Source: a virus. Taken from it: a stretch of DNA of 33,468 bases. Location: IMG/VR virus record IMGVR_UViG_3300030107_002290, positions 1-33,468 of that record; one strand, 5' to 3'. Under the pieces are notes generated by a model. It did no database searches. It was not told the DNA's origin and was given only the letters and a program-made list of their open reading frames with translations. Position 1 is the stretch's first letter. Every line of letters starts with the position of its first letter. A program made the position numbers and the translations under genes. Positions 1-33,468 of this stretch are shown here, in pieces.

Positions 1-948
1 TGCATTGCTGCCGGTGAATACTTTAAGTGCATTAGTACCCACACCGGTGTTGTGGTCAACGCAGTCACCCGTACTCAATGCGTTATAACCAACAGCCGTG
101 TTATCGTGGCCGTCGATTGTTGTACCCAACGCATTCTTACCAACAGCAGTTAAATTCGTTGCACTTGTTGCTGCATCGGCTGCCTTTGAGCCGACTGCTG
201 TGGCGTCTGATCCGGTGAAGTAATACAGCGCATCCATACCTAGCGCCGTATTGTCATCACCACAATCGCGAGCCATTGCACCAGAACCTAATGCTGTATT
301 ATTCGCACCATCTATTGTTGCAGAAAGTGCTGAATAACCAACTGCCGTGCTGTGGTTGCCAGAAGTTGCTGCACCTAAAGCATCTCTACCGATAGCAGTT
401 AAACCAGTTTGGCCAACTGCAACATCTGCTGCTTGACTACCTACTGCAACTGCGTTTGATCCGGTGAAATTCAATAAGGATAAATAACCAACAGCTACGT
501 TGTCGTTACCCGCTGTGCTTTGCGATAATGTCCCATAACCCAACGTGCTGTTTCTCGCGCCACTTTCAAGTGCATCTGTTGATAACGAACCTACAACAGT
601 GTTGTAGTCTCCAGTCCCGTTATTCAGTGCTGTCAACGCTGCATTACCAATGGCTGTGTTATGAATACAACCCGCGACTGTTGCATCTAAAGCGTCTGTT
701 CCAAGTGCGGTGTTAGTTGTTGCACCACCAGCACCGTGACCGATGTCGAGTGAACCAACTGTGACTGAGCCGCCTACAGACAAATTTAATTTGTTAGCGG
801 AGTCTTCTGTAATTTTTACGTTACTACTCCCAGTAGAAGCAGCCCACTCCATAACATCAGAAGATGCGCCATCCGACTTAACAATCGGTTCGTTCTCGAA
901 AGAAGTCCCCGTTGTACCTATAGAAGATTGTTGTGTAATCCTAGCCAT
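1..948 (-). CDS. Trimeric fibre/adhesin-like protein with YadA-head-type repeats (C-terminus outside window)
   Basis: The minus strand is open from an ATG at 946-948 to the left edge, giving 316 codons with no stop. After about 70 residues of non-repetitive N-terminus, the protein is built of degenerate 16-19-residue units of the type NTAVGxxAL (for example NTALGTDAL, NTAIGNAAL, STAVGYSAL, NTALGSGAM, NTAVGYNAL), the pattern of left-handed beta-roll head repeats of YadA/Hia trimeric adhesins. A longer period is also visible: the segment beginning FTGSNAVAVG recurs as FTGSDATAVG about 83 residues later and again as FTGSNA at the edge. The start lies 2 bases after the stop of the 127-residue gene. 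Such repeats in phages normally belong to trimeric tail fibres or head fibres that bind the host surface; that role is inferred. It is the last visible gene of the leftward structural operon. Confidence 0.85.
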   Translation of the reverse strand, partial: MARITQQSSIGTTGTSFENEPIVKSDGASSDVMEWAASTGSSNVKITEDSANKLNLSVGGSVTVGSLDIGHGAGGATTNTALGTDALDATVAGCIHNTAIGNAALTALNNGTGDYNTVVGSLSTDALESGARNSTLGYGTLSQSTAGNDNVAVGYLSLLNFTGSNAVAVGSQAADVAVGQTGLTAIGRDALGAATSGNHSTAVGYSALSATIDGANNTALGSGAMARDCGDDNTALGMDALYYFTGSDATAVGSKAADAATSATNLTAVGKNALGTTIDGHDNTAVGYNALSTGDCVDHNTGVGTNALKVFTGSNA

Positions 949-950
949 TG

Positions 951-1334
951 TTAGCTTCCGTAGGAGGTTGCACCCTGACTTACAGAGTCATTGATTTGTA
1001 CCGTAAATAAAACTGCTTTGGTAGTTTTTCCGCTAGGCGCACAAGCAGTAACATTTGCATAAGAAACTTCTCCTAAGTCGGCTTGAGACATGGGAGTAAG
1101 TATCGTATGATAAACTGTAGAAGTCGCCGGTACAACAGTATCACCTGTCGGAGCTTTGCCATCAATGCGTATATACATATCTTCGCTACCAACGTTTTGA
1201 ATTAAAGCGGTGCTGTATTTGTAACGGTCAGTAATTAAAGTAACACCACTCCCTGTGGCATTTACGGTAACTTCTGAGGGCGTATTGACAATACCGTTAT
1301 CTGAAAGACCTAAAGGTAATTTGACTGTAGACAT
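951..1334 (-). CDS. Hypothetical virion protein, 127 aa
   Basis: This ORF sits between the capsid gene and the fibre gene on the leftward strand. The protein starts MSTVKLPLGLSDNGIV and is rich in Thr, Ser, Val and Gly with alternating hydrophobic residues, suggesting a small all-beta protein; I see no catalytic motif, signal peptide or membrane segment. Its position just after the capsid gene is where head decoration or head-tail joining proteins are often encoded, so a virion role is likely but not demonstrated. The ATG has no Shine-Dalgarno sequence; the upstream bases are U-rich and belong to the tail of a hairpin after the capsid gene, so expression probably depends on read-through of that hairpin. 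The stop is 2 bases before the fibre start. Confidence 0.7.
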   Translation of the reverse strand: MSTVKLPLGLSDNGIVNTPSEVTVNATGSGVTLITDRYKYSTALIQNVGSEDMYIRIDGKAPTGDTVVPATSTVYHTILTPMSQADLGEVSYANVTACAPSGKTTKAVLFTVQINDSVSQGATSYGS

Positions 1335-1338
1335 AACT

Positions 1339-1385
1339 GAAAAATTTTAAAAGAGGAGGTAGGGAGCTAACCACAACTCCCTACC
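1339..1385 (-). terminator. Rho-independent terminator after the capsid gene
   Basis: Read leftward, a 9-bp perfect stem (GGTAGGGAG / CTCCCTACC, positions 1358-1366 and 1377-1385) with a 10-base loop is followed by TCCTCTTTTAAAATTTTT. It lies 21 bases past the stop codon of the capsid gene. It probably causes partial termination, so that capsid transcripts exceed those of the 127-residue protein and the fibre, as is usual for phage capsid genes. Confidence 0.7.
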
Positions 1386-1405
1386 CCCATGACAACAACA
1401 CAGAA

Positions 1406-2860
1406 TTAAGACGTACGACGACGCTCAAAGATAAGCGGCAAGCAGTAGCGAGCATCACCGGGGATGCCACCAAATACAACCTGCGAGATGAACTTCAAGT
1501 AGTCACCGTAAACGTTAAGGTCTGACGCAGTTGCATCAGAAGTTACACTACCAGTTCTAGCAGTACCTGAAGTCGGAACTAAGAACTGGTCGGTAAGATG
1601 AACCTCACCGTTCCACTTCATGTCGTAGAACTTCTTAGCGTTCATGTTCTTAGACGCAAACTCTTTGGGCGGCGGCCCAACTTGAATGGTCTTAAACGCA
1701 TCAGCACCTACCAAGAACGCAACCTCGTAAGAACCTATCGTTGCGCTGCTAGTATCTATCTTAGTGTAGTTTGAATTAGGTACGGTTTTATCATTAACCA
1801 CAGATTGCGGAGCTATGAAATCACCGTTCTTAGCAAAGCGCAGCGGATACGGGTCGAACTTAGCGGTAATCTTACCGAACAAGTCACCAGCAAAACCATC
1901 TTGCAGAAGGTTCATGTTAGCTGGAGCAAGTGTGGTTGTTCTCGTATCACTATTACCAGAAGTAGCACTCCGTAAGCTATCATCCCACAACAACGAAGAC
2001 CAAGCCTCTGTAGAACAGATAAGAACGTATTTGCCTTTCGGCATCTCAGACTGCTTAGGAGCGTTATAGATACGATCAAACGTAGGAGCTTGAATATCTT
2101 CCTGCAACACAAGCATGGCTTTAAAGATTTCCTTCAAAGTCAACACGCCCACTTTTGCAGTACCGGTTCCTGCGCTACCAACGTCTTCACGCCACAGCTT
2201 ACCACCAGATTTAGACAACGTTTGACCAGCAGATCCGTCTGTGACAACATCAGTTTTATCATCGTCACCACCACCTGCACCAGTTACGTTTGTAATCTTA
2301 CGAATATCTCCTTGAGAATACGCACGTTTACGGTGATTAGCGTCTTTGTGAGTGACCTGTGAACTAAGTCCTTTACCTACAAGGTAAGCGTCAGGAGTCT
2401 GATAGTACATCAACGTACGAATAAAATGGTTATTCGCGCATTGAATCTGACGTACAATATCAGACTGAGCGTAGCTTAGGTGATCTCTCCAGAAGGCTTC
2501 AAAGTTTTCTAAGAAACGGAAACGATTCGACTCAAAACGGTGCATACCGAGCTGAGCTTCTTCGTAACGTTCTCCGACTGTGTACTGATCTTTCGCAGGA
2601 AAGCTAGACAACAGATTCGGCATAAACGTAATGTTTTGAACCGGAGAGGGTGTTGGAGTTGTGCCATTAAGCGTACTCCCCATATTAGGTGTCCACTTAA
2701 TCGAACCAAAAAGTGTATCGTACACATTCCACTTCGGATAAAGGGCAACCTCGTTTTTAGCAATGTAGTAACTAAGTGAATGAAAAGGTTCGTTCGCAGT
2801 TACACTAGCTGTATTATTTGCAACATTCTCAATGGCTGCTGCTGTTACTGAACTAGGCAT
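1406..2860 (-). CDS. Major capsid protein (probable), 484 aa
   Basis: The call rests mainly on order: terminase, portal, scaffold-like protein, then this gene, followed by a strong terminator, as in many tailed phages. The 484-residue protein begins MPSSVTAAAIENVANN, is soluble-looking, has no membrane segment or enzyme motif, and ends in a basic RRRTS tail. A Gly/Asp-rich stretch near residues 195-225 (GAGGGDDD) may be a surface loop or linker. Its length fits HK97-fold coat proteins of the larger P22/N4-like kind, but I could not assign a family from sequence alone. The ATG has no Shine-Dalgarno sequence and follows an AT-rich leader. A sigma-54-type promoter lies about 160 bases upstream, and hairpins plus a terminator-like structure fill the leader, so this gene appears to be separately regulated from the packaging genes. 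Confidence 0.75.
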   Translation of the reverse strand: MPSSVTAAAIENVANNTASVTANEPFHSLSYYIAKNEVALYPKWNVYDTLFGSIKWTPNMGSTLNGTTPTPSPVQNITFMPNLLSSFPAKDQYTVGERYEEAQLGMHRFESNRFRFLENFEAFWRDHLSYAQSDIVRQIQCANNHFIRTLMYYQTPDAYLVGKGLSSQVTHKDANHRKRAYSQGDIRKITNVTGAGGGDDDKTDVVTDGSAGQTLSKSGGKLWREDVGSAGTGTAKVGVLTLKEIFKAMLVLQEDIQAPTFDRIYNAPKQSEMPKGKYVLICSTEAWSSLLWDDSLRSATSGNSDTRTTTLAPANMNLLQDGFAGDLFGKITAKFDPYPLRFAKNGDFIAPQSVVNDKTVPNSNYTKIDTSSATIGSYEVAFLVGADAFKTIQVGPPPKEFASKNMNAKKFYDMKWNGEVHLTDQFLVPTSGTARTGSVTSDATASDLNVYGDYLKFISQVVFGGIPGDARYCLPLIFERRRTS

Positions 2861-2887
2861 AATGTTTTATATGTAAGTATGTTAAAC

Positions 2888-2919
2888 AAAAAAGCGAAAG
2901 ACATCTCTGCGCGTCTTTC
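2888..2919 (-). terminator. Terminator-like hairpin in the capsid-gene leader (possible attenuator)
   Basis: Read leftward, GAAAGAC and GTCTTTC form a perfect 7-bp stem (2913-2919 with 2896-2902) followed by GC and a run of six T (2893-2888). It lies between the putative sigma-54 promoter (3020-3035) and the capsid ATG at 2860. It may stop transcripts coming from the packaging genes, or act as an attenuator on capsid expression. Confidence 0.6.
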
Positions 2920-2957
2920 CTACGCTGCGATGCCCTTCGCCTATTAGAAGCAAGTCT

Positions 2958-2995
2958 TACTAAGTTTCCTCAGTAAAGTGGGTATGCCCTTACCC
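2958..2995 (-). other. Two hairpins in the capsid-gene leader RNA
   Basis: On the leftward RNA, GGGUA/UACCC (2991-2995 with 2980-2984, 6-base loop) is followed by UACUGAG/CUUAGUA (2969-2975 with 2958-2964), a 7-bp stem closed by a GAAA tetraloop, a GNRA-type cap common in stable structured RNAs. Both precede the terminator-like hairpin at 2888-2919. Confidence 0.5.
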
Positions 2996-3017
2996 GAATT
3001 GAAGCACGCTTAAAAAC

Positions 3018-3052
3018 AAGCACAATCCATGCCAAGGGCGCTATCTTCTAAA
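3018..3052 (-). promoter_or_regulatory. Candidate sigma-54 promoter for the capsid gene, with upstream TTTAGAAGATAG element
   Basis: Read leftward, TTGGCATG (3035-3028) is followed by GATT and GTGCTT, placing the -24 GG (3033-3032) and the -12 GC (3021-3020) exactly 10 bases apart as in sigma-54 promoters. The -24 half is near consensus; the -12 half reads GTGC instead of TTGC. TTTAGAAGATAG (3052-3041) sits exactly 5 bp upstream and overlaps the stop codon of the scaffold-like gene. The same element at the same distance flanks the sigma-54 promoter at 18514. The expected start is near 3008, giving a leader of about 150 bases. Confidence 0.7.
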
Positions 3053-4211
3053 GGTTCATCCACTCTGGTATACTGAGATCATCTTTAGAAGATTCAGTAG
3101 CTCCTACGCTAGACTTACGCTTAGCTTTTGGCTCCTTACGCACTTCTTCCTTTACAGCGGCTTTCTCAGAATCTGCATGAGCAGCCTGTAGCTGCAAGGT
3201 GACGAACAAGTTAGAAGCAAGCTCAGCAAGCGGATGCTTCTGAAATGTCTTCGGCAATGCGTTAGAGAATGTGGTTTTTATCTGCTGGATTGTAGTTGAC
3301 CCTACGTTAGGCAGCACCAGTTCTTGCTTTGCAACGTCATCGTCAGTTGTCCATGCGAAGTTGGCTTTTTGTTCGCGGTCTAGAAGTGTGACAGCATCTT
3401 TGTAAGTGTCTTTGTACGATTTGCTAACGTTATCGAGTTCGCCATTGAATTTGCGGCTAAGTCCTGCGGCTTCTTGCATGGCCATCTCCACATCAATCTC
3501 TGACTGCTGTGTAGGCTTGAAGGCATCCTTACCGATAACAAGCTGACCTGCATCGTTATAGCCCTCGATGTTCTGCCAGTTCTCGCCGTTACGTATCTTG
3601 ATGAGCTGCGCACGCCAATGCTGCTGTTCCTGCTGAGCCTTGGACATATTAGCGTACGTGTCCTTGTACTCGTCGCTCAGGATGTAAGCGTCGGGGTGAT
3701 CGGCTGTCGTGACTTCTTTTGCCGCCTGTTGCTTGACGGCCTCCATCTCCTCTTGCAGCTTGTCGCTCTTCTCGGATAGCTTGCTGAAGTGTTCAAACGC
3801 CTCATTGGACATTTGCTTCAGATACTTCGCGTCTTCCTCGCTGAACTTACTGTAGTCGCGACCTTTCGGAGTCTTCAGCTTTCCAAGGTTTTCAGATAGC
3901 GCTGATACTTCTTCACCTTCTTCACCATCCTCTTCATGTCCTTCTTCATCAACTCTATCAGACGAGTCTCCGTTATCCCCTCCTCCATCGCTATCTGTGG
4001 TATGTGATCCCTGCTCGCTAGCAGTCCCATCAGCATCCTCTGATTGTGCCGAAGTCTCAGCAGATACATCTTCCGATACGTCTGCTTCTCCTCCGTCGTC
4101 ATCTATCAGTTCTCCTTCAAGTGGATTAAACCCTGTGTTCAAGTTGTCATCAACTTCTGCCTGTTGTGTCAATGACTTCTCTACTTCCGTGTTCTGTAAT
4201 AACGTTTGCAT
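3048..4211 (-). CDS. Scaffold-like protein, 387 aa
   Basis: The protein sits between portal and capsid genes, the standard place of the scaffolding protein that templates procapsid assembly and is later released. Residues about 36-105 are extremely acidic (runs of D, E, G and S, such as DEEGHEEDGEEGEE). Residues about 115-175 are charged and helical, likely coiled coil (SKLSEKSDKLQEEMEAVKQ). The C-terminal part has further helices and a basic patch (KEEVRKEPKAKRK, about residues 350-362) before a short acidic-aromatic tail ending IPEWMNL. Acidic N-terminus, central helices and a basic C-terminal patch are typical of phage scaffolds. The start ATG lies inside the 88-residue gene (62-base overlap, different frame) and has no Shine-Dalgarno sequence. 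The assignment is by composition and position, not by a conserved motif. Confidence 0.7.
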   Translation of the reverse strand: MQTLLQNTEVEKSLTQQAEVDDNLNTGFNPLEGELIDDDGGEADVSEDVSAETSAQSEDADGTASEQGSHTTDSDGGGDNGDSSDRVDEEGHEEDGEEGEEVSALSENLGKLKTPKGRDYSKFSEEDAKYLKQMSNEAFEHFSKLSEKSDKLQEEMEAVKQQAAKEVTTADHPDAYILSDEYKDTYANMSKAQQEQQHWRAQLIKIRNGENWQNIEGYNDAGQLVIGKDAFKPTQQSEIDVEMAMQEAAGLSRKFNGELDNVSKSYKDTYKDAVTLLDREQKANFAWTTDDDVAKQELVLPNVGSTTIQQIKTTFSNALPKTFQKHPLAELASNLFVTLQLQAAHADSEKAAVKEEVRKEPKAKRKSSVGATESSKDDLSIPEWMNL

Positions 4212-4416
4212 CTTTTGTGTGTGCTAGAATTTCATCTAGTTCTGTCAGTTTTGCCACCAGCCTCACGGTAATCTCTGGGTTCTCGTGCTTGGCTGTAGCA
4301 AATTTCATTTCCTTTAGTAAGCGCTCTCTTCTACTTTCGAGCAGCTCACGGAAAATTCTTGTAGTTTGGCTTTCACACCATATATCAACCTGCTGGCGTA
4401 GTATTTCCTTGGTCAT
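4150..4416 (-). CDS. Small helical protein, 88 aa, overlapping portal and scaffold genes
   Basis: The 88-residue product (begins MTKEILRQQVDIW) is predicted helical and highly charged throughout residues 1-70, with an Arg-rich stretch ELLESRRERLLKEMK. It overlaps the 3' end of the portal gene by 32 bases and the 5' end of the scaffold-like gene by 62 bases, each in a different frame, which suggests translational coupling across the three genes. The clear amphipathic pattern and the way it bridges both neighbours argue that it is real and not a shadow. I do not recognise the family; a small head-assembly accessory protein would fit the position. Confidence 0.7.
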   Translation of the reverse strand: MTKEILRQQVDIWCESQTTRIFRELLESRRERLLKEMKFATAKHENPEITVRLVAKLTELDEILAHTKDANVITEHGSREVIDTTGRS

Positions 4417-6076
4417 TTCCTAGAACGTCCTGCACCTGTGATTGCAGTAACTGTAGTTGTTGTGCGAACGGTTGTGCTTCTTCCGAGAGCTGACCTGTCT
4501 GCTGGTCAACCACAAGGGAGTTCACAACCTGAAGTAGCTGCTGCAAGAGCGCGTTCTTGCGGTCATCCGTCTGTAGCATCTCTGCATACTCTTCACCCTC
4601 ATCGGGGAACATCAGCCTCATCATGTTCTGTAAGAAAACTGGCGCTAGCCCTGTCTGCGAAACGACGGGCCACGCTTGCATCATCTTCTGCGATTTCTCA
4701 GCACGCTCAATTACGTCTACGTCACCTGCCGGTTTGATGCTAAAGGTGTGGTTAAGGTAGAGATCGAGTGAAGCTGTAGGCCGCAACACTCCCGCTATCA
4801 CACGGGCTTGGTAAATGCGGAAGCAAATCTCGTAGACATCTTTGAGCGCAATGCTAAAGAGCGACACTTGCGTAGACGAAAGCATCTGCGCCTCACTAGA
4901 AGCTGCTTGAATCTCTGTGGCTGTCTTACGGCTGTCACGCCGGTTCATCGCCGCATAGTTTATCTGAGACTGCTCTTGAGCGTTCTGGCTGATAAGCGAT
5001 TGAATCGCACCAAGCATAGAAGAATCTGGCGGCGAAAGCTGAAACTGCTTGATGTTTGAGTCAATGAGCGCTCCCGGCTGAAACTTAACGCCCGTCTGTA
5101 CGTTAGTATTGTTGGGGTCTTCATTGTCCTTGGCAAAGTAAAAGTTCGAGGCGCGTCGATGCGCTGTTACGAACGATGACATCAGCGAGGTAATTGTTTC
5201 CTGCGCTGTGCGGTCTAGGAATGCACGGCCCGATGCGTTCTGTATGGCGCTATCCTCGTGAATGTTGTAAGGAAAGATAACGTACGGGTACTCTGTCTCG
5301 TCTACAAAGGTGTCACCCAAGCGCCGTCCGAGGTAGAGAGGTCGCGGCTCACGCAACCAATCATCACACTTATCACAACACGACCAGCCTACGAAAACCT
5401 TGCCGTCCTGCTTAAACATCACCTTCTCTATACGATAGAGTGACTCATCATGCAGGTATGTACCGGAGTCTCCGTCAGGATTGTCGTCCAGCAATATCTC
5501 CACAACATCCTCGTTAAAATCTTCTGTCTCACGTAGCTGCAACGCCGTGAAGTAATGGCGATGCACAAGCATCTCACACGCTTGTATGTCGCGTGTATCT
5601 GCTGGAAAGCCGAAGTCTTCGTAGTTGACGGCTTCAACGGCAAAATGCCCCGGCTTCTCTGTATCAAACAAGACCTCCGCTACGCTGTAGCCGTGCAGTT
5701 GCATACCATCAATGACCTTAAACAGAGGAACCTGCCAACCTGCATAACGGCTCTTATCAGTAAAGTCGCGTTCAAGAGAGCCAGTAGCTGCTGTCGGTTC
5801 TGTGATAGAAGTGAAGATCGCGGAGCGTCTGCTACCTGTCACATAAGCCACGTACTTCGACTGTTCGCGTCGAATGTTCGTGTCGATGATGTGCGCAGGT
5901 ACAAGAAACTCGTCCTCATCTAAGTAACCGTCAGCTCGCTCAGCTTCAACGTTAACGTCCAGTTTGCGCGAGTTTCTGTTCTCATCCGCAACAGTCTCTA
6001 AATCCGAGACAACGCTAAGAAGCTCTCGGATTTTAACCGTTGCATCCTCGTAATTTGTTAAATCAGTTGTTTGCAT
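4385..6076 (-). CDS. Portal protein, 563 aa
   Basis: The gene directly follows the large terminase (14-base overlap) and precedes the scaffold-like and capsid genes. The portal is the dodecameric ring at one capsid vertex through which DNA is packaged and to which the tail attaches. Visible features fit this: an N-terminal helical part, a central mixed region with a CDKC pair (about residues 236-239), a long helical stretch with AQETITSLMSSFVTAHRRAS and QSLISQNAQEQSQINYAAMNRR corresponding to the stem/crown helices, and a Gln-rich helical C-terminus (LLQQLLQVVN, QPFAQQLQLLQ) like the barrel helices of P22-type portals. The length is in the normal 450-750 range. I could not decide between portal families. 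Start is the ATG at 6076 inside the end of terL. Confidence 0.85.
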   Translation of the reverse strand: MQTTDLTNYEDATVKIRELLSVVSDLETVADENRNSRKLDVNVEAERADGYLDEDEFLVPAHIIDTNIRREQSKYVAYVTGSRRSAIFTSITEPTAATGSLERDFTDKSRYAGWQVPLFKVIDGMQLHGYSVAEVLFDTEKPGHFAVEAVNYEDFGFPADTRDIQACEMLVHRHYFTALQLRETEDFNEDVVEILLDDNPDGDSGTYLHDESLYRIEKVMFKQDGKVFVGWSCCDKCDDWLREPRPLYLGRRLGDTFVDETEYPYVIFPYNIHEDSAIQNASGRAFLDRTAQETITSLMSSFVTAHRRASNFYFAKDNEDPNNTNVQTGVKFQPGALIDSNIKQFQLSPPDSSMLGAIQSLISQNAQEQSQINYAAMNRRDSRKTATEIQAASSEAQMLSSTQVSLFSIALKDVYEICFRIYQARVIAGVLRPTASLDLYLNHTFSIKPAGDVDVIERAEKSQKMMQAWPVVSQTGLAPVFLQNMMRLMFPDEGEEYAEMLQTDDRKNALLQQLLQVVNSLVVDQQTGQLSEEAQPFAQQLQLLQSQVQDVLGNDQGNTTPAG

Positions 6077-7616
6077 TTTCTAAAAGTCTTTCATTCATCT
6101 GCTCTACCTCATAAATTAAATCTTCACTCCATCCAACAGACTTAAAGTGTCTGTGTGTTTCGCGTGGTCGCTGTAGCCGAGCGCGTAACGAGGAGTGCCG
6201 CTCTGGTTCTGGCTCGCTGATCTCGTTTAACTCGTACTGCACTACATCCCGTGAGACATAGCGCTGAGGCATTACGCCACGGTAGTCTGCAAAAGCAAGC
6301 ACGAAAGCGTCTGCCCTGTCAGGTGAAGCATGGCCTTTAGCCTTGGCCTGACGTTTGCTTTCCAACTGTATCTTGTTTTGCGGCGTGATCGTGTAATAAC
6401 GTGACGCAAGTTGTTTACGTAACGTAGTGTCTTTTGGGAGTATAATCTCACAGTTTTCTATGTGTTTGCCTACGCTAAACCATAGCTCAGCGCCTCTGTT
6501 TAAGTACGCCAGCTTGTTGTAAGGAGCTGCTTGGTTGAGGACATAATTGACAGGCCAACCATCACGACGCAACTGGTCAAGTATAGGCTTACCAAGCCCA
6601 CCAGCATCACCGTAAATAATGCTATTTGGATTATCCAAATCATACTTGTAGAAAACTTCTCCCAGCTTATCGAGCAATACCGTCGTATCTGCATACTTAA
6701 ACGCCTCCACACCAATCACTTTGTTACCGTTACGCACCACAACTACCTGCTCATCACCACCTGCTGACAAGTCAAGGCCAGCTATGTTGTAGTTGTCGGG
6801 TGCGTGTTCTATCTCCATGCTGTCCAGTTCTGCAATCGCGGAGAAGTTTATGACAACCTGCTCTTCCAAGCCGCCAAAGTCTGCTAGAACCATCGAGCGG
6901 TAGAGCGCAGAGTTCTCACCGTAGGTGTTGCGGATGTCGTTGATGTAGTCCTCGCTTAGGTGAGGACAGTCAAAAGCTGTTATGTGGTGATGTCGCCAAC
7001 TACCGCCAACACAGGCGTTGTAGAAGTGACCGGACGGTAGGCCGGGGCTGCTAACGTCGATGCGCTTGGTGAAGCCTGTGCAACGCGCTAGCGCCGTAAA
7101 GATGTCGTCGTGTATAGACTTGGCCTCACTCACCAATATGGCCATCTGACCTCCCGGCACAGGAGGATGCCAGCCCTCTGCTCGTCCAGCCTCATCCGTG
7201 ACGAACATCTCTATCGTCGAGCCGTTGATAAGGTTCTCGTAGCGCCGGTAGTTCTGCTTCCAAATCTGCGTGCCAAAGATTTTGTTTTGCGCATTGGTCA
7301 GTTGCTTAATGTATTTGTCGGTTTGCCGATCTAGCTGATTACCAGATGCCGAGGTTATGACCGTAAGGGAGTTTTCGTAGCGCAGGGAAAGCCAGACAGC
7401 ACAGGGCGCAACGATGAAGTTGTCCTTACCGCTACCGTTAGCTGCCCGAACTACAGCCTTGTACGGCTCGTCAGAAGTGGATGGCTCTGCAAACTCACGT
7501 AGTATCTTATCCTGCCAAGGATGCAGACTGAGATGACCGTCTAGTAGGTTATCATCGCACACGAGCAACATCTCGTGCGGGTTTTCAAACTTGATAACAT
7601 TGTTTTCGTAGTTCAT
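6063..7616 (-). CDS. terL: Terminase large subunit (packaging ATPase/nuclease), 517 aa
   Basis: TerL pumps DNA into the procapsid with ATP and cuts the concatemer. The N-terminal ATPase has a Walker A variant ANGSGKD (residues 59-65), where the final Thr/Ser is replaced by Asp, and a Walker B strand AILVSEA (159-165) with the catalytic Glu. A coupling-type motif VSSPGLPSG is near 188-196. The C-terminal RNase H-like nuclease shows GLDLSAGGDE (Asp282), YGDAGGLG (Asp337) and SPDRADAFVLAF (about 435-446), the usual three acidic positions. Start is ATG overlapping the TerS stop (ATGA). The portal gene overlaps its end by 14 bases. The Asp at the end of Walker A is unusual and worth noting, but all other motifs appear intact. 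Confidence 0.93.
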   Translation of the reverse strand: MNYENNVIKFENPHEMLLVCDDNLLDGHLSLHPWQDKILREFAEPSTSDEPYKAVVRAANGSGKDNFIVAPCAVWLSLRYENSLTVITSASGNQLDRQTDKYIKQLTNAQNKIFGTQIWKQNYRRYENLINGSTIEMFVTDEAGRAEGWHPPVPGGQMAILVSEAKSIHDDIFTALARCTGFTKRIDVSSPGLPSGHFYNACVGGSWRHHHITAFDCPHLSEDYINDIRNTYGENSALYRSMVLADFGGLEEQVVINFSAIAELDSMEIEHAPDNYNIAGLDLSAGGDEQVVVVRNGNKVIGVEAFKYADTTVLLDKLGEVFYKYDLDNPNSIIYGDAGGLGKPILDQLRRDGWPVNYVLNQAAPYNKLAYLNRGAELWFSVGKHIENCEIILPKDTTLRKQLASRYYTITPQNKIQLESKRQAKAKGHASPDRADAFVLAFADYRGVMPQRYVSRDVVQYELNEISEPEPERHSSLRARLQRPRETHRHFKSVGWSEDLIYEVEQMNERLLENANN

Positions 7617-7969
7617 CCCTCCATAACACGCAGCTCGTTTATACGATCTTGAGCCTTTTGCAGACGATCTGTGAACTGTGAGAACTCCATAGTCGCCTTC
7701 GACTTCTCCTTATCGTACTGCTTCTCCATGATAAACTTAGCTGCGTCAGCACGCACACGCTCGTTCTCGCCGTAGTGCATCAGTTCCTCCAAAACTTTAA
7801 TCGCAGCATCGCCAAGGTCATCCAGCTTCTGAACTGCTTGACTAGCAGACGGTGATTCAGGTGCTACGACATCCACAATCTCCTTGTCATAACGCAAGTC
7901 TTTGGAAATTTCCTCGTTAGAAAACCCCATGCGCTTTAGTTGGTAGATTTGCTCGTTTGCTGTACTCAC
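7613..7969 (-). CDS. terS: Terminase small subunit (probable), 118 aa
   Basis: The protein lies immediately upstream of terL with a 4-base overlap. Its N-terminus (residues about 5-33, QLKRMGFSNEEISKDLRYD) reads as a helix-turn-helix of the type that TerS uses to recognise the packaging site, and the remainder (residues 45-118) is helical with a likely oligomerisation coiled coil (FTDRLQKAQDRINELRVMEG). The start is GTG, overlapping the TGA of the upstream 1263-residue gene. The length of 118 is at the short end for TerS. The assignment is from context plus HTH-like N-terminus. Confidence 0.75.
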   Translation of the reverse strand: MSTANEQIYQLKRMGFSNEEISKDLRYDKEIVDVVAPESPSASQAVQKLDDLGDAAIKVLEELMHYGENERVRADAAKFIMEKQYDKEKSKATMEFSQFTDRLQKAQDRINELRVMEG

Positions 7970-10900
7970 GGCCCCGGCACTATTATCTGCACACCTCCAC
8001 CAGAATCTATCTGAACATTTAGATCAGGTATTTTAAATGGATTATCTAAACCTACATTGTCTGCTATTCTCTGATAGCCTCCCGGCTGATAGTCTTTTAA
8101 CCTAGACACTATGTTAAGTTTATCACCAAAATCAAACTCAGGAAGTTTAAGATTTCTTAAAGCCGCGTTTATGACAACAGGTTGGTAATTGAAGTTTGCT
8201 ATAGCTCCGATGTTTAAGTTATCCAATTCACGAGTTCCGTACATTACGTCACTAAAGCTGCCGCTTAGTTTTTCTTCAAGCTCATCAGTAAACTCCTTTG
8301 TGTACTTATTACCGCTTTTAATTTCTTTTGGAGCATATTGCAATGATACTGCTAATGTAAATGAAAGAGCTTCAGCAGGAGATTTTCCGTCAGCAATAAA
8401 GTCGTCATAGAAGCCTTTAATTTGGTTAACGTTTAAAGTACCTGCACCTGTGTTTTTTGGCCATACATCTAAAACATCACCTAAAGTGTCTTTTGCAGCT
8501 TTTGTTAAGTTGCTGCTTAACTCAGTTGCCTGTGTGTTTATCTCGTCTACGCTTAGATGCGGCGGCTCTACGAAATCAGATGGCGTTTCACCAGAAGGCA
8601 TTTGAATAGTTTTATAGTCTTCATATTCAAGGTCTTCTGGTAGTGTATAAACTTTATCACCAGCTTTAGCATCATAGCCTAGCAATTCACCGTCCTTTCT
8701 AACGTGACTAGAGTAATTAACGTTAGCATCTACAACATTTGTTTGCTTAGCTTGTATAAGGTAATTTACTACAGATTGATCGTAGTCTTGATATCTGTAC
8801 CCATACGTTACAGAGCCGTCAGCATTTTCGCTTGCTACTAACTCCAGTCTTTGCGGAACATTTAAAACTCTGCCCGTTTCAATAAGACGACCTTCAGCGT
8901 CAAACTCAAACTCCTTCATAGGAATTGTTCTGACCTCTTTTACGTCTTCTGGTAAATTCTCAAGCACTTTGTCCCAGTCACCAGAAATGTCGTCATCAGT
9001 AGGCAGCGATTCTGAAGGCTCTTCTGTTCCGGGGTCAAATTCTATAACATCTCTTGCAGGAGGCTTAAACAAGTCGTTTGCAATCTTAATGTCTACAGTC
9101 TCACCATCACCTAAGTCTGTCGGTATATCTGCAATTTTACCTAACGTGCTTGGGTCTGGTACGTTTTCTGGCATAACCGCTAACTCAGCGGCCTCTGCTG
9201 TTAAAGGTGTAAAAGCTCTTGTAAGACCGCCAAAAGGTGTAGTGCCTGTTGTTGCACCCAAGCGAGGACGAGTTTCAACTTCTGGCACAAATGTAAGCGT
9301 ACCTAACGTAGCTATGTCTCTGCCAAAAGCATCTGTAACAGGCTCACGCGGAAGCAAGCTGCTAGTAACGCCGGGAGCTAAGCCAGCACTTACGCCCATG
9401 CCTGTGAACGGACTTTCAGCTACGGGTGGTGCTATGTCTAAAGTGATTGGATCTCTAGTTTCTATAGGAGCAGTTGGCCTAGAACCTCCGATGCCACCGC
9501 CTACTCCCGTGCCGCTACCTGTGGCAGGAGTACGTGAAGGTGTTGTCGTTATAGGAGCAATGCTGACTCCTTCACCGAAAGCTGATCCAATAGGTGCTTC
9601 TGTTCCCGGCCTAGACGTTACCTGACCTGTTACATTCTGACCACTTGCAGGAGACGTTGAAAACGGCAATCCAGTTCCCGGCGGTGTTATCTGCCCTACA
9701 GAAGGAAAATCTGTAGGATTAACAACAACCGTAGCTTCTGGTTCAAGGTACTCTGCGAAAGTCTGTGGCTTGTCACCTTCAAACAAACTCTCAAACTGAG
9801 AGCGCAAGTTCGCGTCGTCTGGTGCGTTTTCGTTTATCTTTTGGAAAATGTTCTCTACGAAAAATCTGCCTATAGGCCGCATCACCTCACCAGAAAACTC
9901 TACAACATCACTAAACAAATTACCGCTGTAGTCTGCCTCCTTAAACGTAGCCACGTTCAGTATCTGCGGAGTTATTTTTCTTAGCGTGTTTGTGATCTGA
10001 AGTCCTAGAACTGCGGCTGTTGCTTGCGGAGCTGTGGCAGCTATCGTAGCCAGCGTAGCAAGTGCGCCTACGTTAAGGCTTCCATACTTCTGCTTGTCTA
10101 TTTCACTAAGACCTGTGCCAGTTGCAAGCTGGAGAAGTCCCTTAAGCGTAGGAAATTTGGGGTCATAAGTGCCTATGGACTTTCTGCTATCACCTTCAAG
10201 CTCTATAAGCGTAGAAACTTCGGAGTTTAGCTCTGCGATTGTATTGCCAAGTTTTTTAACGTTTTCTGTTACACGATCAAGTAGTGGTTTCTTTTGCTCT
10301 GCTGGCCCGTAAGGAGTCTCTCCAAACAGCCCTTTCTGCCAGTTATCAACAGCTTCCTTTAAATTGTCTAAACCGTCTGAAAACTTCTTGCGAACGCCGG
10401 GATGCTCGTAAAAGCGGAAGTCTTCTGCGTCACCTGCGCCGGTCATCGCCTGTTTTTCAGCGTCTGTAAAGCGTACGCCTAACCATTGCTCAAGCACCGA
10501 AACGTCATCTCTTACGTAGTCGAAGGGGTCTTTTGTGCCTTCGATACCCTCACGCGCTTCAACAAAGACTGTATCACCAGCTTCTGTAGCTCTGTCGCTT
10601 ACAAGATCAGCAATGGCTCCGCGAAGGCCATCTGACATAGTTTCATCAGAAAACTCCCAAGGGTTCGGGTTTTGCCAGAATGCTCCATCTGGTACATCTG
10701 CGATAAACTCTCTCAAGCGCCGGTTTTTCGCAGCATCGTAATCACTCAGGTCTATCTTAGGTATGTTAGCAAGGATGTCGTCTACTGAAATGTCTGGAAA
10801 TTCTGTTCCAAGGTAAATTCCTTGTAAGTCTTTGTCGATTTCCTTACCTAAATTATGCCACGGTACTGGATCGCCAGTAAACGCATCAGCAGGTTCTCCT

Positions 10901-11757
10901 AGAAGTTGCTGCCTAACATCAGCGTAACCTTGAGGGCCGCTGAACGAAAAGGCATTTAAGCCACCTTTTAGGTATTGCTGCCCCGTAGAGTCTGGATAAC
11001 GTGACGTTAGAGGCATATCAAGCACTAAGCCTCTTGTCGGCTCTCCTGTTCTGTAGATGCCTAATGGTCTTGTATCAACAGCCCCTGCTGCGTATGGGTC
11101 ACGCTCAGGGTATGTGGGGCGCTCGAAATATGTTTTGCCTGTGAGATCGCTGCCAAAGAGCTTGTTAACAACATCAAGCCCTTTATCCATCTGTATCTCT
11201 TCTGGTGTACGAGTGTCTATTGGCGTTGGAGCTGTTGGCGTGATAGGAGTTACAGCAGGAGTTCCTTGTAAGCCGCTTGCTGATTCTGTTATCTGCGGTA
11301 GCTCTAGCTGCTTCTTAGGCGTTTCCGTAACAGTTTGTCCAGCAGGAGGAGTTACTTGTAAGCCGGGTAGCTGTGTATCTGCTGGAGAACCTGTCGCACC
11401 GCCTTGCCACCCGCCTCCTGCTTTAGCTATGGGTCGGGTGTCGGCCTGTTGAAAGCCTGTCAGCGTTGGCGACAGTATGTTTGTGTAAATGTCTTTAAAC
11501 GCTGGCGTACTGTACAGGTAGTCGTAGTAGCCGCCTCCTACTGTCGGATTGGCAAGAGCCGAAGCGTAGTTTGTCGGCCTACCAGACGACATGAACTCAC
11601 CCGGCACATACAACGAGAAGTCGTCGCCGCGTGGAGTTGCTGTTAGCCCTTGATCGCCAAAACGATCTACAGCCGCATCTATAAGACCTTGAGGCCCACC
11701 GGGAAATTCAGAAAGCGCAGAGAGATAGTCAACTCCCGTGAAAGCTGGCGTTGCCAT
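7966..11757 (-). CDS. Very large protein of unknown function, 1263 aa
   Basis: This single ORF starts MATPAFTGVDYLSAL and takes up the start of the packaging operon. Residues about 110-200 and 680-860 are Pro/Thr/Gly/Ser-rich low-complexity linkers (for example GSGTGVGGGIGGSRP). Between them, residues about 480-640 include charged helices and a hydrophobic stretch (VGALATLATIAATAPQATAAVLGLQI, about 565-590) that could be a membrane-inserting helix. The C-terminal 300 residues look globular. No enzyme motif was recognised. Proteins of this size and modular, linker-rich build in phages are often internal or ejected virion proteins, but here it precedes the terminase genes, which is unusual for those. 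The ATG is preceded by CAGGA about 11 bases upstream; its stop overlaps the GTG start of terS. Confidence 0.8.
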   Translation of the reverse strand: MATPAFTGVDYLSALSEFPGGPQGLIDAAVDRFGDQGLTATPRGDDFSLYVPGEFMSSGRPTNYASALANPTVGGGYYDYLYSTPAFKDIYTNILSPTLTGFQQADTRPIAKAGGGWQGGATGSPADTQLPGLQVTPPAGQTVTETPKKQLELPQITESASGLQGTPAVTPITPTAPTPIDTRTPEEIQMDKGLDVVNKLFGSDLTGKTYFERPTYPERDPYAAGAVDTRPLGIYRTGEPTRGLVLDMPLTSRYPDSTGQQYLKGGLNAFSFSGPQGYADVRQQLLGEPADAFTGDPVPWHNLGKEIDKDLQGIYLGTEFPDISVDDILANIPKIDLSDYDAAKNRRLREFIADVPDGAFWQNPNPWEFSDETMSDGLRGAIADLVSDRATEAGDTVFVEAREGIEGTKDPFDYVRDDVSVLEQWLGVRFTDAEKQAMTGAGDAEDFRFYEHPGVRKKFSDGLDNLKEAVDNWQKGLFGETPYGPAEQKKPLLDRVTENVKKLGNTIAELNSEVSTLIELEGDSRKSIGTYDPKFPTLKGLLQLATGTGLSEIDKQKYGSLNVGALATLATIAATAPQATAAVLGLQITNTLRKITPQILNVATFKEADYSGNLFSDVVEFSGEVMRPIGRFFVENIFQKINENAPDDANLRSQFESLFEGDKPQTFAEYLEPEATVVVNPTDFPSVGQITPPGTGLPFSTSPASGQNVTGQVTSRPGTEAPIGSAFGEGVSIAPITTTPSRTPATGSGTGVGGGIGGSRPTAPIETRDPITLDIAPPVAESPFTGMGVSAGLAPGVTSSLLPREPVTDAFGRDIATLGTLTFVPEVETRPRLGATTGTTPFGGLTRAFTPLTAEAAELAVMPENVPDPSTLGKIADIPTDLGDGETVDIKIANDLFKPPARDVIEFDPGTEEPSESLPTDDDISGDWDKVLENLPEDVKEVRTIPMKEFEFDAEGRLIETGRVLNVPQRLELVASENADGSVTYGYRYQDYDQSVVNYLIQAKQTNVVDANVNYSSHVRKDGELLGYDAKAGDKVYTLPEDLEYEDYKTIQMPSGETPSDFVEPPHLSVDEINTQATELSSNLTKAAKDTLGDVLDVWPKNTGAGTLNVNQIKGFYDDFIADGKSPAEALSFTLAVSLQYAPKEIKSGNKYTKEFTDELEEKLSGSFSDVMYGTRELDNLNIGAIANFNYQPVVINAALRNLKLPEFDFGDKLNIVSRLKDYQPGGYQRIADNVGLDNPFKIPDLNVQIDSGGGVQIIVPGP

Positions 11758-11763
11758 ACATTA

Positions 11764-11913
11764 TTATTCCTGTTTCCCCCCTAGGAAATCGTAGGAAGAA
11801 GAATTTTGCTGTGCCGCCCAGTAACGAAGCAACGGAGTGTTTTCGCAGAGCGTGATAGTATCGGTCGAGAAGTTGTTGTCCATACCCCCGCCAAATAGCA
11901 ATTCCCGTGCCAC
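11764..11913 (-). CDS. Possible small protein, 39-49 aa
   Basis: A short leftward reading frame ends 6 bases before the 1263-residue gene. From the GTG at 11913 it encodes 49 residues (VARELLFGGGMDNNFSTDTI and so on, ending YDFLGGKQE); an internal ATG at 11883 gives 39 residues (MDNNFSTDT onward). The composition reads like protein (RELLFGGG, ENTPLLRYWAAQQN) much better than the overlapping alternative frame, which becomes Arg/Ser/Thr-rich. Upstream of 11913 this frame has a stop, but another frame (MTSETFWLEDTVRATLQREG, start at 11987) looks protein-like up to that point, so a longer gene with a frameshift is possible. No function recognised. Confidence 0.45.
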   Translation of the reverse strand: MARELLFGGGMDNNFSTDTITLCENTPLLRYWAAQQNSSSYDFLGGKQE

Positions 11914-12063
11914 GGCGCTCGTCTTCTACCCTCCCGCTGTAGCGTAGCTCGCACCGTATCTTCTAACCAAAAAGTTTCAGAAGTCATTTTTTCAGAGCAG
12001 GTTATAGTTCTGTACAGTAACTCATTCTGGGCGTAGCCCACACTTCCAGAGGCGATTTGCGAA

Positions 12064-12078
12064 TGAGACTCAGTCTCA
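12064..12078. repeat. 15-bp palindrome TGAGACT-C-AGTCTCA
   Basis: Two perfect 7-bp arms flank a single central base. It lies downstream of the terminator that ends the 12132-12599 gene and before the next leftward ORF, so it could be an operator for the packaging operon. No binding protein is known. Confidence 0.4.
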
Positions 12079-12086
12079 ATAGTATA

Positions 12087-12125
12087 CGCTAAGAAAGGGG
12101 GCAGGTGTTAGCCCGCCCCCTAGCG
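12087..12125 (-). terminator. Terminator after the 155-residue leftward gene
   Basis: Read leftward, an outer CGCTA/TAGCG pair and an inner GGGGGC/GCCCCC stem (12115-12120 with 12097-12102) with a 12-base loop are followed by TTTCTT. It begins 7 bases after the stop at 12132. The short T-run makes it a moderate terminator, suggesting separate control of the 155-residue gene and the packaging genes. Confidence 0.55.
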
Positions 12126-12131
12126 TAGGTC

Positions 12132-12599
12132 TTACTTCTTAGCTTGCCGTTGCATCTCCTGACGCATGACTTCGTTAAGTTGCTCCTGCAACTCGCTTTC
12201 GCGTTTCGTGTCGCCCTTGGCCTTGGCCTTGTCCATCGCCGCGATGATCTCGAAGCTGCTAGTCATAGCTTTCTTTTGCTTGGTGGCGTCCGACTCCTTG
12301 GCGGTGAACATAGTGTCCACTAGGTTTTCGGCGGCGACACGCTTCTCGTCAAGGCTGAGCGTGTCCTTGCGCTTAGACTCGCCCTTAGGCTGTACTGTTT
12401 GCGCTGTCCCGAACTTGCCATTGAAACGCATCGCGACCTCGTCTTGGTATTTGTCATGCGCTCCACGCTCGTCTGCTAGTTGTTCGATCAACTCGATGTC
12501 CGCGCTCGCGATACCATACGTCTGCTTCCCGTTGCTATTGGTGATTAACACAAGACCCTTCTTGATCTCGTCCACTAGTCTCTTCTCTTCTTTTGTCAT
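12132..12599 (-). CDS. Hypothetical charged helical protein, 155 aa
   Basis: This is the first gene leftward from the divergent control region. It has its own near-consensus sigma-70 promoter (12632-12659) and its own terminator (12087-12125), so it looks like an independent, probably early, unit. The product begins MTKEEKRLVDEIKKG, is rich in Lys, Glu, Ala and Gln, and its last 60 residues are almost certainly helical (IIAAMDKAKAKGDTKRESEL). No membrane segment, HTH or catalytic motif was recognised. The ATG is preceded by CTTACTAAA with no Shine-Dalgarno sequence, a leader ending nearly identical to that of the gene at 19080. Function unknown. Confidence 0.75.
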   Translation of the reverse strand: MTKEEKRLVDEIKKGLVLITNSNGKQTYGIASADIELIEQLADERGAHDKYQDEVAMRFNGKFGTAQTVQPKGESKRKDTLSLDEKRVAAENLVDTMFTAKESDATKQKKAMTSSFEIIAAMDKAKAKGDTKRESELQEQLNEVMRQEMQRQAKK

Positions 12600-12631
12600 T
12601 TTAGTAAGCGCCCCGATTCAGGGCAGCCCCC

Positions 12632-12659
12632 ATCCTAGCACGTCCTATCGTAGAGTCAA
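12632..12659 (-). promoter_or_regulatory. Sigma-70-type promoter, leftward
   Basis: Read leftward: TTGACT (12659-12654), 16-base spacer, TAGGAT (12637-12632). It faces the 155-residue gene starting at 12599. Two AGAAGAT motifs (12687-12694 and 12709-12717, minus strand) lie just upstream. Confidence 0.65.
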
Positions 12660-12726
12660 CCCTTTATTTTAAAAAACTTTCATTACATCTTCTAAAGTTT
12701 TTTGTCACTATCTTCTGAGCTGCCGA

Positions 12727-12797
12727 GCCGTAGAAGTTCTCAGTAGTTAACTGAGAGCGGCAGCGCCAGCCGTCCCTAGTAGTTAACGTAGGGCGGC
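12727..12797. repeat. Twin related hairpins sharing AGTAGTTAAC
   Basis: Unit 1 (12727-12761): GCCG ... CTCAGT-AGTTA-ACTGAG ... CGGC. Unit 2 (12769-12797): GCCG-T-CCCTA-GTAGTTAACG-TAGGG-CGGC. Both share outer GCCG/CGGC arms and the central AGTAGTTAAC sequence, while the inner stems differ in sequence but remain paired. They may be protein-binding sites or RNA hairpins in a control region. Confidence 0.6.
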
Positions 12798-12798
12798 G

Positions 12799-13024
12799 TA
12801 GAAGATACGTTGTCAGTTGTGCTAATCATCACATTCTGACAAGGGCGTGATACACACCTCGCTAGGGGGGTGGTGTCAGGTAGGTGGTTCTATATGTTAA
12901 TATATATATAATTGTATATATATCTACATATTGTATAAAAGGATACACCATACACCCATCCCCCCACGTAGGTACTCACGTTGTCAGAATGCACTGTTCA
13001 TCACAACTGACAACGCTGCTTCTA
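12799..13024. repeat. 226-bp interrupted inverted repeat with AT-only core (candidate replication origin)
   Basis: Left and right halves are in exact register about the centre 12911/12912. Perfectly paired blocks are TAGAAG (12799-12804 with 13019-13024), CGTTGTCAGTTGTG (12808-12821 with 13002-13015) and CATTCTGACAA (12832-12842 with 12981-12991). Further imperfect pairing with small offsets includes CGTGA/TCACG and a G6 run opposite C6. The centre (about 12891-12931) is nearly all A/T and itself largely palindromic. Dyad-symmetric protein sites around an AT-rich unwinding core, between divergent operons and beside the helicase gene, fit an origin; a divergent operator is the alternative. Confidence 0.75.
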
Positions 13025-13092
13025 TCGCGCTCGCTAGACTCGCTTCGCTCGCTACCATAGAAGATAACACCCCATCCGCTAGAAGAAAAAAC

Positions 13093-13121
13093 TTGACATT
13101 CAGCGGCGGTTGTGGTAGTGT
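13093..13121 (+). promoter_or_regulatory. Sigma-70-type promoter for the rightward early region
   Basis: TTGACA (13093-13098), a 17-base spacer, then TAGTGT (13116-13121) preceded by TGTGG. It points to the 47-residue gene at 13171 and the helicase gene. The -35 is perfect; the -10 keeps the essential first T, A and last T. TAGAAGAA lies directly upstream at 13080. Confidence 0.75.
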
Positions 13122-13170
13122 GTTAGCGGTTGTTGGAGACTACGAGAGTCGTCAGCAGCTACGCTAGAAG

Positions 13171-13314
13171 ATGAAAGACAACAAACATAGAAGATACGAT
13201 GGGCTAGACAGAGTTCTAGCAGAGCGTCGCCGTGAGGCGGCATTAGTGTGTGGGAGTATGCTACTGCTGTTTGCTACGGTAGCAGCGCTCTTTGCGTTAG
13301 GAGGTGCGCTATGA
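13171..13314 (+). CDS. Small single-pass membrane protein, 47 aa
   Basis: The first rightward gene encodes MKDNKHRRYDGLDRVLAE, an Arg-rich cytoplasmic-looking segment (AERRREA), then a hydrophobic helix of about 20 residues (CGSMLLLFATVAALFALGG), ending at once. Positive-inside charge distribution predicts the N-terminus in the cytoplasm. It is directly downstream of a sigma-70 promoter and its TGA overlaps the next ATG. Early-expressed tiny membrane proteins of phages often act in takeover, superinfection exclusion or lysis timing, but there is nothing to choose among these. The coding start includes two copies of the TAGAAGAT motif. Confidence 0.7.
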   Translation: MKDNKHRRYDGLDRVLAERRREAALVCGSMLLLFATVAALFALGGAL

Positions 13315-13748
13315 TTACGCTAGACGAGAAGCTATTCGCAGACCTTGTGATAGGTGGAAGATCGTGGGTTATCGTAGACGAGGAAGTCAAAGCTGCGATA
13401 GACAACAGCGACTACGGTAGCGACAACATGGTATGCGAGAACGACCCTGACGTTGTAGGTTGGAGCGGTGTTCGCATAGGCCAAGTCCCTGCGGTAGGCA
13501 TCAGCGATAGTGGCAAGCAGCTCTATCGGCTATGGCGGCGCGAGGAGTACAAGATCGTTGGCAACCTAGCACGGGAGCGCCGCGCTCAGCGAGAAGCTGC
13601 AATCGCCAAGCGAGAAGCTGCGGCCCAAGCTGCGATAGATGAGCTACGTGACCGTATGAAAGCCCTTGGCATAGACGAGAAACTAACCCAGCAGATGTTT
13701 GACACTATGAATGTCGATGACATACGCAAACTGATAGGCTTAGCATGA
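13311..13748 (+). CDS. Hypothetical protein, 145 aa
   Basis: The start chosen is ATG 13311, which overlaps the previous stop and has a strong AGGAGG six bases upstream; a longer frame from 13248 would overlap the 47-residue gene and lacks such a site. The N-terminal 85 residues look globular (VGWSGVRIGQVPAVGISDSGKQLYRL), followed by a charged helix rich in Arg/Glu/Ala (about residues 85-115) and a small C-terminal helical unit (MFDTMNVDDIRKLIGLA). No known family recognised. It overlaps the helicase gene by 4 bases and could be a helicase accessory protein by position only. Confidence 0.75.
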   Translation: MITLDEKLFADLVIGGRSWVIVDEEVKAAIDNSDYGSDNMVCENDPDVVGWSGVRIGQVPAVGISDSGKQLYRLWRREEYKIVGNLARERRAQREAAIAKREAAAQAAIDELRDRMKALGIDEKLTQQMFDTMNVDDIRKLIGLA

Positions 13749-15238
13749 CCGCAACTACTAAAGACATCCCCTTTCAGAAGACAGCAGCCCTTGAGCTAGC
13801 AGATAAGCTGCTGAAAGAGCGAGGCGCTCTGCTACAAGCTGGAACTGGCGTAGGCAAGACCTACATTACGGCGCAAGCCCTCAAACAGGTGATCCCTACG
13901 CTACTAGAACGCGAAGCACCGGACACGCCCTTTCCTATCCTCTGGATTGGCCCCGCTGCTACGATGATTCAGACTCAGCGTGTGCTGAAAAGCTACGGCA
14001 TTGCCCAGTACGTTATGACACTCAGCTACTCTGCGCTCACTTCTCCTAAGACAGGCGGCGCTATGTTCTACCAGACGCGCACCGAAGTGACATACGGGCA
14101 GGAGCAGATAGTGTACGACTGGCGTGAGTGTATGTTGCCTCGTCTCGTAGTCTTTGATGAGTGCCAAGCGCTCAAGAATGAGGAGTCTACGCGCACGGCT
14201 ATCGCACGAGGGCTACCGGATAGCGTCAAGCGTCTGTTTATCAGCGCCACGCCCTACCAGCGAGTGTGTGAGGCACGTACGGTGATGGTTGGCGTAGGTA
14301 TGCGCTCCGAGTACAACGTCCTGCCGCTATCGCAAGGGACAGCGCCCTCGGTTATGCGCTCCCTCGCAACCTACGGTAACACCTCAGCGTACAGCCCCCG
14401 CGCAATGGAGAAAGTCAAAGGCGTTATGCAACCGTATACGGTAAACGTCAAAGGCATACGTTTCAAACACAAGGCGCATACAGAGTGCGTCCTCATAAAC
14501 TTCCAGCGCTCCGAGGAACGTCAGGCGTACGAGAACGCGTACAACGAGTACCTAGAGGAGTTGTTCAAGCTACGAGGCCAGACAGGTCACGGTATCCTAG
14601 CAGCTCGGCTAGTGGCGATGCAGAAGTTTCGCCAAAAGGCTGAGGAGATACGCTCGCCCATCGTTGCCGGTCGCGCACACAACGCCATACAAGAAGGCTC
14701 GCAGGTTATCATAGCCAGCAACTTCAAGAATATGTTGCGCGGTGCATGGCAAGCCCTCACGAAACGCTACGGTTACGACCCAGATCGTATCGGTTTTGTT
14801 ACCGGCGGCCAGACAGCAGAGCAGCGACAGCGTCACGTAGACGAGTTCCAAGCTGGTAAGCGAGACGTTATGCTACTGACGATGCAAGCCGGTGGTGTAG
14901 GTATCAGTCTACACCACGAGCAGGACGAGGCTAGACCTCGCCATATCATACTGCCGCCAACGTGGTCTGCGATAGACCTCATCCAATGTCTAGGCCGCAG
15001 CCATCGCATAACCTCACGCAGCAACACACTCCAAGAAGTCCTGTGGTACAGGAACACCATCGAGGAGCGAGTCGCTGCTGTCGTAGAAAACAAGGTCAAG
15101 TGCATTAACAAGGCCGTCTCCGCTAAGGAACAATGGGCATCGCTGTTCGCACCGAACGTAGACGATGAACTCGGTAACGTAGATGCTGACACGGACAGCG
15201 AAGTTGACTACGGTCTTGACGAAGGGCTACTGCAATGA
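13745..15238 (+). CDS. SNF2-type superfamily 2 helicase/translocase, 497 aa
   Basis: ATP-dependent DNA translocase or helicase, probably for replication initiation or recombination. Motifs in order: a Q-motif-like PFQKTAALEL (9-18), Walker A GTGVGKT (33-39), motif II DECQ (138-141), motif III SATP (167-170), a second RecA-like domain with VIIASNFKNM (about 317-326), LLTMQAGGVGISLH (motif V) and motif VI QCLGRSHR (414-421) with the arginine finger. The DECQ box and the LTMQAGGVGISLH / QCLGRSHRITS pattern resemble phage SNF2-like helicases. The length fits a minimal two-domain enzyme without extra DNA-binding domains. The gene is 4 bases overlapped on both sides and lies next to the candidate origin. 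Confidence 0.9.
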   Translation: MTATTKDIPFQKTAALELADKLLKERGALLQAGTGVGKTYITAQALKQVIPTLLEREAPDTPFPILWIGPAATMIQTQRVLKSYGIAQYVMTLSYSALTSPKTGGAMFYQTRTEVTYGQEQIVYDWRECMLPRLVVFDECQALKNEESTRTAIARGLPDSVKRLFISATPYQRVCEARTVMVGVGMRSEYNVLPLSQGTAPSVMRSLATYGNTSAYSPRAMEKVKGVMQPYTVNVKGIRFKHKAHTECVLINFQRSEERQAYENAYNEYLEELFKLRGQTGHGILAARLVAMQKFRQKAEEIRSPIVAGRAHNAIQEGSQVIIASNFKNMLRGAWQALTKRYGYDPDRIGFVTGGQTAEQRQRHVDEFQAGKRDVMLLTMQAGGVGISLHHEQDEARPRHIILPPTWSAIDLIQCLGRSHRITSRSNTLQEVLWYRNTIEERVAAVVENKVKCINKAVSAKEQWASLFAPNVDDELGNVDADTDSEVDYGLDEGLLQ

Positions 15239-15552
15239 ACTGGATACAAAAAGCGTGTGAGTCTATGAAAACTCACCCTAACAACGTAGGCTCGAACTTT
15301 AACGTAGCAGATTTAAGCAAGCTAAACCGTGAGAAAGCCTACGTCACGATGACGGCTGGCAAAGGTGACTACGGTATCGTACGTGAGCCGTGTCCCGTAC
15401 ACCTAAGAAACCATGACGGAGGCGCATTTCATCTCACAGACATTACGCTAGGAGATGCTCCTGCGTACAAAGTATTCAGTCCCAACGAGAAGCTAAAGTT
15501 TGACAACGCCTATCGTAGGTTCTGGTTAAAGCGAGGCTATGAACCCATATAA
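15235..15552 (+). CDS. Hypothetical protein, 105 aa (paralogue of next gene)
   Basis: The product shares a recognisable pattern with the following 95-residue gene: Y-(V/L)-x-x-TAG(K/H)GDYG, then EP-x-x-x-HL, and a C-terminal Y-R-x-x-(Y/F/W)-x-x-R(K)G block. The two genes therefore look like a diverged tandem duplication. There is no membrane segment or catalytic motif; the conserved GDYG turn may be a ligand or structural site. It overlaps helicase by 4 bases and the paralogue by 14. Confidence 0.75.
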   Translation: MNWIQKACESMKTHPNNVGSNFNVADLSKLNREKAYVTMTAGKGDYGIVREPCPVHLRNHDGGAFHLTDITLGDAPAYKVFSPNEKLKFDNAYRRFWLKRGYEPI

Positions 15553-15826
15553 ACGTATTAACGGAGGCCGTCCGCTAGAGTGGTATCTCGGCGTGACAGC
15601 GGGGCATGGCGACTACGGTACACTTGACGGTGAACCGTACGTCTGCCACCTCCCCGAATACGAGAGCGACTACGCTCTGGACGGCGACCCAGACGCTATG
15701 ATCTGCTTTGCAGATTTTGCACGGAAGTACGTAGCGTTTATGGAGAAGCGCGGTATCGTAGACTTCACCCTCATGGACTACCGAAGCGCCTACCTTAGAA
15801 GAAAAGGTTTCGACGTTAGAAAATAA
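15539..15826 (+). CDS. Hypothetical protein, 95 aa (paralogue of previous gene)
   Basis: Begins MNPYKRINGGRPLEWYLG and contains VTAGHGDYG at residues about 19-27, EPYVCHLPEY, and a C-terminal DYRSAYLRRKGF, matching in order the TAGKGDYG, EPCPVHL and YRRFWLKRG segments of the upstream protein. It is acidic in the middle (DYALDGDPDA). Function unknown. It is the last gene before the second rightward sigma-70 promoter, whose -35 starts 3 bases after its stop. Confidence 0.75.
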   Translation: MNPYKRINGGRPLEWYLGVTAGHGDYGTLDGEPYVCHLPEYESDYALDGDPDAMICFADFARKYVAFMEKRGIVDFTLMDYRSAYLRRKGFDVRK

Positions 15827-15829
15827 AAC

Positions 15830-15858
15830 TTGACATGGTAGCAACCTTGTGTTATACT
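15830..15858 (+). promoter_or_regulatory. Strong sigma-70-type promoter
   Basis: TTGACA (15830-15835), 17-base spacer, TATACT (15853-15858): close to perfect consensus. It drives the run of small genes 15912-18487 that ends with the sigma-54 activator. The leader to the ATG at 15912 is about 45 bases and has no Shine-Dalgarno sequence. Confidence 0.85.
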
Positions 15859-15911
15859 ATGTTCGCACGTTCCACTAGGAACATAACCACTACGCCTAGC
15901 GTATACATAAA

Positions 15912-16073
15912 ATGACAACAACTGAAATACATAAGCTAGCTGAAAAGCTACGCGAGATACATCGCCAGAAAGAGAAGTCGTGGGAGCTAGAACGAGCTAC
16001 CCTACTCAACGAGATACACTACCTGAGAAAACGTATAGTAGATATGTCTACTAGAAAGGAGGCTACGCTATGA
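15912..16073 (+). CDS. Small coiled-coil protein, 53 aa
   Basis: Encodes MTTTEIHKLAEKLREIHRQK followed by a continuous charged helix with regular Leu/Ile spacing through residue 45, a likely short coiled coil. It is the first gene after the strong promoter at 15830, and its 3' end carries an excellent AAAGGAGG site for the next gene, with which it shares an ATGA overlap. Too short for most gene callers. Function unknown; small early dimeric proteins like this are often host-takeover factors, but that is only a possibility. Confidence 0.7.
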   Translation: MTTTEIHKLAEKLREIHRQKEKSWELERATLLNEIHYLRKRIVDMSTRKEATL

Positions 16074-16408
16074 GCTTCGCAGCACGGCAGGGCATCTTTA
16101 AGATACGATTCGACTACACGCAAGCGCCGAAGCCAGAGTATAGCGAGCCGAAGGTAGACTTGAACATCACCGTCTCCGCTATACACGATGACGGCTATGA
16201 GCAGACATTCGCGGAGGTCGCCATCTACGATAACAACGACAACTGGTATACGTTCGATGTTCACGGCGAAAACTACGAGGACATTGTACCACACGGCCTC
16301 GACTCCGATGTGATGACCGGCGTTAGCGCACGACAGTACGCTGCGATACTCGATAGCATAGACAACATCGCTAACTACGTTAGCATAATACCATTACAGA
16401 AGATATGA
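16070..16408 (+). CDS. Hypothetical protein, 112 aa
   Basis: ATG overlaps the previous stop and is preceded at 8 bases by AAGGAGG. The protein (MSFAARQGIFKIRFDY...) is predicted mainly beta in the first 80 residues (IYDNNDNWYTFDVHGENY) and helical at the end, acidic overall, without membrane segment or known motif. It overlaps the following 49-residue gene by 4 bases. Confidence 0.7.
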   Translation: MSFAARQGIFKIRFDYTQAPKPEYSEPKVDLNITVSAIHDDGYEQTFAEVAIYDNNDNWYTFDVHGENYEDIVPHGLDSDVMTGVSARQYAAILDSIDNIANYVSIIPLQKI

Positions 16409-16554
16409 ACTACATTAAAACTCACAAAGCAGGAGCCTATCTTAATAGGTTAATAAACAGAACGGGTACGCTTTGGAGCGAGAGCGAAGCGCCAGCCAAC
16501 ACTAACAAAACACGGGCCACTAACCGTACGAAACCAAAGAAACGTAAACGATGA
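16405..16554 (+). CDS. Small basic protein, 49 aa
   Basis: Encodes a Lys/Arg-rich product starting MNYIKTHKAGAYLNRLIN and ending TKPKKRKR. It fits between neighbours with 4-base overlaps on both sides, which supports it as a real gene despite its length. The basic tail suggests nucleic acid binding. No family recognised. Confidence 0.65.
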   Translation: MNYIKTHKAGAYLNRLINRTGTLWSESEAPANTNKTRATNRTKPKKRKR

Positions 16555-16733
16555 GTGACACTAGAAAATACACAAACAAACTACTAGAGATGGTAGACGA
16601 TGGTAGGATAGACAAAGATATGCTTATCATGGCGTTTGCTAAGTACCTTAGCGAAGCAGACGTAGAAGATCTAATGCACATAAACGAAATCATACCTATC
16701 GAATGGGACGATGAGAACGATGACAGCAGATGA
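16551..16733 (+). CDS. Small acidic helical protein, 60 aa
   Basis: Begins MSDTRKYTNKLLEMVDDGRI; residues 5-50 are helical with hydrophobic spacing and the tail is strongly acidic (EWDDENDD). Shares ATGA-type overlap with the basic 49-residue gene upstream. The basic/acidic pair side by side could be interaction partners; this is only a suggestion. Confidence 0.7.
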   Translation: MSDTRKYTNKLLEMVDDGRIDKDMLIMAFAKYLSEADVEDLMHINEIIPIEWDDENDDSR

Positions 16734-17139
16734 GATAGCAATAAAAGCGGATGCGATAGTTGACAAAGAGACTATGCGCATAGACCTAACGAAACAACTG
16801 AACCGTAGCATGGCGCTACAAGCTGCGCTAGGTAAGGAGATATGGAGCGATGGCCCTGTGCGTTCGCAAATATCACGCTGCCGTAGCGGCATATCTGGAG
16901 ACGAGAAGCGAAAGTCTATGAGCGGTTCGCAACGCTACAACAACCAGTTCCGAGTGAAGATATGGAGCGGTAACAAAGACAACCCTGCTAGAGTACACTT
17001 CTCTGGGCCACTAAACGAACTATTCGACGATAACCCAGCGCTGTATGCTTGGGTCATAAAACACACTACGATAGCTCCGTTCTTTCAAGACGAGCTGAAA
17101 CCACCCTACAACCGAAACTCAAACTACATACTACGATGA
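16711..17139 (+). CDS. Hypothetical protein, 142 aa
   Basis: Two starts are possible: ATG 16711 and ATG 16720 (MTADEIAIK), the second having GAG seven bases upstream. The N-terminal 45 residues are helical, then a basic region with several Ser/Arg (QISRCRSGISGDEKRKS), then a C-terminal part rich in aromatic residues (LYAWVIKHTTIAPFFQDEL). No known domain recognised. Overlaps the next gene by 4 bases. Confidence 0.7.
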   Translation: MRTMTADEIAIKADAIVDKETMRIDLTKQLNRSMALQAALGKEIWSDGPVRSQISRCRSGISGDEKRKSMSGSQRYNNQFRVKIWSGNKDNPARVHFSGPLNELFDDNPALYAWVIKHTTIAPFFQDELKPPYNRNSNYILR

Positions 17140-17495
17140 GAAAGATAACTAGACTAGCAAGCGAGGCGTTCATAGCGAACGAGAACTGGCACTTGGACAA
17201 TACACGAGTAGCCGTAGAGGAGAACCGTACAGTTCTCTATCTGCACAACAACATCATAGCGCTCAAGCAGAACGACGCTCCTGACGGTGTACTGCTGACG
17301 CTAGCAGGTTGGGGAACACCTACGACACGCGAGCGGCTCAACGGACTGCTGTCTATGCTAGGCCATCCCAGCGTAGGTTTCAGCCAACGCAGATTTGAGC
17401 AGTACCTACGCACCGCTAGTGCTGGCCGTCCGGTAGCTGACGATGAACTCATAAACATAAACCTACTTACTGGAGATGAGTATAGTAAGGGTTAA
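17136..17495 (+). CDS. Hypothetical protein, 119 aa
   Basis: The start chosen is ATG 17136 (MRKITRLASEAFIAN), overlapping the previous stop as ATGA; a longer frame from 17049 would run through the preceding gene. Residues 25-60 look like a small beta sheet (RTVLYLHNNIIALKQ), followed by a helical region with TTRERLNGLLSMLG and FSQRRFEQYLR. It resembles small phage proteins often found in strings of early genes. No motif permits a function. Confidence 0.7.
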   Translation: MRKITRLASEAFIANENWHLDNTRVAVEENRTVLYLHNNIIALKQNDAPDGVLLTLAGWGTPTTRERLNGLLSMLGHPSVGFSQRRFEQYLRTASAGRPVADDELININLLTGDEYSKG

Positions 17496-17757
17496 CTTCC
17501 GCACGCCAAGCGGCGCACATAAGATAGGTGACATCGACGAAGACACGGAGATAGCTATGCTTAGCCCCGACGATACGACATACGATAAGCGTGACGTAGT
17601 GTTCACCAGCGACAAGTCAGAGATGCTTCGGCTACTCAAGGAAGGCTGGGACGCTATGCTAGGTCGCCACTACCGTGAGCGTAAGGCTCTTGAAACGTTC
17701 ACACCCACAGACTACAGCCGCTACCGTGGTTTCACAGATCACGTATACCATGACTGA
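17476..17757 (+). CDS. Hypothetical protein, 93 aa
   Basis: Begins MSIVRVNFRTPSGAHKIGDI; overlaps the previous gene by 20 bases and the sigma-54 activator gene by 8. It is acidic in the middle and ends with a Tyr/Arg/His-rich segment. Its immediate coupling to the activator gene makes it a candidate regulator or partner of that protein, but there is no sequence motif to support this. Confidence 0.65.
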   Translation: MSIVRVNFRTPSGAHKIGDIDEDTEIAMLSPDDTTYDKRDVVFTSDKSEMLRLLKEGWDAMLGRHYRERKALETFTPTDYSRYRGFTDHVYHD

Positions 17758-18487
17758 GAAAGAAAGATACCTAGCGTTCGCGCAAGCTGTCCAAGACTAC
17801 AGCACAGTTGACGCTGCAACAAAGCGCACGGTAGAAGCTGCCGTCAAGCTAGCGCCACGCAGCGAACCCGTACTCATCACAGGTGAGACAGGCACAGGTA
17901 AGGAACTCATCGCTCGTATACTTCACGGTACACGTAGCGGTGAGTTCTCTACCGTGAACACGACAGCCGTAACCGATACGCTCTTTGAGAGTGAGCTGTT
18001 CGGCCACCTCAAGGGTAGCTTTACCGGTGCTTTCCGAGACAAGACCGGCCTCGTAGAACACGCTGCCAACGGTACGCTGTTCCTCGATGAGATAGGCGAT
18101 ATGCCCTACGACCTACAGGCCAAGGTGCTACGCTTCATTCAGTTCGGCACGTACCGTAAAGTTGGTGACAACGAAGAGCGTACAGCTAACTGCCGAGTTA
18201 TCGCAGCAACCTGCGCTCCGCTACAAGACTTGATCGCCTCCGGTCGCTTTCGTAAAGACCTATACTACCGACTCTCCACTTTCAACCTACACCTAACTCC
18301 CCTACGTGAGCGGCCCTACGACGCTGTTCACTACGTAGGCGAGAACCTAGACACAAACACCGAGGACTACGATACCTTCCTAGACTACGCTAGCAATGCA
18401 ACCTTAGAAGGTAACTACCGTGAGCTAGAACAAGCAATCCTGCGATACGACGTTCTAAAAGAATTACCCACGCAACCTAGAAGATAG
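17750..18487 (+). CDS. Stand-alone sigma-54 activator AAA+ ATPase (bacterial enhancer-binding protein core), 245 aa
   Basis: This family uses ATP hydrolysis to remodel the closed complex of sigma-54 RNA polymerase. All hallmarks are present: Walker A GETGTGKE (45-52), the sigma-54-contacting loop GSFTGA (89-94; canonical GAFTGA with A to S, keeping Phe, Thr and Gly), Walker B LFLDE (110-114), sensor I RVIAAT, an arginine-finger segment RKDLYYRL, the PLRERPYD motif and the sensor II region LEGNYRELEQ (equivalent to PGNVRELEN). There is no N-terminal receiver, GAF or PAS domain and no C-terminal Fis-type HTH; the protein ends about 20 residues after sensor II. It is therefore a constitutive core domain, similar in scope to PspF(1-275). 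ATG 17750 is used because earlier starts fall in the preceding gene. A sigma-54 promoter directly follows its stop. Confidence 0.92.
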   Translation: MTEKERYLAFAQAVQDYSTVDAATKRTVEAAVKLAPRSEPVLITGETGTGKELIARILHGTRSGEFSTVNTTAVTDTLFESELFGHLKGSFTGAFRDKTGLVEHAANGTLFLDEIGDMPYDLQAKVLRFIQFGTYRKVGDNEERTANCRVIAATCAPLQDLIASGRFRKDLYYRLSTFNLHLTPLRERPYDAVHYVGENLDTNTEDYDTFLDYASNATLEGNYRELEQAILRYDVLKELPTQPRR

Positions 18488-18530
18488 AAAAAAAGTTTTA
18501 GAAGATAGAAGATTTGGCATGAATCTTGCT
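18478..18530 (+). promoter_or_regulatory. Sigma-54 promoter with TAGAAGATA repeats, for the replication operon
   Basis: TTGGCATG (18514-18521), AATC, TTGCT (18526-18530): the -24 GG and -12 GC are exactly 10 bases apart and both halves are near consensus (TTGGCACG-N4-TTGCT), only C to T at one place. TTTAGAAGATAG (18497-18508) lies 5 bp upstream. TAGAAGATAG also occurs at 18478-18487 (21 bp, two helical turns, upstream, overlapping the activator stop codon) and TAGAAGAT at 18506-18513 abuts the -24 box. The expected start is near 18541, 50 bases before the ATG at 18592. Confidence 0.85.
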
Positions 18531-18591
18531 TTATATATGGTGTAAGTGCATCAGATGTAAAGCACTAGCGTAGAAATAACCACATAAGATA

Positions 18592-18999
18592 ATGGCACAG
18601 TATAAGGTACAAGAGTACAAGGACGGCGATTGGAAAGGCTTCCGATTCACCGTGAAGGAGTTCGATAGCGCAGCAGAAGCTGTAGATTCTATCGGAGAAG
18701 CAAACGTTCTAGCGTTGCTCAACCAGCAAGTAGCTAGTCGTATACGAGCGAAGGTCAAGAACTCGCTACCGAAAGGGCTTAGCGGAGATGACCTGCTGAC
18801 CGCACAGTCACGCCACCAAGAGAAGCACCCAGACGGTGTGCTATTCTCTCAGGAGGACGCTGATAAATGGAAACCGGATGCTAGGGATTTAACTCCTAAC
18901 GCATTGTTCAAACAGGCGCAAGCTGCGTTTGCTGCCGGTGATACCGATAAGGGTACTGACTTGCTCCGTCAGATGAAAGAGCTGATGGCTGGCAACTAA
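18592..18999 (+). CDS. Hypothetical protein, 135 aa
   Basis: The first gene behind the sigma-54 promoter. The product (MAQYKVQEYKDGDWKGFRFT...) has a basic N-terminal half with a helix VLALLNQQVASRIRAKVKNS and a C-terminal helical pair (FKQAQAAFAAGDTDKGTDLLRQM) that resembles a short TPR-like hairpin. The ATG follows CACATAAGATA and has no Shine-Dalgarno sequence. It is followed by a hairpin (19008-19067), so it may be made in excess over downstream genes. Abundance and position would suit a DNA-binding or replication-associated protein, but no family was recognised. Confidence 0.75.
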   Translation: MAQYKVQEYKDGDWKGFRFTVKEFDSAAEAVDSIGEANVLALLNQQVASRIRAKVKNSLPKGLSGDDLLTAQSRHQEKHPDGVLFSQEDADKWKPDARDLTPNALFKQAQAAFAAGDTDKGTDLLRQMKELMAGN

Positions 19000-19007
19000 C
19001 CTAGCGA

Positions 19008-19067
19008 GGGGAGCGAGCGTCTTGTGCAGTGTGCAACTCGTGCATCTTGTGCAACTCGCTCCTCCCC
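19008..19067 (+). other. Intergenic stem-loop with internal direct repeat
   Basis: GGGGAGCGAG (19008-19017) pairs with CTCGCTCC-T-CCCC (19055-19067) with one bulged base. The loop contains TGTGCAACTCG twice (19030-19040 and 19048-19058). There is no T-run afterwards, so it is not a typical terminator; it may be a processing or mRNA-stability element between the 135- and 197-residue genes. Confidence 0.5.
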
Positions 19068-19079
19068 TACTTTACTAAA

Positions 19080-19673
19080 ATGGACAACGACACTATAGAT
19101 ATTGTAGTAGGCAAGCTCAAGAAACCTGAGCGTAAGTCGAACTCTCCGCTACGAGTTAAGCGCTCATCGTACACTGAGACTAGCGCAGAAACAGTCAAGC
19201 CCATCCTAGACAAGCTACTGAACGATGCTAAGGACGTATTCGTACCGGCGCTTGGCACAGGCTACACCGCACGTACGTTATTCGTTAAGATAAACGATGG
19301 ACTTTTATGGTACATGGAGAACTCTGATGAGCCAGATGACTACATCTTGCTACGTTCTCAGATCGCATTGCGTACCATATACGACAACGAGAACCCCGGT
19401 GTTCTAGTGTACTTCAAACGTGGTATGCGCAAGATTCGTCGCAAGAACCACGAAGGCAAGGCGCTAGAGTTTCACACGACCGACAGCTCGCTTTGGCGGC
19501 ATAACGTAGTGCGCTGGTTAGAGTCTGCCACGGAAGGCAAGATGTTTGAGAGCGGTAACATAGAAGAGCCGCTAACAGATGACGACGAGCGCTGGCTGCG
19601 TGACACGCTAGCTACGATGGCTCCCGATGCGGAGATGTTATTCAAGGACAATAGCTTCCGCATCATACGATGA
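19080..19673 (+). CDS. Hypothetical protein, 197 aa
   Basis: ATG 19080 (MDNDTIDIVVGKLKK) is chosen; a frame from 19029 would run through the stem-loop and begins with a Cys-rich stretch unlike protein. The product has a basic N-terminus (residues 12-30), a central region RTLFVKINDGLLWYMENSDEPDDY, a basic patch KRGMRKIRRKNHEGK and an acidic C-terminus. The mixture suggests a nucleic-acid-associated protein, without an identifiable family. The leader ends TTACTAAA, as in the gene at 12599. Its stop overlaps the next ATG. Confidence 0.75.
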   Translation: MDNDTIDIVVGKLKKPERKSNSPLRVKRSSYTETSAETVKPILDKLLNDAKDVFVPALGTGYTARTLFVKINDGLLWYMENSDEPDDYILLRSQIALRTIYDNENPGVLVYFKRGMRKIRRKNHEGKALEFHTTDSSLWRHNVVRWLESATEGKMFESGNIEEPLTDDDERWLRDTLATMAPDAEMLFKDNSFRIIR

Positions 19674-19747
19674 GTGCATCAACTTTCGGTTGTCTGTTCT
19701 GGACGGTAGTGATCATAGCTTTTTGGTATACCTACATTAAAGAATGA
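19670..19747 (+). CDS. Tiny membrane protein, 25 aa
   Basis: Encodes 25 residues with one hydrophobic segment (FGCLFWTVVIIAFWYTYI). It fits exactly between flanking genes with ATGA overlaps on each side, which is the main support. No function can be assigned. Confidence 0.6.
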   Translation: MSASTFGCLFWTVVIIAFWYTYIKE

Positions 19748-20007
19748 CGATAGAAGAACTACTTAACTGCGACATCGCAGAGTTGGAAGAGATGAGTGAC
19801 GACGAGCTACGTGAGCATTTCAAGCCTTACCTAGCTGTAACGCAGCCTGACCCTAACGTATCAGTTGCAAAACCTAAACGTAAGAAAAGTTCGGTGATGA
19901 GTAAAAAGAAAAAGCAAACACTTGAAGATCAGATGCAGGAGCTAGCTAAGCTGAATGGCATAGACCTCGACAACGCATCTGACAATCTCCCCGCTAACCT
20001 ACGATGA
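19744..20007 (+). CDS. Hypothetical protein, 87 aa
   Basis: Begins MTIEELLNCDIAELEEMSDD: an acidic helical N-terminus, a Pro-containing linker, a strongly basic middle (KPKRKKSSVMSKKKKQ) and a helical C-terminus. The bipolar charge suggests an adaptor that touches DNA and a protein. It is immediately upstream of the Cas4-like nuclease with a 4-base overlap and may belong with the recombination genes. Confidence 0.7.
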   Translation: MTIEELLNCDIAELEEMSDDELREHFKPYLAVTQPDPNVSVAKPKRKKSSVMSKKKKQTLEDQMQELAKLNGIDLDNASDNLPANLR

Positions 20008-20942
20008 CACAACCTTTAACACTAAAAAAGACCAGCGACGGTCGCTACATAGTTAAGATAGACGCTTCGCTCTACAGCCAGACAGCTTGCCCTCGGCGCT
20101 TGTGGTACATGGGCGCTCGTGGCCTCACGTACGATTCTAAGTCGCACAAGATGGAGTATGGCACAGCGTTTCATAAAGCGCTTCAAGAGTTCTACACTAC
20201 GGGCAATGAGAAGGCTGCGACAGCCGTTGCGATAGAACACTTTGAGCAGGATGACATCCACGTACCAGACAATGACTTCCGTAACATGGGGCATCTTGTT
20301 GCTACGCTTCAACAATACTTCATGGCCTACGAGCAGTTCGATGGCCTCAAGGCAGACGTTGGCCCAGACGGGCCGCTACTAGAGCAGCGCTTTGCCGTAC
20401 CCTATATCACCGATGGTGAGCTACTCGACGTTGTGCTTTGCGGTACGGTAGACATGATCGGCACGTACAACGGATTACCTGCGCTCATAGATCACAAGAC
20501 AACCTCGCTTAATCAAGTGGAGAAGTACCTAGATAGCTACCAAAACTCTCCGCAGATGATGTTCTACAGTATGATATGGAAGCGGCTGTTCCCTGACGAG
20601 AAGCGTAACGTTGTTATCAACGGTATCTTTCTCAACCGTAGCGGACGCAACAAGTTCCAACGCTCGCCGTTCATCACGTTCAGCGATCACGTACTCGGAG
20701 AGTTTGAGCAGCACCTACGCCAGACGATCAGCCAGTACACAGCTAACCTACGCTCAGTTATAAAAGATGGGAAAGACCCAGACGATATGTTCTTTCCTAA
20801 CTTCACTTGCTGCGAGACTAAGTTCGGTAAGTGTAAGTTCTCTCCGGTTTGTACTACGCCACGTAAGGAAGATCGCGAGACTATTATAGATTCTTTATTC
20901 ACAACAACGAACACCTACGACCCATTACTTTTTCAAGCATGA
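20004..20942 (+). CDS. Cas4/RecB-type PD-(D/E)XK nuclease with Fe-S cysteines, 312 aa
   Basis: Members of this family (PDDEXK_1, Cas4, AddB C-terminal domain) degrade DNA ends as exonucleases. Visible motifs: YSQTACPRRLWY with Cys29, GTAFH with His57, LCGTVDMIG with Asp150, LIDHKTT with Asp163 and Lys165, and a Gln-x3-Gln/Tyr segment SYQNSPQMMFY (about 179-189). The C-terminus has Cys269, Cys270, Cys277 and Cys283, which with Cys29 could hold a 4Fe-4S cluster as in Cas4 and AddB. With the Sak4-like ATPase and DUF669-like protein downstream it forms a likely phage recombination module. There are no cas1/cas2 genes or CRISPR nearby. Overlaps the genes on both sides by 4 bases. Confidence 0.88.
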   Translation: MTQPLTLKKTSDGRYIVKIDASLYSQTACPRRLWYMGARGLTYDSKSHKMEYGTAFHKALQEFYTTGNEKAATAVAIEHFEQDDIHVPDNDFRNMGHLVATLQQYFMAYEQFDGLKADVGPDGPLLEQRFAVPYITDGELLDVVLCGTVDMIGTYNGLPALIDHKTTSLNQVEKYLDSYQNSPQMMFYSMIWKRLFPDEKRNVVINGIFLNRSGRNKFQRSPFITFSDHVLGEFEQHLRQTISQYTANLRSVIKDGKDPDDMFFPNFTCCETKFGKCKFSPVCTTPRKEDRETIIDSLFTTTNTYDPLLFQA

Positions 20943-21268
20943 TAACTGACGAAGAAATACGAGACTTGGCACAGCGCCGCTATTCGATAGAAGCTGTAGC
21001 TAAATTTAACAAGGGCATTGCTGAGCATAACCCTAACGGAGACAAGGGGCTGTACCGTATGTCACCCTTGCAGATACTCAACGCCATCGACGAGGAGTTG
21101 ATAGACGCATGGCACTACTCTGTAGCGCTGCGCATGAAGATAACCACGCTGCTGCTGGATTGTGATGACTACCGTAAGCAGATAGCAAAACTGGAGAAGG
21201 AAATCTCTGACCTCAAGAAGGTCAACAAACCAAAGAAAAATGACAACAACAGGAAGAAAAAAGACTGA
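20939..21268 (+). CDS. Hypothetical protein, 109 aa
   Basis: Begins MITDEEIRDLAQRRYSIEAV. Residues 40-75 read as a helix with LQILNAIDEELIDAWHYSVAL, slightly reminiscent of MazG-like nucleotide pyrophosphohydrolase helices (EELxD), but the rest of the motif set is missing. The C-terminal 40 residues form a coiled coil and a Lys/Asn-rich tail (KKNDNNRKKKD). It overlaps the nuclease gene by 4 bases and the RHH-like gene by 29. Function uncertain. Confidence 0.7.
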   Translation: MITDEEIRDLAQRRYSIEAVAKFNKGIAEHNPNGDKGLYRMSPLQILNAIDEELIDAWHYSVALRMKITTLLLDCDDYRKQIAKLEKEISDLKKVNKPKKNDNNRKKKD

Positions 21269-21401
21269 CGCTAGGGTTAAGTCCTACCGTGCAGTTCTGA
21301 TACCGGAGCGGCTACACGCACGCTTGAAGAAGCTCGCCAAGCGCGAGGGCAAACGACTCAACGCAGTAATTCCCAAGCTGCTGAAGGAGGCACTACGATG
21401 A
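21240..21401 (+). CDS. Ribbon-helix-helix-like DNA-binding protein, 53 aa
   Basis: The short frame encodes MTTTGRKKTDARVKSYRAVL then IPERLHARLKKLAKREGKRL and NAVIPKLLKEALR. The pattern of one beta strand (SYRAVLIP) followed by two helices with the turn at REGKRLNAVI is typical of Arc/MetJ/CopG ribbon-helix-helix repressors, which bind DNA as dimers. It ends ATGA into the Sak4-like gene, for which it supplies an AAGGAGG site 8 bases upstream. It is a candidate regulator, for example for the repeated TAGAAGATA sites, though that link is speculation. Confidence 0.7.
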   Translation: MTTTGRKKTDARVKSYRAVLIPERLHARLKKLAKREGKRLNAVIPKLLKEALR

Positions 21402-22054
21402 GTAAGGCTATCATAGGAGTCGTGGGTAGTAGCGGCACAGGTAAGTCAACATCCCTGCGCAATCTATCTCCTGCGGCCACGCATATCATAGACCTTGAGC
21501 GCAAAGGCTTACCGTTTCCTAACGCAAGCAAGTTCAAGGTTACGCCATGCTCCAACATCAAGGAGTTCGACAAGGCGCTAGACGCTGCGCTGGGCGATGA
21601 GAAGTGTGAGGTGATTGTCATTGAGTCATTCACCAAGTACACCGAGACGCTCATAGCGTTGGCACAGGCTAGCTTCAAAGGCTACGATGTATGGTCATAC
21701 TACAACCGTATGATTCGGGCTACGCTTGACAAGGTTAAGAACGACCGTGCTGTCGTAGTGTTCACAGGCATCGACGAGATTGTGCAGATCGCACAGCCTA
21801 GCGGTGACACGTATAACGTACGCCGCATCAAGGTGCAGGGTAAGCAACACGAGGGCTGCATCGAGAAGGAGTTCCTTATGGTACTGTTCACCGAGGTCAA
21901 ACGCGACAAGGATGGTAAGGTACGCTACGTCTTCCAGACGAACAGCGACGGCATTACCTCCGCTAAGACTCCGATGGGTATGTTCGACGAGCCATACATT
22001 GACAACGACATCTCCGCTGTCATCGACGCAGCCAAGAAATACTACAACGCATGA
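21398..22054 (+). CDS. Sak4-like RecA-fold ATPase, 218 aa
   Basis: Phage AAA_24/Sak4 proteins are RecA-like ATPases that support single-strand annealing or exchange. The Walker A is GSSGTGKST (10-18), a Walker B-like strand CEVIVIESF lies about residues 70-78, and VVVFTGIDE (about 120-128) and LMVLFTEVKRD (about 160-170) are further core strands. A C-terminal SDGITSAKTPMGMF segment is characteristic of the family. It lies next to the Cas4-like nuclease and the DUF669-like protein, a common phage recombination arrangement. Starts at ATG 21398 with a strong Shine-Dalgarno site. Confidence 0.85.
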   Translation: MSKAIIGVVGSSGTGKSTSLRNLSPAATHIIDLERKGLPFPNASKFKVTPCSNIKEFDKALDAALGDEKCEVIVIESFTKYTETLIALAQASFKGYDVWSYYNRMIRATLDKVKNDRAVVVFTGIDEIVQIAQPSGDTYNVRRIKVQGKQHEGCIEKEFLMVLFTEVKRDKDGKVRYVFQTNSDGITSAKTPMGMFDEPYIDNDISAVIDAAKKYYNA

Positions 22055-22344
22055 TAACACAGCGTAACGTATCCGACTTGTTTCAGCGACTAGATGACGC
22101 AGTTACCGATCTCGGTAACGCTAGGCAACAGGTTCAGAATGCGATGGACGAGTTCCCCGCAGCGCCTGATTGGCCATCGCCGCTAGACCTCAACACAATC
22201 CTAGAGGATATTGAAGACTTGTACGGCACACCTACGAAAGAGTATGACGCTGGCCAACTGCGCAAGCTACGCCAGCTCAAGAACGTCTTAGCTTCTGCTA
22301 ACATAGACACTATAGATAAACTTATTGAATACATCGAACGATGA
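22051..22344 (+). CDS. Hypothetical helical protein, 97 aa
   Basis: Begins MITQRNVSDLFQRLDDAV. Two helical stretches (residues 5-32 and 62-97) flank a Pro-rich loop (EFPAAPDWPSPLDL). It lies between the Sak4-like ATPase and the 80-residue gene with 4-base overlaps on both sides. No known family; likely belongs functionally with the recombination cluster. Confidence 0.7.
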   Translation: MITQRNVSDLFQRLDDAVTDLGNARQQVQNAMDEFPAAPDWPSPLDLNTILEDIEDLYGTPTKEYDAGQLRKLRQLKNVLASANIDTIDKLIEYIER

Positions 22345-22583
22345 CTAACGAAGAAAAACACTATAAGGAAATGACCATCACGGTAGCGAAAGCTGCACAT
22401 GAGCAGGTCAAGGAAATCGCAAGCGAGTTGAAGATAGAGTATAGCGATGCTATGGCTTTGCTTCAGACGATCACGGTAGACAAGCTAACCTACGGTATAG
22501 CTCAAGCATTTTCTCCAGAAGACAACAGGAGCGCGGTTGACGGGGAACATATAAACGAAGACGCTCCCTCTAATAATAAATAG
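22341..22583 (+). CDS. Hypothetical protein, 80 aa
   Basis: Begins MTNEEKHYKEMTITVAKAAH. The first 55 residues are helical (AAHEQVKEIASELKIEYSDAMALLQTI), possibly a small RHH- or HTH-like unit; the tail is acidic and disordered. The start resembles that of the 91-residue gene at 27244 (MTDEEKHEMM). It is followed by only 9 bases before the DUF669-like gene. Function unknown. Confidence 0.65.
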   Translation: MTNEEKHYKEMTITVAKAAHEQVKEIASELKIEYSDAMALLQTITVDKLTYGIAQAFSPEDNRSAVDGEHINEDAPSNNK

Positions 22584-22592
22584 TAAAACATA

Positions 22593-23078
22593 ATGGCAAT
22601 CATCAACTTAGATGACATCGCAGATAACGTAAGACCTTATCTGAAGAAGGACACATACACAGCTCGTATCATCGAGGCTGAGTTCACCACGAGCAAGGCC
22701 GGTGCGCCTATGATCGTGATACAATGGGAGGTCGTAGCTCCAGAAGCTACCGAAGACCTCGAAGGTAACACCGTGCGTATCGCTGGGCTACAGTTCCGTG
22801 ACTACTGGTCATTCAGCGAGCGTGCTATGGAGATCACGTTGAAGAAGATCAAAGCGTTTCACCGCGCATTCGATCTCTCCGCTTCCGTAGACACGGACAG
22901 CCCTGACGTAGATCAGTACACCGGCTTAGCCGCTGACGTAACCATCGAGACTGAGCAGAGCGCTCAGACTAGCGACGACGGTAGCCCGGTTCTCGACGAC
23001 AACGGTAACGCTGTGATGAACAACAATTATCGCTTGAAACGTGTTCTGCGTAAGAACGCCGATCATACGATAGGTTAA
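22593..23078 (+). CDS. DUF669-like putative ssDNA-binding protein, 161 aa
   Basis: The protein (MAIINLDDIADNVRPYLKKDTYTARIIEAE...) matches the pattern of phage DUF669 proteins: an early GTYxAxI-like strand, then FTTSKAGAPMIVIQWEV, an FRDYW segment and helical AMEITLKKIKAFHRAF, followed by an acidic variable tail and a final NNYRLKRVLR strand. DUF669 proteins occur beside Sak4 or Erf-type recombinases and are thought to bind single-stranded DNA. The ATG has no Shine-Dalgarno sequence (AAACATAATG). Two structured RNA elements follow before the polymerase gene. Confidence 0.75.
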   Translation: MAIINLDDIADNVRPYLKKDTYTARIIEAEFTTSKAGAPMIVIQWEVVAPEATEDLEGNTVRIAGLQFRDYWSFSERAMEITLKKIKAFHRAFDLSASVDTDSPDVDQYTGLAADVTIETEQSAQTSDDGSPVLDDNGNAVMNNNYRLKRVLRKNADHTIG

Positions 23079-23089
23079 GGGTAGGTCAC

Positions 23090-23165
23090 GTTATAGTCTT
23101 GGTACATACTGCTATTAAGATGCAGACAGGTTTGATATCCCTGCATTGATCGCCAAGGCTATAAC
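23090..23165 (+). ncRNA. Structured RNA element 1 of a tandem pair (three-way junction)
   Basis: P1 is 13 bp: GUUAUAG-U-CUUGG (23090-23102) with CCAAG-G-CUAUAAC (23153-23165), one G-U pair. P2 is CUGC/GCAG (23109-23112, 23122-23125) with 9-base loop UAUUAAGAU. P3 is CAGG/CCUG (23127-23130, 23140-23143) with loop UUUGAUAUC; the loops could pair (UAUUAA with UUGAUA). Shared with element 2: GCUAUUAAGA and UUGAUCGCC. An alternative hairpin AUGCAG/CUGCAU (23120-23125 with 23141-23146) competes with P2. It does not match a known riboswitch family that I can recall. Confidence 0.75.
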
Positions 23166-23176
23166 ATTTAATTTCC

Positions 23177-23265
23177 GAAACGTAGGGTAAAGATATGCTA
23201 TTAAGACGCATCGGGGTTTCGAGGTTTAGCTTTCACCTCCTCCCTAGTTGATCGCCTTACGTTTC
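23177..23265 (+). ncRNA. Structured RNA element 2 of a tandem pair (three-way junction)
   Basis: P1 is 11 bp: GAAACGUAGGG (23177-23187) with CCUUACGUUUC (23255-23265), one G-U pair. P2 is AUGC/GCAU (23195-23198, 23208-23211) with loop UAUUAAGAC. P3 includes AGGU/ACCU (23222-23225, 23235-23238) with loop UUAGCUUUC and probably GGGG (23213-23216) with the following CUCC. P1 and P2 differ in sequence from element 1 while pairing is kept (C-G to A-U at the P2 base), whereas GCUAUUAAGA and UUGAUCGCC are identical. It ends 13 bases before the polymerase ATG. Confidence 0.75.
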
Positions 23266-23278
23266 ACTCTTTAATGTA

Positions 23279-25687
23279 ATGTCTGTAGAAACTGTCAGAT
23301 ACAAGATGTCAACCCTACCATACAAAGGGTTGACCGTTGTTTTAGGGAAGCCATCTCGCTTCGACCGTGCGCAACTGCTTAGCGGCTACGGTGGCCAGAT
23401 GTTTTTCAATGCGCTCTCGCCGTTGGCTCGGCAGAGTGTAGATGTATTTCTAGCTGACGCGCTGAAAAACGGCGAGGTCAGTTACAAGCCGGACACTAAG
23501 GTTGTCCTGCTGTTAGGTCAGAAGGCTCTGGATATGGTAGCAACCGGCGTTAGCATAGATGAGCAACGCGGTTGTCCCATCATCAAGGACGGCATCACGT
23601 ACGTGCCAAGCTATGAGCCGCAGGAGGCGGTAGATCGCCAAGCCTACTTCAACCCCAATGACTCAGACGACAAGGGCGGCGGTGATGACAAGGGCCGTCA
23701 CGGTAAAACACGTAGGCCCAATCGTAAGTTCTGGCTCACCCGTGACGTAAAGAAAGCGGTAGCCTACTTGACCACACCACCGGAGGTAACGAAGGCAGCG
23801 CACGTACTTTGGCCTCGCGCAGATGAGGTGGTGAGAATTCTTACTTCTACGAAAGGTAAGAATATGTACTTCGACATAGAAACGAACCGTTCGCTAGAGA
23901 TGACCTGCTTTGGCTTCTCCTTCGACGAGAAGCGTGCATGGTGTGTGCCTATGGTAGTCTCTCCCCGTGAAGGCTACTACTACAGCGACACGCCGCGCAT
24001 CCTACGCGCACTCGCCGTTGCTATGCGAGACAACACCACCGTCATACACAACTCCCTCTTTGACCTGTTCGTGATGGGCTACAAGTACGGCATCCCTGCG
24101 CCTCGTCGCGTCTACGATACGATGCTAGCGCACCACCGACTGTTCCCAGAAGTGGAGAAGTCGCTGGGACATTGCCTCTCACTTTACACCGATCAGCCCT
24201 ACCATAAGAACGAGGGCGTGTTTGAAGCGCACGGCCACGAGCAGCAGACTCAGCTCTACGAGTACAACGCCAAGGACGTTATCAGTATGGCTCTGCTTCA
24301 GCCGCAGATAGATGCTACGGCAGCGAACTTTAAGGCGACCGACAGCATACAGCAGGTGAACGACAGCGTTGTACCGTACCTGACTGCGATGTTGCAGGGC
24401 ATCCGCTACGATGATGCCAAGCTCGACGACATCATCGCCAACAACGACAGGCATCAGAACGTACTGCTACGGTTTCTCAGGCTGCTCGTAGGTAAAGACC
24501 TTAACCCAAACAGTCCCAAGCAAGTCGCTGATTACCTCTACAACAGGCTCGGTTACAAGCGACCATCCAAGGACATAACGAGTGAAAAGGCGCTGTTGCA
24601 GCTACGCCTATCGAAGCCAGACAATCCGGTGATGGCTCTCATTCTACGCTACCGCTCTCTCGCAAAGGAGAGCGGTCAATTAAAGTTCCCGCCGTGGGAC
24701 GGAGTGAAGCCACTCGATCACAAGCGTATCACCACCGCATACAATCTAGCTGGCACTACATCGTACCGACTCGCATCTCGTAGGCTGCTGGGTAAGTGGG
24801 GAACAAACGTGCAGAACTTTCCCAAGAAGCTACGCAAGCTGTTCGTGGCTGATCCCGGCAAGGTGCTAGTGCAAGCTGACCAAGCTGGTGCAGAGGCGCT
24901 CGTTGTCAGCTACTTGTGCCGTGAAGGTAACTTCCGCAGTCTGTTTGCTAATGGCGTGAAGTCTCACGTATACGTAGCTCTGCGTCTCTTTGAGGATGTA
25001 TGGGCTGCTGAGCTAGGTCAGAGTATCAAGGACTACTGCGAGGCTCCTGCTGCCGATCTCGTGAAGCTACCACGCTGGCAAGAACTGAAGAAGCTCATCT
25101 CATCCAGCGACAACTGGAGCGCAGACAAACGCTACTACTTCATGGCCAAGATGGTATGCCACGCCAGCAACTACGGCATGAAGGCTCCGACCTTCCGAGT
25201 CAACGTACTCCAGAAGTCAGGCGGCGCTGTCAACCTCACGAACAAACGCGCCGTGTTCTTTTTAGAAACCTATCACACGCTGTTCCCTGAGATACGCCTC
25301 TGGCACAGGGAAACAATCGCAGAGCTGAAACGTACACGCATCCTGCGCAACCTCTTCGGCTATCCGCGAATGTTCACACAGACGATAGACCCATCCATGT
25401 TCAAGGAAGCCTACGCTTTCGTACCGCAGTCAACCGTAGGTTGTATCACGAACATGGCCTTTACAGATTTGTACAACAACTCACGCATACGAGAGTTGGG
25501 TGCTGATGTTATACAGAATAACCACGATAGCGTCTTGCTGCAATGTTCTCCAGATGCAGCAGATGAAGTAGCAAAGCTCGCTTGTGTAGCGCTTAACCGT
25601 GAGATGACCTCTCCCTTCGGTGAAACGTTTGCAATGAAGTCGGAAGCTATGATAGGCGAGAACTGGGGAGATATGATTGATGTATAA
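23279..25687 (+). CDS. polA: Family A DNA polymerase with 3'-5' exonuclease, 802 aa
   Basis: The replicative phage polymerase. Residues about 15-125 resemble a uracil-DNA-glycosylase-like fold (VVLGKPSRFD, VVLLLGQKALDMV, YVPSYEPQEAV). A Gly/Asp/Lys-rich linker (about 125-150) follows. The 3'-5' exonuclease has MYFDIETN (catalytic Asp/Glu about 199-201), IHNSLFDLFVMG and YNAKDVISMAL. Polymerase motif A is ADQAGAEA (Asp534), different from the usual DYSQIELR; motif B is the helix MAKMVCHASNYG (Lys about 622); motif C is NNHDSVLL (Asp750), where the common HDE reads HDS. There is no 5'-3' exonuclease domain. The ATG has no Shine-Dalgarno sequence and follows the tandem structured RNAs. It overlaps the next start by 1 base. 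Confidence 0.93.
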   Translation: MSVETVRYKMSTLPYKGLTVVLGKPSRFDRAQLLSGYGGQMFFNALSPLARQSVDVFLADALKNGEVSYKPDTKVVLLLGQKALDMVATGVSIDEQRGCPIIKDGITYVPSYEPQEAVDRQAYFNPNDSDDKGGGDDKGRHGKTRRPNRKFWLTRDVKKAVAYLTTPPEVTKAAHVLWPRADEVVRILTSTKGKNMYFDIETNRSLEMTCFGFSFDEKRAWCVPMVVSPREGYYYSDTPRILRALAVAMRDNTTVIHNSLFDLFVMGYKYGIPAPRRVYDTMLAHHRLFPEVEKSLGHCLSLYTDQPYHKNEGVFEAHGHEQQTQLYEYNAKDVISMALLQPQIDATAANFKATDSIQQVNDSVVPYLTAMLQGIRYDDAKLDDIIANNDRHQNVLLRFLRLLVGKDLNPNSPKQVADYLYNRLGYKRPSKDITSEKALLQLRLSKPDNPVMALILRYRSLAKESGQLKFPPWDGVKPLDHKRITTAYNLAGTTSYRLASRRLLGKWGTNVQNFPKKLRKLFVADPGKVLVQADQAGAEALVVSYLCREGNFRSLFANGVKSHVYVALRLFEDVWAAELGQSIKDYCEAPAADLVKLPRWQELKKLISSSDNWSADKRYYFMAKMVCHASNYGMKAPTFRVNVLQKSGGAVNLTNKRAVFFLETYHTLFPEIRLWHRETIAELKRTRILRNLFGYPRMFTQTIDPSMFKEAYAFVPQSTVGCITNMAFTDLYNNSRIRELGADVIQNNHDSVLLQCSPDAADEVAKLACVALNREMTSPFGETFAMKSEAMIGENWGDMIDV

Positions 25688-26934
25688 TGACTAACATAGA
25701 AAAATGGCGACACTTCCTCAAAGACCTAGAATCTCCAGATATGTTCGTAGACTGGGGGTTTTACAGTATGATAGCAACAGCACTCCAACGCAGAGTATGG
25801 CTGTTCCCTGATACGTTCACCCTCTACCCTAACCTCTTCGTACTTTTCGTAGGCCCACCGGCTGCTGGTAAGTCGCGGGTTATATCGCAGGTGAGCGAGT
25901 TCGTTAAGAACCCGATGCTCATTGAGCGCAAGCCCAATAAGAAAACAAACAAGGTAACGGTGAAGCCGTACTTCCCGCTGAGCGCAGACACAATCACGCA
26001 GGAGGCGCTCGTACGTTTTATTGTGAAGGAGTGTGCGAGAGACTTCTACTACGATGACAAGGGCGAGCAGGTACGCGCTTCGCATTTCTCGGTTGGCTTC
26101 ATGGTAGAAGAGCTGGGCGTGCTGCTACGCAAAAACACGGACAACATCGTGAATATGTTGAACCAGTTCTACGACAGCCGCGACTTCACGTACAAGACGA
26201 AGCACCAAGGCACGGACATCATCAAGAACATCTGCGTTAACATACTCGGCGGCACTACACCATCGTTTATCAAACAGGCGTTCAGCGATCAGATCATATC
26301 GCAGGGTTTCACATCCCGTGTCATTATGATCTACGGCGGCGAGCCTCGGTTCCTACGCCAGTTCCCCGGCATAGACGACCAGCAGAAGAAATGTAAGTCA
26401 GCGCTGTTAGAACATCTCAAGAAACTTGCGAAAGTAGGTGGGCCGTTGACGATGAGTGACGAGGCATCGCAGTATCACAAGGACGTTTACGAGAGCGGCG
26501 AGCTGACGCAGAAAACTGTAAACAAAGATCACCGACTCGAAACATACTACGGCAGAAAGAACGTACACTTGCTGAAGATGTCTATGATAATGCACTTCGC
26601 AGATCAGACGGAAAGCATGGTCATCGAGAAGGAAACTGTGGAGCGAGCAATGCGCTTTCTAGCGCACACCGAGGTCAATATGCACGAGGCATACAACACC
26701 GTGGGCAGGAACATCCTAGCAGACATCCAGCGCCGTGTATGTCAGTACATCATCAACGAAGGCAAGGAAGGCGCACGCTTTAAGAAGTTGCTACTCGTCT
26801 TCATCGACGACCTTAACGCAGACGAGCTACGCATTTGCCTAGAGTTTCTCGTCACAACAGAGCAAGTACGATTTGAGAGCGATCACTACATCGCCCTCGT
26901 AGAAAAACCAGCAGACCCTACAGACTACCTATGA
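25687..26934 (+). CDS. DUF3987-like P-loop ATPase, probable replicative helicase/primase-associated protein, 415 aa
   Basis: Walker A is GPPAAGKS (56-63) and a Walker B-type strand is GFMVEELGVLL (about 137-147); GGTTPSFIKQAF, then QGFTSRVIMIYGGEPR with a likely arginine finger, follow as in DUF3987 proteins. The N-terminus (FYSMIATALQRRVWLFPD) and the C-terminal small winged-helix-like region (FKKLLLVFIDDLNADELRICLEFL) also fit that family, commonly found in phage and plasmid replication regions with roles as replicative helicase. No primase zinc finger or TOPRIM motif is seen, so the primase must be elsewhere. The gene follows polA with a 1-base stop/start overlap. Confidence 0.8.
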   Translation: MTNIEKWRHFLKDLESPDMFVDWGFYSMIATALQRRVWLFPDTFTLYPNLFVLFVGPPAAGKSRVISQVSEFVKNPMLIERKPNKKTNKVTVKPYFPLSADTITQEALVRFIVKECARDFYYDDKGEQVRASHFSVGFMVEELGVLLRKNTDNIVNMLNQFYDSRDFTYKTKHQGTDIIKNICVNILGGTTPSFIKQAFSDQIISQGFTSRVIMIYGGEPRFLRQFPGIDDQQKKCKSALLEHLKKLAKVGGPLTMSDEASQYHKDVYESGELTQKTVNKDHRLETYYGRKNVHLLKMSMIMHFADQTESMVIEKETVERAMRFLAHTEVNMHEAYNTVGRNILADIQRRVCQYIINEGKEGARFKKLLLVFIDDLNADELRICLEFLVTTEQVRFESDHYIALVEKPADPTDYL

Positions 26935-27254
26935 TTAAAAGACGATACAGAGGTACGTTTGATGTAACGTTAAACGTATCAATAGACAAACCGCTAGACT
27001 TCCTGCATGGCCGTGAAGTTTTCATAAGCGAAGACAGCACGGTTACGTATGAAGCCGAGGTGTGGCTAGATGAAGACGATGGCCCTTACCGAGTAAACGT
27101 TAAGCTATCCGAGTCTAACCTAACATTTTTCGACGGTAACTTCGACGAGGTTGAACTCACAAACGAAGAGTACACTAAGGCCGAAGACCTTGCTGTCGAG
27201 GAGACAGAAGAAAGTGCAGAAGAAGCAGCATGGGAACAAAGATATGATGACTGA
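26931..27254 (+). CDS. Hypothetical acidic protein, 107 aa
   Basis: Begins MIKRRYRGTFDVTLNVSIDK; the first 75 residues are predicted beta (YEAEVWLDEDDGPYRVNVKL) and the last 30 very acidic (EETEESAEEAAWEQRYDD). It overlaps the DUF3987-like gene by 4 bases. An acidic tail on a small beta domain recalls single-strand-binding proteins, but no OB-fold signature can be claimed. Confidence 0.65.
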   Translation: MIKRRYRGTFDVTLNVSIDKPLDFLHGREVFISEDSTVTYEAEVWLDEDDGPYRVNVKLSESNLTFFDGNFDEVELTNEEYTKAEDLAVEETEESAEEAAWEQRYDD

Positions 27255-27519
27255 CGAAGAAAAGCACGAGATGATGAAAGCTCGTGAGACGATAGCGCTC
27301 GGTGAGATTGCTATTGTGAAGAACACAAACAAGTACAGAGGTTCTAACGATGAGTATTACCTCGTGTATCTAGACGGGCTGTTTGCAAAAGCAGATGGCG
27401 AACCTGCACCTTATATGTTTACGGTAGCTGACTTGTCTCAGGCGAGAACACGCGCTGCCAAGAACATAGAGGATGTACGACCTATGAAAGAACGAAAGTG
27501 GTGGCAGCTTTGGAAATGA
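27244..27519 (+). CDS. Hypothetical protein, 91 aa
   Basis: Start is ATG 27244 or the adjacent ATG 27247 (MTDEEKHEMM); a longer frame from 27151 lies inside the preceding gene and is rejected. The protein has a helical N-terminus, a central beta-like part (EYYLVYLDGLFAKAD) and an aromatic C-terminus KWWQLWK, possibly membrane-peripheral. ATGA overlap with the next gene. No function recognised. Confidence 0.65.
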   Translation: MMTDEEKHEMMKARETIALGEIAIVKNTNKYRGSNDEYYLVYLDGLFAKADGEPAPYMFTVADLSQARTRAAKNIEDVRPMKERKWWQLWK

Positions 27520-27878
27520 AAACGCTATACACAAGGTATAAGGAGAAGTCCATTATCATCGGCAAGCACTTGGGCAACCGTATCGTACGTGAGTTGCCTT
27601 TCAGTAAGGCGGTGCTTTGGAAGATCAAATCATTCAGCCTACCTCAGAAGCTGGTTGACTACGCTGAGCGCAACAACGTTGAGGACTTCGTGTTCGCTGA
27701 TCTGGCGAAGAAGAACTACGTGCAGATCGGTATGGACAAAGTTCTCAGCGAAGGTACGAAAGACAACTACGGCTTCGGCCCACACGTTTACGTTCCGATG
27801 GATGCTGGCGTAGAACTCGACTCGTATGAGCCAGCGCCGTTCATAGATGACCCGAAGAAGAACGTTTACCTGACATGA
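27516..27878 (+). CDS. Hypothetical protein, 120 aa
   Basis: ATG 27516 (MKTLYTRYKEKSIIIG) overlaps the previous stop; a start at 27498 would add six residues within the previous gene. Contains a beta N-terminus, a helical middle (SLPQKLVDYAERNNVEDFVFADL) and a C-terminus with FGPHVYVPMDAG. Overlaps the nuclease gene by 4 bases. Family not recognised. Confidence 0.7.
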   Translation: MKTLYTRYKEKSIIIGKHLGNRIVRELPFSKAVLWKIKSFSLPQKLVDYAERNNVEDFVFADLAKKNYVQIGMDKVLSEGTKDNYGFGPHVYVPMDAGVELDSYEPAPFIDDPKKNVYLT

Positions 27879-28240
27879 GCGACAAGCTATACCACTACAA
27901 CGCAGAGGTGACGAGGGTAGTTGACGGCGATACCGTTGACGCTCTCGTTGACCTCGGCTTCAACACCTACAGCAAGCAACGTATACGGCTGTACGGCATC
28001 AACACACCGGAGATTCGCACACGCGACAAGATCGAGAAGAAGGCTGGGCTAGCTGCGATGGCTCGCCTAGAGGAACTACTGGCCGACAACGACAACCGCT
28101 GCGTGATACGTACGTCTCTCGACAAGAAGGGCAAGTACGGCAGAGTGTTGGGTACGTTGTACGGCGAGTACGATGTGAACTTCAATGACATCCTAGTAGA
28201 GGAAGGCTACGCAGATGAATACTTCGGAGGCAAAAAGTAG
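27875..28240 (+). CDS. Staphylococcal-nuclease-like (SNase) endonuclease, 121 aa
   Basis: A compact thermonuclease-type domain that cleaves DNA or RNA with calcium. Motifs: VVDGDTVDA (Asp19 equals catalytic Asp21 of SNase), RLYGINTPE (Arg38 and Glu46 equal Arg35 and Glu43; the Asp40 position is Asn43, common in the family), GKYGRVLG (Arg90 equals Arg87), and the C-terminal NDILVEEGYADEY. There is no signal peptide, so it acts in the cytoplasm, perhaps in host DNA breakdown or recombination. Overlaps both neighbours. Confidence 0.9.
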   Translation: MSDKLYHYNAEVTRVVDGDTVDALVDLGFNTYSKQRIRLYGINTPEIRTRDKIEKKAGLAAMARLEELLADNDNRCVIRTSLDKKGKYGRVLGTLYGEYDVNFNDILVEEGYADEYFGGKK

Positions 28241-28556
28241 CACAGGATATTTGATAGACCCTGAAGCGCAGCTAGTATCTGTAGTTAGCGTAGCCGACTT
28301 CAAGGACATTCAGAAGCATCTTGAGTGCGACATCTTCACAACAATACGTGCGCTCAGCAACGGTGACACGCTGTATGTTGACGACATGAGCCTCATCGAC
28401 GGTAAGCCTCGCGAGTTCTTTATGTTCGAGGGCTACCCTTCTCCGATAGCAGGTCGCGGCTTGCTGCTAGGTGCAACACCAGACGGCGCTGATACTGACT
28501 GCGAGACAACGTTGATAGATGCGGCGATGCTAGTCGAGTGGCTAGAGCGGGTTTGA
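28215..28556 (+). CDS. DUF3846-like hypothetical protein, 113 aa
   Basis: After a short N-terminus, the pattern YLIDPEAQLVSVVSV, then DIQKHLECDIFTTI, LYVDDMSLIDGKPREFF and YPSPIAGRGLLLG is like DUF3846 proteins of phages and plasmids (a conserved VDD and PxxGxGxxxG). Function of that family is unknown. The start lies 26 bases inside the SNase gene with GAGGAAGG upstream. It is the last gene of the rightward operon, directly followed by a terminator. Confidence 0.7.
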   Translation: MNTSEAKSSTGYLIDPEAQLVSVVSVADFKDIQKHLECDIFTTIRALSNGDTLYVDDMSLIDGKPREFFMFEGYPSPIAGRGLLLGATPDGADTDCETTLIDAAMLVEWLERV

Positions 28557-28558
28557 AC

Positions 28559-28590
28559 AGCACGGCGGGTTAGACGCTCGCCGTGCTTTT
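28559..28590 (+). terminator. Rho-independent terminator of the rightward operon
   Basis: GCACGGCG (28560-28567) and CGCCGTGC (28579-28586) form an 8-bp perfect stem (9 with the flanking A-T), followed by TTTT at 28587-28590. It begins 2 bases after the last rightward stop and meets the converging stop of the leftward nuclease gene at 28589. On the minus strand it lacks a strong T-run. Confidence 0.85.
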
Positions 28591-28984
28591 AACGCAACAA
28601 GTCCCACGCACCTTCGTACTCGTGGTACTTCTGGCCATCCAAGAAAATCTTCAACGTCTTCGTCGTTACATCTTTGACAGGCAGTATCCAGTAGCGATTA
28701 CCTTCAATCGAGCAGCAGATGAAGAAGTCTATCATAGTTTCATCGTAGCTCATTTTATTTACGTTAGTACCGTGCGTCAGACTAAAAGCGTAGTGAGGGC
28801 CGTGACCACCTACGTTAAGCGCAAGGCGCTCAGTACACTTCACTTGAATGCGGCAAATATGGTTGAGCTTTTCAGCTATCAGATCGTAGTAGGAGTTATC
28901 ACCGAAGGGGAACGAGATGCTCCAGCCGCGCTTCATCAACTCCTGCGCTACTAGAAGTTCCCCCCTGACCCCTACAGATTTCAC
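28589..28984 (-). CDS. I-Ssp6803I-like PD-(D/E)XK endonuclease, 131 aa
   Basis: Pattern GELLVAQELMKRGW (Glu9), FPFGDNSYYDLIAE with the catalytic Asp (about 34), and RIQVKCT (Gln47, Lys49) matches the small PD-(D/E)XK family that includes the homing endonuclease I-Ssp6803I and phage resolvase-like nucleases. It could be a free-standing homing endonuclease or a Holliday-junction-type enzyme. The start is GTG, overlapping the stop of the giant polyvalent gene (GTGA), so it is translated as part of the leftward late transcript. No intron was recognised nearby. Confidence 0.8.
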   Translation of the reverse strand: MKSVGVRGELLVAQELMKRGWSISFPFGDNSYYDLIAEKLNHICRIQVKCTERLALNVGGHGPHYAFSLTHGTNVNKMSYDETMIDFFICCSIEGNRYWILPVKDVTTKTLKIFLDGQKYHEYEGAWDLLR

Positions 28985-31900
28985 CCGCCCGTCGCTACCC
29001 TATGCTGCACGTAGCTTTTGACGAGCGCTTTCCTTGCAGGAGCCATCTGCTTACGTCTCGCCCACTCGTTGAACGTACGCTGCCAATCCTTACCTCTGCC
29101 CAAGTCCATCATGTACTGACGGTAGCGTAGGAACTCTTCAACACCTTCATCCGTTTTCACCGAGGGCATTGTCTTATCAGAGGTTGTATACATACCCTGC
29201 ACGTAGGACTTCAGTTTGTCGCTACGACCGTTCGCCCTCTCGATCTGCTCGTCGAGCGCCTTCGGCAAGTTCTGGTACATCTCCTCAAGCGTCTCAGCCT
29301 CCTTGAACTCTCGCGTAGCTGGGCGCATGAACTTGTTGCCCATCTCAGGAGATACTGGCGCATCCTTGAAACCTTCAAGGCGACGGAACACACGGTAGTC
29401 ACGACGCATATTCATATCAGACATCTCATCGCGCAGGAATGTTTGCTGCATCATAATGCGATAAGTCTGTGTGGACTTTGTGACTACACCATGCTGACCG
29501 AAGATCGCGTCACCGAGAGTTGCTAGTGCAGGAGCGCCCTCTTTAATAGCGCGAGCTGCATCAAGTAAGGGATCAGTCAGCGTGTTAGTGAAGAAGTCAT
29601 ACGCTGGGAACACGAAGCCGCCCGGTATGTCTGGGTTGTAGCCTTGTTCTGCTCTAGCCCAATCGTTCAGCAGCGCACTTACGAGGCCGAAGTAACCGGA
29701 CTGATTCAGCATATTCACAACAGCATACGTAGCCTCCTCACGGTTCTCCGCTTTCAGCGACTCTTTAAATGTAGGCGAGCCTTGCAGCTTATTGTAAACC
29801 TCCTCACTTACCTCGGCCAAAACATAGCCGGTGAACAAAGCGCCGAGCGTAGCTTTCAGCAACGGTCTAGGATCTCCCTCGTTCAGCAGAGGATTGAGAA
29901 TGTCACGTTCCATGCGTGTGGTTTTCTCTACCGTCCAGCGTGAGAGCGAAGTGAACAACGAAGGCGCACCGAACAACGTCCATGACGGTACGCCACGAAC
30001 ATCATACGTGCCTTGGTTTACTTCTACCCAAGCAGCGGCCATCTTGTTCAACTCATCATCGAACTCTTCCTTACTTAATTTGAAATCTTTGTTAGCGGGA
30101 GTCTCATTGTCTGCATGACGGCGCAGTCGCTTGTAGTCCACGCCCGACATTTTGCTGAGCGTCTGAAGCGTACGCATCGCAGTCCGGTTAGTATCGGGGA
30201 GCGTTATGTTTTGCAGCGTAACGGCACGACCCAAGCCAAACTGTAGCGCACGAGTTGAACGCTCCAATCTGTTGCGTCCAGAAAGTCTGGCCATAACATC
30301 ACTCCACTTATCGGCGTAGTCTAGCAACGCGCTGTGGCTTTCTAGGCCAAACTCAATTCTGTTGGATTGCGCCTTGTTCACACCGTACAGATGACTGTTC
30401 GTCCAGTTATCTTTCCATGTAGTGAACGACTTCGCCAACGCGCTCGCGTTGTTCCATGAAAGGTAAGGCAGCGCTAGTGTATAAGATGTGAACAGATCAC
30501 GTATGCCAGACATTAAACCCAGCCAATGACTCGTTACAACGCGGTTTGCAGTCCTGCCAATAAGTTCTGAACCATCGTAGTAACCGAGATAGCCTTTCAT
30601 GAAATCACGAACGGCTGGATGGCTGGTCATGCCAGCGTTCAATATGACCTCGCGTCCTTCTACGATCTCCTTCTTGGTAGGCGTGACGAACGGACTATTC
30701 TTTATCCGAGCGCCATGCACTCCCTCGTGTGCAACACCTAGCAATGCGCTGACCGTGGAGTTCTTTTCAACGTTACGGTAGAACGCAACGTCATCTGCAA
30801 AGCGCTTAAAGTATCTTGTGTAGTTGTTGACTGCGCTCGGCTCAATCCACACCAGCTTGCCAGTTGCCTCGTCTCGCGTGCGAGGTAAGCCTAGACCCTG
30901 CACCTTACGTACAGCGCCGAACTTAGAAGAACCGAGATCGTTATCGAAGTCTGTGCTTTTTGTAATGTAGCGATTGGCTGCGATCTCCAAGTCCTCATCG
31001 GTAATCATGTCAGCGTCCTTACGCTCACTTCTCCAAAAACTAATGATCTCAGCACGAGCATTACGTTGGGCAGTTGCACCAGCGTCACCCTGCAACTCAC
31101 GCAGCTTCGTAGCGTTGATTGTTTCTGGCACGTAGTCTTTGTCAAGCAGCCGTTCGCGGTACTCGCCTGTGTTGCGTGAGTAAACCTTGATGCCTTCTGA
31201 TACCATAACCTTACCACTATCTTGATAAGCATCAGTCAGAACTTTGTGGTAATGCCGTATCATACTGTCGGGCGCATCGTAGGCTTGCTGCACATCAGCA
31301 GGTATCGGCTCCTTCGCCCTCTTGTAAACCATGTAAGTTTGCAGCAGCTCCGCATCTTTCGGAGACAGCTTTTTACCAGCAATCTGCAACATCAGCGATT
31401 CTATGAACCGGCCCTGCAACTCACGGCTGTCCCGTGCAGTAGCGTCGAGCGCATCAGCAACTTGATTCGCGTACTTCTTCTCCTCGATGCTTTTACCAAC
31501 GAGACGTATGCTATCAACAACGCTGGTCAGCTTGAAGCCGTGCAGTATGGATGGGTTAGATGAGAAGTGATCTGTACCAGACGTTAGCTGATAGTCGTTC
31601 AGCTTCTTAAAGTATTCTTCTATGCCGTAGCTGTCGCCCTCGATGCCGCCTTCTTTCCTCTGCAAGCGCTGGCCTGTGTAGAACTCTTGTACGGTATCGT
31701 CAGCTTTGTCGAACGGTTCGCGGAAGGCTACGACTTCACGCCTGTCTCCGTACATGAAGGTAGCTCCATCGTAACCAGCCTCGATGTATTCTTCTGTGGT
31801 TTTGACGGGCGTTTCATTCGACAGGTCTATAACGTTTTTAAAGTTAGTCGTAAGTGTGAGAGTCTCGCCGTAAACTTCTGCATCTTTTTTGCTAGGAGTC

Positions 31901-33468
31901 ATGTAGATACCACGACCAGCAATAGACGATGGACTTAGCTCCTCACCTCTAAAGCCTTCTTGCAGTATACTTGGTATATCATTCGTCCCATGATGTAAAG
32001 GCATCCCATTCACAACCTTTGCTACGTCCTCCCCGCTCATGTCTTCTGGGAAAGGTCTGCTAGCAAAGCGAGCTAGTGCCTTATGAATCTGATCGACCGA
32101 CATCTTGCTGCGCACTCGCTTACTGTACTTGCCCTTGAGTTTCGGGTCGTACATCGAGGCTACCTCAAAAGCATCGGCAGTTTTGTCCTCGTCTACCTTC
32201 TGTAGTCTGCGATGGTCTTGCCGAATCTTATTGAAGATGCGCTTGGCATCATCCACAAGTGGCTTGCTAGCTTTGAGGCCATGCTCTTTCTCAATAGCCT
32301 CACGTACCCTACCAAACTCCTTGGCGATTTCCTCGTCGGTGTAGTAGCGCTCCTTTTTCTTCTGCGTACGAACATCAGGAGGCAAAACTTCAGCATCCTT
32401 TTTCAGTACAGTTAGCAATAAGCCTTCTTGTGGTTGTTGAATAAGATCACCTACAGGCTTATACCCAGCCGTCTGAAAAAAATCTAAACCGCTAAAGTCA
32501 CCAGCGTTAGGATAAGCTATAACATAAACTAATTTAGCAGCGCTATCTTTAATAGCTTTTTGCCAGTTTTCTAGAGTATGATTTTTTGAAACAGGCCCGG
32601 TAAATTGCTCTCCTGTCTGTGCAGTACGCTCATCTGGTATGCGATGAAGCACAACAACATCAGCACCATGCCCTGCACCTTCTAAAAAGTTCTGGCCTTT
32701 TGTAAGGTTTACAGGCTTTTCATCTAGGCTATTAATGTCAGCTCTAGTGCCTATATGCTTCCCTAAGTCCCTACGCACATAAGAATTACGCAAAGCATCT
32801 TGACTCATACCAGACAAATCTTCAGCCCCCACATGAGAGACGGTAATCTTATTACCATCAGCTATCTTAGCTTTTAACCTGTCGATTGGATCAAGCGGTG
32901 TTAACTCAACAGGAGGCTCTTGTTGTGTGCGCATCCTGTCATCGAACAAGCCGCCACCTTCTTCCGCAGCATTGCTACCGTCCGACTTGGTCACGATGTT
33001 CGGCACAGGCAAGTCTTTCAGAAACAGCTCTAGCTGCTGCGGTTGTAACGCTGGCTGGCGCTCTGCTCTCATAGCGAGCCACTCAGATATACGCTGTAAA
33101 TCTTTCTTCGGAAATCCTTTGCGTGCCTCACGCGCAAGTATCAAGTCGTCAATGTAGCGCTTGAACTTGTTGACAACACCTTGAGGTGCTTCGGTTAGGC
33201 GCTTGGTCAACACACGACCAGCACCTTCTACGATAAGCTCCTCTGCAAGGATGCGTTTCTCTTGTGCTGTTTTGAGCTTGTCAAACTCAGGGCCACTCTT
33301 GATTAAATCGTTCTCCAGAAAACTTATGATCTCTTGATCTTTCAGGTTTTCACTACGCTTCATAACCTGCCATACTCCATGAGTAACCTCATGTATGGGA
33401 GTGTCAGGTGTGGCAGTCTTTTCGTTTATAGCAGCCGCGTGTTCTGCTACGCTGTAAATTCCTCGCAA
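28981..33468 (-). CDS. Giant polyvalent protein with metallopeptidase-like and ADP-ribosyltransferase-like domains (N-terminus outside window)
   Basis: At least 1495 codons are open from the right edge; the visible first codon is TTG and the true start is probably upstream. Numbered from the edge, HEVTH (26-30) is an HExxH zinc-peptidase motif. Residues about 490-580 show the ADP-ribosyltransferase pattern: HHGTND (about 492), GRGIYMTPSKKDAEVYG (about 519-535) and REVVAFRE (about 577), the H-Y-(E/Q) type of PARP-like enzymes. Long charged helical regions fill 630-1000 and the C-terminus has a hydrophobic helix near residues 1210-1230 (LLKATLGALFTGYVLAEV). Such modular proteins are described as polyvalent proteins ejected with phage DNA to counter host defence or modify host proteins. 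The domain calls are from motif reading, not alignment. Confidence 0.82.
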   Translation of the reverse strand: MRGIYSVAEHAAAINEKTATPDTPIHEVTHGVWQVMKRSENLKDQEIISFLENDLIKSGPEFDKLKTAQEKRILAEELIVEGAGRVLTKRLTEAPQGVVNKFKRYIDDLILAREARKGFPKKDLQRISEWLAMRAERQPALQPQQLELFLKDLPVPNIVTKSDGSNAAEEGGGLFDDRMRTQQEPPVELTPLDPIDRLKAKIADGNKITVSHVGAEDLSGMSQDALRNSYVRRDLGKHIGTRADINSLDEKPVNLTKGQNFLEGAGHGADVVVLHRIPDERTAQTGEQFTGPVSKNHTLENWQKAIKDSAAKLVYVIAYPNAGDFSGLDFFQTAGYKPVGDLIQQPQEGLLLTVLKKDAEVLPPDVRTQKKKERYYTDEEIAKEFGRVREAIEKEHGLKASKPLVDDAKRIFNKIRQDHRRLQKVDEDKTADAFEVASMYDPKLKGKYSKRVRSKMSVDQIHKALARFASRPFPEDMSGEDVAKVVNGMPLHHGTNDIPSILQEGFRGEELSPSSIAGRGIYMTPSKKDAEVYGETLTLTTNFKNVIDLSNETPVKTTEEYIEAGYDGATFMYGDRREVVAFREPFDKADDTVQEFYTGQRLQRKEGGIEGDSYGIEEYFKKLNDYQLTSGTDHFSSNPSILHGFKLTSVVDSIRLVGKSIEEKKYANQVADALDATARDSRELQGRFIESLMLQIAGKKLSPKDAELLQTYMVYKRAKEPIPADVQQAYDAPDSMIRHYHKVLTDAYQDSGKVMVSEGIKVYSRNTGEYRERLLDKDYVPETINATKLRELQGDAGATAQRNARAEIISFWRSERKDADMITDEDLEIAANRYITKSTDFDNDLGSSKFGAVRKVQGLGLPRTRDEATGKLVWIEPSAVNNYTRYFKRFADDVAFYRNVEKNSTVSALLGVAHEGVHGARIKNSPFVTPTKKEIVEGREVILNAGMTSHPAVRDFMKGYLGYYDGSELIGRTANRVVTSHWLGLMSGIRDLFTSYTLALPYLSWNNASALAKSFTTWKDNWTNSHLYGVNKAQSNRIEFGLESHSALLDYADKWSDVMARLSGRNRLERSTRALQFGLGRAVTLQNITLPDTNRTAMRTLQTLSKMSGVDYKRLRRHADNETPANKDFKLSKEEFDDELNKMAAAWVEVNQGTYDVRGVPSWTLFGAPSLFTSLSRWTVEKTTRMERDILNPLLNEGDPRPLLKATLGALFTGYVLAEVSEEVYNKLQGSPTFKESLKAENREEATYAVVNMLNQSGYFGLVSALLNDWARAEQGYNPDIPGGFVFPAYDFFTNTLTDPLLDAARAIKEGAPALATLGDAIFGQHGVVTKSTQTYRIMMQQTFLRDEMSDMNMRRDYRVFRRLEGFKDAPVSPEMGNKFMRPATREFKEAETLEEMYQNLPKALDEQIERANGRSDKLKSYVQGMYTTSDKTMPSVKTDEGVEEFLRYRQYMMDLGRGKDWQRTFNEWARRKQMAPARKALVKSYVQHRVATGG

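Follow-up and report, generated by a model that had tools for sequence, protein, structure and literature searches.

A fixed AT-rich core between fast-changing, matched inverted arms: a candidate replication origin in an uncultured phage family

Between two divergent operons of a linear virus record of 33,468 bases, analyzed here at its full length (the window; its genome is denoted W), lies a dyad in which two inverted arms flank an AT-rich core. The pairing of these arms is kept while the arm sequence moves fast. The dyad is functional-looking, a view supported by its being kept in place across about 29 related contigs. On comparative sequence evidence, the reading that fits best is that the element is the phage replication origin, with two inverted initiator sites flanking an unwinding element; the chances for and against this reading are about balanced. 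Cis-acting sites seldom combine a fixed melting core with matched arms that outpace silent sites. It is rare for the origin of an uncultured phage to be located from sequence; the comparative data here yield a precise candidate across a marine-type phage family.

The outer arms occupy positions 12799–12842 (left arm, plus strand) and 12981–13024 (right arm, minus strand, an inverted copy of the left), and 35 of their 44 positions are complementary in one register, with no indel, around an axis at 12911/12912. The runner-up axis anywhere in the window pairs only 27 of 44. The local ungapped inverted-repeat score is 30.75, against 16.2 ± 1.3 (maximum 22.0) when the whole window was dinucleotide-shuffled 200 times, and a blastn self-match on the reverse strand returns the same interval, 12799–13024 (67%, E 9e-13). 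The initial annotation described blocks of 6, 14, and 11 bp paired perfectly around one center without an indel, and this is exact: TAGAAG, CGTTGTCAGTTGTG, and CATTCTGACAA share a common register around the axis. It also described an in-register inverted repeat of 226 bp. That description stands for the outer arms, which lie far above the shuffles, and fails for the inner stretch: the left spacer (12843–12886) pairs with the right spacer at chance level (14/44). Each core half pairs at 19 of 25 positions and is quasi-symmetric, helped by AT alternation. The element is a repeat with 44-bp arms and a quasi-symmetric core rather than a 226-bp repeat.

The left arm consists of the outer TAGAAG followed by a 34-bp arm, GTTGTCAG...CTGACAA, and an equivalent arm occurs in relatives. 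TAGAAG belongs to the over-represented 8-mer TAGAAGAT, so its pairing is not independent evidence for an arm-specific site. A palindromic structure within each arm was considered and rejected: half-sites (TTGTCAG/CTGACAA) can be seen, but most lineages show no significant symmetry inside an arm, and the long-range dyad is therefore the robust feature. The arm sequence forms a single pair per genome, with no further copies.

The AT-rich core (12887–12945), a putative DNA unwinding element, sits on the dyad axis and is, in W, the least stable 50-bp window within the entire 33-kb window. For 18 of 20 elements, nearest-neighbor duplex energies place the least stable 50-bp duplex of the locus within the element, and for all 20 it lies no more than 16 bp from the axis; many of these loci are genome fragments, for which the minimum is locus-wide rather than genome-wide. 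The proposal that the core is suited for unwinding is borne out by this minimum at the dyad center, which speaks for an origin. The core is not AT-only, as had been stated: its longest pure A/T run is just 17 bp (12897–12913), and A+T makes up 82% of the 60 bp around the axis. The right spacer (12946–12980) separates the core from the right arm, and the left spacer is purine-rich in several relatives. In L026, L028, L029, L031, L120, and L124, the left spacer is 84–95% purine and the right spacer 3–32% (top strand), a mirrored strand bias that exceeds that in the window.

The dyad was put forward in the initial annotation prior to any testing, and its recurrence in relatives was the first test run. 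A nucleotide search of 50,697 phage records gave no match to the window. Named phages share distant proteins only, with best matches below 60% identity (polymerase, helicase, terminase, and activator), and for that reason no host is assignable; a GTDB genome scan produced a single 29% match, to a Gemmatimonadetes MAG, which is uninformative about the host. The relatives are IMG/VR contigs from profile scans with the helicase, the terminase, and a protein like P0001 (a candidate partner protein, see below), and they belong to one uncultured phage family. Recurrence was scored by scanning whole loci for ungapped inverted repeats, with a score of at least 22 as the threshold for counting. The contigs that carry the dyad at the same place, between divergent operons, number about 29; they are not independent and represent roughly nine arm types. 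The element is usually the strongest inverted repeat of its locus and a lone outlier (score 22–46, against a background mostly below 18). Weaker or doubtful dyads occur in L125/L052 and L049 (score about 19) and in L055/L122 (about 15), and L035, L070, L071, and L072 are equivocal. Arms differ by lineage (e.g. GTTGACAATAG..., GATAACAG..., GTTGACTAATAAGTTAGTCAAC, and GTTGATTATTAAATTTATTTA...), and both arms of any genome match each other. The dyad keeps its position across helicases with an identity of only about 43%, and its arm ends are often GTTGA/TCAAC-like. An even arm-to-arm span does not hold as a rule, with odd spans in L031, L120, and L056.

W, L003, and L004 are near-identical genomes, with helicases 99% identical, and among them the parts of the element evolve at very different rates. 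Divergence is 0–2% in the AT core, 5–12% in the direct repeats left of the core, and 26–50% in single arms. The repeats in question are two plus-strand copies of AGTAGTTAAC... (12742–12797, starting at 12742 and 12778), each able to form a small hairpin with its surroundings; by eye, repeats of different sequence occupy the corresponding position in L006 and L007. Pooled, the arms differ by 31, 40, and 34% in the three comparisons, whereas fourfold sites within the helicase gene differ by 13–14% (Fisher p 0.004, 3e-6, and 1e-4). The two arms tend to change in concert, with matching changes at 3, 5, and 4 positions (permutation p 0.007, <0.001, and 0.002); these numbers are small, the three comparisons share sequences, and the P-values were computed on chosen comparisons. 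The initial annotation predicted that alignment with relatives would reveal conserved blocks and drifting spacers. The reverse is seen: in the closest relatives, no part of the intergenic region diverges more than the arms or less than the AT core.

Arms that outpace fourfold sites yet remain matched might also arise by concerted mutation, in which template switching between the arms corrects one by the other, no protein reads them, and any function lies in the core. The relatives L029 and L125 fit this idea, sharing a two-sided arm change despite identical aligned sequences of P0003, the second candidate partner protein. However, a neutral quasi-palindrome should be lost, and this element has kept its place across the distantly related helicases; nor are the arm-adjacent spacers homogenized. 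Considering both sides, mutation of this kind is an improbable explanation of the whole element.

To the left of the dyad, minus-strand genes include a terminase (6063–7616) and a portal-like protein (4385–6076). On the right, plus-strand genes encode an SF2 helicase (13745–15238; Pfam and PHROG matches), a PD-(D/E)XK nuclease, a Sak4-like annealing protein, an SSB, a family A polymerase (PolA), and a DUF3987 primase. The helicase gene is a near neighbor of the dyad in the relatives used; the location between divergent operons and the adjacent helicase gene, both part of the original proposal, are confirmed. No tRNA was found in the window. Predicted sigma-70 extended −10 promoters lie on both flanks and read away from the dyad: P_L (TTGACT-16-TAGGAT, 12632–12659, minus strand), with a similar site in L003, and P_R (TTGACA-17-TAGTGT, 13093–13121, plus strand). 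Both rest on consensus match, and P_R gains weight from comparable right-hand sites, 21–87 bp past the right arm, in most relatives; by the same criteria, L026 and L124 have no right-hand sigma-70 site. On the left, relatives show either a distance of 92–150 bp from arm to sigma-70 promoter or no left sigma-70 match. A 47-aa ORF with a hydrophobic stretch (13171–13314, plus strand) lies just past the predicted right promoter.

Arms that keep pairing although their sequence is not conserved classically point to a folded strand, and the arms might be read as a hairpin of single-stranded DNA or RNA whose structure, not sequence, is recognized. A precedent exists in HSV, where the origin-binding helicase binds a hairpin that Box 3 and Box 1 form in unwound OriS (PMC12543377). 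In the phage element, a pairing constraint alone should not exceed the neutral rate. Its mismatches comprise 51 of wobble type on the top strand, 78 on the bottom strand, and 110 transversions, i.e. no top-strand excess, in elements that are not independent. Because the sigma-70-like promoters on both flanks point outward, the element is probably no transcript hairpin, and an RNA would need another promoter. A structured RNA element was rejected on these grounds together with the lack of an Rfam match, and a hairpin in general is very unlikely.

For a replication origin, several features can be named besides the melting core. The right early operon carries the helicase, SSB, Sak4, PolA, and primase genes, and the arms are a lone pair per genome, unlike dispersed promoters or operators; on that count, the arms were rejected as dispersed phage promoters or stoperators. 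No integrase occurs among the proteins scanned. In the proposed mechanism, the two inverted arms would be binding sites for a phage initiator complex. The symmetrically bound complex would open the AT-rich core, the weakest duplex of the genome, and the opened core would allow the helicase/primase/polymerase set to be loaded in both directions. Rapid concerted arm change might then represent a shifting specificity of the initiator–site pair, and competition with related phages or satellites perhaps drives it, although this is speculative. What the sequences show is the dyad in its recurring place, arms that covary, a weak and conserved core, and promoter-like sites on both flanks; a replication start here, protein binding to the arms, and the identity of any binder are inferred. 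Other results are less favorable. The GC-skew check, proposed with the original description, was run and gave no clear support for an origin: the cumulative minimum lies off the element in most genomes. A purine-skew minimum does fall at the element, but gene orientation alone accounts for it. No known initiator was recognized in the Pfam/PHROG scans, and both candidate partner proteins are without a significant fold match.

HSV OriS is the nearest working analogy, and it is an analogy only; membership in that class is not claimed. OriS and OriL are located between divergent genes. In OriS, inverted protein-binding boxes flank an AT-rich spacer, and the SF2 helicase OBP/UL9 binds the boxes (PMC12543377). 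Like the HSV origins, the phage element has inverted arms round an AT-rich core and an SF2 helicase gene near, but virus and sequence are unrelated, and arm spacing and length differ. In HSV, sequence-specific OBP boxes go with a conserved partner, whereas the phage arms vary and the SF2 helicase does not; since this helicase is 99% identical where the arms differ strongly, it cannot be the sequence-specific partner. The lambda ori is adjoined by an AT-rich stretch. Iteron-type origins (lambda, PLE) resemble the phage element in their repeated, partly palindromic sites in non-coding DNA; iterons are, however, several direct repeats, and the phage element is one inverted pair. The ori of the PLE satellite contains RepA_N iterons with inverted repeats, lies in non-coding DNA, and has a dedicated initiator (PMC7145576). 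No RepA_N-type or lambda O-type match was found in the protein scans.

The window also encodes a sigma-54 activator AAA+ domain (17675–18487, plus strand; PF00158, E 2e-56) with a GSFTGA loop and no DNA-binding domain. The activator is matched in 24 of 25 related records, where the ORFs are 239–305 aa long. Sigma-54-type −24/−12 matches lie at 11897–11912 (minus), 18515–18530 (plus), and 3019–3034 (minus), upstream of the large left virion gene, a 135-aa gene after the activator, and a 484-aa gene, respectively; the first two recur in corresponding positions of many relatives. A consensus scan of the whole window gave 14 −24/−12 matches against 18 expected, which is not above chance, so the case for these promoters rests not on number but on sites that match exactly or nearly so and that recur in position among relatives. 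From sequence, these genomes seem to drive their virion genes from sigma-54-type promoters through an activator of their own. No described phage with this arrangement was found in the literature searched, which is not proof of absence.

These promoters bear on a second reading of the dyad, a divergent early/late regulatory switch: the arms might be operators for a phage regulator that loops DNA and controls the divergent promoters, or an enhancer through which the sigma-54 activator helps to turn on the left operon, that of the virion genes. Phages commonly have two-site operators whose specificity changes. The element resembles divergent phage operator/promoter regions in lying between divergent promoters and in having paired symmetric sites, and predicted sigma-70 promoters occupy both of its flanks. 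TAGAAGAT is the most over-represented 8-mer of the window (13 copies, against 1.09 expected). It clusters round the dyad (12687–13195: 12687 on the minus strand; 12799, 13058, 13165, and 13188 on the plus strand) and recurs at 18478, 18499, 18506, 11958, and 3043, just upstream of sigma-54-type promoters. A motif common to the arm edges and the phage promoters suggests regulation and counts against an origin. Furthermore, a sigma-54-type promoter lies about 200–260 bp left of the element in L026, L028, L029, L031, L120, and L124.

Other observations fit a switch poorly. Unlike typical divergent operator regions, the arms lie off the promoters, with no overlap, and the distance from the right arm to the −35 varies from 21 to 87 bp; the left sigma-54-type promoter lies anywhere between about 200 and 1700 bp from the element. 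No arm copy occurs near other promoters. The activator consists of the AAA+ domain only, without the C-terminal DNA-binding domain that an enhancer role would call for. A switch also leaves the duplex-stability minimum at the axis unexplained. Taken together, a regulatory role is the main rival to an origin, possible but unlikely, and it weighs more than either concerted mutation or a hairpin.

Two inverted sites with partly fixed ends and a variable interior also recall recombinase sites. Yet the proteins compared with Pfam/PHROGs included neither a recombinase nor ParA/ParB, the core orientation is identical across W, L003, and L004, and the terminase genes are about 5 kb distant. A recombination, partition, or packaging site is extremely unlikely.

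If a protein reads the arms, two genes are candidates for it. The first gene to the left of the dyad encodes P0001 (155 aa, 12132–12599, minus strand). When W is compared with the two relatives closest to it, P0001 has a dS of 0.59 and 1.11, against about 0.03–0.33 for most backbone genes. In the L046 clade, a P0001 homologue is the first gene right of the dyad and starts 89–117 bp past the element, the homology being supported by a profile comparison of the W and L046 clades (E 1.7e-5, probability 78%). For the protein that takes this first-gene place in the L031 clade, no homology to P0001 was detectable. The structural model of P0001 (pLDDT 81) has no significant match.

P0003 (197 aa, 19080–19673, plus strand) is conserved in the family, with a hypervariable N-terminal half. 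It is present in 28 of 28 genomes with enough sequence and also in most records searched. Among W, L003, and L004, the N-terminal half carries 26–31 replacement changes at dS 0.40–0.61, and the C-terminal half is nearly fixed (1–2 changes). P0003 was considered as a helix-turn-helix protein from a motif seen by eye (GYTxxTLxVK) and rejected, its model (pLDDT 74) having matched nothing significantly; Alba/IF3-like matches were weak (Z about 5) and did not rise above noise. P0003 type and arm type fit each other in W, L003, and L004, but L028, L029, and L125 switch arms with nearly identical P0003, and in L029 and L125 the arm change is shared on both sides; P0003 therefore stays a lead only. 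The comparison of P0003 with the arms leaves out the arm distances for pairs among L028, L029, L125, and L120, whose windows are out of register. The divergence patterns of P0001 and P0003 mark both as old-allele genes like the arms, which is a correlation only.

Such patterns would fit arms under diversifying selection at an origin or master switch, matched to each other and to whichever allele of a specificity protein the lineage carries (P0001, the N-terminal half of P0003, or both), a tentative idea that is probably not the right one. If it were true, a fixed melting core with private arms would bar co-infecting relatives or satellites from each other's replication start. Diversifying selection by competitors or satellites is speculation; the pattern would open a conflict over specificity at a viral origin to direct testing.

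At the right end of the window, a 1495-aa ORF (28981–33468, minus strand) is cut by the contig end; it has no PHROG match and a weak Pfam match to ART-PolyVal (E 0.033). Besides P0001, further high-dS genes are P0003 and three virion-operon genes. Two of the latter (951–1334 and 1406–2860, minus strand) have a dS of about 0.8–1.1 between near-identical genomes, and the third (7966–11757, minus strand), compared at the protein level only, has 39% protein identity between such genomes. Divergence so far above that of the backbone suggests allele swapping among the virion genes.
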